DNA from: Emticicia sp. BO119
GTDB lineage: Bacteria; Bacteroidota; Bacteroidia; Cytophagales; Spirosomataceae
DNA: 64,000 nucleotides
NCBI RefSeq assembly: GCF_013912375.1
Contig: NZ_JACETV010000005.1
Location: forward strand, 62,001 to 126,000
Direction of reading: 5' to 3'
Shown: positions 1 to 64,000 of the stretch, one piece after another
How positions within the stretch are numbered: position 1 is the first letter of the stretch
Layout: every line of letters begins with the position of its first letter
The notes under the pieces: model-generated
Told to the model about the DNA's origin: nothing
Seen by the model: the letters and a program-made list of their open reading frames with translations, nothing else
Databases searched by the model: none
Made by a program: the position numbers and the translations under genes

Positions 1-36
1 GGAGAAAGAAGCTGCTGTTTTCTTTTCTTCTGCCAT
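1..36 (-). CDS. partial CDS, N-terminus of a gene running off the left edge
   Basis: An ATG at 36-34 opens a leftward frame with no stop before the window edge; its first twelve residues are MAEEKKTAASFS. It begins 2 bp after the stop of the ASCH gene, the spacing of a co-transcribed phage gene. The lysine/glutamate-rich start is uninformative, so no function can be given. Confidence 0.45.
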   Translation of the reverse strand, partial: MAEEKKTAASFS

Positions 37-37
37 A

Positions 38-532
38 TTACAACAATTCAATCATTGCTTTTTGTTCATCTGTTAAAATCCTCCAACCTTGCGCGCCTTT
101 GATTTTGAAAGGCTTAATTGGGCGAACGTTTTCGTAGATGTGACACCAAAGGCCTTCGCGGTATTGAACGTAGGTGTTTGACTCATCTTCATATTGCATT
201 GGTCGGCAGTCTACCAGGTCTCCTATGGCGATGGCATGGCCATTTAAACTACCATCAGGATTTACAGCATCAAACAAACTTGGAACAAGTAATCCACTTA
301 TTTCATCTACTTGTTTAACTGAATAAGGCTTTGCCGAGGCACAAATTAAAACCTTACCTCTCACGTTTGTACACCACGTTCGTGTTTCTACTTTTCCGAT
401 GAGCATGGCATTAGCATAAGGTTGTTTCCACCAAAGAGCCCGAACCACTTCTTTTGATAAAACGAGTTTATCTTTTTTGTTTGCTATCTCATCTGATTCT
501 GATTGCATCTTTTTGGGTTTTAGTTGGTTCAT
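38..532 (-). CDS. ASCH domain protein (phage)
   Basis: A 164-aa protein with the hallmarks of the ASCH fold, a PUA-like beta-barrel thought to bind RNA or nucleotides: WKQPYA at residues 35-40, VETRTW at 48-53 and RGKVLICAS at 58-66. ASCH proteins are common in phage accessory regions, but their substrate is usually unknown. The first 30 residues are a charged extension without domain features. It is in a leftward set of small genes that lies divergent to the head genes. The domain call is firm; the biochemical role is not. Confidence 0.8.
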   Translation of the reverse strand: MNQLKPKKMQSESDEIANKKDKLVLSKEVVRALWWKQPYANAMLIGKVETRTWCTNVRGKVLICASAKPYSVKQVDEISGLLVPSLFDAVNPDGSLNGHAIAIGDLVDCRPMQYEDESNTYVQYREGLWCHIYENVRPIKPFKIKGAQGWRILTDEQKAMIELL

Positions 533-541
533 ATTAATAAA

Positions 542-787
542 CTATGTAAAATAAACTGTTAAAAATAAAGCACGAAGTAGATTTGCTTCAGTCAGCTCAA
601 AGTATTTTATATTCCCCATTTTTATACAAATACTGTTTTCTATTTTGAAAAATCCCAAGACAACTACTTTAGTTGATTCTCTACAAGTAATTTTGTAGCG
701 TTCCACTCCATTCAATATAGATAAGAATTCAAGATTGAATTCAGCACCCAAAGCTTTCAATAATACATCATTGATTTCTTTTTTCAT
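542..787 (-). CDS. hypothetical phage protein, 81 aa
   Basis: A small protein I do not recognise. It has alternating hydrophobic and polar strands (FLSILNGVERYKITC, KVVVLGFFKI) suggesting a compact alpha/beta fold, with no signal peptide or membrane segment. It starts with MKKEIND and ends 9 bp before the ASCH gene, so both are probably on one transcript. Function unknown. Confidence 0.55.
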   Translation of the reverse strand: MKKEINDVLLKALGAEFNLEFLSILNGVERYKITCRESTKVVVLGFFKIENSICIKMGNIKYFELTEANLLRALFLTVYFT

Positions 788-805
788 TATTTGAAAAAAT
801 TTGTA

Positions 806-837
806 AAACAGCCCAATGAATGGCTATCAGGCTGTTT
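806..837 (-). terminator. stem-loop, possible weak terminator or attenuator
   Basis: An 8-bp perfect stem (AAACAGCC/GGCTGTTT) with a 16-nt loop, between two leftward small genes. Read leftward it is followed by TTTTAC, a weak U tract. It could separate the upstream genes at 999-1497 from the genes at 38-787. The rest of the 788-998 gap shows nothing else that I can support. Confidence 0.35.
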
Positions 838-998
838 AGTGTTATTCTCTTCTCTATTCATCTTGCCACTCAGTTGCTCGGCATCAGGATGTGTAGGTTA
901 TCCTGTTTTCAGTATGCCTTTCCTTATATAGCCGTTTTAAATGTCTTTACCGACGTAGCTGCAATCAAAAACCTAGCAAAAACGGATAGCTATTTATG

Positions 999-1241
999 TT
1001 ATTCATCTAAAAAATACTGCATGCTATTTGCCAAAAAAGCAACCTGTTTCCTCGTTAAATACAAAAATATTTCTCCTTTGCCATCGTTGATAGGAATTAC
1101 AAATGAGTATTTCGATTTTTCATCTACTTCACTCTCCTCAACTTTGAAATCTAATCTATCTACACTCAATTCTTTAGAATTGAGGTTTCCTGAACTGTCA
1201 GGATAAATTGTAACTTCCATGCTTTCACTTTTTAAGTTCAA
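999..1241 (-). CDS. hypothetical phage protein, 80 aa
   Basis: An acidic 80-aa protein with no family I recognise. Beta-rich character (EVTIYPDSSG, KYSFVIPINDG, GEIFLYLTRKQ) ends in a short helix. From the first ATG it overlaps the upstream gene by 17 bp; the second methionine (MEVTIYP, ATG at 1220) would place the start just after the upstream stop and is equally plausible. A longer rightward frame at 820-1206 overlaps it but reads as low-complexity Ser/Leu, so the leftward frame is preferred. Confidence 0.5.
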   Translation of the reverse strand: MNLKSESMEVTIYPDSSGNLNSKELSVDRLDFKVEESEVDEKSKYSFVIPINDGKGEIFLYLTRKQVAFLANSMQYFLDE

Positions 1242-1497
1242 TTAAACGGATCCTTACTTTCTTATTCTGATAAGGATTTGACGGGCTGATGTGGCAATCA
1301 TACAAATGCCCTAAACAGCAACCTATATCCATGCGCGTATGATGGTTGTAGATGCTTTTGAGTTTGTTGTAATACTCTGGATTATCTCCATTTAAAAACT
1401 CCACTAAATAGATATTTGTAGGACTGTAACGCATTAGATAAACCCGTGTTAAAAGACTGTTCAACAAAGCTAAATAATTATTTTTATATTCACACAA
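1225..1497 (-). CDS. hypothetical phage protein, 90 aa
   Basis: A 90-aa protein and the first gene of the leftward set, starting 74 bp from the divergent scaffold gene. It has an aromatic-rich N-terminal half and a CxxxHxxxC arrangement (CCLGHLYDCH) that could hint at a metal site, but the motif is too short to assign. Function unknown. Confidence 0.45.
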   Translation of the reverse strand: MCEYKNNYLALLNSLLTRVYLMRYSPTNIYLVEFLNGDNPEYYNKLKSIYNHHTRMDIGCCLGHLYDCHISPSNPYQNKKVRIRLIELKK

Positions 1498-1571
1498 TAC
1501 ATATAATTTAAAATTTTTTATATTTATCTGATAAATACATTTTCATTTAATTTTTCATCTAAAATTACACC
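1498..1571. promoter_or_regulatory. divergent intergenic region, presumed promoters
   Basis: A 74-bp, very A/T-rich gap between the leftward accessory genes and the rightward head genes. Promoters for both directions are expected here from gene orientation. I see no clean TAnnTTTG box, so the call rests on layout alone. Confidence 0.3.
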
Positions 1572-2264
1572 ATGTCGTTAAAGGCGAAGATTATTCAAGC
1601 ATTAAAAGCCAAACACAAAAACAAAGGGTTTGGAGAAAAGGCATTCGATGCTGTTGCTACCTTTCTTGATGCAACCGTAACCGAAGAAACTGAAATTGAT
1701 ACCGCCATTGAAGGGGTAGAAGGTCTTTTAACAGGTTTTCAAGGCGATGCAGATGCACGCATCAATACTGCAATTGCAAAAGCCAAAACCGAAAAAGACA
1801 AAGAGGAAAAAGGTAAAGGTGGGGATGATACTGAGAAGGTAAAAACACCGCCAAATGAAGATGTACCAGAATGGGCGAAGGGGATGATTGAACTAAATAA
1901 AACTTTACTTTCAAAGGTAGAGGCTTTAGAAAAGGGCAAAACCACTGACACCCGAAAAACAGAACTTGAGGCTATTTTGAAAGACACGCCTGAATCATTC
2001 AGAAATATGAAACTGAAGGATTTTGGCAGAATGGTTTTTAAAGATGACACTGAATTTGATGCCTACAAAACTGAACTACAAGAAGGGTTGGAAGGTATGA
2101 AAGACATGTTTGGAGGTTCTCAAAGTTCGGAAAGTAAAACTCCTAAACCGGTGATGGCTCAAAAGGACAAATCAGGTGTATCAAGTGATACTCAAGCCTA
2201 TATTGAAGCTCAAAAAGCCGCCAATGAAGGCAAAACACCAGCAATAGGAAAGCAAATTTTTTAA
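1572..2264 (+). CDS. phage capsid scaffolding-type protein
   Basis: A 230-aa, highly charged protein rich in Lys, Glu and Ala, with long predicted helices, a Gly/Lys-rich hinge (KGKGGDDTEK) and a C-terminal tail ending AIGKQIF. Composition and position immediately before the decoration and major capsid genes are those of a scaffolding protein, which guides prohead assembly and is then lost or cleaved. No protease motif is visible, so it appears to be scaffold only. It opens the rightward late operon; the next gene starts 21 bp later. Assignment is by composition and synteny, not by a diagnostic motif. Confidence 0.6.
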   Translation: MSLKAKIIQALKAKHKNKGFGEKAFDAVATFLDATVTEETEIDTAIEGVEGLLTGFQGDADARINTAIAKAKTEKDKEEKGKGGDDTEKVKTPPNEDVPEWAKGMIELNKTLLSKVEALEKGKTTDTRKTELEAILKDTPESFRNMKLKDFGRMVFKDDTEFDAYKTELQEGLEGMKDMFGGSQSSESKTPKPVMAQKDKSGVSSDTQAYIEAQKAANEGKTPAIGKQIF

Positions 2265-2285
2265 CTTAAAATTTAAAACAAGCAA

Positions 2286-2867
2286 ATGCAAAATTTCCGA
2301 GAAACGGATGCAGCCGCAGAAAAGGTTGTATTCGCTACCAAAATTGAGGATTTAATCGGAGGTGGTACAGTTGCAGTAGCTGATTTTGTAGACGGTTTTA
2401 TAGTTCCGGCAGGTTCGGTCGTAGGTAAGGACAATAATGGTCTTTTCCATGTATTGAAAGTTGCAAAACTTACTACAGCAGCCGGAAATACTGATACTAC
2501 TTATCAGGTAGCAAAAGAACATGGTTTCAAAGTTGGTGATTTTATTGCGGCCTTAACAGGTGCAAAATCCTACGCTATAACTGCAATTGATACAACTAAT
2601 GCCGACTACGATATTTTAACTGTAGGGACAACTTTAGGGGTAGTAATTAACCAATATGATGGAATATTCCAGGCATCAGCACAAGCTACATCTAACACCT
2701 CTGCGTTCAAGTATACTCCTTTTGGGGTTACTGGTTCCAGAATTCAGTTGAATGCAGGTGATAACAACGTAGTAGATATTTGGATAAGAGCATCATTGTT
2801 TGCAGTAAATGCTCCTGTTGCTACAACACAGATAAAAGCCGCATTGCCTCAAGTCCTTTGGCTGTAA
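2286..2867 (+). CDS. capsid decoration / head-fibre-like protein
   Basis: A 193-aa beta-rich protein (many Val/Thr/Gly strands, no Cys, no signal peptide) between the scaffold and major capsid genes, the usual place of the head decoration protein that stabilises the expanded shell. The region around residues 25-50 (VADFVDGFIVPAGSVVGKDN) resembles the small beta-tulip or head-fibre N-terminal domains of phage decoration proteins, and the C-terminal part (IWIRASLFAVNAPV) is again sheet-like. The role rests on gene order and composition. Confidence 0.5.
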   Translation: MQNFRETDAAAEKVVFATKIEDLIGGGTVAVADFVDGFIVPAGSVVGKDNNGLFHVLKVAKLTTAAGNTDTTYQVAKEHGFKVGDFIAALTGAKSYAITAIDTTNADYDILTVGTTLGVVINQYDGIFQASAQATSNTSAFKYTPFGVTGSRIQLNAGDNNVVDIWIRASLFAVNAPVATTQIKAALPQVLWL

Positions 2868-2922
2868 ACCCATTGATTTCATTCATTTATTAAAATGTTC
2901 GACTTAAAATTATAACTGTAAA

Positions 2923-4005
2923 ATGATAAAGTCATTAATTGATAAATTAAGTGAAAAGGATATAGAGGCAATCGTAAATGTTTATACATTATCAGAGTTC
3001 TATTTCCCTACACTTTTTCCTCTCAAATTCACTCCTACACTTAAATGGGAGTCGTTGGAGGCTGATTTTGGCGCACCTGTTGCGGGTGACGTTGTTTCGT
3101 GGGATTCTCGTGCGCCACGTAAAAGAAGAGAAATTGTTTCAAAATTGAACGGAGATATTCCAAAAATCAGTATTGCTCGTGAAAAAACCGAATCTCAGAT
3201 GAATTATTACAATAATTTAAAGAGATATACGGATAGTGCAGCAAAAACAGAAATCCTTAACTGGATTTGGGAAGATCAGAAGTTCTGTTTTGATGGCGTT
3301 AATGCTCGTTTGGAATGGTTGGCTTTAAGAGCTGCATCAACTGGTAAAGTTGTATTGACAAATGCAAACAATGATGGCATCGTTACAGAGTCAAATGTTG
3401 ATTTCTTAATACCAACTGCCAACAAAAAAGGTGCTACAGTCGCTATTACAATGGATAACGCTGCTACTTCAAAGCCAATCAAAGACATTCGCGCAGTTGT
3501 GAAATTAGCAAAAGACGCAGGTAAAAAGCTAAATTACATCTTCACTGACCAAGAGACTATCGATGCTATTCTCGCATCAGCTGAAACTGTATCATTCGTA
3601 GCGCCTTACATTGTACAGGCATTGAACCTGAATGCTACATTGAGCCTTGCTCAATTGAATACTGCATTAAAGGCGCAAGGTCTTCCTGTAATCGGTTTGG
3701 TTGAAAGCTTTATTCAAATTGAAATCAAAGGAGTGCGTACTCCAGTAAATCCTTGGGAGTCAGGTGTAATGTTGTTCTCTGAAATGCCCGTTTTAGGTAA
3801 TACAGCTTACTCAAGATTGGCAGATGAGGATGTAGAAAGTTCAGTTGCTTTGAAGTACAAACGCGATCATGTTCTTATCAAACGATATGCTGTTGAGGAA
3901 CCTTTGACTGAGGTGTGTTTGGCTATGGCTAATGCCTTCCCTGTACTGAACGGAGCCAAATCGAAATGGTTGTTAGACGCGACTCATACAACCTGGACAC
4001 GTTAA
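2923..4005 (+). CDS. major capsid protein, E family
   Basis: A 360-aa protein matching the lambda gpE-type major capsid family in length (about 340-360 aa) and layout: N-terminal strand and helix with FYFPTLFPLKFTPTLKWE, the segment DVVSWDSRAPRKRREIVSKL, and a long helical spine followed by IFTDQETIDAILAS. It would form the icosahedral shell on the HK97 fold. The C-terminal segment RDHVLIKRYAVEEPLTEV, close to the end, is typical of this family. It follows the decoration gene by 55 bp and precedes the connector genes by 1 bp. The best-supported head assignment in the window. Confidence 0.85.
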   Translation: MIKSLIDKLSEKDIEAIVNVYTLSEFYFPTLFPLKFTPTLKWESLEADFGAPVAGDVVSWDSRAPRKRREIVSKLNGDIPKISIAREKTESQMNYYNNLKRYTDSAAKTEILNWIWEDQKFCFDGVNARLEWLALRAASTGKVVLTNANNDGIVTESNVDFLIPTANKKGATVAITMDNAATSKPIKDIRAVVKLAKDAGKKLNYIFTDQETIDAILASAETVSFVAPYIVQALNLNATLSLAQLNTALKAQGLPVIGLVESFIQIEIKGVRTPVNPWESGVMLFSEMPVLGNTAYSRLADEDVESSVALKYKRDHVLIKRYAVEEPLTEVCLAMANAFPVLNGAKSKWLLDATHTTWTR

Positions 4006-4006
4006 A

Positions 4007-4336
4007 ATGCTCATAGCTGACTACATAAAAAGCAAACTATCCAAGTTTAATATCACCTTAGATGATAATGAACTGGAAGGTTTGCTTTTGAAAAATAGCA
4101 TCGCGCCTGATGAAGTCTACGAAGCTTCTAATACCCAAAAAGCTGACATAGCCTTGCATAGCTACATTCCTGAACTATTAGCCTTGCCGGATATATCCGA
4201 AGGTGGTTTCTCAATCAAATTCGATAGACAGGGAATTTTGGCCTATTACAAGATACTATGCAGCGATTTAGGATTAGAAGATAAAACGATAAGCAAGCAA
4301 CCGAAAATCCGAAACATGTCAAGAAGACTCTGGTGA
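4007..4336 (+). CDS. putative head-tail connector protein
   Basis: A 109-aa mostly helical protein directly after the major capsid gene, the position of the small adaptor that docks under the portal. Helices such as MLIADYIKSKLSKFNI and ADIALHSYIPELLAL fit the helical-bundle adaptor fold. It overlaps the next gene by 4 bp, so translation is probably coupled. I recognise no diagnostic motif; the call is positional. Confidence 0.5.
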   Translation: MLIADYIKSKLSKFNITLDDNELEGLLLKNSIAPDEVYEASNTQKADIALHSYIPELLALPDISEGGFSIKFDRQGILAYYKILCSDLGLEDKTISKQPKIRNMSRRLW

Positions 4337-4656
4337 TGTCAGTTCAATATCCATATACCCTGCAAAAATTAGTTGTTCCTGCCTCTACACAAGATGCACA
4401 GGGAAATTTTATTGCTGGAGTATCGGAATGGGTTGATGTAAGCCCTTGCCGGAATGAAGATGGTTCACAAAAAAAGTATCCTAAAGACGATGGTTCATAC
4501 TTGTCTGCTACGCATCTGATTCAATGCCCGATGGGTGTTTTGGCATTAGCTGCAGGTGAACAAATAAGAGTAATTGAAACAGGTGGATTAGTTCGGTTGA
4601 AAGGTGAGGTAGTGTATTGTGACAAAGGCAAGTTTCACACAAGAATATGGGTATAG
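4333..4656 (+). CDS. putative head closure protein
   Basis: A 107-aa beta-rich protein. The segment VVPASTQDAQGNFIAG resembles the start of SPP1 gp16-like head closure proteins (a strand, then a D-x-x-G-N/G turn), which plug the connector and join the tail. A closing strand pair (LVRLKGEVVYCDKGK) supports a small barrel. It overlaps both neighbours (4 bp upstream, 10 bp downstream), consistent with a tightly coupled neck operon. Confidence 0.5.
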   Translation: MMSVQYPYTLQKLVVPASTQDAQGNFIAGVSEWVDVSPCRNEDGSQKKYPKDDGSYLSATHLIQCPMGVLALAAGEQIRVIETGGLVRLKGEVVYCDKGKFHTRIWV

Positions 4657-5105
4657 TGCCAAATTTCTCTCTCGCTGACATCAGAAAGCATCTGGAAAAA
4701 GCGCAAAATCGGATTGATAAAGCGGTTATCCAGGTTCTCAGACGATTAGGTGAGCTTTGTGTGGCAGAAGCGCGTGAAAACGGTGGATACACAGACCAGA
4801 CAGGCAATCTTCGCAGCTCTATCGGGTATGTTATTGTAGTGAATGGAAGAATCGTTGAAAACGTTTTTTCAGAGGCTAACAAAGACGAGGGAGCTAAAGG
4901 GGAAAGTACTGGAAGATCTTACGCTGAAACGCTGGCAAAGAACTATTCAGGCGGGTATGTGCTCATTGTAGTGGCGGGTATGAGTTACGCGGCATCAGTA
5001 GAATCAAAAAGCAAGAATGTTTTGACCTCGGCAGAGAAGTATGCTGGAAAGAAATTGCCTAAGATGCTTGAGCAATTGAAAAAGAATATCGATAAAATGA
5101 AATGA
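4647..5105 (+). CDS. HK97 gp10-like neck/tail protein
   Basis: A 152-aa protein with the layout of the HK97 gp10 family: an N-terminal amphipathic helix (IRKHLEKAQNRIDKAVIQVL), an AREN-type segment, TGNLRSSIGYVI at about residues 52-63, and the diagnostic C-terminal MSYAASVESKS followed by a long helix. The family sits at the head-tail joint or in tail completion. It overlaps the next gene by 4 bp. Confidence 0.75.
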   Translation: MGIVPNFSLADIRKHLEKAQNRIDKAVIQVLRRLGELCVAEARENGGYTDQTGNLRSSIGYVIVVNGRIVENVFSEANKDEGAKGESTGRSYAETLAKNYSGGYVLIVVAGMSYAASVESKSKNVLTSAEKYAGKKLPKMLEQLKKNIDKMK

Positions 5106-5512
5106 AAACAACGGCTCATCAGGATAACATCTTATATAACTTAATCAATACATCTGCCCTGAAAACACTGGTTTTAGGTGGGTTGTACAAAGGTGAAAGG
5201 CCTTTGGATTCAAGAGAAGAAGATATAGTTATTACGAGCATGATGATTGGTGAGGGTACCTTACAAGAAGGCGTTGCGAATGTCAATATCTATATTCCGA
5301 AAAGTGTTGCAAATATTGGTGGCAAGAGTCAGACAATCAAAAATACTGCTCGTTGTGAGCAGGTTTTGATTGTCGCGATGGAAGTGCTGAAAGAGTCGTA
5401 TGGTTCATATTATTCTTTATGGGCCTCAAGGCAACAGGATTTCGATGAGCCGGAAATCAACCAAACCCGGCTTAGTTTTAGAATAGAATTCAGAATTGAT
5501 AGTTCAACTTAA
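5102..5512 (+). CDS. putative tail terminator / tail completion protein
   Basis: A 136-aa alpha/beta protein between the gp10-like and tail tube genes, the slot of the tail terminator that caps the growing tube and binds the neck. It has an N-terminal helix (HQDNILYNLINTS), a beta segment (VNIYIPKS) and a C-terminal strand (RLSFRIEFRID) as in that fold. Call by synteny and secondary-structure impression. Confidence 0.5.
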   Translation: MKTTAHQDNILYNLINTSALKTLVLGGLYKGERPLDSREEDIVITSMMIGEGTLQEGVANVNIYIPKSVANIGGKSQTIKNTARCEQVLIVAMEVLKESYGSYYSLWASRQQDFDEPEINQTRLSFRIEFRIDSST

Positions 5513-5523
5513 AAATTAATCAA

Positions 5524-6039
5524 ATGGGAAATTTAATAACCATTGGCCTATCCAAGATTGAAATTGGCGACAAAGCAGTTGATGAAGGTATGGGTACGAC
5601 TTTAGCCACTGTTGGATACACGGCCGAAGGAAGCTGTACAATTGAAACAACTGATCCTGAAATTCAGGAGTTTTTCGCTGAAGAGGTGGATACAGCAATC
5701 CATACCTCTGCAAAGGGAGGAACTACAACCGTTACTTTTCAGTTAGCATCACCAGACCTTGACCAATGTGCGGCTGTGTTTGGAGGGACTGTAACAGGAA
5801 CAGGAACTGCCAAAACATGGGAATACCCTGATGCAGTTACAGGCTTAGAGAAGTCAATTAAAATAACACCTAAAGAAGGGATTGTATTCAAAATCCCAAG
5901 AGGAAAAATGGTCCCTAAATTTACTGGCCAGTTTGGACGTGCAGATACCTTGAAAATTGAAGTATCTATTTCTGTCTTACAGCCTTTAAAATCTGGTGTT
6001 AAACCAATGCTGCTATCCTTGGTAGCTGGTGAATCATAA
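5524..6039 (+). CDS. major tail tube protein
   Basis: A 171-aa, strand-rich protein of the size and position of a siphoviral tail tube subunit, between the tail terminator and the tail assembly chaperone. It has alternating strands and acidic loops (GSCTIETTDPEIQEFFAEE, TTTVTFQLASPD) and a late segment (RADTLKIEVSISVLQ). A strong terminator follows 21 bp after the stop, which fits a high-copy structural gene transcribed with the head genes. Confidence 0.7.
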   Translation: MGNLITIGLSKIEIGDKAVDEGMGTTLATVGYTAEGSCTIETTDPEIQEFFAEEVDTAIHTSAKGGTTTVTFQLASPDLDQCAAVFGGTVTGTGTAKTWEYPDAVTGLEKSIKITPKEGIVFKIPRGKMVPKFTGQFGRADTLKIEVSISVLQPLKSGVKPMLLSLVAGES

Positions 6040-6059
6040 GCCAAACTCTCTTACTATCT

Positions 6060-6087
6060 AAAATGCCGTAGAAATGCGGCATTTTTT
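6060..6087 (+). terminator. rho-independent terminator after the tail tube gene
   Basis: AAATGCCG/CGGCATTT-type stem with a short loop and a six-T run. It lies between the tail tube and chaperone genes and probably reduces rather than abolishes read-through, because the chaperone has no obvious promoter of its own in the 18 bp that follow. Confidence 0.75.
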
Positions 6088-6105
6088 GATTAAACCCAAA
6101 ATGCT

Positions 6106-6597
6106 ATGAACGAAATTTTTGATGCACTACAAGCCGAAAAGAATGAAGGGGATTTGCTAATTGATAGAGGCTTTTTCTTTGAAGTGCCTAAAAAAAGTGT
6201 TTTAAAATGGTTTTCAAAGAAAAAAACACGTCGGTTTGTGATTCAACAGCCCTATGGCGGTGCGCTCGACATGATGAGCCGTATATTCCTGGATATTGAA
6301 TTTGATGAAAATGCAATCAAAGATAACCCACTCACCGAAACTAAAAGACTTTCAATGCATGGCAAGAAATTAGCTCAGGCAATTGCTATTGCAGTGCTGG
6401 AGGATAAATGGAAAATAAAGCTATTCTCTGGCCTATTGACTTCCTATTTTTTCTGGCGAATCAAGCCAAATAATTTATTGACCATCATTATCGGATTAAC
6501 CCAAATCAGTAATTTATCGGATTTTATCGCCTGTATTCGATTAGCGTCGAGGATAAGGACAACGAGCCCTCGAGTACAGGAAGAACAAGCGGCTTAA
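6106..6597 (+). CDS. tail assembly chaperone, G-type (zero-frame product)
   Basis: A 163-aa protein immediately after the tail tube gene, where siphoviruses encode the chaperone that coats the tape measure protein during tail assembly. A helical core (RLSMHGKKLAQAIAIAVLEDKW) and a hydrophobic middle (LFSGLLTSYFFWRI) are visible. The last 25 residues become Arg/Thr-rich and look unconstrained, as expected if most selection acts on the -1 frame that overlaps from 6513. It should be made in excess over the frameshifted product. Confidence 0.65.
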   Translation: MNEIFDALQAEKNEGDLLIDRGFFFEVPKKSVLKWFSKKKTRRFVIQQPYGGALDMMSRIFLDIEFDENAIKDNPLTETKRLSMHGKKLAQAIAIAVLEDKWKIKLFSGLLTSYFFWRIKPNNLLTIIIGLTQISNLSDFIACIRLASRIRTTSPRVQEEQAA

Positions 6598-6836
6598 ATA
6601 GCCCTTATGGCTCACGTGGTTCTATATGCGCACATTTTGGCTGGACTTATGAATACCTACTATGGGGTATTAAATGGGGAGTTGTACAGCGTATGATGGC
6701 TGATGCCCCGCAATATCATTATGAAAGTGAAGATAAAAGTGGAAAACCTAAAAACTTAAAACAGGCTATTAAATTGACTAATGAAAATGCGGCTGAGATG
6801 ATGGAGTATTTGAATAAGTTGAATGCAACGCAATAA
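6513..6836 (+). CDS. tail assembly chaperone T extension, reached by probable -1 frameshift
   Basis: An open -1 frame from 6513 to the TAA at 6834, overlapping the end of the 6106-6597 gene by 85 bp and continuing 239 bp past its stop. It has no ATG before about 6694, yet the upstream part reads as good coding sequence: ICAHFGWTYEYLLWGIKWG, then VVQRMMADAPQYHYES. This is the classic G/GT layout in which a small share of ribosomes slip -1 to make a fusion of about 243 aa that binds the tape measure. The best slip point I see is GAT-TTT-A at 6520-6526, where the TTT codon can re-pair one base back; it is not a textbook heptamer. Confidence 0.65.
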   Translation, partial: FIGFYRLYSISVEDKDNEPSSTGRTSGLNSPYGSRGSICAHFGWTYEYLLWGIKWGVVQRMMADAPQYHYESEDKSGKPKNLKQAIKLTNENAAEMMEYLNKLNATQ

Positions 6837-6839
6837 AAT

Positions 6840-6861
6840 AAAGCCGGTATAATCCGGCTTT
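6840..6861. terminator. bidirectional terminator between convergent genes
   Basis: An 8-bp perfect GC-rich stem (AAAGCCGG/CCGGCTTT) with a 6-nt loop, placed 3 bp after the chaperone stop and overlapping the stop of the leftward gene at 6860. The symmetric A/T flanks suit termination from both sides. It marks the left edge of the inverted tape-measure block. Confidence 0.7.
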
Positions 6862-7246
6862 AATCTTCGATATTTCTTGTAGAAACTTTAGCGTAATAAA
6901 GAATTGCTCTTGTAATTACGTTGCTATAAGTATCTTTTTGTGCTTTCAGTATTTCAATGCATTCTTTGGGTAAGGTTATGGTAATAGGCTCAAAGTCCCT
7001 TTTCCGCTGCACGCGTTCTTTTTCTTTGAAGTTCCCTGCCCCTTGTCGGGCACCGCCTAAACCTTTCCCTTTTTCACCCAAAACTCTCAAACAAGCCTTT
7101 TGAAAGTTGTTATTATAGACTATCTTAAAGTGTTCGGCAATTTGTTTTGCTGTAAAGTCTCTATCTAAATAAAGGCTTTTAGCGTCTTTCTCATTTGCGA
7201 TCAGGAAATCGCAAATCTGGGAGTAAGTCAGGGTTTTGAGTAGCAT
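6860..7246 (-). CDS. putative DNA-binding phage protein (HTH plus RHH-like)
   Basis: A 128-aa protein built in three parts: an N-terminal helix-turn-helix-like segment (FTAKQIAEHFKIVYNN, residues about 30-45), a central GGARQGAGN motif of the kind that commonly precedes ribbon-helix-helix domains in phage and plasmid proteins, and a C-terminal RHH-like piece (PITITLPKECIEILKAQ, then a second helix). It starts 3 bp downstream of the HTH gene at 7249, so the two are co-transcribed. A regulatory role is likely; the target is unknown. Regulatory genes between chaperone and tape measure are unusual. Confidence 0.55.
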   Translation of the reverse strand: MLLKTLTYSQICDFLIANEKDAKSLYLDRDFTAKQIAEHFKIVYNNNFQKACLRVLGEKGKGLGGARQGAGNFKEKERVQRKRDFEPITITLPKECIEILKAQKDTYSNVITRAILYYAKVSTRNIED

Positions 7247-7248
7247 AA

Positions 7249-7671
7249 TCAGACTGTTTCAAGGGATTTGTAAGGGTTTTTATCTTCTGTATAGAGATTG
7301 TCTAAGTCAGCTAAACTGGTGGCAGTATGTCTATACTCTTCTAAGTCGTACGATATTTTGTAAATTTGATCAGCCCCGTTTCCTCTAAAAACGTGCTCGG
7401 TTTTCCCGCCATCTCTCCATTTTTTCCAGAGCTTTAGGTTTCCTGATTCAGTTACTTTGCATGAATAACCCTTAATTGTCAATCCGTATGAAGATAAGGC
7501 GAGTATGATATTCCAAAGGTGTTTTTCAGAAATATCACGCTGTCCTGTCATAGCCTTGGATAGTGTCGTAAAAGGCAAATCAAGTGCCCTTTCAATCGCA
7601 TTGACTGAAATAAAAGGGTGTGATTTTAAGAAAGTAATTATTTCTTTTGAATATTTTTTGTTAGCTTGCAT
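7249..7671 (-). CDS. helix-turn-helix protein
   Basis: A 140-aa protein with a Cro/CI-like helix-turn-helix in the N-terminal half (VNAIERALDLPFTTLSKAMT, residues about 23-42), followed by IILALSSYGL. The C-terminal half is charged and unrelated to anything I know. It is the upstream partner of the 6860-7246 gene. A 9-bp stem-loop lies in its leader. A phage regulator is the natural reading, but nothing shows which promoter it controls; the 24-bp palindrome at 8113 is a candidate site. Confidence 0.55.
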   Translation of the reverse strand: MQANKKYSKEIITFLKSHPFISVNAIERALDLPFTTLSKAMTGQRDISEKHLWNIILALSSYGLTIKGYSCKVTESGNLKLWKKWRDGGKTEHVFRGNGADQIYKISYDLEEYRHTATSLADLDNLYTEDKNPYKSLETV

Positions 7672-7686
7672 ATTCTTAAAAGTTTT

Positions 7687-7728
7687 AATCCCCTCGGAGA
7701 TGTAGCAGCATCAAAGAGGGGATTTTTT
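7687..7728 (+). terminator. stem-loop with T tract on the rightward strand
   Basis: A 9-bp perfect stem (AATCCCCTC/GAGGGGATT) with a 20-nt loop, followed on the + strand by six T. The genes on both sides are leftward, so as a terminator it would stop antisense transcription entering the module; on the leftward mRNA it would be a structured leader for the HTH gene starting at 7671. Confidence 0.45.
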
Positions 7729-7732
7729 GTTT

Positions 7733-8047
7733 TTATCTTAATAGTTGCGCCAATTCGTCATTTATTTCAGAATAAGCCTCACCCGCAGTTTCAAAAATGC
7801 TTTTATCAATCGAGTAATCCAAAATATCAGAACTTTCAATAAAATAGGTTTCTTCCCAGTTCTCATCTTCTACAGCCTGTGCAATTTGTGATGATTGAGC
7901 ATCAGACGGAGCATCATCTTTATGAAAGAAATACACCGTTTCATTTGGATCTGAACCATCTAAGGTTAAAAGATTCCAGGTACAATCGTTTGAACCTGCT
8001 GTAGTTTTTACTACGAATACTTGTGGAGATAATGATAATTTTAACAT
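7733..8047 (-). CDS. hypothetical acidic phage protein, 104 aa
   Basis: A strongly acidic 104-aa protein with an N-terminal beta part (MLKLSLSPQVFVVKTTAG) and acidic helices towards the C-terminus (AQAVEDENWEETYF). No family recognised. It has its own 300-bp upstream region with a palindrome and is followed leftward by the HTH gene. Small acidic proteins of this kind in prophages are often DNA mimics or anti-defence proteins, but nothing here proves that. Confidence 0.5.
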   Translation of the reverse strand: MLKLSLSPQVFVVKTTAGSNDCTWNLLTLDGSDPNETVYFFHKDDAPSDAQSSQIAQAVEDENWEETYFIESSDILDYSIDKSIFETAGEAYSEINDELAQLLR

Positions 8048-8112
8048 TTTCTTAAAAGTTTACGTTACCTGCTTCGTTGCTGATAACACTATAAAGGTAA
8101 GAAGAATATTCG

Positions 8113-8136
8113 AATTGCCATAATATTATGGCAATT
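8113..8136. promoter_or_regulatory. 24-bp perfect palindrome, probable operator
   Basis: A perfect 24-bp palindrome (half-site AATTGCCATAAT) located 66 bp upstream of the leftward gene starting at 8047. A sequence close to a -7 box, TACCTTTA on the leftward strand, lies between palindrome and gene. Perfect two-fold symmetry of this length without a following T tract points to a dimeric protein site rather than a terminator. Confidence 0.5.
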
Positions 8137-8195
8137 ATTTTTATCAAAACAGAAAGATTCTTTATAAAATCCTATAATTATTGGAAAAGTACAAC

Positions 8196-8219
8196 AAAAA
8201 AAGCCTCCTGATGGAGGCT
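8196..8219 (-). terminator. terminator after the tape measure gene
   Basis: A 7-bp GC-rich perfect stem (AGCCTCC/GGAGGCT), TGAT loop, and seven T on the leftward strand. It lies about 130 bp beyond the tape measure stop and would end that transcript before the small regulatory genes. With the palindrome at 8113 and the repeats at 8230, it accounts for most of the 303-bp gene-free stretch 8048-8350. Confidence 0.75.
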
Positions 8220-8229
8220 AATATCCTTA

Positions 8230-8301
8230 ATGGTGCGATTGATTGGGGAGGTAAAAAGCTCAAAAGGCTCTTTCTATTTCAATTCCCTATGGTGCGATTG
8301 A
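8230..8301. repeat. 13-bp direct repeat pair
   Basis: ATGGTGCGATTGA occurs at 8230-8242 and again at 8289-8301, 59 bp apart, in the gap downstream of the tape measure gene. No gene overlaps it convincingly. It could be a binding-site pair or a relic of a short duplication. Confidence 0.4.
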
Positions 8302-8350
8302 GGCAATATTACAAAACAAAAGTATTAAAAACAATATTATTTTATATTTC

Positions 8351-11300
8351 CTATAACCCCCCCGCTCTCAAATCACTTCCACTGTCAATTTTTTTCAATC
8401 GGTTATCTATGCTTTCCAGATACTTCAGATAATCAGAATTAACAGCGATTTTTGAAATACCTAATAGAATATTCCTTGAAACATCTAAATTGACTTTTGA
8501 AACTTCAAGATGTTGTGCGCCTGTAATACGAAGGGCATTGAACTGTCCTTCCAATACGCCGGCTGTTTCTTCTGACATGCCTTTAATTGCACCAGAGAGA
8601 CTACTGCCGGAGCCATCTGATTTTTTGAAGATTTCTAAACCAGTGGCTTTTTGTATCTGTTCTTGTACTTTCTGAAATTCTTCAAATCCTGCTTGAAGTT
8701 TTGGCAGGCCGTATTTGTTCAGGCGTTCCAAATCATCCAGAATTGACATATCCCCCGTATTTGAATAAGAAGCCTGCACTTCCTGTGCAAACTGATCAAT
8801 CACTGGTTTAATGAATTGAACTTTGATAGAGTCTGTTACAATGTTTTCAATCACATCTGCAACAGTGTTTCCAAGTGCGTATGCAGCAGTTTCACCGGAT
8901 TTGAAAGCATTGACTAAAGCATCTGTTAGATTATTACCTATTTCCCCTGTGAGGTCTATGATTGAGTTTTTTAGTTGTTCATTGGCCTCAATCATTTTCT
9001 CTTGCCAATCAATTGCATTTTGCAGGAGTTTAGTAGTTTCATCGTCTAAGGCATTCGTAGCAACAAGGCTTTTGGCTAATTCCAGATTTAATTGTTTGGT
9101 GCCATCAGGTAATACTTTAATTAGATCTCCATATTTTTCAAGTAAAGGGCTAAGTTTATCTCTTGTTTCTACTCCTTTCAATGCGCCAAACACGCCTGTA
9201 AGAGCTCCTTTCAGACCTTCCAAAACATTAATTCCGTAGGTTGTGCCATCTTTCGCTTTACCTCCAGATAAGGTATTTAATGCCTCATCGAGTTTAATTG
9301 CTGCGTCAGCCTCTGCGCTTAAAGAATCAGCAATTACAGAACCAATAGGGCCTTTATAAAGCGAGTTCTTTTGTGATTTCAAGCGTATTTCATCGTTCAG
9401 AAGTATATTATACGCTGCCTGTTGAGCAATCACCAAATTGTAGTAATCTCTGTTTCTCTGCTTGTTTTGCTGAATTACATTTCCTAAATCATTCAAAAAC
9501 TCAACCCCTTGTTGAATAACGAGGGAATAGATATTTGCACTGATTTCTTTTTGTGTAGATTTCAGTGCCTTTGTAGCTTTTTCAATTTCTGCTACAGATG
9601 ATTTTGGATTATTAATTATATTAGATAAGGCTGATTGTTGCTTAGTGAGCTTGCTTAATTTGGAAAGATTTTCCATTTGCTGGGCTGCTACTGCAATTAT
9701 TTCGCCAAGCTTACCTATTCCTCCAATAATTCCTCTGGTTTCTATTTTGATGCCTGCAAGAATTCTGGAGATATTAGAAAAATAACTTAGGTTATTATCT
9801 AATAATTGGTTCTGATAATCCAATAATTGCTGTTGAAAATCTTTATATGTCTCTGTTTGTTCGAGCCCAGATTTTCCAGTTTTCTTGTATTCGTCCTGTA
9901 ATTCTTGCAAGGCCTTTTTAGTACTCTCTATCCGGCTTTTCAAAACTGTATTATCTCCACCAAGGATAATATTTTGCAATTCCTGATAGCCTTTAGAGTT
10001 TTTCAGAATAGCTTGAGCATCTGATTCAGCAAGTTCAGCAAAAGCCTTTTTTTCATCTTGATTGATTTTATCAAGTGCTTCTTTATTGTTTTTGATTCTA
10101 CCAGCCGAAGTCTCAACCTCTAACTGATCCCTGAGATCTTTATAGTATTTCTCAATAGCAAACCTTTTTGTCTCAAACAAATTTGAATCATTGAAGTACT
10201 CCACTAATACCCTTTTTCTTTGCTTCTCTGCCTCCAACCTTTGAGAAACCAAAAACAAAATCTTGTCTGTATCAAAAGGACTGATTTTAGTCTGTTCAGT
10301 ATTAAAAAATGCGATTTGCTCAGTTAGGGAACCAAGAGATTCAGAAGCGTCAAGAATCTTTTGCTTATACTTTTCAAAACCTCCGTTGATGTTTTCTAAT
10401 TCCTGTTCAAAACGAACTAACTCCTGATAGTCTGTATCTTCAACAGCTACTCCTACATTGATTTTATTGCGTAAGCCTTCAATCTGATTTTGCAGGTATT
10501 CCTGAATAGTGCTACCTGATTTTATGAGTTCGACAAATTGTTTATCAGCGGTTTCTTTGTTTATCTTGACAACCCAAAGGCTGTATAATTCATACTGCTT
10601 TTTCTTTTCCTCTAATCCTTGCTCAAAAACCCTGGTATCTTCATTCTTTAACTGAATAAGATTAGCTCGGTCTTTGTCGCTTGCCTTGCCACTGCCTATT
10701 TTAGCTTCTAAAGTGCTGATTTGGCTTTTCAGATACGCACTATAACTTTCACCTGATTTCAATAAATCAGCAAGATCCTGATTAGCAACTTGTTGACCTT
10801 TTAATTTTACCCATTCAGTATATTGATCATAGAGTTTCCGTTTTTCTTCTAAGGTTTCATCGAAAGTTTTTATTGATATTCTCTTATTGATTTCTTCAAT
10901 TTTTTTATCAGCTTCCAGTTTTTGAGCTTGCAACTTCGCTAACTGAGGTTCTTTACTTTTGTCGAAAGGATTGATTTTCTCAATCAATTCTTTGGCCTTT
11001 TTCTGAATTCTTTCCCAATAAGATAAACTACCAAATGGAGTGATTTCTTCTCTTTTAGGTTTGGTAGTTAGTTTATTGTACAAGGCATCTAAAGCTTTAT
11101 AATCAGATGATTGTATTTTCAGATCAGATTTTATCTGTTTAATTGCTTTTGCTAAGTCATCGATTTGATTTTCGGTTATGGCAAGACTCTGTAACCCTAT
11201 CAATCCTTTAACATCTCGGTTTTCAACTGCTTTTGATAGCCCAATAGCAAAATCAAATTTATCTTTTCCTAATTTCCCCCGCAATTCAGCCAGATTATTA

Positions 11301-13042
11301 TCTACCTTGTTGATGTCGGCAATAAGATTTTGAAGGCTCATTTTTCGAAGAATATCTTCTATGAAACCCGCCTCTTTTTTAACCGAAACAAATGGCGGCA
11401 AAGTAGATTCTATCCGATTCTTGGTTTCATCTAAATTATTCTTGATGGCTTGATAATGCTTTATTTGATCTTCCAGAGGAGTATTAGCCTTATAAAATAA
11501 TTCTTTTTGCTCTTTTACTTTTATATTCAGAGTCTCAACTTCAATATTTGCTGCTTGTAGATCTGTGATTGCTTGAGCTAAATCAATAATATTACTATCG
11601 TCTGCTGTTTTCTTTAATTCTTCGACTTTAGCTGTTAAATCTTGAACCTTGACTATAGCTTTTCTATATTGGTCTTCAGCTTCTGATACATTTATCTCAT
11701 CAAGAACTTTATTGAGTTCTTTTTGGGCTTCAATAGCATCTTTCTTTTTATAAGTATCAATATCCATTTCTTTGTATAAAGTTGGATACATCTCTTTTAA
11801 CTTCTCAAAAGACTCTAATTGTTGAAAGCGCGTAGCTGTTTCACTTCGAATAGCATTTACGAGGTCGTTTGTTGTCTTTGCTAGCTCCTCTTTTTGTTTC
11901 TTTGATTGATTTTCTGCTTCTGTGAGATTTCTTTGGGCAACCTCTGCTGCTGATAGATTTTCAGTATAGGTAAACACTGCCACAGCTAAGGCAGTAATAG
12001 CAGCAGCTACAATCGCATAAGGATTGGCTTTAGAAACCAGATTAAACCATAATTGAGCATCAGCGGCTGTTCGAATGCTTTTAGCCAGGCTTAACCATGC
12101 CGAGATTGTACCAGCAGCAGCAGAGGCCCCTTGAATGACAGAAGTCGCAATAACAGCAGCTTTGTATATGCCATAGGTTGCAATCAAAACCTTCAATATT
12201 TTTACCACTTCCTCATAATTGTCAACTACAGACGTAGCTCCTTTAATGATTTCGGCCAAAGTTCCTTCCTGGCTTTTGCCTAAATCATTAAACATCCTAT
12301 CCAGCGCATCTTTGAAGTTCGATATTAAACCTGTGAGGCTTTTAGACTGCTTTTCTGTCAACCCCTCAAAAATACCGCCTGCGCCTGTCATATTAGCAAA
12401 TGCTTGCTCAACCTCTTTAAATCCTACTTTACCTGCTTCTACGAAGTTATTTACTTCAGCTGTATTGATTTTCAAGACTTTGGCGAGTTCCTCGTAAATC
12501 GGTATGCCTCTACCTGCAAACTGCCTGATGTCTACTGCATAGGCGCGGCCTTGCGTTCTGAGTGTACCGTATAAATAGATTAAATCACCTAAAGGCGCAC
12601 TTACGCCGGCGGCTATATCTCCTAACCGTTTGATTTCACCTATCACTTTTTCAGCAGATGAACCATAGGCTAATAGCTGCTTGGCTCCTGTGGCAACCTC
12701 TGATAAATTGAAAGGGGTTTTACCTGCGAAATCTACTATTTGTCCCATCAAAGCATCGGCTTTCGATTTCGACTTCAGCATGGTAGTAAAGGCTATTTCT
12801 AACTGCTGAAATTCGCCTCTGACCGTTACGATTTTAGAAGCGAAAGCTTTGAGCTCATTGGCTGCTAAATAGCCACCAATGACACCGCCAAGCTTTTTAT
12901 AGATTTTTTCAATTTCATTAGCTTCCTTTTTTGCATGGGTTGTAGTATTTCTTATTGCATTAATTATCCTTTGAGTTCCTGCCTCAAAATCAGTCGTTTT
13001 CAGGTAAGCATTAAAATCTAAGGGCCCGCTTCCGTTTGGCAT
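8351..13042 (-). CDS. phage tail tape measure protein
   Basis: A 1563-aa protein, the largest in the window. Residues about 75-190 match the tape measure N-terminal domain (GEFQQLEIAFTTMLKSKSKA, DIRQFAGRGIPIYEELA). A hydrophobic segment at about 285-360 (TYGIYKAAVIATSVI, YAIVAAAITALAVAVFTY) is the usual membrane-active part, and the rest is a long coiled coil. At roughly 0.15 nm per residue it predicts a tail of about 230 nm. Residues about 726-882 are a tandem duplication of an 80-aa unit. It is encoded on the strand opposite to every other structural gene, which is the odd feature. Divergent promoter region to the right, terminator at 8196 to the left. Confidence 0.93.
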   Translation of the reverse strand: MPNGSGPLDFNAYLKTTDFEAGTQRIINAIRNTTTHAKKEANEIEKIYKKLGGVIGGYLAANELKAFASKIVTVRGEFQQLEIAFTTMLKSKSKADALMGQIVDFAGKTPFNLSEVATGAKQLLAYGSSAEKVIGEIKRLGDIAAGVSAPLGDLIYLYGTLRTQGRAYAVDIRQFAGRGIPIYEELAKVLKINTAEVNNFVEAGKVGFKEVEQAFANMTGAGGIFEGLTEKQSKSLTGLISNFKDALDRMFNDLGKSQEGTLAEIIKGATSVVDNYEEVVKILKVLIATYGIYKAAVIATSVIQGASAAAGTISAWLSLAKSIRTAADAQLWFNLVSKANPYAIVAAAITALAVAVFTYTENLSAAEVAQRNLTEAENQSKKQKEELAKTTNDLVNAIRSETATRFQQLESFEKLKEMYPTLYKEMDIDTYKKKDAIEAQKELNKVLDEINVSEAEDQYRKAIVKVQDLTAKVEELKKTADDSNIIDLAQAITDLQAANIEVETLNIKVKEQKELFYKANTPLEDQIKHYQAIKNNLDETKNRIESTLPPFVSVKKEAGFIEDILRKMSLQNLIADINKVDNNLAELRGKLGKDKFDFAIGLSKAVENRDVKGLIGLQSLAITENQIDDLAKAIKQIKSDLKIQSSDYKALDALYNKLTTKPKREEITPFGSLSYWERIQKKAKELIEKINPFDKSKEPQLAKLQAQKLEADKKIEEINKRISIKTFDETLEEKRKLYDQYTEWVKLKGQQVANQDLADLLKSGESYSAYLKSQISTLEAKIGSGKASDKDRANLIQLKNEDTRVFEQGLEEKKKQYELYSLWVVKINKETADKQFVELIKSGSTIQEYLQNQIEGLRNKINVGVAVEDTDYQELVRFEQELENINGGFEKYKQKILDASESLGSLTEQIAFFNTEQTKISPFDTDKILFLVSQRLEAEKQRKRVLVEYFNDSNLFETKRFAIEKYYKDLRDQLEVETSAGRIKNNKEALDKINQDEKKAFAELAESDAQAILKNSKGYQELQNIILGGDNTVLKSRIESTKKALQELQDEYKKTGKSGLEQTETYKDFQQQLLDYQNQLLDNNLSYFSNISRILAGIKIETRGIIGGIGKLGEIIAVAAQQMENLSKLSKLTKQQSALSNIINNPKSSVAEIEKATKALKSTQKEISANIYSLVIQQGVEFLNDLGNVIQQNKQRNRDYYNLVIAQQAAYNILLNDEIRLKSQKNSLYKGPIGSVIADSLSAEADAAIKLDEALNTLSGGKAKDGTTYGINVLEGLKGALTGVFGALKGVETRDKLSPLLEKYGDLIKVLPDGTKQLNLELAKSLVATNALDDETTKLLQNAIDWQEKMIEANEQLKNSIIDLTGEIGNNLTDALVNAFKSGETAAYALGNTVADVIENIVTDSIKVQFIKPVIDQFAQEVQASYSNTGDMSILDDLERLNKYGLPKLQAGFEEFQKVQEQIQKATGLEIFKKSDGSGSSLSGAIKGMSEETAGVLEGQFNALRITGAQHLEVSKVNLDVSRNILLGISKIAVNSDYLKYLESIDNRLKKIDSGSDLRAGGL

Positions 13043-13117
13043 GGCTTTATATGTTTAAGTGAACAATTTTGTTATTACTATATAAATATAAAATTACTAT
13101 TTTTATATGTATGAGAT

Positions 13118-13137
13118 AAATATATATTATATATTTG
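13118..13137 (+). promoter_or_regulatory. promoter of the distal tail genes with overlapping palindrome
   Basis: TATATTTG at 13130-13137 is a perfect match to the Bacteroidota -7 consensus TAnnTTTG, 19 bp before the ATG of the Dit-like gene. It overlaps a 19-bp palindrome (AAATATATA-T-TATATATTT, 13118-13136). A clear -33 TTG is not evident. The 114-bp gap also has to supply the leftward promoter of the tape measure gene. Confidence 0.45.
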
Positions 13138-13156
13138 TTGAGCAATGAAATGAAAA

Positions 13157-13834
13157 ATGCCCGAAGAGATTTTTACAGAAATATCAGGTACTGAAACCTC
13201 AGGTGTGACCTATAAAATTGACAATGTCAGTTTTGCTTCATTGGGTGTTTATGTCATGAAAAGTGTTGGTATGCAGGATATGCCTACAATGAAAGAACCT
13301 TTGATAATAGACTGGCCGGACGGGCATGGATTGCAGGTTGACTTAGTTGTGCCTCGGTATAATGCAAGAGAGATAGAATTAGACTGTTTTATCAGGGCGG
13401 CTGGCAAATTAGATTTCTTCAATAAGGTTCGTACTTTCCTGCAATCCCTTCAAAAGCCTGAATTATGCAAGTTAGAGTTCTGGATGTCTGATAAGCCAGT
13501 GATCTATATGGTATATCTGGCTGATGGTGTGAATATTGAAAAGCAATGGCGGGCAAATGATATGTTTGGCACTTTCACACTTAAGTTGATAGAGCCTTCA
13601 CCTGTCAAGAGACTGTTGAAACGTACAGGCAGTGTATCTGTTCTGAGTTTCTCCTCTGAAAATCCGATTGATATATACTGGGGCGATGGAACGAAAGACC
13701 TTGGCAAGTTTGGAGAGGTGAGTATTACACATAGTTATAGCAGTTCAGGTACTTATTATATTTTAATATGTGGCGTGATTGAGGAGATTGAGGATTTTGA
13801 AACTGATGCGAGTTTTGTATGGAGCAAATTCTGA
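13157..13834 (+). CDS. distal tail (Dit-like) protein with PKD-like C-terminal domain
   Basis: A 225-aa protein in the Dit position, before the Tal-like gene. Residues about 15-150 read as the Dit core (YKIDNVSFASLGVYVMKS, then a WPDG turn, then FTLKLIEPSP). The last 60 residues carry the signature of a PKD domain: IYWGDGTKD followed by HSYSSSGTYYI. PKD-type Ig folds on distal tail proteins bind carbohydrate or support the baseplate. It overlaps the next gene by 16 bp. Confidence 0.65.
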   Translation: MPEEIFTEISGTETSGVTYKIDNVSFASLGVYVMKSVGMQDMPTMKEPLIIDWPDGHGLQVDLVVPRYNAREIELDCFIRAAGKLDFFNKVRTFLQSLQKPELCKLEFWMSDKPVIYMVYLADGVNIEKQWRANDMFGTFTLKLIEPSPVKRLLKRTGSVSVLSFSSENPIDIYWGDGTKDLGKFGEVSITHSYSSSGTYYILICGVIEEIEDFETDASFVWSKF

Positions 13835-15813
13835 TATACAAACCCAATGGAGATTCAGAAGCTATTAATTCTAATAGCCCAATTGGTGGTATCAAAGAAG
13901 CCACGCATAGAAAAGTGCTTTTAGGGGAGGATGTCATAACCATGACGGTAGAATCTGCAATAGCCCGGAACTTTGGAATAGGCGATTATATCAAAATATT
14001 AGATCTGCCTACCTACAAAATCAATCAGATACCAGTTGTAAGAAAAAATGCAGCAAGGAATTTGGTATATGACCTTGTTTTTGAAGGTTTACAATATGAT
14101 CTGGGGAGAGTATCCTATAGAAATACTGATATAAGCAGTTTTAATAACTCGTCAGATTTTAGTTTGATCGGGGATATTGAGATGTTTTTGAATGTATTGA
14201 TTAATAATGCCAATCGGGTATTTGGTGCTGATAAATGGGCATTAGCTACTTTTCCGGAAAATACGGAAACCAAAAATTTACTATTCAATAACGAAAACTG
14301 TTTATCTGTCCTTCAAAGGCTTTGTGATGAATATAAATACCAGTTTACCATTACTGAAACCCCTTTACAAAAGCTCTTACACGTCAGAGAAGTAGGTGAA
14401 GCACTGGAATATAATTTCATGTATGGACAAGGAAAAGGCCTTTATTCGCTGTCGAGAGAAAACGTAGACAGCAAAAACATTGTAAATACCCTTTGGGCGT
14501 ATGGTAGCACCAAAAACCTGCCTGCCACCTATAAAGACAATTCTCCAAGGCTAAGATTAGGGTTAGATGAGGATTTGCCAATCCTCGAAGTTACTTCAAG
14601 AACGGCATACGGCATTTTTGAAGGGAGTGTCACTTTTGAAGAGGTGTATCCACACCGAACAGGGGTAGTTTCAGCAATCAATACAGAAAACAGATTTGAG
14701 TTTGTTGATAGTGCGATGGATTTTGATTTGAATGCTTCCAGTGGAGGAAATACACTTTATCTGATACCCGGAAACGTAGCGAAAATCATTTTTCAGACAG
14801 GGAATCTGGCCGGCTATGAATTTGAGATTGAAAAATACGTGCATAGCACAAAAAAGTTCACGCTCAAACAAAACAAAGACCCGAAAGGCATTGATATGCC
14901 CTCAGCGACGGAATCGGCCTTCCAGATTGCCACAGGTGATACTTATGTGATAGTGGATATTGTTATGCCTCAGTCATATATCAATGCGGCTGAATCAGAA
15001 CTGGAGGCAAAGGCACTGGAATATCTGGAAAATAATTCGGTACCAACCGTCAAATACAGCCTTGAGCTTGATGAATTTTTTATCAAAAGTACAGCTGAAA
15101 CGCTCAATGTATTTGAAGTTGGGGATACTGTCAATATAGAAGATGTTGCACTGAATATCAATTCACGAATCAGGATCATTGAATATACAAGAGATGTGCT
15201 CAGGCCATACAAGTACAGTCTTGTTATCAAGGATACACCGCAAAATAATGCTGCCAGACGGTTTATAGTTCAGAATAACTATATCAGAGATTTTATGAAG
15301 TTACAGGGTCTTGATGACCCTACCAAGGCCCTGACAAACTGGAGAAGTGATACGCAGATATTATCTGAGATACCGAGGCATTTGAACGAAACAAAGCAAC
15401 TCCCTATCGGGAGTAAGTCGGAGAAGATAACGTTAGGTAATGGTGATTCAATTACAAGTTTTTTGGGCGGTGTGGAGATGACTAATGTCATTGGTGGCAG
15501 GGCAAAAATCGGGACAGATCTATTGCAAAGCAATACAGATTATACTTTCAAATTCCCGGACGCGAATCCAGATGGCATAACCGTGTTAAATGACTGGAAT
15601 TATATCGTATCAAAGCCAACTTTTTTTTTTCAGCAGGATACACCAGCAAGCACATGGACGATTATTCACGGGATAGGAAAAAAAGTGATCTGCCAGGCAT
15701 TTAATATTTCAGGAGAACAGGTATTTGGCAAGATTCAACACATCAGCGATAACGAGTTACATATAACATTCAATACTCCAGAAACAGGCTACGCACTGTT
15801 GATGGGTATCTAA
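13819..15813 (+). CDS. tail-associated (Tal/baseplate hub-like) protein
   Basis: A 664-aa protein following the Dit-like gene, where siphoviruses encode the hub protein that closes the tail tip. The N-terminal half, with GDYIKILDLPTYKINQIP and LVYDLVFEGLQYDLGRVS, resembles the gp27-like hub domains of Gram-negative siphophages. No peptidase or lysozyme motif is visible, so cell-wall cutting seems delegated to other proteins. A run of nine T occurs at 15623-15631 inside the gene; the frame stays open. Confidence 0.6.
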   Translation: MEQILIYKPNGDSEAINSNSPIGGIKEATHRKVLLGEDVITMTVESAIARNFGIGDYIKILDLPTYKINQIPVVRKNAARNLVYDLVFEGLQYDLGRVSYRNTDISSFNNSSDFSLIGDIEMFLNVLINNANRVFGADKWALATFPENTETKNLLFNNENCLSVLQRLCDEYKYQFTITETPLQKLLHVREVGEALEYNFMYGQGKGLYSLSRENVDSKNIVNTLWAYGSTKNLPATYKDNSPRLRLGLDEDLPILEVTSRTAYGIFEGSVTFEEVYPHRTGVVSAINTENRFEFVDSAMDFDLNASSGGNTLYLIPGNVAKIIFQTGNLAGYEFEIEKYVHSTKKFTLKQNKDPKGIDMPSATESAFQIATGDTYVIVDIVMPQSYINAAESELEAKALEYLENNSVPTVKYSLELDEFFIKSTAETLNVFEVGDTVNIEDVALNINSRIRIIEYTRDVLRPYKYSLVIKDTPQNNAARRFIVQNNYIRDFMKLQGLDDPTKALTNWRSDTQILSEIPRHLNETKQLPIGSKSEKITLGNGDSITSFLGGVEMTNVIGGRAKIGTDLLQSNTDYTFKFPDANPDGITVLNDWNYIVSKPTFFFQQDTPASTWTIIHGIGKKVICQAFNISGEQVFGKIQHISDNELHITFNTPETGYALLMGI

Positions 15814-15824
15814 CAAATAAGGCA

Positions 15825-17036
15825 ATGGCAGATATAGATTATCTAAGTAATATCAATCTCAATCAGAATCAGATTATTAATGTGGTTCTTGATACAAGGT
15901 CCTCAGCTCCTTCAACTCCTGTAACAGGTCAGGTTTATTACAATACCGTTGATAATGCCTATTATAACTGGAATGGCACTACCTGGATAAATATCGGGGG
16001 TGATATTACTGCAGTGACTGCCGGGAACGGGCTTACCGGAGGTGGTACTTCCGGCGCAGTAACGCTTGCTGTTAATGTGGATACTATTACCCTTGAAATC
16101 AGTTCTAATGCCGTACGTATCAAAGACGGAGGGGTAACAGCGGCAAAGTTAGCTTCTGATGCGGTTACAACCATCAAAATAACTGACAAGAATGTAACAT
16201 TTGCGAAGATACAGGATATACCTACCATGACTGTGATCGGTCGTACAGCAGGTGGCTCCGGAGTGCCATCAGCTATATCTATTTTGAACGAGAATGACAT
16301 GGTTAGTAATAGCTCAACAGGCCTTCCCACGCAGTCGAGTGTAAAAACTTATGTTGATGGTAGAATAGCAAGCATAGGTACTCTTCAAGGGGGTTTCGAT
16401 GCCAGTGTAGCTACCAATCTTCCTGGTACAGGGTCTACCAAAAAAGGTGATTACTGGTATGTGACGGTGGCAGGAACTGTGCAATCACAGGTTTTCAATG
16501 TAGGTGATGTAATTGTGGCTAATCAGGATGCTCCAACAGTTACCACACCCGGCCATTATATATTTCTTGAATCGAACAGAGGCCAGGCAAGTACTTCTGT
16601 GTTGGGCTTGACTACCTACGCAACCAATGCCGAAACACAAACAGGCACAGAAACACTAAAAGCGGTCACGCCTGCCGGGTTAGCTTCTCTTACTGCTTCT
16701 GAAACACGGGCAGGTTTAGCAGAAATAGCTACGCAGACTGAAACTAATACAGGCACAGATGATGTAAGGTACATCACGCCATTGAAATTCAAAACGTTCT
16801 TCGACGCAAAAGCCGGGGCTTATGTTGCGAATATTGGCAATGGTTCTGCTACAGCAATAGCGGTAACTCATAGCCTTGGGACTGTAGATGTGGCGGTAGA
16901 AGTTTTCAGGGTTTCTACAGGTGCAACAGTTTTTGTAGATGTTGTTCGTACCTCTACATCAGTCGTAACACTTAATTACAATACAGCACCCTCAACAGGA
17001 CAGTTCAGGGTTCTTATCAGAAAAGTCGTAGCATAA
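15825..17036 (+). CDS. tail fibre protein
   Basis: A 403-aa, Gly/Thr/Ala-rich fibre protein without cysteine. It opens with a structural motif also found in secreted proteins encoded later in this window (GQVYYNTVDNAYYNWNGTTW), continues with a TAGNGLTGGGTSGAVTL beta-roll segment, and near the C-terminus has two tail-fibre repeats (TYATNAETQTGTETLKAVTP and IATQTETNTGTDDVRYITP). The end (FRVLIRKVVA) is a compact beta domain. Its stop overlaps the ATG of the next fibre gene by 1 bp. Confidence 0.75.
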   Translation: MADIDYLSNINLNQNQIINVVLDTRSSAPSTPVTGQVYYNTVDNAYYNWNGTTWINIGGDITAVTAGNGLTGGGTSGAVTLAVNVDTITLEISSNAVRIKDGGVTAAKLASDAVTTIKITDKNVTFAKIQDIPTMTVIGRTAGGSGVPSAISILNENDMVSNSSTGLPTQSSVKTYVDGRIASIGTLQGGFDASVATNLPGTGSTKKGDYWYVTVAGTVQSQVFNVGDVIVANQDAPTVTTPGHYIFLESNRGQASTSVLGLTTYATNAETQTGTETLKAVTPAGLASLTASETRAGLAEIATQTETNTGTDDVRYITPLKFKTFFDAKAGAYVANIGNGSATAIAVTHSLGTVDVAVEVFRVSTGATVFVDVVRTSTSVVTLNYNTAPSTGQFRVLIRKVVA

Positions 17037-20000
17037 TGGATTTCAGAAGCGACCTAAATATTGATGGAAAACTAACTGTTGCTTCCGTAGCTACGGAGGC
17101 GACTTCGTGGGATGCTTTGTTTCGTAGCTCTTCCGGTGATGTTACCAAGCGTGTATTAGATACGATGGCCTTGCAAAGCACAGGAAGCTACTACGACAAA
17201 ACAGCTTCTGATGCGCGATATTGGACAATGGGCGGCAATGCCCTCAGCAATACAACAAAATTAGGCTCGACGAACAATTACAATATCCAGCTCGTACACA
17301 ATGATGTTCTGGCTGCTACTATCCGCTCAGAGGGTATTGCTGATATAAAAAAAATAGTTGTTGGGCGTGGGCCTGGTGCTTTTGATACTTTTGAGGCTAT
17401 TGCCGCCTTCGGCGGTAACGTGATCATTGGCGGTTGGAACTCAACTGCCCAGAACAGCTATGACCTGAACATGATTGCGCATACGACTCAGGATAACCCC
17501 AACAATGCTTCAAGAAAAAACCGGATTAAGTTCGGATACTACAGCGGTGCTGATTTTGCGAACCGATACAAGCGTAGTATAGAATACTGGCGTTCGGATG
17601 ATAGTTTGGTCATTGGCTCTTATAGCACTTTAATTGGAGACCTCGCAACTACAGCGCCTACCGAGCTTAACTCAATATATATTAGTTCCGAAGGGAATAT
17701 AGGTATTGGCACAGCATCTAATGCGGTTAATTCATTAAGCCTGAGTACCTATATGACTGGGGCGTCGTCTGTTGCCGCATTTCTTAATAATGGTCAGATA
17801 AGAACAGGGGTTACCGGAACAGCGACATACTTTCAGACATTAGCTAACACACAGGCGACAAGTTTCAGCCTAAATGCACTTGTTCATTACAGTGTCGGAC
17901 AAGGCACTTTCGGTGCAGGGAGCACCGTCGTAAATCAATACGGGTTTTTAGTAGACAGTTCTTTAACAGGAGCTACTAATAATTTCGGGTTTCGTGGGAA
18001 CATTCCTGCCGCCACGGGGCGATGGAATTTGTACATGGTTGGCACTGCTGACAATTACCTTGCCGGGAATCTTGCCATCGGAACTTCTAATACGTTGACA
18101 GGATATATCTTGCGCATAACAAAAGGTTTATCAGGTGCCGCAACCTCTTACGGGGTATCTGCGGAGTTGAATGTTCAGACAGGTGTAACAAGCGCCAACA
18201 TTTTTCTGAGTAGTATAACAACGGCCGGAGATGCTAATGTAACTACGCTCAGACATTTTGCAGCTGCACAAGGTACATTTTCCGGCTCTGTTACGACACA
18301 GATTGGCTTTCATGCTTTAGCGTCTCTGACAGGTGCAACCAATAACTACGCATTTTATGGGGATATTTTCTCAGGTTCGGGAAGATGGAATCTTTTCATG
18401 AATGGAACGGCTAATAACTATATGGCTGGGGGCTTAGGAATTGGAACAACGGCAATAGGTGGTTATCATCTCAGAATAGGACGGGCGTTTACTGATTCGT
18501 TTTCTTATGGCATACGCATAGACGGACAAATTCAATCACCTGTAACAAGTGGTGTCAATTTTTTCAGGAGTGACTTGTCTACACAAGCTGCCGCTTTCAA
18601 CGTTAACACAGCTATTCATTACTATGCCGTTCAGGGTGCAATCGGTGAAGGTAGCTCAGTGACTAATCAGTTTGGTTTCCGGGTTGATGGTGGTATGGTA
18701 GGTGCCACGAATAATTATGCTTTTTATTCCACAATACCCGAATCGGGCAATAGCAATTGGAATTTGTTTTTACCTGGAACCGCTCCTAATTATACAGCTG
18801 GCGCTTTTGGCATTGGTGGGACGGGATTTACAGGGGTGAATTTCCGTGTTTCAAGACCTATTAGCGGCTCGAGTACAAGTATTTCAAGCTGGGTGAACGG
18901 ACAAGTGCAAAATACAGGTGGAACTACAAATGCCTACTACCATAGAACGGATTCCTCTATTGCCGGTGATGTTTCCCTGACAACGCTTTTCCATTATGCA
19001 GCACTTCAAGGAACTTTCACGGGGTCAGCAACAAACCAGATGGGTTTTTCTGTCGGGTCTTCACTAACAGGAGCCACTAATAATTACGGTTTTCATTCAA
19101 ATTTAGCCTCTTCATCCGGAAGATGGAATTTTTATGCTGCGGGGACTGCTGATAACTATTTTGCAGGCAATACAGGTTTTGGGGTTACAAATCCTACCTA
19201 TAAACTGGATGTTGCCGGAACAGGGCATTTCACGCAGAATGTAACATTTGATGCAAATGCCATTTGTGCCACTGCCCCTACAAGTGCTAATCACCTGACA
19301 AATAAGGCGTATGTAGATAGTCTTTCTTTTGTCAAAAGGGGAGATACTGTCAAAACTATTTCGCTGGCAAATATCACCCTTTCAGGAACACAAACAATTA
19401 ACGGCGTGTCAGTTATAGCAGGGGATCTGGTATTGGTAGCCGGACAATCAACAGCCAGTCAGAATGGAGTATATGTCGTAGCGGCCGGGGGTTGGTCCCG
19501 TTCGACTGCCAACGATTCTGATAGCGAGATTAGAGGAGCCTATCACCTGGTTACCCACGGCACCTATGCCAATCAAAGGTATATTAACACTAATCCGACT
19601 ACCATTACAGTGGGTACAACTGCCATTACCTATGCGCTTGATTTTGGTTCGGAAACTGACCCTATCTGGAATGCTTTCAAGACAGACCAGGATATTACGC
19701 CGACGCGAATCGGACAATGGAATACGGCATATACATTTGCCTCTACCTTAACCTCTACGAGTGCACTTACTGAGGGCTCTAACCTGTATTTTACAACCGC
19801 GCGTGTTTTAACTACCGCCTTGACAGGTTATTCAGTCGGTTCAAATACTGCGTTAGCTGCTGGCGATACAGTCTTGCAGGCATTTCAGAAAGTACAGGGA
19901 CAAATAAATAGCCGATTGGTGATAGGCGGAAATACCGCAGGATCAGCAATCACGGTAGGCACAAACGATGCTTTTGACTTTTCTCTTGAAAGAAACAATG

Positions 20001-20845
20001 TTACTCAGGTCACTTTGAAAAGCACCGGAACAGAGTTTGCAAGTGATGTGAATTTTCTTGGAAAACTTAAAATAGCAGGCAGTACAGGTGTTGACCACCA
20101 GTTTCTCAAATATAACGGTAGTTCCAATGAATGGGCTTACCTGAATACAGGAGAATTGCAGGACAAGAACGACATTGTAATGCTTGACACCTATAACGGT
20201 GAACGAGGATTTCAGCTATATTCTGATAATACAAAAGCATACGCAAATGCCCTTGTTTTCTCTAATCAGGATGCAGGTATTGCACTTGGATTGCATGGTT
20301 ATTCTGTAGGAGATTCAGATGTAGTTAAGGAATTTGGAATACAGTTAGATGTTGATGGGTATCTCTACCACAGGAAATTAGATGGCACACGTTCACGTAT
20401 TGCGACTATTGATATGGTTTCAGGGGGAAATAATGGCTATATTGTTGATGGAGGAACATCATATAATGGACTTACTATGACAATGACAAGTAGTAATACT
20501 CAGTACCCAAAACTCTTTTTTAATGACAATAGACCCGGGATATATGGATTTACGAGTGAAGTATATGGAGGATTGCCATACATGGGACCAGGCAGTTCTG
20601 GAAATATACACTATGGGTTGAATTTGAACGCTTATGGAGGAGGGCATATCACAATAGGCACTTATGGAGTGGATAATATTGGAGTTCCCGGACAAATAAA
20701 CCTGTTTGGGAAATTTAAACTAAATGATGCTTATTTCAATTTTCCATCCGGGTCAGGATTAGGGGCATTATCTGGTGCAAGATGTGTACTTAGATTAACC
20801 CCTAATGGAAGCGGCCAATACACAATAACACTTGAACAAGAGTAA
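17036..20845 (+). CDS. large repeat-containing tail fibre protein
   Basis: A 1269-aa fibre with four tandem repeats of about 120-125 aa, each carrying GATNN(F/Y) followed by a GRWNL-type segment, a GTADNY-type segment and an IGT turn; the GATNN anchors lie near residues 311, 432, 555 and 678. The fourth unit ends in NPTYKLDVAGTGHFTQNV, after which the fibre changes to a different domain (NKAYVDSLSFVKRGDTV). No S74 intramolecular chaperone domain is visible at the C-terminus. It probably forms a trimeric shaft, with the terminal region recognising the host. Confidence 0.75.
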   Translation: MDFRSDLNIDGKLTVASVATEATSWDALFRSSSGDVTKRVLDTMALQSTGSYYDKTASDARYWTMGGNALSNTTKLGSTNNYNIQLVHNDVLAATIRSEGIADIKKIVVGRGPGAFDTFEAIAAFGGNVIIGGWNSTAQNSYDLNMIAHTTQDNPNNASRKNRIKFGYYSGADFANRYKRSIEYWRSDDSLVIGSYSTLIGDLATTAPTELNSIYISSEGNIGIGTASNAVNSLSLSTYMTGASSVAAFLNNGQIRTGVTGTATYFQTLANTQATSFSLNALVHYSVGQGTFGAGSTVVNQYGFLVDSSLTGATNNFGFRGNIPAATGRWNLYMVGTADNYLAGNLAIGTSNTLTGYILRITKGLSGAATSYGVSAELNVQTGVTSANIFLSSITTAGDANVTTLRHFAAAQGTFSGSVTTQIGFHALASLTGATNNYAFYGDIFSGSGRWNLFMNGTANNYMAGGLGIGTTAIGGYHLRIGRAFTDSFSYGIRIDGQIQSPVTSGVNFFRSDLSTQAAAFNVNTAIHYYAVQGAIGEGSSVTNQFGFRVDGGMVGATNNYAFYSTIPESGNSNWNLFLPGTAPNYTAGAFGIGGTGFTGVNFRVSRPISGSSTSISSWVNGQVQNTGGTTNAYYHRTDSSIAGDVSLTTLFHYAALQGTFTGSATNQMGFSVGSSLTGATNNYGFHSNLASSSGRWNFYAAGTADNYFAGNTGFGVTNPTYKLDVAGTGHFTQNVTFDANAICATAPTSANHLTNKAYVDSLSFVKRGDTVKTISLANITLSGTQTINGVSVIAGDLVLVAGQSTASQNGVYVVAAGGWSRSTANDSDSEIRGAYHLVTHGTYANQRYINTNPTTITVGTTAITYALDFGSETDPIWNAFKTDQDITPTRIGQWNTAYTFASTLTSTSALTEGSNLYFTTARVLTTALTGYSVGSNTALAAGDTVLQAFQKVQGQINSRLVIGGNTAGSAITVGTNDAFDFSLERNNVTQVTLKSTGTEFASDVNFLGKLKIAGSTGVDHQFLKYNGSSNEWAYLNTGELQDKNDIVMLDTYNGERGFQLYSDNTKAYANALVFSNQDAGIALGLHGYSVGDSDVVKEFGIQLDVDGYLYHRKLDGTRSRIATIDMVSGGNNGYIVDGGTSYNGLTMTMTSSNTQYPKLFFNDNRPGIYGFTSEVYGGLPYMGPGSSGNIHYGLNLNAYGGGHITIGTYGVDNIGVPGQINLFGKFKLNDAYFNFPSGSGLGALSGARCVLRLTPNGSGQYTITLEQE

Positions 20846-20875
20846 ACAATAACCAAAAAATAAACAAAACATCTT

Positions 20876-21190
20876 ATGGAATTACAGAATTTAGACAAAG
20901 AAATGGTCAATTTTCTCACAGAGAAGCCTTTTCCTACTGAAATAGAAGGCACTAATCTAACCTATCGTAGGGCAATTGTTTTAGCTGCGTTAGCTCCGGT
21001 TTCTGAAAAAGAAACTGATGAAAAAAAGTTCAATAAATATATGTTGGCCACAAAAATTCAAAAAGAGGAGAAGCCTGACCTATCAACGGTAGAGGTTGCA
21101 GAAATTAGAGCAGGTTCTACCGTTCAGTGGCCAGCGGTAGTCCATGGCGCGTTGGTTGAATACTTAGAATCACAAGCCTCTAAAAAATAA
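20876..21190 (+). CDS. hypothetical phage protein, 104 aa
   Basis: A helical, charged 104-aa protein between the large fibre and the glycosidase. It has a Lys/Glu-rich middle (KETDEKKFNKYMLATKI) and a C-terminal helix. In this slot it could be a fibre assembly chaperone, but I recognise no motif. The next gene starts 14 bp after its stop. Confidence 0.6.
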   Translation: MELQNLDKEMVNFLTEKPFPTEIEGTNLTYRRAIVLAALAPVSEKETDEKKFNKYMLATKIQKEEKPDLSTVEVAEIRAGSTVQWPAVVHGALVEYLESQASKK

Positions 21191-21203
21191 AAAATATATT
21201 TAT

Positions 21204-23492
21204 ATGGCAACTTCCAAGCCCGAATTTCAGAATATCGTACTAAAGGATAGTGGTAATAACTTTTGCGGACTATACAAAAGTAGAATAGTACCCGTAACCG
21301 GTAGTGCCGTTACACAATACTACTGGCTACCTACTAATAGTAGTGGTGATATTGCTGATTTTCGGGTAAATATTATGAATGGCACATTTGGCTCTGATTC
21401 ATCAGCCATTGCAAGCAAGCCGTCAGGATTCAATACCTATACAGATGCCTGGCCAGTTACCAAATACCTGTCTTACATGAACCTATACCCATTCCAGGAT
21501 ATAGGTCAGTTTCAGACAGGGGTAGGGCAGTTTATTTCTGAGGGGGCAAACAATATACTTATTCCAGTACTTTGGTCTGACGTATTTGAATCTTATAGTA
21601 CGCCCTCAACAAAGAGACAAGACCAGAACCTTAACTCGTCGTATGATAAGCAAAATCAGGCTGTTGATTTCGTAAAGAACAATTACCCTAATGCAAAAAT
21701 CAGTTTATTAATATGGTTAAAAATGAATGCCGGAAGAATACCCGGTTTCTGGGGAACAGCAAACAATGAAAAAGATTGTTTTGGTAATGATTTGGGGATT
21801 GAAGGATATGGAGATGCACATGCTCCCTTATCTGACAAAACAAATGGTTCCGGTCGTAGCATGATGTTAGACTTTTTCACAAAGGCCACCAATTACTATG
21901 CGAACAGGTTAGGAGCACAGTTTAATTATGTTATCCCTGCCATCACCCAACAAGCCGAATATGGATTCAATTACGAAAATGGAACAGGATCCAAGTTTAA
22001 GGCAATTATTGGTTATTCAAATGTTACCAAAGCTGCTTTCAGGACCTGGTTATTTGATGGGGTCAATAATCCGAATGCTTATGGAAGCCTTGGAGCACTA
22101 AATTCTGCCTGGGGTATATCGCATGGTAGCACAGGAGATATTCAGCCGCCAAATACCGGATTAGCACAAGGAACGCAGGATGTGCAGGGATTGAATGCGG
22201 TCTTTGCTTCACGCCGAGGTGTAGACTGGTATTTGTTCAGAGAAAGCATGTTATACGATTTTTGCAATGATTGCAAAAGTGCGGTTACATCGGCAAATTC
22301 AACCTATAGCACCAATATCAAACTGGTATTGTCTTTCGGTGGTGTTTCGCCCAATGATGAGTTGGTTCCTATGAGGGCCAGTTATGATGTAATCAAGTGG
22401 GGGCAGATAAGTAACGGACTAAAAACCGCCTTTGCTTCGGATAATCGTTTCAACGATGTTTCATTGACGCTTGATTTTGTTCAGAATTACCCTAACAAGC
22501 TCATGACTGAGTTACATCATATAGATTATGGGTCACTCAATGGATTGAATGTTCCTGTTGTTGAACCTAATATGCTTCAGTCAGGAGAAGATGCAATAGC
22601 AAACGGAGTGAAAGACCTGTTATTTATTTCGGCTCCTTTTCAGGGGCAATGGCATGATATGACCTTACGGCTGCTTAAGGCTCTGAAACCTGTTTTTCTG
22701 AGAGACAACAGCAATTCAAGAACGGGCATTGTCAACGGATTAGCTAATATCAGCCTAAGCGAATTATTGTACACTGGAAACATCGCAGGAGGTATCAATA
22801 AATGGTCTGTTGGTGGGGGACGAAGAGGAAACCGCATTAATATTAATTTTGACAATAGTACTGCCTTTGCCGGAAATGCGGATTATCCTCTTACTTTTCA
22901 GTATATGCCTAATCAGATGTACTACCTCAGACAGGAGGATATTAAAAATTCTTACTACGGATTCAGGTCTTCACAAGATGAAAGTAACGGCAAGCCCTAT
23001 ACCGCAAGGCAACAGGATTATAATCTCAATAGAGTGCCTATACTTCTCACAGCGTTCGGCATCACCTATAAAGCCGGCACCAAAACGTATAGTACGATTG
23101 AAATAGTAGACCAGTCAGGCGTGAAATGGGTAAAAGTGGTACAGACTTTTGGGGTATATACCTCTGAAAACGGGGTAAACTATTCTAATAACCACCCTGA
23201 ATACAGGTTCTTGGATAACCCTAATTTGCCTGAGGATTGTCGTTTCTGGTTGCCCAAACCCTCTTCAGGTAATTATTATGACATAACTATAAACGTCTAT
23301 GGTGCTGCCTGTATGTTTGAGGTATATCACGCAGATGATACCGCACCCGGTGGCATTGCATACAGTTCGACAAGGGTAAATTCAGATGCCGCAGGTAGTT
23401 CACGGACTATCAGGGTGTACGGTAGTCAATTAACACAAACAAACGTTAATCAACGGGTATTGAAAATTAACAATAACCGCTGGGACGTATAA
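21204..23492 (+). CDS. tail-associated glycoside hydrolase-like protein (GH42-like)
   Basis: A 762-aa protein without a signal peptide. Residues about 60-530 read as a TIM-barrel glycosidase: a WLKMNAGRIPGFWG strand, and FRTWLFDG followed by YGSLGALNSAWG, the pattern of beta-galactosidase (GH42-type) proteins. The acidic residues of IPAITQQAEYGFNYENG are candidate catalytic residues, but I cannot assign acid/base and nucleophile securely. The C-terminal 147 residues are a separate domain repeated in the next gene. Placed after the fibres, it is likely a virion enzyme that cuts surface polysaccharide. Confidence 0.6.
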   Translation: MATSKPEFQNIVLKDSGNNFCGLYKSRIVPVTGSAVTQYYWLPTNSSGDIADFRVNIMNGTFGSDSSAIASKPSGFNTYTDAWPVTKYLSYMNLYPFQDIGQFQTGVGQFISEGANNILIPVLWSDVFESYSTPSTKRQDQNLNSSYDKQNQAVDFVKNNYPNAKISLLIWLKMNAGRIPGFWGTANNEKDCFGNDLGIEGYGDAHAPLSDKTNGSGRSMMLDFFTKATNYYANRLGAQFNYVIPAITQQAEYGFNYENGTGSKFKAIIGYSNVTKAAFRTWLFDGVNNPNAYGSLGALNSAWGISHGSTGDIQPPNTGLAQGTQDVQGLNAVFASRRGVDWYLFRESMLYDFCNDCKSAVTSANSTYSTNIKLVLSFGGVSPNDELVPMRASYDVIKWGQISNGLKTAFASDNRFNDVSLTLDFVQNYPNKLMTELHHIDYGSLNGLNVPVVEPNMLQSGEDAIANGVKDLLFISAPFQGQWHDMTLRLLKALKPVFLRDNSNSRTGIVNGLANISLSELLYTGNIAGGINKWSVGGGRRGNRININFDNSTAFAGNADYPLTFQYMPNQMYYLRQEDIKNSYYGFRSSQDESNGKPYTARQQDYNLNRVPILLTAFGITYKAGTKTYSTIEIVDQSGVKWVKVVQTFGVYTSENGVNYSNNHPEYRFLDNPNLPEDCRFWLPKPSSGNYYDITINVYGAACMFEVYHADDTAPGGIAYSSTRVNSDAAGSSRTIRVYGSQLTQTNVNQRVLKINNNRWDV

Positions 23493-23522
23493 AAAACAAA
23501 CGTTCAACTTAAATAAATAAAA

Positions 23523-24383
23523 ATGAAAAAACTCCTGTTTATAGGGCTATTTGCCCTTACAAGCCTGTTGAGTACTGCTCAGAATCTTGTGCCTAAAACC
23601 TTTGCCAAGGCCTATGTGATTTTTCCTGCAAACAATTCTTTTTATACCTGGTATGAAGTTGAAAATGGGACTGTGCTTGTCAATGAAGCGACTATTGCAG
23701 AATCTATTACTATCAATGCCAGTTCGCTTAAATTAGTAGGTTTTACAACGCCTCAATTTATTAATCCGAATATCTGGGATTTTGTCAGCAAACCGTCATT
23801 GCCTCAAGCCCCTGTAATAGTCAATCCTCAACCTGACAATCAGATAGGCAATGTAAAGCTCAATATACCCGGATATGCTGAGGTATCAGACATTTTCCTA
23901 TCAGAAGAAATCCTGAAACACAAAGACCCTAACAGGTTGAATATTCAATTAGCTACGCATAGCATCAGCCTTGGTGAAAATATCGGTGAAAAGCGATCAA
24001 TAGTTAACTACAAAATCACCGACCAGACAGGAAAGGTTTGGGTAGAGGTATTTCAGAAACAACCGACAGTAGAGGGGCGGTTGGGCGGGCTGTTTGGAAA
24101 TAATCATCCTGATAAACAATACCTACCTCAACTATCAGAGGATTGTAATGTATTTCTGCCTTTAGGCAATATTTATACGATTCAGGTAGAAAACAGAGGC
24201 GATTTAGTGGTAGACTTCTGGGTGCATTTCCCCTGGAGTTCGGACGGCACCGAACGAAGGTTGCACCGGGAAGATTTAGGGTCTGGAACTGCCTATTATA
24301 GTATTGATACTAATCTGCTTGGATTGCGTGATATGCCAGATTATCAAAGGACCATCAAAATCAACGTCAATGGAAAATTATAA
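23523..24383 (+). CDS. secreted protein sharing the glycosidase C-terminal domain
   Basis: A 286-aa protein beginning with a clear signal peptide (MKKLLFIGLFALTSLLSTAQ), unlike the other tail genes. Residues about 142-286 align with residues 616-762 of the preceding glycosidase: ITDQTGKVWVEV with IVDQSGVKWVKV, NNHPDKQYL with NNHPEYRFL, and LSEDCNVFLP with LPEDCRFWLP, both ending in a TIKINVNG-like or VLKINNN-like strand. It is therefore a free, exported version of that domain. Role unknown; a surface-binding or receptor-masking function is an inference. Confidence 0.7.
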   Translation: MKKLLFIGLFALTSLLSTAQNLVPKTFAKAYVIFPANNSFYTWYEVENGTVLVNEATIAESITINASSLKLVGFTTPQFINPNIWDFVSKPSLPQAPVIVNPQPDNQIGNVKLNIPGYAEVSDIFLSEEILKHKDPNRLNIQLATHSISLGENIGEKRSIVNYKITDQTGKVWVEVFQKQPTVEGRLGGLFGNNHPDKQYLPQLSEDCNVFLPLGNIYTIQVENRGDLVVDFWVHFPWSSDGTERRLHREDLGSGTAYYSIDTNLLGLRDMPDYQRTIKINVNGKL

Positions 24384-24404
24384 AGAAATAGCTATTTTGG
24401 CGTA

Positions 24405-24617
24405 GTGGTTTTATTTGCTGCTTGCATTGTGCTTTTTGTGTTACTCTACAGATCCATGCAGGATAATGCTACGCTACAGTATCAGAATGCCTGTTTTACG
24501 GCTGAATCGGCTCAGGAAAAGACATTTACTGAGATTTATCATGAATTGGAGAAGGTACTTGAGGCTGTCAAAAATCAAAAAATCTGTCAATCATGCAATT
24601 ATCAGAAAAAGGGTTAG
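24405..24617 (+). CDS. membrane protein with coiled coil, possible spanin or holin component
   Basis: A 70-aa protein starting at GTG; the frame has no ATG between the preceding stop and this codon. Residues about 2-16 are a transmembrane helix (VLFAACIVLFVLLYR), followed by a short periplasmic coiled coil. It overlaps the lysozyme start by 25 bp. One membrane helix plus coiled coil beside an endolysin is the layout of an inner-membrane spanin, but no outer-membrane partner is obvious. Confidence 0.45.
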   Translation: MVLFAACIVLFVLLYRSMQDNATLQYQNACFTAESAQEKTFTEIYHELEKVLEAVKNQKICQSCNYQKKG

Positions 24618-25069
24618 CAGAAATAAAATCATCTGAAGCATTCAAAGCAAGGCCTTATCAGGATAGTGTAGGCATCTGGACAATTGGTTATGGTAGTACC
24701 TTTTATCTGGACGGGAAAAGGGTATCAAAATCAGACCCTCCTATCACTGAAAAGCAAGCTGAACTTTTATTGCTTGAGGTATTCAAAAAGAATTATGCAG
24801 GGCATATACCCGATGGATTGAATCAGCATCAGTATGATGCTATCGCTTCTCTGATCTATAATATTGGTTCAAGAAATTTCAATCTTTCGACGCTTAAAAA
24901 GAAAATACTTCTCAACCCAAATGACCTATCAATAAAAGCCGAATTCCTCAAATGGAATAAAGGTACCAAAAGTGGCAAATTGGTAGTAATAGATGGATTG
25001 ACTAACCGTAGAAAGAGGGAGGCTGATTTATATTTTATGCCTATAAAAGAAGAAGGGCTATCAAACTGA
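24593..25069 (+). CDS. phage lysozyme (GH24 endolysin)
   Basis: A 158-aa T4/P21-type lysozyme that cleaves peptidoglycan between MurNAc and GlcNAc. The catalytic triad is intact: Glu15 in KSSEAFK, Asp24 in YQDSVG and Thr30 in WTIGYGS. The family motif ALxSLIYNIG appears as AIASLIYNIGSRNF at about residues 83-96. There is no signal peptide or SAR helix, so it needs the holin for access to the wall. The stop codon lies inside a stem-loop. Confidence 0.93.
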   Translation: MQLSEKGLAEIKSSEAFKARPYQDSVGIWTIGYGSTFYLDGKRVSKSDPPITEKQAELLLLEVFKKNYAGHIPDGLNQHQYDAIASLIYNIGSRNFNLSTLKKKILLNPNDLSIKAEFLKWNKGTKSGKLVVIDGLTNRRKREADLYFMPIKEEGLSN

Positions 25070-25077
25070 TAGCCCTT
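25053..25077 (+). terminator. stem-loop at the lysozyme stop codon
   Basis: A 10-bp perfect stem (AAGGGCTATC/GATAGCCCTT) with a 5-nt loop that encloses the lysozyme stop codon. The T tract after it is weak, so it may stabilise the 3' end or modulate read-through into the holin gene rather than terminate fully. Confidence 0.5.
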
Positions 25078-25159
25078 ACCTTACGTCGATATTGTTAAAA
25101 AAAATTTTATATAGGCTTGGCCTATGTTTCAAATGTAAACAAAATAAATAAAAACAACC

Positions 25160-25693
25160 ATGTTAAACTATCAAAATATCAAGTTTGCTTTGATTCAACT
25201 TAAACAGCAAATATTCTCTCATCCTGACATGGTTGCTTTTCTTGCTTTGTTATCGAGCATTATCAGCTTTATCATAAAAACCTGGCAATTCAATATCATT
25301 CTATTTCTAGGCCTGTTTTTCTTGATAGTAATAGATACATTCACAGGAGTCAGGAGGGCAAAAAAAGCAGGCGCGTATGATTATAGGATAATGAAAGAAA
25401 AGACGGTCAACAAGGTATTAGGCTATATTATATTTTTGTTGGCATTAGGTGCATTTACAATAATGCTCTTTGTATTGAATCTGAATAATACAATTATCAA
25501 TATACCTGATTCTTTACTGAATATACCTCTCATGACTTCCATCCTGTTTTTTGCAGGGGTGGAAATGCTTAGTATTAATGATAATCTGAAAAATGCCTAT
25601 GGCATTAAAACGCCATCATCTGTGATGGGTAGAGTTGAGAAATTTGTAGATGATCAAGATATTTCAAAATTAACTAATAAAGACAATGTTTAA
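25160..25693 (+). CDS. phage holin family protein
   Basis: A 177-aa membrane protein with hydrophobic segments at about 27-43, 47-62, 90-110 and 122-136. The motif FLIVIDTFTGVRRAKKAG matches the toxin-secretion/phage lysis holin family, whose members carry an (I/L)DxxTGxxxA signature. It would form membrane lesions that release the lysozyme. It overlaps the next gene by 8 bp. Confidence 0.8.
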   Translation: MLNYQNIKFALIQLKQQIFSHPDMVAFLALLSSIISFIIKTWQFNIILFLGLFFLIVIDTFTGVRRAKKAGAYDYRIMKEKTVNKVLGYIIFLLALGAFTIMLFVLNLNNTIINIPDSLLNIPLMTSILFFAGVEMLSINDNLKNAYGIKTPSSVMGRVEKFVDDQDISKLTNKDNV

Positions 25694-26105
25694 AAGTATA
25701 AAATTCTGGCTATCGCTTTCAGGTATTGCAAGTATAGCTTTTTTTGTGTGGTTTATTGTAGCAACTTTCAAAAAAGCAGCAGAACGTGATGTTTTTGAAG
25801 TGCAGTATAAATTATTGAAAATTGACAAACAGAAGCAAAAAGACTCTTTACAATATCATATAAATGCTTTTAGTGATTCGGTTGAAATCTATAAAACACG
25901 CCTGACAAAAGCCTTTATTGAAGCAAAAAACAAAAGCGAATTATATAGCTTAAATAATAGCTTAATTCCTTCTGTGCAATCAATAATTAAAGTGATGAGG
26001 GATAGTGTGATCGTGATTAATAAGCAACGAGCGAAATTAGAGGCTCAGGTACTTGAATTAGAAAAAGACCTTGAGAGAGCAAAGAAAAAACGAAAGTTTT
26101 TATAG
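25686..26105 (+). CDS. membrane-anchored coiled-coil protein, spanin-like
   Basis: A 139-aa protein with one N-terminal membrane helix (FWLSLSGIASIAFFVWFIVA) followed by a long charged coiled coil ending in KKKRKFL. This is the general layout of an Rz-type inner-membrane spanin, and it closes the lysis cassette just before a strong terminator. No lipoprotein partner is nested within it. Bacteroidota phage spanins are poorly described, so the call is structural only. Confidence 0.45.
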   Translation: MFKSIKFWLSLSGIASIAFFVWFIVATFKKAAERDVFEVQYKLLKIDKQKQKDSLQYHINAFSDSVEIYKTRLTKAFIEAKNKSELYSLNNSLIPSVQSIIKVMRDSVIVINKQRAKLEAQVLELEKDLERAKKKRKFL

Positions 26106-26135
26106 TATTTTTTACTTTTTGGGTTACTTGAAATT

Positions 26136-26161
26136 GGCCGCTCATTGAACGGCCTTTTTTT
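26136..26161 (+). terminator. rho-independent terminator ending the late operon
   Basis: A GGCCG/CGGCC stem with a 9-nt loop and seven T. It ends rightward transcription of the tail and lysis genes at the point where they meet the leftward umuC gene. Confidence 0.85.
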
Positions 26162-26163
26162 GT

Positions 26164-27435
26164 TTAATCATTGTTAATTGTCAGTATTTCACCTAAAACA
26201 GTAGTATAGCGAGGAGACTTATATTCTTGTCGTAACTTCCATTCACGGCCAAAACCCATGGCCGCCATTCGGATAGTATCCCGTCCAACTTTTTTATTGT
26301 ATTCATCCATACGCCTCATGATTTCCCGGTTTTTCTTTCCAACTTCCAAATCAATTTCAAAGAAAAGATTAGTTTGTACAAAGTCTTCTGGCACAATGCC
26401 GCTAACCATTACCCCGCATTTTTTGTAATTGAATCCGGGCTTATAGATAATATCTAACACTCGTAAAGCGGCACCAATCAAATCACCTGTATCATTCGTA
26501 GCATTTTCTATTTCAATGGTTCGTGAGATATTGTATTGTGGTTCATTACGAAAACGATTTGTATATAAGAAAACATTTAAAAGATTTGCACTGCTTTTTT
26601 GCTTTCTGAGCTTTTCTGCACAACGAGCAGCAAAAGTGGATACTGCCTCACTTATAATTACCTTATCTTTCTGTGACTTCCCAAAACTCCGGCTGTTGAG
26701 GATAGCTTTTTTAGGTTCTGGTTGTAATTCAAGAGTTAAGCAAGGAAATTCATTCAGCTCCCGAAGTGTACGAAGGCCCTGTATAGTCATTTTCTTTTTC
26801 ACCCAATTTGGATTCAACAGGGAAAATTGCAGGGCATTAAAAATACTCAATTCAGTAAGTATTTTCGAGTACTGATAACCCACTCCCCAAATATCTTCGA
26901 CTTTAGTTGCCTGAAGTGCAATTTGAATGTCAACAGGATTATCTAATACACAGACACCTTTTTCTCTTAAATGTTTCTTTACAAAACGATTAGCGATTTT
27001 AGCTAATGTTTTTGTTCTGGCTACGCCAATACTTACAGGAATACCTACATATTGCAGAATTGTTTGCCTGATACTATGCACAAACCCTTCCAAATCATGA
27101 TAAGGCATATCTGACAAATCAACAAAAGCCTCATCAATAGAATATACTTCTATAGCCGGCGCAAGACTTTTGATTACTTCCATTACCCGGTTAGAAATAT
27201 CTCCGTACAATGCATAGTTGCTTGAAAATACTTTTACACTATATTTTTGGATTGTATCTTCAATTTCATGTGCAACTGCTCCCATCTTAATACCTAATGC
27301 CTTGGCTTCCTCTGACCGGGCAATAACACAACCGTCATTATTTGATAGCACAACAACCGGCTCTTTGGCAAGCTTCGGTACAAATAACCTCTCGCAACTG
27401 GCGTAGAAATTATTACAATCAATTATGCCGAACAT
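26164..27435 (-). CDS. umuC: Y-family DNA polymerase UmuC
   Basis: A translesion polymerase subunit of Pol V type, about 423 aa. Catalytic motifs are present: the N-terminal metal-binding IDCNNFYASCER and the palm motif YSIDEAFVDLS; VSIGVARTKTLAKIAN follows as in the family. The C-terminal little-finger and UmuC-type tail are complete. The longer frame begins at a TTG at 27441; the ATG at 27435 gives MFGIID, matching the family start. It lies 2 bp from the umuD stop. Together with umuD it sits at the end of the prophage. Confidence 0.93.
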   Translation of the reverse strand: MFGIIDCNNFYASCERLFVPKLAKEPVVVLSNNDGCVIARSEEAKALGIKMGAVAHEIEDTIQKYSVKVFSSNYALYGDISNRVMEVIKSLAPAIEVYSIDEAFVDLSDMPYHDLEGFVHSIRQTILQYVGIPVSIGVARTKTLAKIANRFVKKHLREKGVCVLDNPVDIQIALQATKVEDIWGVGYQYSKILTELSIFNALQFSLLNPNWVKKKMTIQGLRTLRELNEFPCLTLELQPEPKKAILNSRSFGKSQKDKVIISEAVSTFAARCAEKLRKQKSSANLLNVFLYTNRFRNEPQYNISRTIEIENATNDTGDLIGAALRVLDIIYKPGFNYKKCGVMVSGIVPEDFVQTNLFFEIDLEVGKKNREIMRRMDEYNKKVGRDTIRMAAMGFGREWKLRQEYKSPRYTTVLGEILTINND

Positions 27436-27437
27436 AA

Positions 27438-27893
27438 TCAAGCTTCATTGATTATATATTTAACTACGCCCCAGACAATGAACTGCATTTCAGGCTCTAC
27501 CTTGATAGGTTTGAAAGCTTCATTTGCAGGCATTAAATACGTTTCACCGTTGATCTTTTGAATGGTTTTAACAGTGAATTCACCATTCACAACAGCGAGG
27601 ACTATTTTCCCATCCTTGGGTTTTTCGCTTCGGTCTATCACGAGCAAAGCATTGTCCATGATTCCTGCATTAATCATTGACAATCCTTTGACACGAACAT
27701 AAAATGTTGAAGAAGGTCTATCAACCAAAAACTTATTTAAGTCGATTGCTACTTCAATGTAATCTTCTGCGGGAGAAGGAAACCCTGCTTGTACTGTATG
27801 CAGGTACATGGGGATTTTTTGTAAAGGTGTGTGAGGGTCGAAGCGATAAAACTCAAAAGAGTTTTCACTCCTCCTGAAAATAAGGGGATTCAT
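27438..27893 (-). CDS. umuD: UmuD, self-cleaving SOS mutagenesis protein
   Basis: A 151-aa S24-family protein. The cleavage site is Ala36-Gly37 in QAGFPSPAEDY, the nucleophile is Ser72 in GLSMINAGI and the general base is Lys109 in GEFTVKTI; the 37-residue spacing equals that of E. coli UmuD. RecA-stimulated cleavage would yield UmuD' for the UmuC complex. The residue before the catalytic Ser is Leu rather than the usual Asp. The promoter is not certain: TACATTTA on the leftward strand just upstream resembles a -7 box. Confidence 0.92.
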   Translation of the reverse strand: MNPLIFRRSENSFEFYRFDPHTPLQKIPMYLHTVQAGFPSPAEDYIEVAIDLNKFLVDRPSSTFYVRVKGLSMINAGIMDNALLVIDRSEKPKDGKIVLAVVNGEFTVKTIQKINGETYLMPANEAFKPIKVEPEMQFIVWGVVKYIINEA

Positions 27894-28125
27894 TGGAGTT
27901 ATAAGTTTAAATGTACAATTGGGATTCTAAAAAATCAGCAAAGTAATATCAAGTAAGTAAGGAAAGGCAAGAATAATGCAAAAGTAAAAGAGTTTAATAA
28001 TTACTGATATACACAATTTGTTTAGAAGATAGAAATTTAATTTTCGATGAAATTTCACTGAAAATGAATCGTTTATTGCAACTTTTATTGCAAGTACTAG
28101 TAGAGAAGAAAGTAAAGTGCATAAA
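27894..28125. other. gene-free stretch between umuD and the tRNA terminator
   Basis: About 230 bp, A/T-rich, holding the presumed umuD promoter at its left end and no open frame worth reporting. If the prophage is integrated at the tRNA, its right attachment site should lie here or in the tRNA 3' end. Confidence 0.35.
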
Positions 28126-28159
28126 AAAAGCCTAACAACCCATTGACTGTCAGGCTTTT
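28126..28159 (-). terminator. terminator of the tRNA-Ala transcript
   Basis: A stem of AAAAGCCT with AGGCTTTT plus two further pairs, with a run of T on the leftward strand (seven A at 28123-28129 on the + strand). It starts 7 bp beyond the discriminator base of the tRNA and would end its transcript. Confidence 0.7.
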
Positions 28160-28165
28160 AAGGGG

Positions 28166-28239
28166 TGGAGAAGATGGGACTCGAACCCACGACCTCTTGA
28201 CTGCCAGTCAAGCGCTCTAGCCAACTGAGCTACATCCCC
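28166..28239 (-). tRNA. tRNA-Ala (anticodon GGC)
   Basis: A 74-nt cloverleaf read leftward: acceptor GGGGATG, D arm GCTC/GAGC, anticodon arm CTTGA/TCAAG with loop CTGGCAG (anticodon GGC), T arm with loop TTCGAGT, and 3' acceptor CTTCTCC with discriminator A. The G3-U70 pair that marks alanine tRNAs is present. CCA is not encoded. One T-T mismatch sits low in the acceptor stem. It lies at the right-hand end of the prophage with its 3' end facing the phage genes. Confidence 0.92.
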
Positions 28240-28268
28240 GACTGGGTGTCCCCGACTGGGTGTCCCCG
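28236..28268. repeat. 14-bp tandem repeat overlapping the tRNA 5' end
   Basis: Unit CCCCGACTGGGTGT occurs twice, followed by a partial CCCCG. The first four bases are the 5' end of the tRNA gene, so the repeat forms the immediate leader of the tRNA transcript. It looks like slippage duplication; it could affect 5' processing by RNase P. Confidence 0.8.
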
Positions 28269-28332
28269 AAAAAATGAACCTGAGTTTTCTTAGGGAACGC
28301 AAAAATGCAAATTTTTCTCAATACTCCAAACA

Positions 28333-31300
28333 TTACCAGCCCGGAATCATAAAATTAATTCCCGTTACGCCTCTCTGTACTTTACCGTTGTATATCGGAA
28401 ACGCCAGATAAGGCTCTAATATCAGGTAACCAAGAGCATTGATACGCAAACTCAGACCTGTACTGATAATCGGTTTTAAGGCTAATCTTTGTTTCTCACC
28501 ATCGCTGAAAATATATTCGTAGGTTTTCCCGGGCGAGCGTGTGTCATCCCAGGCCATACCCATATCAAAAAAGAAATTCAGGTCGGTAGGCACGTAAGCA
28601 AAATCAATCAGTGCCAATTTCCTGGGGCCTGTAAAAGGTAGCCTCAATTCAATATTGGTAAGCCCCATTTGTGAGCCTTTTAGCTGCTCTTCGCTTAAAG
28701 CAAGGGTAGAGGTCTGATTCCCCAATGACTTACCCCAGAAACCGTGCATATACCACGGATACCCCAGAAACATCGGGTATAATCTGTTATAATCATCTAT
28801 GTTTTTTGCATTCAGGCGGCCATAATAATACAACCTTGCCGCCACTGTAAACGGCTTCATATATTTATATCTTCTGTAATCGGCAGTAATGGCATTATGG
28901 GCAATATCGCCAAAGTATCTTGAAAGCTCAAAGCGATACCGATAGCCGTTCAGCGGGGCGGTAGTACCAAAGGTAGTATTATCACCCACATAGGCCACAT
29001 ATAATTGTTGTAGATTAAAAGGCTTGAATCCTTTTTCGAGCAACTCTGCCTGCGGAATCCTTCGCGGAGTTTCGCTGCCCCGGTAGTAGCTGCCTGCTGC
29101 ATCGCTTACACCATAATAATCACTATAAATACGACCGCTGTAACTATACCAGTTGGCACTGCCCCCAACCTCTATGCGATTGCTTCTGCTGAGTGGGTAA
29201 AAAGCAAAAAGACCCACTTCATTGATAAACAAACGATACAGGTTATAGCTCGACTGTATCAATGAATCAGTAGCCGGAATACCCAGACTTGCTTTTACTT
29301 TAGGGTCGGTAATATATTTGTTAGTCAGCTGATAGTCAGAAAAACGATAGGGAATCCGTGATATACTGGCCCCCCATTGCAATGGTTTTTTCTGATTCAG
29401 ATAGGCAAACTGTCCGCCAAAATCCTGTAACTCTCCATTCAAAGCCAATACACCCGATACCTGATTATTATTGAGCATATCGCTGGCCAGACCTACTATA
29501 CCTCCACCAAGACCCGTTCCCCAGCGGCTGGTAGACATCCCAACGCCCGAGCTCCCCAGATAATCTAATTTGAATTTCGGATTATACCTGAGCGTTTTCA
29601 GTTTATCGGTTTGTATTCTGCCTAAAATATGCTGTTTATTCAGATTAGTCTGCACAATGTTCCGGCCCTCTTTCCACTCTACCGGAGCCAGGGTGGCTGC
29701 GGTTTTATCAACTTTATTATCAACCAGCCTGCCTGTCAGTTCACCCTCTTTTACTACATACAGGTTGTATTTACCTCCCTGAAAATAGGAGTACACCAAT
29801 TGTCCTGTTTTTGAGGCAATACTCACCGCAGGAGAATACATGGTAATACCGCTGATACCTGTAAAATAGTTGGTTAGTTTTTCAATACTGCTTTCTGCAA
29901 GCGAATAACGGTACAGGTTTCTGAAACCATCGGCATCTGACACGAAATACACAAAATTTCCGGTAGGGTCTACTAAAGGATTGAGGTTATCTGCCCCCTG
30001 AAAGAAGGCAAAGGTTTCAACTTTCGAAGAGCTTAACTCTAATCTTGAAATTGAAAAATCGGCTTTTTCCAAGCGGGCAAAATTATGCGAGCGGTCTGAT
30101 ACAAAGTAAATCCATTTGCCATCAGGCGACCACGCCGGTTGCAGGTCTGAGTTATCATCGTTAGTCAGATTTCTGACAGTCTCATCTTTAAGGTTAAAGG
30201 CATATAAATCACTTGTGCCATTCATTAGTCCCGAAACCACAATGGTAGTACCATCAGGCGACCACGCCGGATTAGTAAAAGAATCAACCCCTTTCAGCTC
30301 AAAAGTGCGCTTACCACCTGTACCCACATCGATAATAGATAATTTATTACGGCCTTTGCTTTGTATGACTAAAGCTAAACTCCGGCTATCCGGCGACCAC
30401 GCTCCGGCAGTTTCCAGAAAACTGTAAGAATCAACGTGAGAACCAAAAGAAGTACTTTCAATCTTTCGGACAATTTTACCCGTATGAGCTTCTGCAATAA
30501 AAATATCTAATGAAATAACATTTTTTGAAGAAATATAGGCAACAAAATTACCATCCGGACTAATGGCAGGAGATAGATTCATTTCACCAGCATTTTTCAC
30601 CGAAGCCACTTCTTTCCCGGTCGGAATGGTAGAAGTACCTTGTCGCAAGGGAGTGTACGTATCAACCAAAGCCTTTTTCCATCGGTTAGAAAAACGTTCT
30701 ATATCCATTTTCAGGTTGCGTTTAAAGGCTGCGTCAATACCATATTTAGCGGTTTCTCTGAATAGTGGGCGAATCATGTCGTCGCCATAAGTGCCGGCTA
30801 TATAAGCCCAGAAAGCTTGCCCCCAACGATACGGAAAGTATTTGTATTCTTTGGTTACGAGGTCTTTAATGGTCGGTATATCGTCACTCAACACAGCATC
30901 ACGCATCCACATAGCCGTGTGAGCATCTACTCTCCCCAACGACATATATTCGGCCAGGCCCTCAACCATAAAAAGTGGTAGATTCTGAATATTGGCTAAG
31001 GTTGTGGAGTCTCCGGCGGTCATTAACTGATACTGAAACGCGTGTACCAGTTCGTGCCCCAAAACATGATCTGTCTGGCGTTTAGAATACATCACGGGCA
31101 TCACCACCCTGTTGCGCAACCCTTCTGTTACACCGCCAGTGCCTTCACCTATTTGTCCGCTGATAGCAGTTGTTTCCTGAAAATCGGGGTGATTCTGATA
31201 AATAATAAGGGGATTGGGTTTAATAAAAGCGAGCTTGAAAACTTCCTGATGGATTTTATACCAGTGTTCGCTGTTAATAACAATGTCGTTCGGTACGGTA

Positions 31301-31458
31301 TTATCTTTAAAATAGTGGTATAATTCAAAGTGAGGGCTTTGTAAAACTTTAAAACCAAATGATTTGTAACGAGGTTTGTTTTGTCCGAAATATTGCGATT
31401 GTGAAAATGATAAGTTACTGATAATCAGACTTATAATTACCAACAAGGTTTTTCTCAT
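28333..31458 (-). CDS. metalloprotease / beta-propeller / outer-membrane barrel protein
   Basis: A 1041-aa secreted protein with signal peptide (LLVIISLIISNLSFSQ). Residues about 130-150 carry the zinc-protease motif HVLGHELVHAFQYQ, with a downstream EGLAEYM glutamate. Residues about 290-560 hold TolB/PD40-type propeller repeats (LSPAISPDGNFVAYI, AWSPDSRSLAL, AWSPDGKWIYFVSDRS). The C-terminal third is strand-rich with surface-antigen features (GLTNIELRLPFTGPRKLAL) and ends in the aromatic INFMIPGW, like an outer-membrane barrel. Substrate unknown. It is upstream of the tRNA on the same strand. Confidence 0.75.
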   Translation of the reverse strand: MRKTLLVIISLIISNLSFSQSQYFGQNKPRYKSFGFKVLQSPHFELYHYFKDNTVPNDIVINSEHWYKIHQEVFKLAFIKPNPLIIYQNHPDFQETTAISGQIGEGTGGVTEGLRNRVVMPVMYSKRQTDHVLGHELVHAFQYQLMTAGDSTTLANIQNLPLFMVEGLAEYMSLGRVDAHTAMWMRDAVLSDDIPTIKDLVTKEYKYFPYRWGQAFWAYIAGTYGDDMIRPLFRETAKYGIDAAFKRNLKMDIERFSNRWKKALVDTYTPLRQGTSTIPTGKEVASVKNAGEMNLSPAISPDGNFVAYISSKNVISLDIFIAEAHTGKIVRKIESTSFGSHVDSYSFLETAGAWSPDSRSLALVIQSKGRNKLSIIDVGTGGKRTFELKGVDSFTNPAWSPDGTTIVVSGLMNGTSDLYAFNLKDETVRNLTNDDNSDLQPAWSPDGKWIYFVSDRSHNFARLEKADFSISRLELSSSKVETFAFFQGADNLNPLVDPTGNFVYFVSDADGFRNLYRYSLAESSIEKLTNYFTGISGITMYSPAVSIASKTGQLVYSYFQGGKYNLYVVKEGELTGRLVDNKVDKTAATLAPVEWKEGRNIVQTNLNKQHILGRIQTDKLKTLRYNPKFKLDYLGSSGVGMSTSRWGTGLGGGIVGLASDMLNNNQVSGVLALNGELQDFGGQFAYLNQKKPLQWGASISRIPYRFSDYQLTNKYITDPKVKASLGIPATDSLIQSSYNLYRLFINEVGLFAFYPLSRSNRIEVGGSANWYSYSGRIYSDYYGVSDAAGSYYRGSETPRRIPQAELLEKGFKPFNLQQLYVAYVGDNTTFGTTAPLNGYRYRFELSRYFGDIAHNAITADYRRYKYMKPFTVAARLYYYGRLNAKNIDDYNRLYPMFLGYPWYMHGFWGKSLGNQTSTLALSEEQLKGSQMGLTNIELRLPFTGPRKLALIDFAYVPTDLNFFFDMGMAWDDTRSPGKTYEYIFSDGEKQRLALKPIISTGLSLRINALGYLILEPYLAFPIYNGKVQRGVTGINFMIPGW

Positions 31459-31531
31459 ACCTGCGACGTAGTGTTATTTTCTTCTTATAACGAAATTTAA
31501 GAGAAAATAGCTTAAAAACTACCCCGAAAAT

Positions 31532-32110
31532 TTATTTAGCGAAATCAGGACGACAGGCACTGGCAAATCTGGCCTTCCAGTAGTTGGTCATCATATTATC
31601 TTCAATCACCCCCTTACTTGTTGAAGCATGAATAAAAATGACTTCATCTTCACTTCTTACTTCTGTCACAATCCCGGCATGGTTGACCACTTTTCCGTTA
31701 ACTGAAAAGAAAACCAGATCGCCTGTACGGATATTAGGTATGTCAATCGCAGGAAAAAACTCAGATTGTTGCCACGAAACTCGGGGAAGCTGAATGCCAA
31801 ATTCTCTGAAAGTATTACATAAAAGACCAGAGCAGTCGATACCTCGCTCGTCATTACCCCCAATACGGTAAGGTACACCTGTGTATGAGCGTGCTACTTT
31901 AATCAGATTCCTGACACTCGCTGAAACATACACCTCCGGTTTTCTGGCTTTGGTTTTTACTACCGGGCGTTTTTCGTAGGCAGGTTTAGGCTTGTTTTTA
32001 GCCGCTAATTCTTCTGCTTTGCTTTTGGAGCGCAAAACCTCGCAGGCCGAAACGCTCAACAATATACTGAGCAGGTATAAGGTTCTGATTAGTTTTCTTG
32101 AGTCAGGCAC
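31532..32110 (-). CDS. NlpC/P60 family lipoprotein (cell-wall peptidase)
   Basis: A 192-aa C40 peptidase with a lipobox (LLSVSAC, Cys near 23). The catalytic Cys is in ERGIDCSGL, the His in VVNHAGIV, and a further polar residue in FIHASTSKG; DLVFFSVNGK precedes the His as in the family. These enzymes cleave D-gamma-glutamyl-mDAP bonds in peptidoglycan stem peptides. It probably acts on the wall from the outer or inner membrane. Confidence 0.88.
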   Translation of the reverse strand: MPDSRKLIRTLYLLSILLSVSACEVLRSKSKAEELAAKNKPKPAYEKRPVVKTKARKPEVYVSASVRNLIKVARSYTGVPYRIGGNDERGIDCSGLLCNTFREFGIQLPRVSWQQSEFFPAIDIPNIRTGDLVFFSVNGKVVNHAGIVTEVRSEDEVIFIHASTSKGVIEDNMMTNYWKARFASACRPDFAK

Positions 32111-32276
32111 GTTTGGAAAGCATTTTTTTAATCTAACGTTAAAATTATGCCAAAGTATAAAAATTCAAAACTTTTTATTTAATTTTTCCGTAATTAAAGG
32201 TGTGGTCGTTCTACAAATCCATTAACTGTCACACATAGAAAACATATAAATTCAATAAAATCTATTTATAAAAACA

Positions 32277-32780
32277 ATGAAAAATAAAACATTCTGGAAG
32301 AGCATCGCTGTAATAGTGTGTGTGCTAATGACCATCCAGACCTATGCACAGAATAAAACCAAAGCAAACGCTAAACCCGATTGCAAGATTGAAACAGTAC
32401 AAAAATCGGAGGCTGAATGGAAAAAACAACTGAGCCCTGTACAGTTTGCCGTTGCCCGCAAAGCAGGTACCGAAAGAGCTTTTACAGGCGAATACTGGGA
32501 CAACCACGAAAAAGGAATCTATAAATGTGTATGCTGCGATTTAGACCTTTTCAGTTCAGATACCAAGTTTGAATCCGGTACTGGTTGGCCGAGTTTCTAT
32601 AAGCCTCTCAATGACTGTAGTGTGGAGAACAAAGTAGATGCCAGCCACGGCATGGTACGCACAGAGGTAGTGTGCAACCGTTGTAAAGCCCATTTAGGAC
32701 ACGTTTTCGACGACGGCCCCAAACCTACAGGCTTACGCTACTGTATGAACTCGGTTTCGTTGAAGTTTGTGAAGAAGTAA
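32277..32780 (+). CDS. msrB: peptide-methionine (R)-S-oxide reductase MsrB, exported
   Basis: A 167-aa MsrB with an N-terminal signal peptide ([14 protein letters not shown]), so it repairs oxidised methionine outside the cytoplasm. Zinc ligands are CxxC pairs at Cys84/Cys87 and Cys133/Cys136; the catalytic Cys156 is in [10 protein letters not shown], and the substrate-binding [11 protein letters not shown] and [10 protein letters not shown] motifs are intact. No MsrA domain is fused. A strong terminator follows. Confidence 0.95.
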
Positions 32781-32811
32781 AGACCCTTCATTATAAAGTC
32801 TGTATTAATAA

Positions 32812-32870
32812 AAGAAGGTATCAATGTTTTACAAAAAATTTATGTAAAACATTGATACCTTCTTCTTTTT
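32812..32870 (+). terminator. long-stem terminator after msrB
   Basis: A 21-bp perfect inverted repeat (arms 32812-32832 and 32844-32864) with an 11-nt A/T loop, followed by CTTTTT. The stem is far longer than a usual terminator, so it may also be a mobile palindromic element or an RNase III substrate. Confidence 0.7.
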
Positions 32871-32967
32871 ACTCCTAAATTTGCCCAATCAACCTAATGA
32901 ATTTTTTATAACATTCCGGCGTTGAATTAGTTTGGGATAATACTTTTATAGCCAATAATTCTGGACA

Positions 32968-32975
32968 TATTTTTG
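32968..32975 (+). promoter_or_regulatory. candidate -7 box for recN
   Basis: TATTTTTG matches TAnnTTTG exactly, 89 bp upstream of the recN start, in the gap following the msrB terminator. A matching -33 TTG at the usual distance is not visible. The long leader leaves room for regulation. Confidence 0.35.
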
Positions 32976-33064
32976 TATATAAACAGGTATTTCAATCGTT
33001 TTTATAAGCTATTTTAAACGCTTAAATTATTCAATAGCTTAATCACTCAAACAAAGCTTTTTGC

Positions 33065-34723
33065 ATGCTTTCACATCTTCTGATTAAGAATTATGCCCTG
33101 ATTGAGCACCTCGAACTTTCTCCAGATGCCCAACTGAATATTGTTACAGGCGAAACCGGAGCAGGAAAATCTATCATGCTGGGTGCAATAGGTTTACTGC
33201 TGGGGAATCGTGCTGACGTAAAAACACTCTACAATGAAGCCGAGAAATGTATCATTGAAGGCACTTTCTCTATGGAGGGCTTCTATGTAAAAAATATATT
33301 TGACGAAGAGGAACTTGACTTCGAAAACCCCTGTATCATCCGTCGCGAAATTGCGCCAAGTGGTAAATCCCGTGCGTTTATTAATGATACTCCTGTTACG
33401 CTTGAAACGCTTCGCAAAATCACTTCGCAATTGATGGATATTCACTCGCAACACGACTCTATCCAGTTGGGCTCGAATGAATATCAGTTGACAATTGTAG
33501 ATACCTATGCGCAATCCTACGACAAACTGGTAGAGTATCAGGATAAATATCGTACCTATAAAAAACTACAGGATGCCTACGAGCAGCTACAGGCCGAATC
33601 AGACCAGAACAAGAAAGAATTTGAATACAATAGTTTCCAGTTAGATGAGCTCGTAAAAGCCAAATTAGAAGCCAACGAACAAGAACTATTAGAGCAGGAA
33701 CTGAATATTCTTGAACACGCCGAAGAAGTAAAGCAACGACTGCGTACGGCTTATACCTACCTGACTGACACCGAGCAATCGGTGCTGTCGGTATTACAAA
33801 GTACAGTAGGCAATCTGAATCCTATATCTGGCTATTCTCCTGAATATCAACAATATAAAGACCGTATCCAGTCTTGCCTGCTCGAACTGAAAGATGTAGC
33901 CCGTGATATTGAATCGGAAGAAGAGAGTATTGAATTAGATAGCAATCAGATAGAAACGATTCAGACCCGCTTAGATTTACTGTACAAATTGCAACAAAAA
34001 CATGCCGTAAAATCGAACGGTGAATTGTTGGAGATACAGGCGATTTTAGAAGAGAAAGTAAGCAAGGTACTGAATCTGAGTGAGAATCTGTCCGCAGCCA
34101 AAGAGCGTGTAGACAAAGCCTTTGAAACGGCTACCAAATCGGCAGAGGTATTATCAAAAGCCCGTCAGAAAGTTTTACCGGAACTTGAAAGACGTGTAGT
34201 TGGTCTTTTGATAGAATTAGGTATGCCAAACGCCACGCTGAAAATCAACCACGATACCGGCAAACTCACCAACGATGGTATTGACCAGATTAACTTCCTT
34301 TTCAGTGCCAATAAGGGTATTACACCACGCCAGTTGAAAGACGTAGCTTCGGGTGGAGAGTTCTCTCGTTTAATGTTAGCCATCAAGTATGTTTTAGGCG
34401 ACAAACGCTCGTTACCTACCATCATTTTCGATGAAATTGATACAGGTATTTCGGGTGAGGTGGCTATAAAAGTAGGTAAAATGATGCGTGAAATGGCACA
34501 GAGTTTACAGGTAATAGCCATCACGCATTTACACCAGATAGCAGGCCGTGGCACAAGCCATTTCTTTGTGTATAAAGATAATAGTTCAACCAGAACCGTC
34601 AGTAGAATGCGTGAGCTGAAAGCCGATGAACGCATTGTAGAAATAGCCAAAATGATAGGTGGCGAAAACCCTTCAGAAAGCGCTATCCACAGTGCCATAG
34701 AGATTTTAGGAGTAAATGTATAA
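33065..34723 (+). CDS. recN: DNA repair protein RecN
   Basis: A 552-aa SMC-like ATPase for double-strand break repair. Walker A is GETGAGKS at residues 29-36; the ABC-signature-like VASGGEFSRLMLAIK and Walker B TIIFDEIDTGISGE are near the C-terminus, followed by VIAITHLHQIA. Between them lie two coiled-coil arms, as in the family, and the length is standard. The next gene starts 26 bp later and is probably co-transcribed. Confidence 0.96.
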   Translation: MLSHLLIKNYALIEHLELSPDAQLNIVTGETGAGKSIMLGAIGLLLGNRADVKTLYNEAEKCIIEGTFSMEGFYVKNIFDEEELDFENPCIIRREIAPSGKSRAFINDTPVTLETLRKITSQLMDIHSQHDSIQLGSNEYQLTIVDTYAQSYDKLVEYQDKYRTYKKLQDAYEQLQAESDQNKKEFEYNSFQLDELVKAKLEANEQELLEQELNILEHAEEVKQRLRTAYTYLTDTEQSVLSVLQSTVGNLNPISGYSPEYQQYKDRIQSCLLELKDVARDIESEEESIELDSNQIETIQTRLDLLYKLQQKHAVKSNGELLEIQAILEEKVSKVLNLSENLSAAKERVDKAFETATKSAEVLSKARQKVLPELERRVVGLLIELGMPNATLKINHDTGKLTNDGIDQINFLFSANKGITPRQLKDVASGGEFSRLMLAIKYVLGDKRSLPTIIFDEIDTGISGEVAIKVGKMMREMAQSLQVIAITHLHQIAGRGTSHFFVYKDNSSTRTVSRMRELKADERIVEIAKMIGGENPSESAIHSAIEILGVNV

Positions 34724-34749
34724 GATTATAAACCAACACACCAATTACA

Positions 34750-35142
34750 ATGAAAGTACTATTGTATGTATCAGTCATCATTTTTGCTATTTCCTGTTCC
34801 AATAAGTTTGCTGATGAGGCAATCAGGTTAAAAGAAGAAACATTTAAACTTCATGACGAGATAATGCCAGTAAGTATGGAACTGGAGGATTATCGTGAGA
34901 AAGTAATGGCAAAAGCCGAAACAATGGATACAACAGCTAAACAACAGGCCTTAGCCATTTCTAAAGCGCTTGACCAGGCCTATAATGATATGGAAATCTG
35001 GATGCCTAAACTGGGCGATGCCGCTGATATGAAAGACAGCCAGGAAAAAGTAGATGCGCTGGTTGAACTGAAAGCAGACGGCGACAAGATTAAGCAAAAA
35101 ACCCTTGATGCCAAGAACAAAGCAGAAGACTTTTTAAAGTAG
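34750..35142 (+). CDS. helical lipoprotein of unknown function
   Basis: A 130-aa protein with a short signal and lipobox (VIIFAISCSN, Cys at 16), followed by a long charged helical bundle (Lys/Glu/Asp/Met-rich). I recognise only a general coiled-coil lipoprotein. It lies between recN and a terminator, so it is co-transcribed with recN, but a repair role is unlikely for an exported protein. Confidence 0.7.
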   Translation: MKVLLYVSVIIFAISCSNKFADEAIRLKEETFKLHDEIMPVSMELEDYREKVMAKAETMDTTAKQQALAISKALDQAYNDMEIWMPKLGDAADMKDSQEKVDALVELKADGDKIKQKTLDAKNKAEDFLK

Positions 35143-35172
35143 AGAAACCAGGGTTTTAACGAAAAACTATCT

Positions 35173-35206
35173 CCATTCGGGGCAGGATTATCCCGAATGG
35201 TTTTTT
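35173..35206 (+). terminator. rho-independent terminator
   Basis: A 9-bp perfect stem (CCATTCGGG/CCCGAATGG) with a 10-nt loop and six T. It ends the recN-lipoprotein transcript. An upstream ATG for the SCO1 frame at 35197 lies inside its right arm, which argues for the later start at 35212. Confidence 0.88.
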
Positions 35207-35211
35207 ACTAT

Positions 35212-35820
35212 ATGAAGCACTTATTGATTATATTAACTGGTCTGGCAATCATTACTGGTGCCTGCCAGCCTAAAAAACTGCCCATATTGGGCGAGCGTGA
35301 ATTTATAAACGGCGACTCGGTGTATCATACCATTCCTGATTTTCAATTGGTTGATCAGGACAGCAATCTGGTTACTAATAAAACCTACGAAAACAAAATC
35401 TATGTAGCTGATTTTTTCTTTACAACCTGCCCGACAATTTGCCCGATTATGAAGACCCAGATGCTTCGCATCTATGATAAATTCAAGGATAATCCTGAGG
35501 TAGGTATTCTCTCGCATACAATTGACCCTCGTCATGATACGGTGGCTGTTCTGAAAGCCTATGCCAGACGCCTGGGTGTTTCAGGTAATTTCTGGCACTT
35601 TGTTACAGGAGATAAAAAAACCATCTATGAATTAGGTCAAAAAGAATACATGGTAACCGCAAATGAAGATTCTGCTGCCGCAGGCGGTTATATACATAGC
35701 GGTGCCTTCTTATTAGTCGATAAAAAGCGCAGAATACGTGGGCAGTACGATGGCACTAAAGAAGACCAGGTAAGCCGTTTGATGAAAGATATGGAGGTTT
35801 TGCTGAAGGAAAAGGAATAG
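35212..35820 (+). CDS. SCO1/SenC family copper-binding lipoprotein
   Basis: A 202-aa thioredoxin-fold protein that delivers copper to, or reduces, the CuA site of cytochrome oxidase. The copper ligands are Cys73 and Cys77 in TTCPTICPIM and His162 in GYIHSGAFLLVD. A lipobox (TGAC, Cys18) anchors it to the membrane. I chose the ATG at 35212 because the in-frame ATG at 35197 lies within a terminator stem. A c-type cytochrome lipoprotein follows, fitting a respiratory role. Confidence 0.92.
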   Translation: MKHLLIILTGLAIITGACQPKKLPILGEREFINGDSVYHTIPDFQLVDQDSNLVTNKTYENKIYVADFFFTTCPTICPIMKTQMLRIYDKFKDNPEVGILSHTIDPRHDTVAVLKAYARRLGVSGNFWHFVTGDKKTIYELGQKEYMVTANEDSAAAGGYIHSGAFLLVDKKRRIRGQYDGTKEDQVSRLMKDMEVLLKEKE

Positions 35821-35865
35821 ATTTATTAAAAAGATAGAATTTAATTCGGAGAATTGTACAGATTC

Positions 35866-36270
35866 ATGATAAAAAAAATAAAATATATTCCCCTCCTCAT
35901 CCTCCTCAACTCCTGCCAATCACCAGAAAAGGTAAAACTGGAACAATACTATATAGGCGGAAAAGAAATCTTTGAGCAAAACTGTGCCAACTGCCACCAG
36001 AAAGATGGTAAAGGACTACAAAACCTCTATCCGCCCATTGTCGGAAGTGATTATCTAAAAGATAAATCAGCGGTAATTTTAGCCATTAAAAACGGGTTGG
36101 CAGGAGAAATAAAAGTAAACGGCAAAACCTATAACCAACCCATGCCAGCCAACAGCCACCTGCAAAGTCTGGACATTGCCGAAGTTGTTACCTATATTTA
36201 CAGCGAATGGAGCAATGAGCGAAAGATTACAACGGTAGAGGAAGTAGAAAAGATACTGAATAAAAAATAA
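35866..36270 (+). CDS. c-type cytochrome lipoprotein
   Basis: A 134-aa monohaem cytochrome c. The haem motif is CANCH (Cys40, Cys43, His44); the axial Met is Met93 in YNQPMPANS. A lipobox (LLNSC, Cys17) tethers it to a membrane. The frame is open from a TTG at 35854, but the ATG at 35866 gives a normal lipoprotein signal and is preferred. It lies 45 bp after the SCO1 gene, suggesting a shared electron-transfer role. Confidence 0.9.
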   Translation: MIKKIKYIPLLILLNSCQSPEKVKLEQYYIGGKEIFEQNCANCHQKDGKGLQNLYPPIVGSDYLKDKSAVILAIKNGLAGEIKVNGKTYNQPMPANSHLQSLDIAEVVTYIYSEWSNERKITTVEEVEKILNKK

Positions 36271-36383
36271 TGAATTACCAAAAGTGGCGTAATGAGCAGT
36301 CAATTGTAAAACAACAAGAACTCCCGTTTACCTTATCGAAATAAATATAAAGCCATAGTACCCTATTATTCACAAATTCTCCA

Positions 36384-36980
36384 TTAATTACTCGTAGTAT
36401 CCACCTCCGCAGCTCCACCTGTTTCTAAGGAATCTATGGCAAAGACACCTTTGGTTTTGCGCATGGTATAATGGGTAAAATCCTGATCTGCTTCCATTCC
36501 TATTCCATGAATCTCATCGAATCTGGTCTTGATAATAAAAGGATAATCGGTATAGATTATTTTTCTGGTAGAGCTCCAGTTGAGAAGGTCGGTTGAAAGG
36601 CTTTGTTGTTGCAGACGATTAAAGAAGAAGACATTTCCCATTACCTTATACAATCCCTCATTTCTGAAATAACGCCCTGAATCACCCCTGAGGGAAGAGT
36701 ACTCAACGCCATTTTTATCAAAAAAAGTGACATATACTGTTTTCGGATAAATCTCGTCTTCGTTCTGTAGTTTTATTTGTTTGGCTGTAGTAACCTTGAT
36801 TGTTGTCTTCCCCGAATCGCTCAGCATAATTGACAGGTTATCGGTTACCATCATCGGGCCATTGTACTTCTGAGGCGCACCTGTTTTCTTTTTGTCCTCG
36901 CAGGAGACAAGCAACAGATTGCCAGACACAAACAGGCAGAGAATCAGATTTCTGATACTGATGGTAGCCATACTTTTCAT
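36384..36980 (-). CDS. lptC: LptC-like LPS export protein
   Basis: A 198-aa lipoprotein-type LptC homologue (signal with VSGNLLLVSC). The LptC/OstA beta-jellyroll reads from YNGPMMVTDNLSIMLSDSGK through VTFFDKNGVEYSSLRGDSGR to IHGIGMEADQDFTHYTMRK, the last being the typical closing motif. It should pass LPS across the periplasm to LptA. It is the last gene of the leftward tcdA-coaX-OMP-lptC run, 11 bp from its neighbour. Confidence 0.8.
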   Translation of the reverse strand: MKSMATISIRNLILCLFVSGNLLLVSCEDKKKTGAPQKYNGPMMVTDNLSIMLSDSGKTTIKVTTAKQIKLQNEDEIYPKTVYVTFFDKNGVEYSSLRGDSGRYFRNEGLYKVMGNVFFFNRLQQQSLSTDLLNWSSTRKIIYTDYPFIIKTRFDEIHGIGMEADQDFTHYTMRKTKGVFAIDSLETGGAAEVDTTSN

Positions 36981-36991
36981 AGCAAAAGCTA

Positions 36992-38293
36992 TTAATCAAT
37001 TTTAGGTTTAATAAACCAGCGGGTATCAACCAGCGAGAAGCCCAAAGAAACCTTGAAATAGTTTTCTTTCACTAATCCATTACCGGTAACACCTCTTGAC
37101 CCGACAGATAAACCTAAATCAATATAGCTCAAGTTCCTGAATCCGAGCGGTGTAGAGAGCCCAAAGGAGAAACTCCTGTCCATTACCTGTGTAGAATTTA
37201 CTAAATAAGGTGTTTTGGTTTGCTGAAAACCCACACGATAGAATACCTGGTCGAAATAAGCCGTTGAGGTAACTTTAGGCAAAAACTCTACCCCCACCGA
37301 AATACGGTCGCCGGCTGTCAGATTGCTCTCGGCTCTGCCCAGAAAATTACGGTAGGCAGCCCAATCCTGTTTGCTGTATTCTACTGCAAAAATCCATTTC
37401 AACGGACTTTCTATACTGATTCCCAAAGCATATTGCGAGGGCAGCTTCAGGTTACCTGTGGCAATACCTAATGTATCAGGTTTTTTAAGAACCTGCGGGC
37501 CGTTTTGTCCTTCTATTAGTGTCGATAAACTGCGCAATTGGCTACCTTTCAGTTTACTTTGTAACTCATAAGTACCTCCCACATTCAGAAACCATTTGCT
37601 GCTGAGTTTCTGTTGCCACATAAATCCGGTTTTCAATCCTAAGCCATTGGCATTAATGCGGTCAGTATAGCGCAGGTAATAATCTTCACCATCATTCAGC
37701 AATAATCTTGAAGTAGTGTCACGGCTTACACTCCCGAAATAATAATATCCCTCAGCACCAACGTACAAAGATTTGCCAATCAGATGGCCTGTTCCTAATG
37801 AAGCTTTTGAAAAACCACCCTGACCCTTATAAATATATTGTACCGAATTTTCTGTACCCTGAATCGGTGAAGTATATCTTGCTTCATATTCTACACTTGA
37901 ATGTGGTCTTAATCCTACCGACATTGTCCATTTAGGTTTTATCGGAAACGCCATCAGCACATGGCTCAGGTTTACACCAAAATCAGTTTGTGAGTTAGTA
38001 CCGTCCGAAATAGTTCTGTATTGTCCACGCATTCCTGTACTGAATGCCACAAAACGGGTTTTCACCAACATGGCAGGATTCAGCGTATTAACATAGATAC
38101 CATTACCGAAAGTTAAGCCCGTTCCGCCCATCGCGTCACTCGGAATTGCACCCGAAGAAGGAATATCGCCAATACCTAAGGCCGAATAAGGCGAATTACC
38201 TGTGAGTCTGGATTCTTTTCTTTGAGCGTAAGTATCAGTAAGTACAAGTGTGCAAACGAGAAAAAAATTAAGGAGTAGTAAGTTTTTCAACAT
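36992..38293 (-). CDS. outer-membrane beta-barrel protein (FadL-like)
   Basis: A 433-aa protein with signal peptide (LLLLNFFLVCTLVLTDTYAQ) and a strand-rich body. The N-terminal SPYSALGIGD and AMGGTGLTFGNGIYVNTLNPA resemble the hatch region of FadL/PorV-type barrels, and the end (KVSLGFSLVDTRWF) is a barrel-closing strand. Its substrate is unknown. Its start overlaps the coaX end by 26 bp, consistent with translational coupling, and it is followed by lptC. Confidence 0.75.
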   Translation of the reverse strand: MLKNLLLLNFFLVCTLVLTDTYAQRKESRLTGNSPYSALGIGDIPSSGAIPSDAMGGTGLTFGNGIYVNTLNPAMLVKTRFVAFSTGMRGQYRTISDGTNSQTDFGVNLSHVLMAFPIKPKWTMSVGLRPHSSVEYEARYTSPIQGTENSVQYIYKGQGGFSKASLGTGHLIGKSLYVGAEGYYYFGSVSRDTTSRLLLNDGEDYYLRYTDRINANGLGLKTGFMWQQKLSSKWFLNVGGTYELQSKLKGSQLRSLSTLIEGQNGPQVLKKPDTLGIATGNLKLPSQYALGISIESPLKWIFAVEYSKQDWAAYRNFLGRAESNLTAGDRISVGVEFLPKVTSTAYFDQVFYRVGFQQTKTPYLVNSTQVMDRSFSFGLSTPLGFRNLSYIDLGLSVGSRGVTGNGLVKENYFKVSLGFSLVDTRWFIKPKID

Positions 38294-39095
38294 TGTATAT
38301 TAAAATTCGGTTTAGCCCTATCAGGACTAAATTTGGTATCAGTTCAATTTTTGTATCATCAATCGGCGGGTTTTCTGTCAGGCCAATTTCAAATGAGCGC
38401 GCAAAGTTCGGCTTTTTTATTTGACTTTCAAAGAAAGAAGCGTCTCCGCCGCATAAGATTACCTGACATTTGCCTAATTTGCTGTAATTTTCTATCATCC
38501 CGTTTACTTCGGCAATGATTCCGTTCACAACACCGCTTTGAATGCACGTTATAGTATTCTTCCCGATCAGGTGTGGTATGCCGTCTGCACTCACTAAGGG
38601 TAATCTTTTTGTAAACGTATGGAGCGACTCAAATCGTATCCTCATACCAGGGGAAATTATGCCCCCGCAGAACACTCCTTTCCGCTTTTCTCCATCTGTA
38701 GGCACATACTTGTTCTCTATCGACACATAGTCATATTTAATGGCTGTACCCATGTCAATAATCAGGCAATTGCACTCAGGATACAGAAAATTTGCCCCTA
38801 CAGCCGCTGCCACTCGGTCAGACCCCAACGTTTCCGGTGTTTCATAATCTTTCTCAATCGGCAAGGTCGTTGATGGGGTCAGTATCAGTTTATCAAACGT
38901 AACCTGCTCAAATATAGCTTCTAATTCCTGCTGATTTTTCGTTACAGACGAAATCAGGGCTTTTTTAACTTTTTTTAACGAAAGAAAATCGTCCAGTGCT
39001 TCAATTTCCAGGCCAGTGCTTACTTCTACCAGTTCATCTCCTTCAAAAAGACCTATTTTGGCAAATGTATTTCCGATGTCAACAACTCCGAACAT
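38268..39095 (-). CDS. coaX: type III pantothenate kinase
   Basis: A 275-aa CoaX that phosphorylates pantothenate, the first step of coenzyme A synthesis, without inhibition by CoA. Motifs: phosphate-binding VVDIGNTFAKIGLF at the N-terminus, SDRVAAAVGAN, LIIDMGTAIKYD with its Asp/Thr pair, and GGIISPGMRIRFESLH. Length is typical. It begins 2 bp after tcdA ends. Confidence 0.94.
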   Translation of the reverse strand: MFGVVDIGNTFAKIGLFEGDELVEVSTGLEIEALDDFLSLKKVKKALISSVTKNQQELEAIFEQVTFDKLILTPSTTLPIEKDYETPETLGSDRVAAAVGANFLYPECNCLIIDMGTAIKYDYVSIENKYVPTDGEKRKGVFCGGIISPGMRIRFESLHTFTKRLPLVSADGIPHLIGKNTITCIQSGVVNGIIAEVNGMIENYSKLGKCQVILCGGDASFFESQIKKPNFARSFEIGLTENPPIDDTKIELIPNLVLIGLNRILIYNVEKLTTP

Positions 39096-39097
39096 GG

Positions 39098-39889
39098 CTA
39101 TTCTTCAGTTTTTTTGATGCCTCCTTTCTTCGACTTCTTCCTGATTTTCTTCGGGCGTTTCACCATCTCAATCGGGTATCCCAACAATTCTCTTATCACG
39201 ACAGACGCACAAATACCACCAAAGGCTGCAGGTATATACGAAATAGTGCCATAAGCCGAACGCTTGAAATTGCTACCATCTGTCAGTATCAGTGAATCCC
39301 GCTTAACGGCCTCAGTAGAGAAAACGGCTTTAATTCCATAATCAACACCCAGTTTCTTGATACGCTTACGTACATACTGCGCAAACAGACACTCGTAGGT
39401 ATCATACAAATCTGCTACTACAAGCTTGGTCGGGTCTACCTTCCCTCCTGCTCCCATCGAACTCACAATTTTCTGTTTCTGCTCATAGGCCGTCGATAGC
39501 AAAGTCAGCTTTGGTGTAATACTATCAATACAATCCATTACATAGTCATACCTCACCGTCAGAATCTCGCGGCATTTTTCTGGTGTCAGAAACTCCTTCA
39601 CTATATGCAGTTTCAATTCCGGGTTGATCGCCATCAGGCGCTCGGCCATAATATCAGCTTTCGATACTCCATGATTAGTAGCCAGGGCAGGTAATTGTCT
39701 GTTCCGGTTGCTTGGGTCAACTACGTCGCCGTCGACGATGGTCATTTCGCCCACACCTGCACGGCAGATAAACTCGGCCGCAAACGAGCCTACACCACCC
39801 AATCCAACAATCAAAACGTGGGCATTTTGTAAAGTATCAATTCCTTCTTTTCCGACCAACAATTCGGACCGAGACAACCAGGCAGGCAT
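39098..39889 (-). CDS. tcdA: tRNA threonylcarbamoyladenosine dehydratase TcdA
   Basis: A 263-aa E1-like (ThiF family) enzyme that cyclises t6A37 of ANN-decoding tRNAs to ct6A. Nucleotide-binding GLGGVGSFAAE at residues about 29-39, then DGDVVDPSNRNRQLPA, and the family segment YDYVMDCIDSITPKL. The C-terminus ends in a Lys-rich tail. It is the first gene of the leftward operon. Confidence 0.9.
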   Translation of the reverse strand: MPAWLSRSELLVGKEGIDTLQNAHVLIVGLGGVGSFAAEFICRAGVGEMTIVDGDVVDPSNRNRQLPALATNHGVSKADIMAERLMAINPELKLHIVKEFLTPEKCREILTVRYDYVMDCIDSITPKLTLLSTAYEQKQKIVSSMGAGGKVDPTKLVVADLYDTYECLFAQYVRKRIKKLGVDYGIKAVFSTEAVKRDSLILTDGSNFKRSAYGTISYIPAAFGGICASVVIRELLGYPIEMVKRPKKIRKKSKKGGIKKTEE

Positions 39890-39954
39890 ATTCTTTAAAG
39901 TGTAGTAAGTTTAATAAACTTCAAAGGTAAGGAGAAATAGGTGAATAATATATT

Positions 39955-39971
39955 ACGATTTTTCAAATCGG
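39955..39971. repeat. 17-bp imperfect palindrome, copy of an ACGATTT element
   Basis: ACGATTTTTCAAATCG plus one base, upstream of tcdA and of the restriction-modification genes. The same 16 bases occur at 46552-46567, in an array of three palindromes. It lies at the left border of the restriction-modification cassette. Confidence 0.6.
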
Positions 39972-40078
39972 CCTTGATTAAATTGGCCTATTATAGCTCT
40001 AATCTCTTTTATATGATTTAGTAAATTGACAAATTTAATAAATCCTGCCTTTGCTAAACGCAAAATAACAGTAAGTGT

Positions 40079-40103
40079 TACTTATAGTCTTTGACTTATA
40101 ATC
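40079..40103 (+). promoter_or_regulatory. C-box operator of the restriction-modification system
   Basis: Two C-box half-elements, TACTTATAGTC (40079-40089) and GACTTATAATC (40093-40103), separated by TTT. Both match the well-known controller-protein site GACTTATAGTC with one mismatch or near it. They lie 22 bp before the controller gene, with CACTTTTG (one mismatch from TAnnTTTG) between them and the ATG. The layout is that of an autoregulated C.R operon. Confidence 0.85.
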
Positions 40104-40125
40104 TACATTATTTCACTTTTGTATT

Positions 40126-40335
40126 ATGAATATTAAAGAAAAAGTCGGTAAGCGAATAAAGGAATACAGAGACATAGCGAATATGTCTCAAAAGGATTTG
40201 GCCTATACCGCCGATTTGGACCGTAGCTATATTGCAAGCGTTGAAAATGGCCAGAGAAATATCTCAATCGTAAACTTAGAAAAAATAGCTACCTCATTAA
40301 ACATTTCGCTTAGTGATTTATTTAAAGATTTATAA
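40126..40335 (+). CDS. restriction-modification controller protein (C protein, XRE family)
   Basis: A 69-aa helix-turn-helix protein of typical C-protein size. HTH at about residues 19-40: MSQKDLAYTADLDRSYIASV, then ENGQRNISIVNLEKIA. It should bind the two C-boxes directly upstream, activating its own and the endonuclease gene at first and repressing at high level, which delays the nuclease until the methyltransferase has acted. Its stop overlaps the endonuclease ATG (TAATG). Confidence 0.9.
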   Translation: MNIKEKVGKRIKEYRDIANMSQKDLAYTADLDRSYIASVENGQRNISIVNLEKIATSLNISLSDLFKDL

Positions 40336-40925
40336 TGAAACTAAAAATACCTAATACAGAAATACAGGAACTCTTGTCGGGAAAGAAATATGAATTTCCA
40401 AGATATACTACTCAGTTAATGAATCTGGCTAACCAGAATGCGCAAGGAACAAGAGCCAGGATTGTGGGGCAGATGAGTGATCTGATACAGGAATTTCAAG
40501 GAGCGGCATTGTCAGACTGGGAACTATGGTATTTAGAGAAACATCCGGAAGCAATTGATGCGGCAGCAGAAAAAGTTTATACTATGATCACCCTTTTTAA
40601 AACTGCCATTGAACAGATTGACCAGGCTTTGGTCAGAGACTGGATAGAAGAACTTGTGATTGTAAAAACATTTTCTGGTTTAAAATATCAGGAAGCTATC
40701 CTGAAAAAAATAGCCCTGCAATGTAATACAGTTTATCGTTTAGCGAAACCCGAAGAAGAAAGTAGAGGCATTGATGGCTATATAGGAGAAAAACCTGTGA
40801 GCATAAAGCCTATCACTTATAAAACAAAAATGAGTCTGAACGAGGTCATTGATGTACCCATTGTTTTTTATGATAAAAAGAAAAGTGAGATAGTTGTTGA
40901 GTTTGACGAAAATGAGTTTTTATAA
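40335..40925 (+). CDS. type II restriction endonuclease, MjaI-like
   Basis: A 196-aa protein resembling the MjaI endonuclease family in its N-terminus (YTTQLMNLANQNAQGTRAR, then VGQMSDLIQEF). A probable PD-(D/E)xK site reads GIDGYIGEKPVSIKP at about residues 143-157, with Asp and Lys in the expected spacing. MjaI cuts CTAG, so CTAG is the predicted target. It is translationally coupled to the C gene and convergent with the methyltransferase. Family recognition is from memory; specificity is inferred. Confidence 0.75.
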   Translation: MKLKIPNTEIQELLSGKKYEFPRYTTQLMNLANQNAQGTRARIVGQMSDLIQEFQGAALSDWELWYLEKHPEAIDAAAEKVYTMITLFKTAIEQIDQALVRDWIEELVIVKTFSGLKYQEAILKKIALQCNTVYRLAKPEEESRGIDGYIGEKPVSIKPITYKTKMSLNEVIDVPIVFYDKKKSEIVVEFDENEFL

Positions 40926-40953
40926 TAAAAAGTCCTAATAAAATTTAAACTAA

Positions 40954-42078
40954 TCAAAACTCTATAGCCGTCTGCGCAGCTTTTTTAGTTGATTTTTTGA
41001 AGGATATTTCTTTTTCGGGCCTGATAGGTGAATAACTCACTTCTATCTGATCAGAAGATATATTATTCAGTTGTTCAACAAATAGGAGTTTAATATCTGT
41101 TTCCTGCGATGTCATAACTGGCAGGTTCAGATTCGTATTAAAGTGCTTAATCTCTTCCTTTTTAGGGTCAGCATTTCTTTCAGTAATAAATACTTTATGC
41201 TGTTCTATTCTGTTCTGAATAAGGTTATTAAAAGCCTGAACAGGGGTTGCTTCTATATTTTCCCGGATGATATTGAGGAATAATGGGTCAATTTCATATC
41301 CTATACTATTTCGGTTTGTGGCAATAGCCGCTAAAGTAGTAGTACCCGTTCCTAAAAATGGGTCTAAGACTGTGTCTCCCTTTAATGAATACATATTAAT
41401 AAGCCTGTAAGGTAATTCAAAAGGATACGCCGCGCTTCTTGTACGAGTTTCGGAGCCATTAATGTTTTGCTTAGTACCTTTTAAATCCCATAAATCTGAA
41501 AACCAGATATTCCTTTCTTCCCAGAAAAAAGAGCTTTCCTTTCGTCTTTGTTTATCTGATTCTGTTTTAAATACTCTTTTCCCTCCCTTTCTGAAAATAA
41601 GAATCCATTCATGCTCTAATGTTACATACGCACCTGAAGGCAACATACCAGAACCCATAAATTTATTTGGAGCATTGGTTTGTTTCCTCCAAAGGATATT
41701 CGGCAGATTAGGCACGCCTAATTGCTGAAATGCAGTGATAATTCTTGAATGATTAGGATAGAGTGCAAACTCTCCATTAATGGTGCGTGTAGCATCGCCG
41801 ATATTAATACAGGCAAAACCTCCGGGTATTAACACGCGCTCCACTTCTGCCCAGATTTTATCCAACTCCTGATGCATCAGCTCAAATGCCTTTGTTCCAT
41901 TGCCATTCCTGAGCTCTCCTTCAATAAGAGGATTTTGCTTAGACATAATTTCATCCCACATTTCAATCATAGGATACGGCGGAGATGTAACAACAAGCTC
42001 AATAGAGCTATCATTGATTTGTTGCATCTGCTGGGAAGCACCTATAAATATCTGGTGGGTTGTATTCGCTGTATTCAT
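40954..42078 (-). CDS. DNA methyltransferase of the restriction-modification system
   Basis: A 374-aa amino-methyltransferase of the beta class: the catalytic motif SPPYP (VVTSPPYPMIEMW) comes first and the AdoMet motif DPFLGTGTTTLAAI later. SPPY is common among N4-cytosine methyltransferases, as expected for a MjaI-type CTAG system. The 80-residue C-terminal extension has no catalytic motif. Convergent with the endonuclease, 28 bp apart; the start is separated from the next gene by 256 bp. Confidence 0.88.
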   Translation of the reverse strand: MNTANTTHQIFIGASQQMQQINDSSIELVVTSPPYPMIEMWDEIMSKQNPLIEGELRNGNGTKAFELMHQELDKIWAEVERVLIPGGFACINIGDATRTINGEFALYPNHSRIITAFQQLGVPNLPNILWRKQTNAPNKFMGSGMLPSGAYVTLEHEWILIFRKGGKRVFKTESDKQRRKESSFFWEERNIWFSDLWDLKGTKQNINGSETRTRSAAYPFELPYRLINMYSLKGDTVLDPFLGTGTTTLAAIATNRNSIGYEIDPLFLNIIRENIEATPVQAFNNLIQNRIEQHKVFITERNADPKKEEIKHFNTNLNLPVMTSQETDIKLLFVEQLNNISSDQIEVSYSPIRPEKEISFKKSTKKAAQTAIEF

Positions 42079-42305
42079 TCTGCAAAGATAAATGAATCTA
42101 TACTATGGCGCCATTTGAAACCACATATAAATTTGGCAATACTTATTTCTCAATATTCCTCGTTAAACTAATAAAATAAAATTAACTCAAATTCATTTCA
42201 GAATTTTACTTAAACAATAATATCACACTCCTTAGTTAATAGAAATTGTGCTCGACTGACACAACATCTTCTTAACATTCCCACAAACCCTACCAATTTT
42301 TTCGC

Positions 42306-42313
42306 TATTTTTG
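42306..42313 (+). promoter_or_regulatory. candidate -7 box for the nuclease gene
   Basis: TATTTTTG matches TAnnTTTG exactly, 21 bp before the ATG at 42335. It overlaps a TTG at 42311 that could be taken as an earlier start codon, which supports the ATG as the real start. No convincing -33 element is visible. Confidence 0.4.
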
Positions 42314-42334
42314 AGAAAAAATGTAAATTTCCTT

Positions 42335-43708
42335 ATGTCTGCGTTTCCCGGAAGATCCATACTACTCCTGTTTATTACTGCTTTTGTCGGTTCATGCCTG
42401 CCTGTTAAAACTTCTACTAACACTACTAATACTAACAAAGTAAGCTTTGCCAAAGGCTTTCCGGAAGGTCTGGAAGACATATCAAAAGGTAATTATTCAG
42501 CAGCGAATGTAGAGTTATCTGGCGGTGACTGGTATTTTGAAGACGCGCTGATAGGTAGCGGGGCCAATGATACCCGTAACGGCGAAAAAGCCATCAGAAT
42601 CAGAGAAAAGGGTTTTGTGCGAATGAACTACGATATACAGGGAGTAAGAGAGATAAAAATGGCTTATGCCGCCTATAAAGGTGACGGAGACAGTGAATGG
42701 GAACTATATATGTCAAGAAACAGTGGCGCTAACTGGACAAGGCTGGAGAATCGTTTCCAGACAGATGGCAGCAAAATCAGCTTTATGCAGGTAACCATCA
42801 ACGAGCCCAATAAGGCCCGCTTTGAAATCAGAAAAGTATCAGGAGGGAGCAGTCGATTGAATATTGATGATATTTCGATTATTATCTCCGCCTCTATCCC
42901 CACTCCTACTAACAATTCAACCAAACCTACACGTGACGATAATCTGACTTTGGGCAATCCGAGTAATGCTATACCCAAAGACGAGAATAATTATCTGATG
43001 ATAAAACCCCAATACACGTTGTCTTATAGCAAAGCCCGCAGCTCGGCTAATTGGGTAAGCTGGCATTTAAGCACCGCCTGGAAAGGGGATATACAAAGAA
43101 CGGATAATTTCAGGCCTGACGATACCCTGCCTTCAGGTTGGTATAAGGTGCAGAATAGCGATTATGTCGGCTCAGGCTTCGATAGAGGACATCTGTGCCC
43201 GTCAGACGATAGAGACAGAACCCTTGCCGATAATGAATCCACCTTTATCTTAACCAATATCATCCCGCAAGCCCCCAACAATAATCGTGGTGCATGGGCA
43301 GACCTTGAGACCTATTGCCGGAAAATAGCCGAAGCCGGAAATGAATTATATATAATAGCAGGAGTTTATGGAAAGGCAGGAATAGGCTCGAACGGTGGAA
43401 AAAGTTTTACGTTGGACAACGGCAAAATGGTAGTACCCGAATACGTGTGGAAAGTGATTGTTATTCTGCCGATTGGCACAGATGATATAAACAGAATCAA
43501 CGAGCAGACACGTATTATTGCGGTCTATATTCCGAATAAACAAACGATAAAGGAGACCCAATGGGGTGAATACCGATTAAGTGTTGATGATCTGGAAAAA
43601 ATAACAGGCTATGATTTTTTGTCGAACGTACCAACGGCTATTCAGAAAACGTTAGAAAGTAGAATGGACGATGGCCCCACCATAAAGGTATCTGCCACCC
43701 GACAATAA
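42335..43708 (+). CDS. DNA/RNA non-specific endonuclease (NUC1) lipoprotein
   Basis: A 457-aa exported nuclease. A lipobox (FVGSC, Cys at 22) precedes a Thr/Asn linker; residues about 45-170 form a beta domain (YFEDALIGSGANDTRNGEKA) that may bind nucleic acid or carbohydrate. The NUC1 domain carries the beta-beta-alpha-metal motif DRGHLCPSDDRD at about 280-291, then NIIPQAPNNNRGAW. It would degrade DNA and RNA at the cell surface, for nutrition or protection. The ATG at 42335 is chosen over a TTG at 42311. Confidence 0.88.
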   Translation: MSAFPGRSILLLFITAFVGSCLPVKTSTNTTNTNKVSFAKGFPEGLEDISKGNYSAANVELSGGDWYFEDALIGSGANDTRNGEKAIRIREKGFVRMNYDIQGVREIKMAYAAYKGDGDSEWELYMSRNSGANWTRLENRFQTDGSKISFMQVTINEPNKARFEIRKVSGGSSRLNIDDISIIISASIPTPTNNSTKPTRDDNLTLGNPSNAIPKDENNYLMIKPQYTLSYSKARSSANWVSWHLSTAWKGDIQRTDNFRPDDTLPSGWYKVQNSDYVGSGFDRGHLCPSDDRDRTLADNESTFILTNIIPQAPNNNRGAWADLETYCRKIAEAGNELYIIAGVYGKAGIGSNGGKSFTLDNGKMVVPEYVWKVIVILPIGTDDINRINEQTRIIAVYIPNKQTIKETQWGEYRLSVDDLEKITGYDFLSNVPTAIQKTLESRMDDGPTIKVSATRQ

Positions 43709-43733
43709 TAACACCAGGAAAAATAAACCATCT

Positions 43734-45371
43734 ATGAGAAAATTCTACTTTAACCTGCTTTTACTTTGCTCACATTCAGCTTTTGTATTGGCACAGAATT
43801 TCGATTCTTCCAATCTGCCCATTATATTTATTACTACACAAGGCCAGATCTATGACGACCCCAAAGTGAAAGCTAAAATGGAAATCATCTACAACGGCCC
43901 TGGTAAAACTAATAACCTGACAGACAAACCCAATCATTATAGTGGCTCTATCGGTATCGAAACCCGTGGTTCGTCGTCACAGATGTTTCCTAAAAAAAGC
44001 TATGGATTTGAACTGTGGGACGATAAAAACAATGCCATTGATGCCAGTTTGTTTGGTATGCCCGAAGAATCTGATTGGATACTCTATGCGTCTTATAACG
44101 AAAAAAGCCTGATGCACAATGTACTTACCATGAAGCTGGCACGCGAGATGGGCATGTATGCCAGCCGTACCCAATATGTAGAACTATTTATAAACAACCA
44201 GTATATGGGGGTATATGTATTTATGGAGAAAATCAAACGGGCAAAAGGTAGAGTAGATATAGCCAAACTAAAAGAAGACGACCTGACAGGCGATGATATT
44301 ACAGGCGGATATATTTTTAAAGTAGATAAAACTACAGGTACAGGTTTAGGTGGCTGGACCTCGCAATACCAGAATAACCCTCCCGTTACCAATCGTACCT
44401 ATTACCAGTACGAAGCCCCCAAAAGCATTACACCAGAACAAAAAAAATATATCAGCACCTATGTATCCAATGCCGAGTCTGCGCTAAAGAGCAGTAGTTT
44501 CAGAGATAAGGAAAACGGCTACCGGAAGTATTTTGATACACATTCGTTTATTGGTTTGTTTCTGACTAATGAGATTTCAAAAAACGTAGACGGGTATCGG
44601 ATCAGTACTTTTTTCTATAAAGATAAAGACAGCAAAGGGGGGAAAATAAAGGCCGGTCCACCCTGGGACTACGACATTGCCTATGGCAACGGAAATTATT
44701 GCGAAGGCCAATACTATCAGGGGTTTTCTTATAAATTCAATAATGTTTGTCCGAACGATGGTTTTCAGGTGCCATTCTGGTGGGAACGTATGATGGAAGA
44801 TTCTGCCTTTGTACGTGAATTGGGAGAAGAATACGCCTTTCAACGCAAACGGGGAGCATTTCAGTTAGACAAAATCTATAAGTATATCGATAGCCTGACT
44901 ACCCAGTTACAGGCTCCGGCTTTCCGTAATTTTCAAAGATGGCCGATTTTAGGAGTTTACGTCTGGCCACAACCAAATCCTATTTCGAGTACGTGGTTTG
45001 GTGAGGTTGACGAACTAAAACAATTTGTTGCCAACAGATTGATATGGCTCGATGCGAACATCAAACAGCCAGCCGATTTGAGGATTACTGGAAATGAAGA
45101 AAACGGCCCGAATATACTGTCCATGAACGCCTACCCGAATCCGTTTCTGGACAGGATTTACGTAAACATTCATTCGCCCAAATCCGAAAAAGCAAATCTG
45201 ATTTTGTATGACGCCAATGGCAGGATACTCACCCGGATTCAGGAGACCTTGCAGATAGGCGAAAATCAGGTAATGATTCAGGTACCATCAACTTTGCACC
45301 TCAGCAGTATTAACCTGCTGCAATTAGAAGCAAGCGGACATAAAATTGTAAAGAAGATGATACAACAGTAA
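43734..45371 (+). CDS. CotH kinase family protein with T9SS sorting domain
   Basis: A 545-aa secreted protein: signal peptide ending FVLAQ, then a CotH domain with GSIGIETRGSSSQMFPKKSY, ESDWILYASYNEKSLMHNVL, the ELFINNQYMGVYVFMEKIKR block and GPPWDYDIAYGN, as in CotH-like atypical protein kinases. The last 80 residues are a type IX secretion sorting domain (AYPNPFLDRIYVNI, LYDANGRIL, ending VKKMIQQ). It is therefore cargo for the T9SS and ends on the cell surface or outside. It lies 25 bp after the nuclease gene. Confidence 0.88.
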   Translation: MRKFYFNLLLLCSHSAFVLAQNFDSSNLPIIFITTQGQIYDDPKVKAKMEIIYNGPGKTNNLTDKPNHYSGSIGIETRGSSSQMFPKKSYGFELWDDKNNAIDASLFGMPEESDWILYASYNEKSLMHNVLTMKLAREMGMYASRTQYVELFINNQYMGVYVFMEKIKRAKGRVDIAKLKEDDLTGDDITGGYIFKVDKTTGTGLGGWTSQYQNNPPVTNRTYYQYEAPKSITPEQKKYISTYVSNAESALKSSSFRDKENGYRKYFDTHSFIGLFLTNEISKNVDGYRISTFFYKDKDSKGGKIKAGPPWDYDIAYGNGNYCEGQYYQGFSYKFNNVCPNDGFQVPFWWERMMEDSAFVRELGEEYAFQRKRGAFQLDKIYKYIDSLTTQLQAPAFRNFQRWPILGVYVWPQPNPISSTWFGEVDELKQFVANRLIWLDANIKQPADLRITGNEENGPNILSMNAYPNPFLDRIYVNIHSPKSEKANLILYDANGRILTRIQETLQIGENQVMIQVPSTLHLSSINLLQLEASGHKIVKKMIQQ

Positions 45372-45373
45372 AG

Positions 45374-45841
45374 TTAGTTTACCGGATAAATCATATAAGT
45401 ATGCGGAATACCGTCTTCGATATAATCATTGCCAGTCAGTTCAAAACCTAACGACTGGTAAAATTTTTCGAGATACTTTTGCGCTCCGATTTTTATAGGT
45501 GCTTGTCCGAACAGGTCAAGCACTTTTTCTATGGAGTGTTTCATCAGTATCCTTCCCAAACCACCACCTCTGGCTTTCGGTGAAGTTACCACCCTACCGA
45601 TTGAGGCATAACCTTCATAATACACGTTTTTATCAAAAAGCCTTGTATAAGCCACCAGGTTCTCGTCTTCATCAAATATCATCAAATGTAGTGCAACATT
45701 ATCTTTGCCATCAGCATCGAGGAAGGGGCAGTTTTGTTCTACAACAAATACCTCCTGTCTTAAGGCAAGAATAGCGTATAATTCTTCAAGACTGAGTTCA
45801 GAGAAAGGTACACATTTGATAGTAATTGATAAATCGGGCAT
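45374..45841 (-). CDS. elaA: GNAT family N-acetyltransferase, ElaA-like
   Basis: A 155-aa GNAT protein. Acetyl-CoA-binding motif RGGGLGRILM at about residues 90-99, preceded by IGRVVTSPKA; the N-terminus LRQEVFVVEQNCPFLDADG is diagnostic for the ElaA subfamily. Substrate unknown. Convergent with the CotH gene, 2 bp apart. Confidence 0.9.
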   Translation of the reverse strand: MPDLSITIKCVPFSELSLEELYAILALRQEVFVVEQNCPFLDADGKDNVALHLMIFDEDENLVAYTRLFDKNVYYEGYASIGRVVTSPKARGGGLGRILMKHSIEKVLDLFGQAPIKIGAQKYLEKFYQSLGFELTGNDYIEDGIPHTYMIYPVN

Positions 45842-45880
45842 ATATATTTGTGGCTAATATTAATAATCCGGAAGAAAAAA

Positions 45881-46552
45881 ATGCTGCTCAATTTACATAC
45901 ACATCTTTTGAAAAAACAAGCCAACGAACAGATTATTTTCAACGAGATAATCCCTGACGCAGAAGAAGCCTTAGAGGATTTCGAGCTACAAAACACTGAA
46001 AACTGGCTATCAGCAGGCATTCATCCCTGGTATATCAACGAAAAGCTATCCAATTCCCAGCTAAAAAAACTGGCTGCTATTGCTAAAGAACCCACCATAA
46101 AATTCATAGGAGAATGCGGCCTTGACAGACTCAAAGGTTCTCCACTATCTGTACAGGAAGAAATTTTCATCAAGCAAATCCGAATAGCAGAAGATGTCAG
46201 AAAGCCAGTTATCATCCATTGCGTTCGGTGTTATAACGAGCTGATTTCCATCAAAAAAATAGTGAGACCCCGTGTGCCATCCGTGGTGCATGGCTTCAAT
46301 ACAAAAATTGAAATAGCCCGGCAATTACTCGACAAAGGTTTCTATTTATCTTTAGGCGGAGCATTACTACAAGAAGAATCAAACGCCCTGAAAGTTTTAC
46401 AGGAAATTCCTCTGGAAAGACTTTTTCTTGAAACTGACGATAAAGACATTTCAATTATGGATATTTATCAAAAAGCGGCGACGGTGAAAGGTTTATCAGT
46501 GGAGGAATTGGAAAAAGTGATTTTTGATAATTATTTGGGGTTAAATCTATGA
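45881..46552 (+). CDS. TatD-like metal-dependent hydrolase
   Basis: A 223-aa protein of the TatD family (TIM barrel, metal-dependent nuclease or deaminase-like hydrolase). Metal-binding residues: NLHTHLL at the N-terminus (HxH), IGECGLD with Glu, VIIHCVR, and LETDDKD near the end. It is shorter than E. coli TatD, as is common for this Bacteroidota subgroup. The frame opens at a TTG at 45848, but MLLNLHTH from the ATG at 45881 is the family start. Its stop codon is inside the first palindrome of the array. Confidence 0.85.
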   Translation: MLLNLHTHLLKKQANEQIIFNEIIPDAEEALEDFELQNTENWLSAGIHPWYINEKLSNSQLKKLAAIAKEPTIKFIGECGLDRLKGSPLSVQEEIFIKQIRIAEDVRKPVIIHCVRCYNELISIKKIVRPRVPSVVHGFNTKIEIARQLLDKGFYLSLGGALLQEESNALKVLQEIPLERLFLETDDKDISIMDIYQKAATVKGLSVEELEKVIFDNYLGLNL

Positions 46553-46625
46553 CGATTTTTCAAATCGTCCTGTCGACGAATTAGAAAATCGTCAGGTTTG
46601 TCAAGAGACGATTTAAAAAATCGTG
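46551..46625. repeat. array of three 19-bp ACGATTT/AAATCGT palindromes
   Basis: Three related palindromes at 46551-46569, 46575-46593 and 46607-46625, each a GACGA arm, a short A/T core and a TCGTC/TCGTG arm; starts are 24 and 32 bp apart. The first covers the TatD stop and the third lies just before the -7 box of the HipA-like gene. One 16-bp copy recurs at 39955. They may be operator sites or a repetitive extragenic palindrome. Confidence 0.75.
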
Positions 46626-46638
46626 ATACATTTTTCAC

Positions 46639-46646
46639 TACTTTTG
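46639..46646 (+). promoter_or_regulatory. candidate -7 box for the HipA-like operon
   Basis: TACTTTTG is a perfect TAnnTTTG match, 22 bp before the ATG at 46669. The third palindrome ends 13 bp upstream and covers the region where a -33 contact would lie, so a protein bound there would control this promoter. Confidence 0.5.
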
Positions 46647-46668
46647 CCCATGAGTTAAAAGAAACACA

Positions 46669-47466
46669 ATGAACACAGTCGAAGCGCAATTAAGAACCGT
46701 CAATATCACCCGCTATGTTACCCCCCTGCGAGAGGGTGGCTCGTTGCCGGCTATTGCCGAAGCTGACGACGATTTTCTCTATGTAATCAAATTCCGTGGT
46801 GCAGGCCAGGGAGTAAAAGCCCTGATTGCTGAACTCATAGGCGGAGAACTCGCCCGTGCCTTAGGCTTACGTATGCCCGAAATGGTCTTTGCCAACCTCG
46901 ACGAAGCCTTTGGCAGAACCGAACCCGACGAAGAAATACAGGATTTGCTGCAAGCAAGCGTAGGTCTCAATCTGGGTGTGCACTACCTATCAGGTGCAAT
47001 TACTTTTGACCCCGTGCTTAATGTAGTCGACCCAAAATTAGCTTCACAGATTGTCTGGTTAGACTGTCTGTTAACCAATGTTGACCGTACCGCCCGCAAT
47101 ACCAATATGCTCATGTGGCACAAGGAACTCTGGCTGATAGACCACGGCGCCTCGCTCTATTTCCACCACTCATGGGACAACTGGAAAGAGCAATCGCTCC
47201 GCCCGTTTGTGCAGGTAAAAGATCATGTACTACTCCCTTTTGCCACTGAAATAGCAGAGGTAAACGAAGAATACTGCCAGCTAGTCACCTCACAGCTTAT
47301 ACAAAATATTGTAGCCTTAGTACCCGATGAATGGTTAATAGACCCATCATCTGAGGAATCAGCAGAAGAACGACGAGCCGTATATGCGCAATTTTTAGAA
47401 TCACGGGTATCACACTCCCAGAACTTTGTTAACGAAGCACAGAATGCAAGAAAATTACTTATATGA
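46669..47466 (+). CDS. HipA-like kinase domain protein
   Basis: A 265-aa protein resembling the compact HipA-type kinases that pair with DUF3037 proteins. The N-terminal lobe has LYVIKFRGAGQGVKALIAEL, with Lys as the likely ATP anchor, and GGELARALGL. The catalytic region reads LDCLLTNVDRTARNTNML, giving the D-x5-N arrangement of HipA, and LWLIDHGASLYFHH supplies the metal-binding Asp. It lacks the N-terminal HipA extension and has no adjacent HipB-type regulator. It overlaps the DUF3037 gene by 23 bp. Confidence 0.82.
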   Translation: MNTVEAQLRTVNITRYVTPLREGGSLPAIAEADDDFLYVIKFRGAGQGVKALIAELIGGELARALGLRMPEMVFANLDEAFGRTEPDEEIQDLLQASVGLNLGVHYLSGAITFDPVLNVVDPKLASQIVWLDCLLTNVDRTARNTNMLMWHKELWLIDHGASLYFHHSWDNWKEQSLRPFVQVKDHVLLPFATEIAEVNEEYCQLVTSQLIQNIVALVPDEWLIDPSSEESAEERRAVYAQFLESRVSHSQNFVNEAQNARKLLI

Positions 47467-47827
47467 GTATGCCGTAGTCCGTATTGTACCACTGGTCGAA
47501 AGAGAAGAATTCCTCAATGTAGGGGTGATTCTCTATTGCCCTAAAAAAGGCTTTCTGAAAGTCAGGTATCATCTGGACGAAGCACGATTAAAGGCTTTTT
47601 CGTGCAGTCTGGAAGTTTCAGAACTGGCTGCATACCTGCACACCTTAGAGCGTATCTGTATGGGTGGTAAAAACGGCGGCCCAATTGGTATGCTACCCAT
47701 TGCCTCCCGTTTCCGGTGGTTGACGGCTACCCGTAGTACTATTATTCAGACCTCAAAAATCCATCCGGGTTTTTGTATTGAACCGGAAGAAACATTAGAC
47801 AGATTGTATGAGCAGTTGGTGTTATAA
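47444..47827 (+). CDS. DUF3037 family protein
   Basis: A 127-aa protein typical of DUF3037: the start YEYAVVRIVPLVEREEFLNVG, then GVILYCPKKGFL, and a C-terminal PGFCIEPEETLDRLY. DUF3037 genes normally follow HipA-like kinase genes, as here with a 23-bp overlap from the chosen ATG at 47444 (an ATG at 47426 gives six more residues). The pair may work as enzyme and partner or antidote, but its biochemistry is not known. Confidence 0.85.
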   Translation: MQENYLYEYAVVRIVPLVEREEFLNVGVILYCPKKGFLKVRYHLDEARLKAFSCSLEVSELAAYLHTLERICMGGKNGGPIGMLPIASRFRWLTATRSTIIQTSKIHPGFCIEPEETLDRLYEQLVL

Positions 47828-47847
47828 TTCTCATTTTTATAGCAAAC

Positions 47848-47876
47848 GTAGAGACAGGGCATTACCCTGTCTCTAC
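47848..47876 (+). repeat. 12-bp stem hairpin (GTAGAGACAGGG element)
   Basis: A perfect 12-bp stem GTAGAGACAGGG/CCCTGTCTCTAC with loop CATTA, 20 bp after the DUF3037 gene. It has no T tract, so it resembles the extragenic palindromes common in Cytophagales genomes more than a terminator. Confidence 0.6.
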
Positions 47877-47987
47877 CAATTATTATGCATTGTGGGAATA
47901 ACCAAAACAACAACAGATTTATTTGCATTAAATCCAATCTACCCCTAAATTTATACCCTCACGTATTTAACCCAGCAATCATCCATT

Positions 47988-49361
47988 ATGACACCTTCAC
48001 GCAGGAAGTTTATCAAAGGGATTGGCGCAGCCTCAGTCCTGATGGCTACTGAATCCTTTGCCAAACCATTCAATATTATTAAAAGCCTCAGAATAAGTCC
48101 AAACGACAAAATCCGTATTGCTACCATCGGTCTGGGTATTCAGGGAAATTCTGATACCAAAGCAGCACTACGCAACCCCGAAGCAGAACTGGTAGCTGCG
48201 GCCGATTTGTACGATGGCCGTTTGGTAAGAGGCAAAGAAGTATATAACAAAGACCTTTTCACGACACGTGATTTCAGAGAAATATTAAACCGTAAAGACA
48301 TTGACGCGGTGATTATTGCTACGCCTGACCACTGGCATGACCATATTTCTATTGCGGCTCTGAATGCAGGGAAAGCCGTGTATTGCGAAAAACCAATGGT
48401 ACAACACATTGATGAAGGCAGAAAAGTAATAGAAACCTGGCAAAAAACAGGTAAAACAATGCAGATTGGGAGCCAGCCTATTAGTGGAGCGGCTTATGCC
48501 GAAGCACAAAGACTATTACAGGCAGGCGAAATCGGTGAGTTGAACTTTATTGAAGCAACCTACGACCGTTTCAGTGCTTTAGGTGCCTGGACCTACTCTA
48601 TTCCACCGGATGCCTCGGCTCAAACCATCGATTGGGACAGATTCTTAGGCGATGCCCCCAAACGTCCGTTTGATGCTACGCGTTTCTTCCGCTGGAGAAA
48701 TTACCGGGATTATGGCACGGGTGTAGCCGGAGACTTATTTGTGCATCTCATTACAGGTATGCACTATGCAACGGGTGCCATCGGGCCTCACAGAATATTC
48801 TCATCGGGCGAACTAAGCTACTGGAAAGACGGCCGCGATGTACCTGATGTAATGGTAACCGTATTAGATTATCCTGAAACAGAAAAACACAAGAAATTTC
48901 AGGCGGTATTACGAGTAAACTTCGCCAATGCAGGCGCTATCAAAAACGTAACACGGGTTGTAGGTACCGAAGGAGAAATTCAATGGAGTGCGCAGGGGCT
49001 GACACTTACTAAACGTAAATTGCCTAAAGCACCGGGCTATGGTAATGGCGAAAGCTACCCAACGTTTGCAGAAGCTACACAAAAAGAGTTTTTGAAAGAA
49101 TACGATGCCAAATATTCGGAAGCCGACAGAAAAGCAGAGCCTGTAAAAGAAGTGAAGTTTGACACCCCACAAGGTGACGATGCACATGCCAAACACTTCA
49201 AGAATTTCTTTGATAATATGCGTGTCAACAGCCAGAAAACCATCGAAGACCCAATCTTTGGTTTCCGTGCTGCAGCTCCGGCATTGGCTTGTAATCTAAG
49301 CTATTTTGATAATAAAATAGTGTATTGGGATCCGATTGAAATGAAAATGAAGAAGAAGTAA
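47988..49361 (+). CDS. Gfo/Idh/MocA family oxidoreductase, Tat-exported
   Basis: A 457-aa NAD(P)-dependent sugar dehydrogenase-like protein. A Tat signal (SRRKFIKGIGAASVLMA) exports it with bound cofactor. Rossmann part: RIATIGLGIQGN, DAVIIATPDHWHDHISIAAL, and the family motif VYCEKPM with its Lys. The second domain has TGVAGDLFVHLITGMHY, where the His is usually catalytic. Substrate unknown; secreted members often act on glycans. Confidence 0.9.
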   Translation: MTPSRRKFIKGIGAASVLMATESFAKPFNIIKSLRISPNDKIRIATIGLGIQGNSDTKAALRNPEAELVAAADLYDGRLVRGKEVYNKDLFTTRDFREILNRKDIDAVIIATPDHWHDHISIAALNAGKAVYCEKPMVQHIDEGRKVIETWQKTGKTMQIGSQPISGAAYAEAQRLLQAGEIGELNFIEATYDRFSALGAWTYSIPPDASAQTIDWDRFLGDAPKRPFDATRFFRWRNYRDYGTGVAGDLFVHLITGMHYATGAIGPHRIFSSGELSYWKDGRDVPDVMVTVLDYPETEKHKKFQAVLRVNFANAGAIKNVTRVVGTEGEIQWSAQGLTLTKRKLPKAPGYGNGESYPTFAEATQKEFLKEYDAKYSEADRKAEPVKEVKFDTPQGDDAHAKHFKNFFDNMRVNSQKTIEDPIFGFRAAAPALACNLSYFDNKIVYWDPIEMKMKKK

Positions 49362-49376
49362 ACCGCGCAACGTCCG

Positions 49377-49424
49377 CCCCAACAATGGGGAGAGGGGTTT
49401 TCGCTCCCTTCCCCACTGTTGGGG
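49377..49424. repeat. GC-rich extragenic hairpin
   Basis: Inverted repeat with arms CCCCAACA/TGTTGGGG continued, after one mismatch, by TGGGG/CCCCA, around a T/C-rich loop. It sits between the oxidoreductase and the DUF3820 gene and is far more GC-rich than its surroundings, like a REP or MITE-type element. No transposase is nearby. Confidence 0.6.
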
Positions 49425-49457
49425 AAGGGCTGGGGATGGGATCTAATTCAAACAAAA

Positions 49458-49685
49458 ATGAACGAAGCAAACTCTGCCATCATCAAAGAACTTGTTACTT
49501 TCCGAATGCCTTTCGGCAAATACAAAGACAGGCTCATCTGCGATTTGCCAGAACATTATCTATTATGGTTTCAAAAAGAGGGTTTCCCGGAAGGGAAACT
49601 TGGAACTTTGCTGGCTACTATGTACGAAATCAAACTCAATGGGCTTGAATATCTGCTCAAGCCATTGAAAGAAAGAAAAATCTGA
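49458..49685 (+). CDS. DUF3820 family protein
   Basis: A 75-aa protein matching DUF3820: MPFGKYKDRLICDLPEHYLL, then WFQKEGFPEGKLG and a C-terminal LLKPL. The ATG at 49458 is preferred over one at 49419, because the earlier codons lie at the edge of the GC-rich hairpin and encode a non-family sequence. Function not established. Confidence 0.85.
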   Translation: MNEANSAIIKELVTFRMPFGKYKDRLICDLPEHYLLWFQKEGFPEGKLGTLLATMYEIKLNGLEYLLKPLKERKI

Positions 49686-49748
49686 AAGCTCTTCCAAACT
49701 ATCTGCTACTGGCTACTGTTATAGGCTAATAAAACTTATTATACTTGT

Positions 49749-50474
49749 ATGTCTGACAACACAACAATTATCCGGACAGCCCTTGTTACCGGAGGTTCAA
49801 AAGGTATTGGCTATGGCGTAGCCGAAGTACTAATCAAAGAAGGAATCAGGGTAGCCATCACGAGCCGTTCGCAGGAAGCTGTCGAGGAAGCAGCCGCTGC
49901 ACTAAATAAAATCAAAGAAGGATATGCACTGCCAATGGTTTCAGATGTAAGAGATTTTACCTCTCAACAAAAAACAGTTGCTGCCATTATTGAAAAATGG
50001 GGAAGACTCGATTACGTAATCGCCAATGCAGGCGTAGGTCATCTGGTGCCTTTTCAGGATATTACATTAGAACAATGGCATAATACCATTGATATTAACC
50101 TGACAGGTGTATTCTATACTGCCAAAACAACTTTAGAAGCCCTCAAAGCATCGAAAGGATATTTCATTACCATTGCCAGTCTGGCAGGAGCAAATTTCTT
50201 CGATAAAGGAACAGCCTATAATGCCAGCAAATTCGGTCTGGTAGGTTTCACCCAAGCCCTCATGCTGGACCTGCGAAACGAAGGCATAAAAGTTTCTACC
50301 ATTATGCCTGGTTCTGTGGCTACCTATTTCAACAACCATACACCAACTGAAAAAGACGCCTGGAAAATCCAACCGGAAGACATCGGGCAGATTGTTTCTG
50401 ATTTAATTAAAATGCCTGCCCGTACTTTGCCAAGTAAGGTAGAGGTAAGGCCATCAATGCCGCCGGGTAAATAA
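49749..50474 (+). CDS. short-chain dehydrogenase/reductase
   Basis: A 241-aa classical SDR. Cofactor motif TGGSKGIGYG at about residues 14-23, structural NAG (VIANAGVG), catalytic Ser in ITIASLAGA, and YNASK at about 158-162. Length is standard. The substrate cannot be told from sequence. TATACTTG, one mismatch from a -7 box, lies directly before the ATG. Confidence 0.93.
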   Translation: MSDNTTIIRTALVTGGSKGIGYGVAEVLIKEGIRVAITSRSQEAVEEAAAALNKIKEGYALPMVSDVRDFTSQQKTVAAIIEKWGRLDYVIANAGVGHLVPFQDITLEQWHNTIDINLTGVFYTAKTTLEALKASKGYFITIASLAGANFFDKGTAYNASKFGLVGFTQALMLDLRNEGIKVSTIMPGSVATYFNNHTPTEKDAWKIQPEDIGQIVSDLIKMPARTLPSKVEVRPSMPPGK

Positions 50475-50627
50475 TATTTTTTAAGTATGGGTGTAACCAA
50501 TGCGCCTATACTTAAATCTGTCACTTAAATCTCATTTTGAACGGCTTTTGATACACTTTGGTTGTCTTTTGACTACCGCTATGGCTGCATCTGCTACTAT
50601 CTTTATCGGAAAAATAATCAAATAACG

Positions 50628-51446
50628 ATGAAGACACCCGCCCGTATTGGTCAATGGTTTTATGGAATTGCAATAGTAGTTTATGGTCTGCAACAATTAT
50701 GGTATGCCGATTTCCGTACCGTGCAGTTGCCTGCATGGCAATCGTATCTGCCGTTACTGCCTGTCTGGGCATATCTTTTCGGAATCTGTCTGATTGTGGC
50801 AGGCGGTGCTATTATATGGGGCAAAAAAGCCAGAGAAGCCTCGTTACTTACAGGCAGTGTTTTTTTGTTTCTGTTTTTGTTTGTGCAGATTCCTTATGAG
50901 CTTTTTGGTGACCCCAATAGTAGCCTGCATCTTGGTGTGTGGACAAATGCTTTAAAAGGACTTGCTCTGGCAGGAGGTGCATTTGTGATGGCGGGTTCTT
51001 TTGATAAAAGAGATTCAAACCATTCAGCTTTCGCTAAATTTTCAGAAAAGTTTATTCCATTCGGGCCGTTATTCTTTTCAGTCACTATGATTAGCTTTGG
51101 CATCGCTCATTTTCTCTATACAGACGGAGTATCTACGCTTGTTCCGCCTTATTTTCCTGACCCTGTTTTCTGGACACGCCTGAGTGGCGTCATATTAATA
51201 GCCTCTGGCATGGCAATTACTTTAAAAATTAGACGTGGTGCCATTGCAATGTTATTCAGTATTGCTTTATTTCTATGGGTATTCTTATTGCATCTTCCAC
51301 GAGCCATTCAAGACCCCCATGCTTCAAGAGCCAACGAGGTATCAAGCTGTTTTGATGCGCTGGCCTTTTGCGGCATTGCCTTTATTATATCGCTCAGAAC
51401 ACTAAAATCTGACTTGTCTGAAATCTTTGAAACTACCACTAACTAA
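50628..51446 (+). CDS. internally duplicated membrane protein
   Basis: A 272-aa membrane protein of two similar halves, each about 130 aa with four hydrophobic segments. Matching pieces include YGLQQLWYAD with FGIAHFLYTD, AYLFGICLIVAGGAII with TRLSGVILIASGMAIT, and VQIPYELFGDP with LHLPRAIQDP. The general look is of DoxX-like small membrane proteins. The ATG at 50628 is chosen; the frame extends to a TTG at 50562. Role unknown. Confidence 0.75.
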   Translation: MKTPARIGQWFYGIAIVVYGLQQLWYADFRTVQLPAWQSYLPLLPVWAYLFGICLIVAGGAIIWGKKAREASLLTGSVFLFLFLFVQIPYELFGDPNSSLHLGVWTNALKGLALAGGAFVMAGSFDKRDSNHSAFAKFSEKFIPFGPLFFSVTMISFGIAHFLYTDGVSTLVPPYFPDPVFWTRLSGVILIASGMAITLKIRRGAIAMLFSIALFLWVFLLHLPRAIQDPHASRANEVSSCFDALAFCGIAFIISLRTLKSDLSEIFETTTN

Positions 51447-51471
51447 TAAATCTATCGTCTTTGCCTGCAAT

Positions 51472-51519
51472 ATCACGGCAAACCGTGATTGCTTCCGGTT
51501 ACATTTCATGAGAAATTTG
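51472..51519 (+). promoter_or_regulatory. operator-promoter, copy 1 of 3
   Basis: ATCACGG-CAAA-CCGTGAT palindrome at 51472-51489; its last T begins a TTG (-33) at 51489-51491; after exactly 20 nt comes GAAATTTG (-7) at 51512-51519. The start codon follows 7 bp later, so the mRNA would be nearly leaderless. Identical layout precedes two further paralogues. Confidence 0.75.
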
Positions 51520-51526
51520 TAAAAAA

Positions 51527-52675
51527 ATGTCCATGAAAAATTTTAGCTATTTCTGCATCATCTTTGTGCCTTTACTGAGTTCTGCACAATCAACGATGAT
51601 GCTCCCAAACAGGATTGAATTACCCAAAGTAGCTACTTTAGTTACCTGCACCAGCAATGAAATGGGAAGAATGGTTTATCGCACCAGCGATAACAAAGCC
51701 TATTATTGTAATGGCACCGACTGGCAGGAAATGACTGGCGGAGGGTTTACGCTCCCCTATTCGGGCACAGGTGATACCAATTCAAACCTCTTCAGAATTA
51801 TTAATGAAGGCAATGGCAGAGCTATCTATGCCGAAACCCAGGGCAATGCACTCTCCATAGGGATTCAGGCAGTAGCCTCTCATACAGCACCGGATATTGA
51901 CAATTTTGCCGTTTTTGCTCAGAATAAAAGTACCAATGCCTTAGGTGCTGGGGTTTTTGGGCGCCACGAAGGCACAGGCATTGGCGTTTATGGGGTTACT
52001 CCTAATGCTGGAATCGGTGTAAAAGGTCTGGCCTTTCCGGCAGAAATGGGTGGCACTGGCACTGGTATTGGTGTCTGGGCAGAAAGCACAGCCGGTTATG
52101 GGCTTTATGCCAAAAGTAAAAGCTGGTCGGCAGTTAAAGCCGAAAGTGAAACAAGCTTCGGGTTGCATGGATTGAGTAAAGATGATGCCGGTGTTCGTGG
52201 ACAATCGGTAGATGGCATTGGGGTATATGGGACAAGTTATACAAAGTATGCAGTATATGGCTATAGCTACGGCACCGAAGGATATGGTATTTATGGTTCA
52301 GGACTTTATGGAAACGCCGGATATTTTGATGGAAATGTAAAAGTAAAACGGGATGTATTTGTCGGGGAAGACAAAGGTATTATCCAGAATACCAACGGCA
52401 CACAACTGAAATATTACACAGGCACAGTCGGTTTTGAATATACCCTTACGGCCTTTAGTACATTTATCTCTGACGAAATACCTATTGCTACTTTTTCTTC
52501 AAAGCCTGTGGTATATATTGCCGATGTTACAAATCAGTCTGGGTCATATTACAAAGTTATTGTAACGGTCGTAGCGGTAACTAACAACTCTGCCAGGCTC
52601 AGGTTTTACAATGCAAGCGATGCCCAGATTACCTTTAGCGGTACCTGGAATTTAGTAGCTATTGGTCCAAAATAG
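51527..52675 (+). CDS. secreted fibre-like protein A
   Basis: A 382-aa protein with signal peptide (CIIFVPLLSSAQ). The N-terminal module GRMVYRTSDNKAYYCNGTDW is like that of the prophage tail fibre at 15825. The middle is a run of short beta turns (GIGVYGVT, GIGVWAES, GYGLYAKS, GIYGSG), suggesting a trimeric beta-helix shaft. The C-terminal domain ends TWNLVAIGPK. No sorting domain or anchor is seen. The ATG at 51533 (MKNFSYF) is an alternative start. Confidence 0.7.
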   Translation: MSMKNFSYFCIIFVPLLSSAQSTMMLPNRIELPKVATLVTCTSNEMGRMVYRTSDNKAYYCNGTDWQEMTGGGFTLPYSGTGDTNSNLFRIINEGNGRAIYAETQGNALSIGIQAVASHTAPDIDNFAVFAQNKSTNALGAGVFGRHEGTGIGVYGVTPNAGIGVKGLAFPAEMGGTGTGIGVWAESTAGYGLYAKSKSWSAVKAESETSFGLHGLSKDDAGVRGQSVDGIGVYGTSYTKYAVYGYSYGTEGYGIYGSGLYGNAGYFDGNVKVKRDVFVGEDKGIIQNTNGTQLKYYTGTVGFEYTLTAFSTFISDEIPIATFSSKPVVYIADVTNQSGSYYKVIVTVVAVTNNSARLRFYNASDAQITFSGTWNLVAIGPK

Positions 52676-52702
52676 CCTGAAAATTTCGTATTAAAGCAAA
52701 AT

Positions 52703-52750
52703 ATCACGGCAAACCGTGATTGATTCCGGTTTCTTTTCATGAGAGATTTG
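52703..52750 (+). promoter_or_regulatory. operator-promoter, copy 2 of 3
   Basis: Same palindrome at 52703-52720, TTG at 52720-52722, 20-nt spacer, GAGATTTG at 52743-52750. About 70 bp from the palindrome to the start codon are nearly identical to copy 1, showing that gene and promoter were duplicated together. Confidence 0.75.
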
Positions 52751-52758
52751 TATAAAAA

Positions 52759-53904
52759 ATGTCCATGAAAAAACTATTCACCTTACTTTTCTACATTGTT
52801 TGTAGTTTGCCATTAATAGGGCAAAGTATCACTATTTCGCCCACTTCAAATACTGCCATTCTTCATTCAAGCAGTACCATAAATGGTTTTATTTTACCAG
52901 CTATGTCAAAATCCCAGCGAGAAGCAATCAGTAACCCGCTGAATGGTCTGCTGGTGTTTCAGAATACTGTCAATGCCAATAGTGATAAGGGATTTTACTG
53001 GTATAATACGGCCTACTGGTATCGGTTGGCTGATGAATCGGATCTGGGCTGGAAAATATTCAACGATAATCAGTACAGCAAGGTTTCAGGCAATGTAGGA
53101 ATCGGAACAACTTTGCCAGATGATAAACTTCATGTACGAACCTCTACAGCCTCGGCAGGAATTACTTTCGATGGTGTGAACCCTACTTTTCAGTTCAGAC
53201 AAAAAGAGGCTTCAGGTGCTACCTATACCGACAAGGGGTTTATTCAGTTAGCCAGTGATAACCTCAGAATCGGCGTAAACAGTAGCAATTCAGGAGGTAG
53301 GTTCATTATCAGAACCCATGGCGCTGACCAGATAGAAGTAGATGGGAGTGGCGGAGGTGGCAGGATGTATTTTAATTATGGTGGTGCTAATGTCGGGTAT
53401 ATTTCGCCGGCTTCTTCGGGCAATTTATACATTGCAACTTCGGGTAATTCTGCCGATTTTGTTGGTCTGAATGGTATTCTGTTTGCTACAAATGGCGGCC
53501 GTGTGGGTATTAATACCACTACACCGCAAGAGAAATTAGATGTGCAGGGCAATGTAAGGATATTGGGCAGTATTGCAATGGCCGGAGAAATTACCAAGAC
53601 CAATGTGGCAGAAGGGAGTTTTCTGCCGCTTTGCTACGGGAAAGTAAGCTTTGGTGGCGACCGTGCCTCAGGTTCAAGTAATTTTACCTCTGAAAATACA
53701 TCGACGGGGCATTATACTATTTATAATGCGAGTATTCTCTATACCTCTACTATTATCGTAACCCTTAATAGCTCCAATGCCCAGATAGTGGCCTCAGCAG
53801 GTTGTTCAGACGGCGAGTGTCATGTGTATCTGAAAGACGGTTTCAGTAATAATAACAGTTTCGCCTTTATAGACCAGCCCTTCTATTTTGTAATTTATAG
53901 ATAA
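52759..53904 (+). CDS. secreted fibre-like protein B
   Basis: A 381-aa protein starting MSMKK like protein A, with signal peptide ending PLIGQ. The module GLLVFQNTVNANSDKGFYWY and the closely following WYRLADE resemble the fibre adapter of A. Two IGT-type beta-roll elements are present (VGIGTTLPDDKLHVRT and VGINTTTPQEKLDVQG), the same kind as in the prophage fibre at 17036. The C-terminal head domain has a CSDGEC pair and ends FYFVIYR. Followed after 2 bp by a decayed copy. Confidence 0.7.
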   Translation: MSMKKLFTLLFYIVCSLPLIGQSITISPTSNTAILHSSSTINGFILPAMSKSQREAISNPLNGLLVFQNTVNANSDKGFYWYNTAYWYRLADESDLGWKIFNDNQYSKVSGNVGIGTTLPDDKLHVRTSTASAGITFDGVNPTFQFRQKEASGATYTDKGFIQLASDNLRIGVNSSNSGGRFIIRTHGADQIEVDGSGGGGRMYFNYGGANVGYISPASSGNLYIATSGNSADFVGLNGILFATNGGRVGINTTTPQEKLDVQGNVRILGSIAMAGEITKTNVAEGSFLPLCYGKVSFGGDRASGSSNFTSENTSTGHYTIYNASILYTSTIIVTLNSSNAQIVASAGCSDGECHVYLKDGFSNNNSFAFIDQPFYFVIYR

Positions 53905-53906
53905 CC

Positions 53907-54101
53907 ATGAAAAAACTAATCCTGCTACTCAGCTTTGCTACTCCATTAGGAAGTTATGCTCAATCCACAACTATTTTGCCCGATGCACTTAGTGTACCCA
54001 GAGTTACCTCTCTGGCCACATGTAATTCAATAGAAAAAGGGAAACAGGTACTTAACACTACCGGCAACAAAATGTACCATTGTTATCAGAAAACTATATA
54101 A
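53907..54101 (+). pseudogene. truncated fibre-like protein (N-terminal remnant)
   Basis: A 64-aa frame with an intact signal peptide (ILLLSFATPLGSYAQ) and the same N-terminal module as protein A: ILPDALSVPRVTSLATCNS against LPNRIELPKVATLVTCTS, then KQVLNTTGNKMYHCY. It stops where A continues into the shaft. It has no promoter of its own, 2 bp behind gene B. A remnant of a third tandem copy is the simplest reading. Confidence 0.7.
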
Positions 54102-54149
54102 AGTACAGACACCCGGAGTTTTCTGATTGTAGGGCCTGAATAAAACAGC

Positions 54150-54536
54150 TCAGTCTATTTCATCTGCCAGCAATTCATTGCCTGCTTTGTCATAGTAGGC
54201 AATGGTTAGCTGGCTGGTATTGAATGTCCATTTTTCTACTCCACTATCAGCTAACCCCTGTATCATCTGAAAATAATCGGTCTTGCCCTGCGCGTGCAAT
54301 TCCAAATGTATTTTCAGGGCTTCAAGGTTACTCGTTTCAGCAATAGCAAGTTTTTCATGTATGGCAGAAGAAACCAACAGCTGATTTTCGGCTCCATAAT
54401 ATTCCGAATGCCCGTCAGTAATGAATGAATCATATTTCATGACACCTATCTCATTTAAAGCATGGAGGTACTGAGGCAAGGTAGATTTTTTGCCGAAGTT
54501 ATTATGGATTTCGTTGATTTGGTCAAGTGTGAACAT
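54150..54536 (-). CDS. DUF1398 family protein
   Basis: A 128-aa protein resembling DUF1398 (YbcV-like, sometimes labelled phage envelope protein): YLHALNEIGVMKYDSFITDG, then HSEYYG and the closing DSGVEKWTFNTSQLTIAYYD. Members occur in many bacteria outside phages, and function is not known. It follows the propeller gene by 2 bp on the same strand. Confidence 0.8.
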   Translation of the reverse strand: MFTLDQINEIHNNFGKKSTLPQYLHALNEIGVMKYDSFITDGHSEYYGAENQLLVSSAIHEKLAIAETSNLEALKIHLELHAQGKTDYFQMIQGLADSGVEKWTFNTSQLTIAYYDKAGNELLADEID

Positions 54537-54538
54537 AG

Positions 54539-55465
54539 CTAATCTTCAATTTTATACTTTAATAAAACGAGCGATTCTAACTTTCTGGTATCAATTACCT
54601 CGTTGGTATGGTCATTAAAATTAGCTAATTGCACATTTTTTATGAAATAGACGGTATCACCCACAATATCAAAAGTGGTCGGTGATTGAAAAGTTGCATC
54701 AAAATGAATTAATTCTTTAATGCCCACAATCTTGGTTCCGTCTTCGTTCAGGAAATACCTCATTAATCCTTTTTCTACCATTCCTATCAGGCTATTCCGG
54801 TAAAATTTCATACCATCAATACCTGCTGATGCTTTATCTGGCTGATTGAGGATTTTCTTTGTCTGCACATCTACCACTCTGATTCCGTTGACCGATGCCA
54901 GATATAGTCTGGTATTATCGTCAGAAATAGCAATGCCGTTAGAATGTCCTACGGCCACTGTGTCTAAATACACTTCTATATTTTTATCGGGTCGTTTGAT
55001 AAGATAGATTTTATTACTCTCAGAGTCCGTAACAAAAATCTGGTTAGACGCACTCACTGCCAGGTCGTTCAGATACCCGTATGGCGCAATATCTGTTTTA
55101 TACCGGGCAATTAATTGCCTGGTTTTTGTATTTAATAGCAGCAAAACGGAAGTGTTATTCTGTTTTTGTAAACTATTGCTCAAAGCATATAAAGTATCAC
55201 CTTTGATGGTCATTCCGAAACCGGATTGGTAATCGTATTGGTTACTTTCAATAAAATCAGTTGCATTGCGGCCGTCTATCTCCGATGTTACAATCTTGTT
55301 TTTTCTGAGGCTGCTTAAAAACAACTTACCTGATCGGGCATCAACTGCAATTCCTTCAGGTATGAGGTCTTTTTCAAAAGTCAGATTCACGGTTTGAGAG
55401 TCTGATTGTGTGCGGCAACTGATAATTGTCAGGAAAAGGAGTAAAAATAGAAGCAGGTTTTGCAT
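54539..55465 (-). CDS. beta-propeller lipoprotein (SMP-30/NHL-like)
   Basis: A 308-aa lipoprotein: the ATG at 55465 gives a signal and lipobox (LTIISC, Cys about 17). The frame is open for 25 further codons upstream, but those lie before the signal. Propeller blades read IPEGIAVDARSGKLFLSSL, YLNDLAVSASNQIFVTDSES and NGIAISDDNTRLYLASVNG, as in SMP-30 or NHL folds that bind metal or sugar lactones. Ligand unknown. Confidence 0.8.
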   Translation of the reverse strand: MQNLLLFLLLFLTIISCRTQSDSQTVNLTFEKDLIPEGIAVDARSGKLFLSSLRKNKIVTSEIDGRNATDFIESNQYDYQSGFGMTIKGDTLYALSNSLQKQNNTSVLLLLNTKTRQLIARYKTDIAPYGYLNDLAVSASNQIFVTDSESNKIYLIKRPDKNIEVYLDTVAVGHSNGIAISDDNTRLYLASVNGIRVVDVQTKKILNQPDKASAGIDGMKFYRNSLIGMVEKGLMRYFLNEDGTKIVGIKELIHFDATFQSPTTFDIVGDTVYFIKNVQLANFNDHTNEVIDTRKLESLVLLKYKIED

Positions 55466-55781
55466 TGGTTGGGATAATTTTGGCTGAAACAGGAAGTAAA
55501 GCTCTTTTTCAAAAGTACTTAATAAAATGTGCATGCGCAAATCTGCCTGCTTTAACCATGTACTCCCTATTCCCGTTCATAAATGAGTCTGAAATAGTTA
55601 TTCAATCATACAAAATTTCTATTTTAAATACGCTCCTTCCTTGCGCAAGCCTATTCAATTTACTAACCTTACAACACCTTCGTTAGATAGGATAGGTATA
55701 ACACCGCAGGCGAATCACTTTTAACTTGCCACTTTCCTATTATTTTGCTTATTTAGGGTCTCTTAAAACCTCAACAAACTT
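55466..55781. other. gene-free divergent region of about 316 bp
   Basis: Between the leftward propeller lipoprotein and the rightward M1 peptidase. Open frames here are short and read as non-coding. Promoters for both genes must lie here, but I find no exact TAnnTTTG box at a sensible distance, and no repeat or hairpin worth recording. Confidence 0.4.
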
Positions 55782-57719
55782 ATGCGAGCCCTATCAGGAG
55801 TTCTACTACTTATCTCTTCGGCTGTTTTTGCCCAACAAACTGTTCAGCAACGAACGGCAATCGAAACTACCAGACGTACAATCCGACAAGATGTACCCAT
55901 GACCAACTCAATCCGTAAGGCTTTTGCGGCAGGTACACGTGATTTTTCCGGTAAACCAGGGCCAAACTACTGGCAGTTGGAAACTGATTATACCATTCAG
56001 GCAAGCCTTGACCCATCTACCCAGACTATTACAGGCACTGAAAAAATATTGGTGCATAACAACAGCAATGAAGATTTAAGGAATCTCGTTTTGCGCCTCG
56101 ATCACAACATTTTCCGCCCGGAAGTACCCCGTGGTTTTTCAACTCCTGCAGAAGCCACCGAGGGTATGGTAGTAACAGGTATCAAAATAGCCGGAGCAGA
56201 GATTGACCAAAAAGCCATAAGAGGGCTGAACCGAACTATTGCCACCGTTACCTTGAAAGAACCTATCAAGGCCAGAACAAACGCAGAGGTAGAAATAGCC
56301 TGGCATACCAAATTACCGGGTGGGCCAAATGGTGTAGGACACCGTATGACCCAACGTTTTGATGACAGACTTTTTCAGCCTACGCAATGGTTTCCTCGCC
56401 TGGCCAAATACGATGACCTGAGAGGTTGGGAAACCAGCCAGTATATGGGGCCCGCAGAGTTCTATAACAATTTCGGCAAATTTGATGTAAGCATCACCGT
56501 ACCTGGTGGCTGGATAGTAAGTGGTACTGGTGTGCTGCAAAATCCTGAACAGGTTTTAAATGAAACAACCAGAAAACGTTTAACAACTGTTCTGAATAGC
56601 AACGATGAAATAACAATCGTAAGCGAAGAAGAAGCAGGCAAAGCGACCGCCCCCGGTGATAAACTTACCTGGCATTTTGTGGCCGATAAAGTAAACGATT
56701 TTGCATGGGCTACAGCCGGGAAATTCGTCTGGAAAGCCACACGTGCCACCATTCCGGGCAAGGGGCCGATCCCTGTTTATATGTATTATCTGCCCGAAAG
56801 AGCCAGAATGTTTGCAAAGGCAGGAGAAATTACCCGCCATGCGTTAGAGTTTTATTCTGCCCTCTGGACACCCTACCCTTTCCCACAAATGACTTTGCAG
56901 GATGGCCCGAGTGCAGGAATGGAGTATCCGATGGTGATAAACTCTAATCAGGGAGCCGCCGACCATGAAACGGGGCATCAATGGTGGCCGATGGTAGTAG
57001 GTAATAATGAAACCCGCTATGGCTGGATGGACGAAGGCTTCAACCAGTATATGAATATCCTGTCAGGCGCTGATAGCAAAGGTGTACCTTATAAACTGGA
57101 TGGCCTCGGCCAAAGCTATGGCAGACAAAGCGGCGATGAGGACGAAGCTCCAATGATGTGGAGTGCCAATGATGCAGGTAGCGGGTATCGGTTCCAGACC
57201 TACGGCAAAACTCCTCTGATGCTTTCTATGTTAGGAGGTATTGTAGGTGATGAAGCCGTAATGAAAGCCATGAAAGAATATGCCAGCGTATGGAGCTTCA
57301 AACACCCATCCCCCTGGGATTATATGTATTTCATGAATAATGCACTTGGCCAGAATCTTGACTGGTTCTGGTATTACTGGTTATTTACTACTGAATCGGT
57401 AAATGGCTCTGTTCAGGAGGTAAAGACTAACAAAGATAAAACCATTGTAACAGTACATCAGGCCGGAGAAATGCCTTCGCCTGTGGTATTGAAAGTTGAG
57501 TTCGAGCCGGAAGGTCCGGCTATTAAAACACCGGCCAATGCTAAAATGCTTGATGCCAATACCGCTCTCGTAACCTGGCCTGTTTCGGTCTGGTTTGATG
57601 GTAATCGTACCTTTGAAGCTGAAATGAATTTCGGCAAACGAAAAATCAGACAAATCACTTTAGACCCGAATGGCCGATTCCCTGATAAGGACATTAAAGA
57701 CAACATTTGGCCAAGATAA
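55782..57719 (+). CDS. M1 family zinc aminopeptidase
   Basis: A 645-aa exported peptidase (signal LSGVLLLISSAVFAQ). The zinc site is HETGHQWW at about residue 395 with the second Glu in YGWMDEGFNQY; the substrate-binding motif is GMEYP in place of GAMEN, as in several Bacteroidota M1 enzymes. The N-terminal beta domain has LRNLVLRLDHNIF. It would remove N-terminal residues from peptides in the periplasm. Confidence 0.92.
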   Translation: MRALSGVLLLISSAVFAQQTVQQRTAIETTRRTIRQDVPMTNSIRKAFAAGTRDFSGKPGPNYWQLETDYTIQASLDPSTQTITGTEKILVHNNSNEDLRNLVLRLDHNIFRPEVPRGFSTPAEATEGMVVTGIKIAGAEIDQKAIRGLNRTIATVTLKEPIKARTNAEVEIAWHTKLPGGPNGVGHRMTQRFDDRLFQPTQWFPRLAKYDDLRGWETSQYMGPAEFYNNFGKFDVSITVPGGWIVSGTGVLQNPEQVLNETTRKRLTTVLNSNDEITIVSEEEAGKATAPGDKLTWHFVADKVNDFAWATAGKFVWKATRATIPGKGPIPVYMYYLPERARMFAKAGEITRHALEFYSALWTPYPFPQMTLQDGPSAGMEYPMVINSNQGAADHETGHQWWPMVVGNNETRYGWMDEGFNQYMNILSGADSKGVPYKLDGLGQSYGRQSGDEDEAPMMWSANDAGSGYRFQTYGKTPLMLSMLGGIVGDEAVMKAMKEYASVWSFKHPSPWDYMYFMNNALGQNLDWFWYYWLFTTESVNGSVQEVKTNKDKTIVTVHQAGEMPSPVVLKVEFEPEGPAIKTPANAKMLDANTALVTWPVSVWFDGNRTFEAEMNFGKRKIRQITLDPNGRFPDKDIKDNIWPR

Positions 57720-57736
57720 GATAAACAGCTATATCC

Positions 57737-57781
57737 ACCGTGGCACGGCTACTACTCGTCCGAGATTGGCTGTGCCACGGT
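57737..57781 (+). repeat. hairpin after the M1 peptidase gene
   Basis: Arms ACCGTGGCAC/GTGCCACGGT, extended by three further pairs, with a loop of about 19 nt, 17 bp after the peptidase stop. No T tract follows. It may protect the 3' end or be an extragenic palindromic element. Confidence 0.6.
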
Positions 57782-57899
57782 TAATGCACTCAGAAATCTC
57801 TCTGACTCTACAGGAAAATCCTAAAGTAAAAATATAGGAGCTAAGCCTACCGGCGCATTCTTGGATGAGTATATGCGTGACACCGTAGGCCGTGGTGAG

Positions 57900-58322
57900 C
57901 TATTTGACCCGCTCAATACCATTTAAAATTCCTCCTTTAATCATCTTCCCATAACCATCATCAGGCAATAAATCGGCAAATGAAAGAGCCAGTTGATAAT
58001 TTTTTCTGGCCTTAGCAAAGTCATTCAGGTCTTCATAGCATTTTCCAATATTTAAATACAAAGATGGATACGTAGCCCTTATCGAATCATCATTGATGTT
58101 CAAGGCATGCTGCAAGGCTGTTTCGTCCCATTTCAATTTATCAGCTATGGTTTTCTGATGCCGCGCTACATAATGTGCTGAGGTGAATTTCTCAAAATCA
58201 TTGGCTGCTTCATCCCATGCTTGCTGAAAAAGTTGTAGCGCCTCTTCTTTTTTTCCTTCTCCCTCCAACATCATGCCTTGTCCGCACATTTGTACGATTT
58301 TGTTGTTTTTGTCGAACTGCAT
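57900..58322 (-). CDS. TPR-repeat protein
   Basis: A 140-aa cytoplasmic protein with two or three tetratricopeptide-like units: GKKEEALQLFQQAWDEA and YLNIGKCYEDLNDFAKARKN, then YQLALSFADLL. Such proteins mediate protein-protein contacts; no partner is apparent. It lies 73 bp downstream of the Crp/Fnr regulator on the same strand and may share its transcript. Confidence 0.75.
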   Translation of the reverse strand: MQFDKNNKIVQMCGQGMMLEGEGKKEEALQLFQQAWDEAANDFEKFTSAHYVARHQKTIADKLKWDETALQHALNINDDSIRATYPSLYLNIGKCYEDLNDFAKARKNYQLALSFADLLPDDGYGKMIKGGILNGIERVK

Positions 58323-58395
58323 TATAATTATTAATTAATGAGCTACAATAGTAATAGGTCTTATACCCCCGAAGCATTGATATACATCAAAAAAA

Positions 58396-59010
58396 CTATT
58401 TAGATTTCAATCGGCTCAAGGTTTCCTGCGTTATATCCAGAAATGAAGCCAGAATCCTATTCGAAAGCCTTTGAATATAAATTGGCGTTTCAGCCATTAG
58501 CTTATCAAAGCGTTGTTTCGCCGAAAGCGTTACCAGATTTTCTATTTTCTTATTCTGATAGAGATAAGCCATTTCCAGCAGCATTCTATAAAACTCCGCC
58601 CAGGCTGGCAATTCGGCTATTAATCCATGAAAATCTTTATGGCTGATGACATATACTACTGAATCTTCTAAGGCATCAACCAGCTCAAGCGAGGGTTGTT
58701 GTGAGATAAAACTGGCAATGGAAGTCGCAATAGAACCCTCAAAGGCCACATATCTTGTTTTCTCATGCCCTTGTGTTGTAAGGTAATACGTACGGATGCA
58801 GCCGCTATGAACAAAATATAATTCCTTACAAATCTCTCCTTCAGAAAGCAAAAAAGTATTCTTTTTTATAGTTTTTGGCTTAAAATAAGAGGCTATTGAA
58901 TCGATTTGCTCATCGTTAAGCTTTGTATTGATTCGAAGGTAATTTCTGAGTTTTTCTTTCACGCAATCAGGTATTATGAAATTCTTGCCTTTAAAATTAC
59001 TATTAATCAA
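58396..59010 (-). CDS. Crp/Fnr family transcriptional regulator
   Basis: A 204-aa regulator: cyclic-nucleotide-binding-like beta-roll (NTFLLSEGEICKELYFVHSG at about 52-71, then TRYVAFEGSIATSIASFI), dimer helix, and a short C-terminal winged helix whose recognition helix reads ASFLDITQETLSRLKSK and ends the protein. No Cys cluster for iron-sulphur binding. This is the common Bacteroidota form, with unknown effector. Its gene starts 82 bp from the third ATCACGG palindrome. Confidence 0.88.
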   Translation of the reverse strand: MINSNFKGKNFIIPDCVKEKLRNYLRINTKLNDEQIDSIASYFKPKTIKKNTFLLSEGEICKELYFVHSGCIRTYYLTTQGHEKTRYVAFEGSIATSIASFISQQPSLELVDALEDSVVYVISHKDFHGLIAELPAWAEFYRMLLEMAYLYQNKKIENLVTLSAKQRFDKLMAETPIYIQRLSNRILASFLDITQETLSRLKSK

Positions 59011-59092
59011 AGTCAGATTTCAGAAACTGTTTGAGTTAATATTGTTTTAATAGATATTCTGGAAATCTGATATAAATCCGATTAAGATAAAT

Positions 59093-59140
59093 ATCACGGC
59101 AAACCGTGATTGACATTGAAAAAGCAGGATAAGATATTTG
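59093..59140 (+). promoter_or_regulatory. operator-promoter, copy 3 of 3
   Basis: Palindrome at 59093-59110, TTG at 59110-59112, 20-nt spacer, GATATTTG at 59133-59140. The spacer sequence differs from copies 1 and 2 while the palindrome, TTG, spacing and -7 box are kept, which points to functional conservation rather than recent duplication. Confidence 0.75.
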
Positions 59141-59155
59141 CTGAAAAAACCACCC

Positions 59156-60262
59156 ATGAAAACATCTACAAAACTTTACTTATGCTTTGCATTTATCTTG
59201 TCAGGAAACATCATATTTGCTCAGACAGCAAAAGTAGTTGATACACCCGATGGAACAGTCATCAGCACGATCGGAGGTAATGAAATTCCACATTCTACTG
59301 CCATTCTGGATATCAGAAGTACTAATAAAGGCATTTTATTGCCTCGTATGACAACTGCTAACCGTGATGTTATCAGTGTTCCGACAGCAGGTTTACTAAT
59401 CTATAATACTTCCACCAATCAGTTCAACTACCACAATGGTTCGTCCTGGCAGGTAGCTTCTTTAGGTAATCAGTGGGGGGTTAATGGGAGTGTGCTGCAT
59501 CATAGCGGACAAGTGGGTGTGGGTACTTCAACAATGACTAATGCCAATACTTTTCTGACGGTAAGAGGAAATCTGGGAGGTACTAATCTGGAAGGTATGT
59601 ATATAGATGCCAGCAGCACCACCGGAAAGGCCTTTTATGGTTATTCGGTCAACGACAGTTCAAGAGCTTATCATTATTATGATGGCAGTACCTCAAAATG
59701 GAATCTGGCTATGGGAGGTTTAGATAGAATAACAGTTACAAGTAGCGGTTTCGTAGGCATCGGAACAACCTCCCCTACATACAGATTAAGTGTGGGAGGC
59801 AGTACTTACATATCTGGCGGTGCTTACATTGCCAGCACCTCATTCATTGGTGATTATTTAGAGGTAGATGGCTCAATTTATGGGTATAACAATCTATCTG
59901 TGAGTGGAGTAGCAACAATAAAAGGCGGTAAAGGAGTAGCCTACAATGCCAGTAGTTCTCAAAATCTCAGAATATTCAGATTTACCACAGACTACATTCA
60001 TGTAGCATTAGCAGCACATGCATCAACTTCTACTACAGTGACATTTGCAGGAGGTTTTACTTCAACACCTTATGTTATGGTTGGAGATATTGATTTGTCA
60101 GGCGGAACGGCAGGTGAATTACACCGGGTAATACTGGTATTAAGTGGCTGTTCCTTAAATACTACAAACGGAGATACTACTTGCAATGCAAAATTGATAA
60201 ACACAGATAATAGCAGTTTAGATTATAGTATCAGATGGAACTGCGTGGCTATCGGCTATTAA
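59156..60262 (+). CDS. secreted fibre-like protein C
   Basis: A 368-aa protein with signal peptide (CFAFILSGNIIFAQ). Adapter module GLLIYNTSTNQFNYHNGSSW, then two IGT-type beta-roll elements (VGVGTSTMTNANTFLTVRG and VGIGTTSPTYRLSVGG), and a C-terminal head ending IRWNCVAIGY, close to NLVAIGPK of protein A. The frame is open from a TTG at 59138, but that codon is part of the -7 box, so the ATG at 59156 is used. It overlaps the histidine kinase end by 14 bp. Confidence 0.72.
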   Translation: MKTSTKLYLCFAFILSGNIIFAQTAKVVDTPDGTVISTIGGNEIPHSTAILDIRSTNKGILLPRMTTANRDVISVPTAGLLIYNTSTNQFNYHNGSSWQVASLGNQWGVNGSVLHHSGQVGVGTSTMTNANTFLTVRGNLGGTNLEGMYIDASSTTGKAFYGYSVNDSSRAYHYYDGSTSKWNLAMGGLDRITVTSSGFVGIGTTSPTYRLSVGGSTYISGGAYIASTSFIGDYLEVDGSIYGYNNLSVSGVATIKGGKGVAYNASSSQNLRIFRFTTDYIHVALAAHASTSTTVTFAGGFTSTPYVMVGDIDLSGGTAGELHRVILVLSGCSLNTTNGDTTCNAKLINTDNSSLDYSIRWNCVAIGY

Positions 60263-62480
60263 CCAGCAATTCATTCTGACCCAAAGGCACTAAAATCGTA
60301 AACTTAGTGCCTTTGCCCGATTCTGAACCAATAAACAGCTCTCCTCCTATAGCCTCAACGCGACCCTGAATATTTTTCAGTCCAATGCCTTTCTGCTGGT
60401 TTTCCTGTATGCCACGTCCGTTATCTATTACTTCCAATAGCAAATCCTTACCTTTCTGAGCCAGATAAATCGTAGCGCCAGTAGCTTTTGAATGCTTGAT
60501 GATATTCTGCATCAGTTCAAGACAAATGACGTAAATATTCAGATCAATATTTTTATTACGATACGTTAATTCATCAATTACCAAGTCGAAATAAATGCGC
60601 TGATTATGATTGATTTTCTGAATCATGCGTTTAAGTGCATTCGCCAGACCTTCTTTTTCCAGTTCTTCGGGCATCAGATTATGTGAGAGAATCCTGACTT
60701 CCGAATAAGCATTCTCAGTCATAGATAATATATTGGCATAAATCTGCTGCTCTCTTTCAGACAGGTGTTCGGGGCTGATATTATCTAACGATATATTGAT
60801 AGCCGTCAGTAAACTACCTAAATTATCGTGCAGGTCTGCGGCCATACGTTTACGCTCAATGGTTTGCCCACGCTGCATGGCTTCCTTGATTTCATCATAA
60901 GACTTCTGCAATTCTGCTGTTCTTTCCCTTACCTTTTGCTCCAGTTGTTCGTTCAGCAATTCTGCTTCTTTTTTCCGTTTCTGTATATTCCTGAAGTTCC
61001 AGGCCAGAGATAGCAGTAGCAGCCCAAGCAAACCAACACCAACCCACAAGAATTGCTGAGTCTGCTGTTTTCTTTCGGCTTCGGCTGACAAGTTTTCGAT
61101 ACGATTCTGCTGTAAAAGTCTTGTCTTTTCCGATGAGGTTTTCAGTTGTTCTATCTGAAACTTTCTTGCCAGTTCGTCTCTCTCATTCTTTTCATAAAGT
61201 GCCAACCTTTCAGCTTCCGCATTACGGCTTTTAAGTAGTAAAATTTCATTTGCCCGCAGCGATGAATCGATAATCGCCTTCTGTAATAATTCCTGTCGCT
61301 CAAACTCTGCTTTGGCTCTTTCTGTCTCCAGTTTCTTCTGCAACCCCAACACCTGTGTCAGTTTCCGACGATTACTTATTGAATCGTTCATGATATTGTA
61401 TCTTTCGTAGGCTGTCAGGGCTAAATCATATTTTTGCAGTTTTTTAGCAGACAGATACTGCACTTCATAATTATCAGCTTCGTGTTTGATAGCCATTGCC
61501 GCCTGCGCCAATGACTCTGATCTGGTAGTATATTGCAGAGCTAAAGAATAATCTCCTGATAAATATGCCGCCTTTGCCAGATAAGTATAACAAGCAAAAA
61601 GATAAAATCGGCTATTTGTTTCTTCAAAATACCTGACAGCTTTTTTGACATTAGCTATTCCTTCTTCAATTCTATCCAGATGTATAAGGCAACGGCCTAT
61701 TTCCATCAATGTAACCATTTCAATAGAAGTAGACAGCTTACCCTCATGGATATAATCCAATGCCTTCCGGTAATTTTTCAGTGCTTCGGCAAATTGCTTT
61801 TGTTCGGCATAAATCACACCTATATCATCATATTTATACGCATAGCTCAAAGCCCATTTACCGATTTTTTCTTTGGCAATACCCATTTTATAATCATTGG
61901 CCTGACAGATACTTATAATATCTAAGGCTTTTTTATGATAAATAAGGGCGTTTTCGTAATCACGCAAGAGCTGATAACTACTGGCAATGCGGGTTAATGA
62001 ATAAGTAGCCAGTATTAAATCTGCCCCTTTCAGATTCTCGGCTTTTTTATTGGCTTCCAGACTAATATCCAGTGCTTTCTGGTAATCTGTTTTAATGGTG
62101 TAAGCAATGCCTATATAATCATAGGCCTTGAAAATCTGGGCATTATACTGAATATGGGTGGCATATTTCAATAATCTTTCCGCATAACGCATCATCGAAT
62201 CAGGGTTTTTCTGTGCTATCCGGTTATTATAATACATATAGGCCAGTCGCTCTGTGGCCAACACTATTAGGGTATCTTCTGTCCTGTTTCTGGTTTTGTG
62301 TTCAAGTGTGTAAAACAACCTTTTAGTAGCCACAAAAATACTATCGGCATTCACGGGTTTACGGGCAAGGTCAGCCGCCTTAAAAGTATCATTCAGATCA
62401 GGCAAGCGAACCGATTGGGCAAAGCTATTGGAATAGAGGAGGGTCAGAACTATTGAAAAATAGAAGCTAATATTTTTCAT
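60249..62480 (-). CDS. TPR sensor histidine kinase
   Basis: A 743-aa kinase with signal-type N-terminus (IVLTLLYSNSFAQ), a periplasmic TPR array (about 40-390), a membrane helix (VGVGLLGLLLLSLAWNF), a coiled coil, a HisKA_3 domain with phospho-acceptor His near 550 (ERKRMAADLHDNLGS), and a HATPase domain (NIIKHSKATGA, VIDNGRGI, GIGLKNIQGRVEAIGG). This is the NarL/LuxR-type sensor common in Bacteroidota. No response regulator gene adjoins it. The ATG at 62480 is preferred over one ten codons upstream. Confidence 0.9.
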   Translation of the reverse strand: MKNISFYFSIVLTLLYSNSFAQSVRLPDLNDTFKAADLARKPVNADSIFVATKRLFYTLEHKTRNRTEDTLIVLATERLAYMYYNNRIAQKNPDSMMRYAERLLKYATHIQYNAQIFKAYDYIGIAYTIKTDYQKALDISLEANKKAENLKGADLILATYSLTRIASSYQLLRDYENALIYHKKALDIISICQANDYKMGIAKEKIGKWALSYAYKYDDIGVIYAEQKQFAEALKNYRKALDYIHEGKLSTSIEMVTLMEIGRCLIHLDRIEEGIANVKKAVRYFEETNSRFYLFACYTYLAKAAYLSGDYSLALQYTTRSESLAQAAMAIKHEADNYEVQYLSAKKLQKYDLALTAYERYNIMNDSISNRRKLTQVLGLQKKLETERAKAEFERQELLQKAIIDSSLRANEILLLKSRNAEAERLALYEKNERDELARKFQIEQLKTSSEKTRLLQQNRIENLSAEAERKQQTQQFLWVGVGLLGLLLLSLAWNFRNIQKRKKEAELLNEQLEQKVRERTAELQKSYDEIKEAMQRGQTIERKRMAADLHDNLGSLLTAINISLDNISPEHLSEREQQIYANILSMTENAYSEVRILSHNLMPEELEKEGLANALKRMIQKINHNQRIYFDLVIDELTYRNKNIDLNIYVICLELMQNIIKHSKATGATIYLAQKGKDLLLEVIDNGRGIQENQQKGIGLKNIQGRVEAIGGELFIGSESGKGTKFTILVPLGQNELLVNSR

Positions 62481-62595
62481 GGCATGCCGTTGTTTGGATG
62501 AAAATTCCAATCGAATAGTAAATTTACGTTTTAAAGGGTCGAATTATTCATTCTGCATCAAGTTTTTTGCAAAAAGTTATTAAGCGTTTTCTCTT

Positions 62596-62628
62596 AAAAA
62601 AACAAAACCCCCGGCTTATGACCAGGGG
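62596..62628 (-). terminator. terminator after the amidohydrolase gene
   Basis: Leftward: CCCCTGG/CCGGGGG stem with a 7-nt loop, followed by a T-rich run (A-rich 62596-62607 on the + strand). It ends the amidohydrolase transcript before the histidine kinase promoter region. Confidence 0.8.
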
Positions 62629-62653
62629 TAAAATAAAATATTTTTCACCTCTG

Positions 62654-63934
62654 CTACTTCTCCTTATAAATCTTCCCCTCTTTCATTACCAATGCTACAT
62701 TCATCATCACTTTGGCATCTTTCAACGGGTCACCTTCAACGGCTACAATATCAGCAAGTTTTCCTTTTTCAACAGAGCCTAATTCTGATTTCATACCCAG
62801 AATTTCCGCATTCACAATCGTAGCAGATTTAATAGCTTCCATCATCGGCATACCGCCTTCTACCATATATTGAAACTCTTTGGCATTATATCCATGCGGA
62901 AACACCCCGGCGTCTGTCCCGAATGCCACTTTCACCCCTGCCTTATAGGCTTTAGCAAAAGTTTCAGCAATTTGTTTGGCTGTTTCAATGGCTTTGGGCA
63001 CAACTAATGGATGATAATACCCCGGCACTTTTACCGAATCTCCTACCGTTTTTCCGGCAATGATGGTCGGCACATAATACGCTCCATGCTTTTTGAACAG
63101 TTCAATAGCTTCATCGTCCATAAAAGTACCATGTTCAATCGTAGTTACTCCGGCTCTGATGGCGCGTTTCATTCCTTCCGCACCATGTGCATGGGCAGCT
63201 ACATGAAAACCATAATCTTTAGCTGTTGAGACAATCGCCGAGATTTCGTCTTCTGTAAATTGCGGGCCTTTTCCGTTTTTGGCAATACTCAAAACACCCC
63301 CGGTTGCGGTTATCTTGATACAATCAGACCCATCTTTATACCGTTGGCGTACTGCCTGACGACCTCCTTCGGGGCTATCAACCACGCCATTTGTCACATA
63401 ATCAGGTACAGAATAGGTATTGCTGATACCATTGGTAGGGTCACCGTGCCCACCGGTCGTAGCAATCGTGCGACCAGCCGTAAAAATTCTCGGGCCAATT
63501 ACCAGACCTTTATTAATAGCATTGCGTATTGAAATATTTACGCCGCTACCGCCTAAATCTCTTACAGTTGTAAAGCCCGCCATGAGTGTAGTAGCTGCAT
63601 ATTTCTGCGATTCAAAGGCAACGTCAGCCATATTGCTACTCATACGTTTCAGGTACTGGTCTTTGCTGGTTTCGCTTTCTATATGCACGTGCATATCAAT
63701 CCAGCCCGGCATTACGGTACGGGTTTTCATATCAACCACTTTATCGGTGGCCTGAGCAGCTGTATAGCCATTCTGTATATCGGCAATACGATTTTTTTCT
63801 ACCACAATCGTCACCTGCGATTTAGGTGTATTGCTGATACCATCTATCAGTGTACCGCAATGAATAAGAGTGCGTTGTGCAAATGTGGTGGAAGATACCC
63901 CCAGTAAGAGGGCTAACAGGTAGCTTTTCTTCAT
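62654..63934 (-). CDS. secreted amidohydrolase family protein
   Basis: A 426-aa protein with signal peptide (ALLLGVSSTTFAQ). The metal site is complete: HVH in WIDMHVHIE, Lys in DCIKITATGG (likely carboxylated), His in VAAHAHGAEG, His in TTIEHGTF and Asp in VAFGTDAG. This matches imidazolonepropionase-like or prolidase-like exported hydrolases. The substrate is unknown; a dipeptide or cyclic amide is likely. Confidence 0.88.
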   Translation of the reverse strand: MKKSYLLALLLGVSSTTFAQRTLIHCGTLIDGISNTPKSQVTIVVEKNRIADIQNGYTAAQATDKVVDMKTRTVMPGWIDMHVHIESETSKDQYLKRMSSNMADVAFESQKYAATTLMAGFTTVRDLGGSGVNISIRNAINKGLVIGPRIFTAGRTIATTGGHGDPTNGISNTYSVPDYVTNGVVDSPEGGRQAVRQRYKDGSDCIKITATGGVLSIAKNGKGPQFTEDEISAIVSTAKDYGFHVAAHAHGAEGMKRAIRAGVTTIEHGTFMDDEAIELFKKHGAYYVPTIIAGKTVGDSVKVPGYYHPLVVPKAIETAKQIAETFAKAYKAGVKVAFGTDAGVFPHGYNAKEFQYMVEGGMPMMEAIKSATIVNAEILGMKSELGSVEKGKLADIVAVEGDPLKDAKVMMNVALVMKEGKIYKEK

Positions 63935-63970
63935 TGATGAGTTTAGTTTAGGTATGGTGTAAATATAAAT

Positions 63971-64000
63971 AAAAAAGCCTCTCTGTTGTGCAGAGAGGCT
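63971..64000 (-). terminator. terminator of a leftward gene beyond the window
   Basis: A 10-bp perfect stem (AGCCTCTCTG/CAGAGAGGCT) with a 5-nt loop and six T on the leftward strand. It must belong to a leftward gene to the right of the window and insulates it from the amidohydrolase promoter. Confidence 0.8.

Follow-up and report, generated by a model that had tools for sequence, protein, structure and literature searches.

The NarL/FixJ family includes ComA, a dimeric activator of Bacillus. The ComA box consists of two short elements (TTGCGG) arranged as an inverted repeat around a 4-nt spacer (...CGG-N4-CCG...), and at a class II position an inverted repeat worked poorly, with a direct repeat working better (PMC4797271). 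In the FimS/FimR system of Porphyromonas gingivalis, a tetratricopeptide-repeat (TPR) sensor kinase partners a response regulator, which activates surface-fibre genes (PMC5706477). Bacteroidota promoters of the sigma-A (sigma-ABfr) type are described as carrying TAnnTTTG at -7 and TTG near -33 (PMC7366714, PMC9723704).

The locus examined here lies in a 64,000-nucleotide stretch of the Emticicia sp. BO119 genome (the window) and resembles each of these systems in part. It has the inverted repeat and 4-nt spacer of the ComA box, and its proposed reader belongs to the same helix-turn-helix superfamily; however, the arms are ATNACGG in the general pattern (ATCACGG in the window) rather than TTGCGG, and the one repeat observed is inverted, abutting the -33 TTG at a class-II-like position in a promoter of the Bacteroidota type. 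The weakness of inverted-repeat ComA boxes at that position counts against a class-II-like reading of the operator. A TPR kinase, a response regulator, fibre-like targets and a Bacteroidota host recall FimS/FimR (PMC5706477), but the proteins targeted in the window match no Pfam family, and a scan of a named collection for the composite of operator and promoter returned no record named Porphyromonas. The promoter is like the sigma-A type in its TTTG-type -7 box and its TTG near -33. Unlike that type, it has an operator joined to the -33 element at an unvarying distance, and all three window boxes open with GA, not TA. We found no earlier description of the motif and no published operator for a Bacteroidota NarL regulator in the open literature, which is weak evidence of absence because subscription papers were mostly outside it.

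Three copies of one operator-promoter module

The preliminary description held that three genes share a single operator-promoter design, and every element of it was seen at all three (Table 1). A pattern search of the window located ATCACGGCAAACCGTGAT, which reads ATCACGG-CAAA-CCGTGAT, exactly in each copy. TTG begins on the last T of the palindrome, exactly 20 nt separate it from a -7 box of the form GAnATTTG, and the start ATG follows 7, 8 and 15 nt past that box in copies 1, 2 and 3, respectively. Copies 1 and 2 serve neighbouring genes and have similar spacers. Copy 3 was said to keep the same geometry despite its distance and different spacer, and indeed it lies 6390 bp from copy 2 with an unrelated 20-nt spacer.

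When TAnnTTTG is placed at -12..-5, as in PMC9723704, the predicted leaders are 3, 4 and 11 nt. The suggestion of nearly leaderless mRNAs thus suits the window copies but does not extend to sites in general: among the 53 scorable of 61 sites in the named collection, 40 leaders are 11-68 nt, six are at most 4 nt and seven are longer.

None of the three encoded proteins matched a Pfam family, and raising the E-value limit to 0.5 gave one sub-cut-off match, for protein 3. AlphaFold2 models of proteins 3 and 1 had mean pLDDT values of 36.5 and 36.7, i.e. very low confidence. We call them fibre-like provisionally, from signal peptides and Gly-rich repeats recognized by eye and from the weak tail-fibre matches that two of them gave in PHROGs. 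A histidine kinase gene is arranged tail to tail with fibre gene 3; its product has a signal peptide and a transmembrane segment, read by eye, and its TPR region looks extracytoplasmic.

Table 1. Coordinates of genes and predicted regulatory elements in the window
Feature	Position	Strand	Remarks
Operator palindrome, copy 1	51472..51489	+	predicted -52 to -35, centre -43.5
TTG of -33 region, copy 1	51489..51491	+	shares last base of palindrome
-7 box GAAATTTG, copy 1	51512..51519	+	predicted transcription start ~51524
Secreted fibre-like protein 1	51527..52675	+	382 aa; second ATG 51533; Pfam/PHROGs: no match
Operator palindrome, copy 2	52703..52720	+	
-7 box GAGATTTG, copy 2	52743..52750	+	predicted transcription start ~52755
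Secreted fibre-like protein 2	52759..53904	+	381 aa; second ATG 52765; weak PHROGs tail/tail-fibre matches
Crp/Fnr-like gene adjoining copy 3	58396..59010	-	cNMP_binding (Pfam)
Operator palindrome, copy 3	59093..59110	+	
-7 box GATATTTG, copy 3	59133..59140	+	predicted transcription start ~59145
Secreted fibre-like protein 3	59156..60262	+	368 aa from ATG 59156; PHROGs tail fibre 1.6e-05
Histidine kinase, candidate sensor	60249..62480	-	743 aa from ATG; TPR, HisKA_3, HATPase_c (Pfam)

Occurrence in the genome, the genus and the phylum

Across the Emticicia genome, ATCACGGN4CCGTGAT occurs exactly seven times versus none for the reversed pattern, which places it beyond chance; with two mismatches allowed, the contrast narrows to 22 versus 8. 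The genus Emticicia holds 23 distinct exact palindromes. Twenty-one are TG-side palindromes, and a single fixed offset from these carries TTTG (18) or TTTA (3), with TTTG found once at the other offsets tested (12-39), at 17. When arm position 3 was left free, the composite was found eight times in the Emticicia genome, and eight of the 222 family genomes contain it; the reversed control gave zero hits.

In the named collection, the composite was present in 55 stretches, 52 of them from Bacteroidota. Most spacer sequences are unrelated across sites. The second -7 position is A in 48 of 55 distinct Bacteroidota composites and the first two are TA in 32, a pattern at unforced positions that is as expected of a real TAnnTTTG box. 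Tested against the sigma-A (sigma-ABfr) -7 element, the genus sites give TTTG at 18/21 and TTTA at 3/21, and TA opens 32/55 composites and 0/3 window boxes.

The proposed regulon of the Emticicia genome comprises nine recognized promoters, most of which precede secreted fibre-like genes. The earlier idea of one regulator acting on a dispersed set of surface proteins is borne out as to the dispersed promoters, the kind of gene behind most of them, the fixed operator position and the single candidate regulator family. Its restriction to surface proteins is not, since one target is a lipoprotein-like gene accompanied by a LytTR-domain gene, and in other families the response regulator's own gene is among the targets. 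The gap preceding a 989-aa gene measures ~270-290 nt.

NarL-type regulators and the recognition helix

Of the 52 Bacteroidota stretches, 21 have a response regulator gene no more than 500 bp from the composite and 26 have either a regulator or a HisKA_3-type kinase gene that close, as against none of the three other stretches; by arithmetic, ~0.5% of the Emticicia genome sits within 500 bp of its 20 NarL genes. Neither gene was found in 24 of the 52 stretches (all at most 8 kb long), 13 of which are Emticicia records. Pfam identified Response_reg and GerE in the three site-linked regulators tested (L080, L089 and L091), and the site-linked regulators as a whole fall into several clades.

All 25 readable regulators that share a stretch with a site have NTVE or NTIE in the recognition helix, although these are not independent observations because site-sharing regulators are related within groups. 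Sharing a stretch here extends to regulators lying 2-3 kb away from their site (L079, L086, L088, L129 and L133); outside the count are L136 and L141 (cut off and unreadable), the fragment L156:4378-4724 and the regulator L160:5774-6487 (E-value cut 1e-12). Among 74 distinct regulators gathered by homology alone, a site lay in the fetched flank of three of the 11 Asn types and of none of the 63 others. Three more Asn types among the 11, from genomes G004, G007 and G008, have a site 2-3 kb off. No site was found near the Asn-type regulators L203 (G145) and L225 (G149), and none with zero or one mismatch anywhere in the G149 genome.

In the Emticicia genome, the NTVE helix occurs in 1 of the 20 NarL regulators found, a list from one homology search with a cut-off that may be incomplete. 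This candidate, the C28 regulator (G000:C28:101803-102435), is encoded on a different contig from the window, with a kinase gene beside it. It aligns over its full length with the solved VraR, and it also aligns with site-linked regulators in their GerE regions. A search that scored no more than 13 candidates per genome recovered orthologues (at least 64% identity) in 6 of the 222 family genomes; five of these are among the eight with an exact composite (hypergeometric P 7.7e-8), and the sixth has a one-mismatch site, flanked by the regulator gene on one side and a fibre-like gene on the other. HisKA_3 was detected by Pfam in the window kinase (60249-62510), the C28 kinase and the L080 kinase, with no significant TPR match in the C28 kinase. 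In the phosphoacceptor region, the window kinase shares 80% identity with the C28 kinase; the next best kinase in 19 regulator loci drawn from the Emticicia genome reaches 56%. Because no operator was found near the C28 regulator's own gene in the Emticicia genome, G001 or G007, its putative assignment leans on its helix motif, on its resemblance by homology to Runella regulators that are linked to sites, and on co-occurrence.

Proposed mechanism and alternatives

Operator, fixed geometry, conservation, genomic linkage, helix correlation and co-occurrence come directly from the computation; from them we infer binding, phosphotransfer, activation over repression and the fibre role. The best reading, which we consider likely, is that the palindrome is a class-II-like operator through which a NarL-type two-component system drives a dispersed regulon. 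A HisKA_3-type sensor kinase would phosphorylate a NarL/FixJ-type response regulator with the Asn of NTVE/NTIE in its helix, and a dimer of that regulator would occupy ATNACGG-N4-CCGTNAT, whose centre is near -43.5 and whose downstream edge is on the -33 TTG. From this position it would help the Bacteroidota housekeeping sigma factor to start at the -7 box, which follows after exactly 20 nt. The orphan window kinase, with its TPR region, is a candidate sensor and probably feeds the C28 regulator alongside that regulator's own kinase, and the nine promoters would form the regulon. One family of signal-responsive regulators probably switches scattered fibre-like genes on together, as judged from comparison with related bacteria.

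The palindrome overlaps the -33 TTG, where binding could block the polymerase, and the same kind of regulator could thus repress from the same operator. We think this unlikely: spacing that is exactly constant at 21 of 21 sites fits an activator better, as do the non-consensus window -7 boxes, and NarL-family regulators are mostly activators. It is rather improbable that one or more other NarL-type regulators of this genome read the site. The possible incompleteness of the list of 20, the spread of site-linked regulators over several clades, and the locus-A regulator, which is linked to sites in G004, G007 and G008 and for which no close orthologue was found in the Emticicia genome, all leave room for such a reader, but the NTVE helix is confined to the C28 regulator among the 20, and the non-Asn regulators, gathered regardless of sites, had no site in any fetched flank.

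Other DNA-binding proteins are encoded nearby. LytTR-like genes (~100-130 aa) lie near the L069, L071, L075, L079, L080 and L086 sites (Pfam was run for L071 only), yet LytTR matches appear in just 3 of the 55 stretches, all from Emticicia (L126, L143 and L162), and in L162 and L086 the LytTR gene is itself first behind the promoter. LytTR proteins typically read direct repeats, and we regard binding by one of them as very unlikely. Still less probable is the Crp/Fnr-like protein, the product of the nearest regulator gene, despite its cNMP_binding domain and although its gene and fibre gene 3 diverge from either side of copy 3: the gene is not conserved beside orthologous sites, with phmmer finding no homologue among the ORFs of L077, L083 and L087 (orthologous sites) or L068-L071, and the matches listed for the 55 stretches include none to it. 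The palindrome could form an RNA hairpin, and copies 1 and 2, at neighbouring genes with similar spacers, might suggest a terminator, a recombination site or a chance repeat. However, no T-run follows the palindrome in the window copies, copy 3 sits between divergent genes, most spacers are unrelated, and different families preserve both the promoter geometry and the linkage to regulators. A terminator or recombination site was dropped on context, being contradicted by the fixed TTG-20-TTTG arrangement, and we give this group of explanations almost no weight.

Beyond the NarL-type reading of this locus, by which a TPR sensor kinase is connected to secreted fibre-like proteins of a scattered family, the helix Asn before TVE/TIE could mark, across several Bacteroidota NarL clades, the readers of an ACGG-N4-CCGT operator fixed at constant distance to a -33/-7 promoter. 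Such a phylum-wide, sequence-readable regulatory code is a tentative proposal, with the chances slightly against it. If true, DNA alone would suffice to predict which regulons belong to orphan kinases and regulators, surface-fibre sets among them. Bacteroidota can carry many NarL-type regulators, as the 20 found here illustrate, and have promoters unlike the textbook type; a fixed-position operator and one helix motif would offer a direct route to regulon assignment. At one conserved locus, two regulator subfamilies occur by the operator, one intact in G004, G007 and G008 and the other decayed in E. aquatica, which would mean that regulators are replaceable while the operator stays. Remnants of the Asn-type regulator and its kinase adjoin the single E. 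aquatica site; L089/L090-subfamily probes match both clearly, whereas other regulator probes match weakly and the other kinase probe not at all.

The composite operator-promoter in Emticicia

Exact copies of ATCACGGCAAACCGTGAT occur at three positions in the window, which spans C24:62001-126000 in a genome of the genus Emticicia (6.57 Mb, 28 contigs). In each, the final T is the first base of a TTG; exactly 20 nt separate this TTG from a -7 box (GAAATTTG, GAGATTTG or GATATTTG), and an ATG follows 7, 8 or 15 nt beyond the box; the palindrome-TTG-20 nt-box-start codon design of the preliminary description is thus present in all three. Spacers are alike in copies 1 and 2, whose genes are neighbours. 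Copy 3, described as distant and with a different spacer, does lie 6390 bp away, and its spacer is unrelated. With TAnnTTTG set at -12 to -5, as in PMC9723704, the palindrome is predicted to span -52 to -35, centred at -43.5, on the -33 TTG.

Coordinates of features (bare numbers are window positions)
Feature	Position	Strand	Remark
ATCACGGCAAACCGTGAT, exact copies	51472, 52703, 59093		
Fibre gene 1	51527-52675	+	
Fibre gene 2	52759-53904	+	
Fibre gene 3	59156-60262	+	
Window kinase	60249-62480	-	
Short fibre-like ORF	53907-54101	+	64 aa
CotH-kinase protein	43734-45371		
Possible prophage	about 2300-26000		
Phage_cap_E	2923-4005		Pfam
Prophage_tail	13819-15813		Pfam
Candidate regulator	G000:C28:101803-102435		window genome
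Regulator/kinase remnants	L078:4990-5901		Emticicia aquatica
Operator-promoter before 989-aa gene	L070:6300-6621		

With its 4-base loop free, the exact palindrome occurs 7 times in the whole genome versus 0 for a reversed control (22 versus 8 with two mismatches allowed). The genome-wide scan proposed in the preliminary description found TTG, 20 nt and a box behind all seven, the box ending in TTTG in six and TTTA in one. A looser pattern added C22:251266 and C22:253947, both full composites, and also matched C2:5579, which has no composite. Exact palindromes and looser-pattern composites thus give nine recognised promoters, eight with TTTG and C12:579604 with TTTA.

The palindrome is present in 5 of 11 genomes of the genus, in 23 copies (7, 8, 6, 1 and 1). 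TG lies on the promoter side in 21 of the 23 distinct copies, all 21 keeping the same exact offset to TTTG (18) or TTTA (3); TTTG was found only once at the other offsets tested (12 to 39). The two non-TG copies, in genomes G004 and G008, each form the upstream half of a tandem pair spaced 22 bp apart; the downstream half retains the composite with one mismatch. Each pair (loci L017 and L019) precedes one promoter.

Site-linked regulators and their recognition helix

We searched for the composite in a collection of 84,980 species, each represented by one genome, which may leave out records of the window's own genome. It was found in 55 stretches, of which record titles assign 52 to Bacteroidota; the others come from one Rickettsiales and two Acidobacteriota assemblies. 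The claim that these mRNAs are nearly leaderless holds for the window copies (predicted leaders of 3, 4 and 11 nt) but not generally: among 53 scorable sites of 61, predicted leaders were at most 4 nt in 6, 11-68 nt in 40 and longer in 7, so near-leaderless mRNA is a local feature. Among 55 distinct Bacteroidota composites, at positions left free by the pattern, the second -7 base is A in 48, with TA in 32, and 204 of 220 loop bases are A/T.

Some sites in Muribaculaceae, other Bacteroidales, Flavobacteriaceae and Runella immediately precede or adjoin a response regulator gene, which often has a kinase gene as its neighbour. By similarity to seed proteins, a response regulator lies within 500 bp in 21 of the 52 Bacteroidota stretches (two are cut-off fragments), a regulator or kinase within 500 bp in 26 and anywhere in the stretch in 28; the three other stretches had neither. 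Pfam assigned receiver and GerE domains to three site-linked regulators, and HisKA_3, HATPase_c and TPR to the window kinase and the L080 kinase.

Where a regulator shares a stretch with a site and can be read, its recognition helix carries NTVE or NTIE in all 25 cases (S_L125_2111 was counted as NTVE from reading, as the regular expression misses it); the same holds for one of 20 NarL regulators found in the window genome. On a tree, the distribution of site-linked regulators requires five label changes, and well-supported branches force three of them; thus several clades are involved. In a homology-only sample of 74 distinct regulators, 11 have Asn at the helix place (re-read from the alignment), and the fetched flank contains a site for 3 of these versus 0 of the 63 others. 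Three further Asn types (G004, G007, G008) have a site 2-3 kb off. The remaining Asn types have no site nearby: three are the candidate regulator and its orthologues in G001 and G007, and two are L203 and L225; G149, the genome of L225, has none at 0 or 1 mismatch.

In E. aquatica, a regulator remnant (58% identical to the L089 regulator across 134 residues; E 2e-37) and a kinase remnant (E 2e-23), both in pieces, lie immediately upstream of the site at L078, and INTVE can be made out by eye in the remnant DNA. The degraded pair belongs to the L089/L090 subfamily, unlike the intact regulator of another subfamily at the equivalent locus in G004, G007 and G008.

A candidate regulator and its mode of action

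The sole Asn-type regulator found in the window genome, on contig C28, adjoins a HisKA_3 kinase. Scoring at most 13 candidates per genome, we found orthologues of at least 64% identity in 6 of 222 family genomes (next best, 52%). The eight exact-composite genomes include five of these six (P 7.7e-8); in the sixth, G121, GTCACGGCAAACCGTGATTG-N20-TAGCTTTG separates the regulator gene from a fibre-like gene that is truncated by the contig end. The order in two Runella genomes (G166, G170) is regulator, site, fibre-like gene, kinase. The window kinase gene lies tail to tail with fibre gene 3. In the phosphoacceptor region its product shares 80% identity with the C28 kinase, against 56% for the next best kinase among those of 19 regulator loci in the window genome. 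We infer that the C28 regulator receives its signal from both kinases.

The arrangement combines invariant spacing, window boxes without the consensus TA and an operator edge that overlaps the -33 element. Judging from sequence, the regulator therefore probably activates from a class-II-like position; use of the same operator for repression is possible. In geometry the operator resembles the ComA box, TTGCGG-N4-CCGCAA, but its arms differ, and for ComA a direct repeat adjoining the -35 region is the more effective arrangement (PMC4797271). The nearest functional analogue is FimS/FimR of P. gingivalis, a TPR kinase-regulator pair that controls surface fibres, likened by function (PMC5706477). 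Among the entries listed by paper searches, no report of the operator was found.

Genes behind the promoters and other window features

Downstream genes in the window genome comprise the three window genes and three more secreted fibre-like genes (L068, L069, L071:6354). At L071, two tandem sites precede a lipoprotein-like gene and then a LytTR gene; at L070, a gap of about 270 nt separates the promoter from the gene of a 989-aa secreted protein. The L070 operator-promoter is conserved at orthologous L073 and L085, the next long gene (989-990 aa) again starting about 270-290 nt downstream; the L070 product has an HZS_alpha match. LytTR-like genes of about 100-130 aa lie near operators at L069, L071, L075, L079, L080 and L086, and are first behind the promoter in L080 and L086.

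Fibre 1 can be aligned to the L068 and L069 proteins and to relatives; they have in common an N-terminal segment that extends to about YCNGxxW. Fibres 2 and 3 align mutually and with Runella proteins behind the same operator (about 25-29% identity for fibre 3). Pfam at E 0.001 gave no family for any of the three, PHROGs gave weak tail or tail-fibre matches for two, and AlphaFold models were not usable. The ORF behind fibre gene 2 looks truncated, because in two relatives (L077:9192-10088, L084:4306-5217) it is about 300 aa long.

Elsewhere in the window, the possible prophage includes, besides Phage_cap_E and Prophage_tail, three other tested proteins without a Pfam match. In the CotH-kinase protein, a type IX secretion sorting domain scores slightly below its cut-off.
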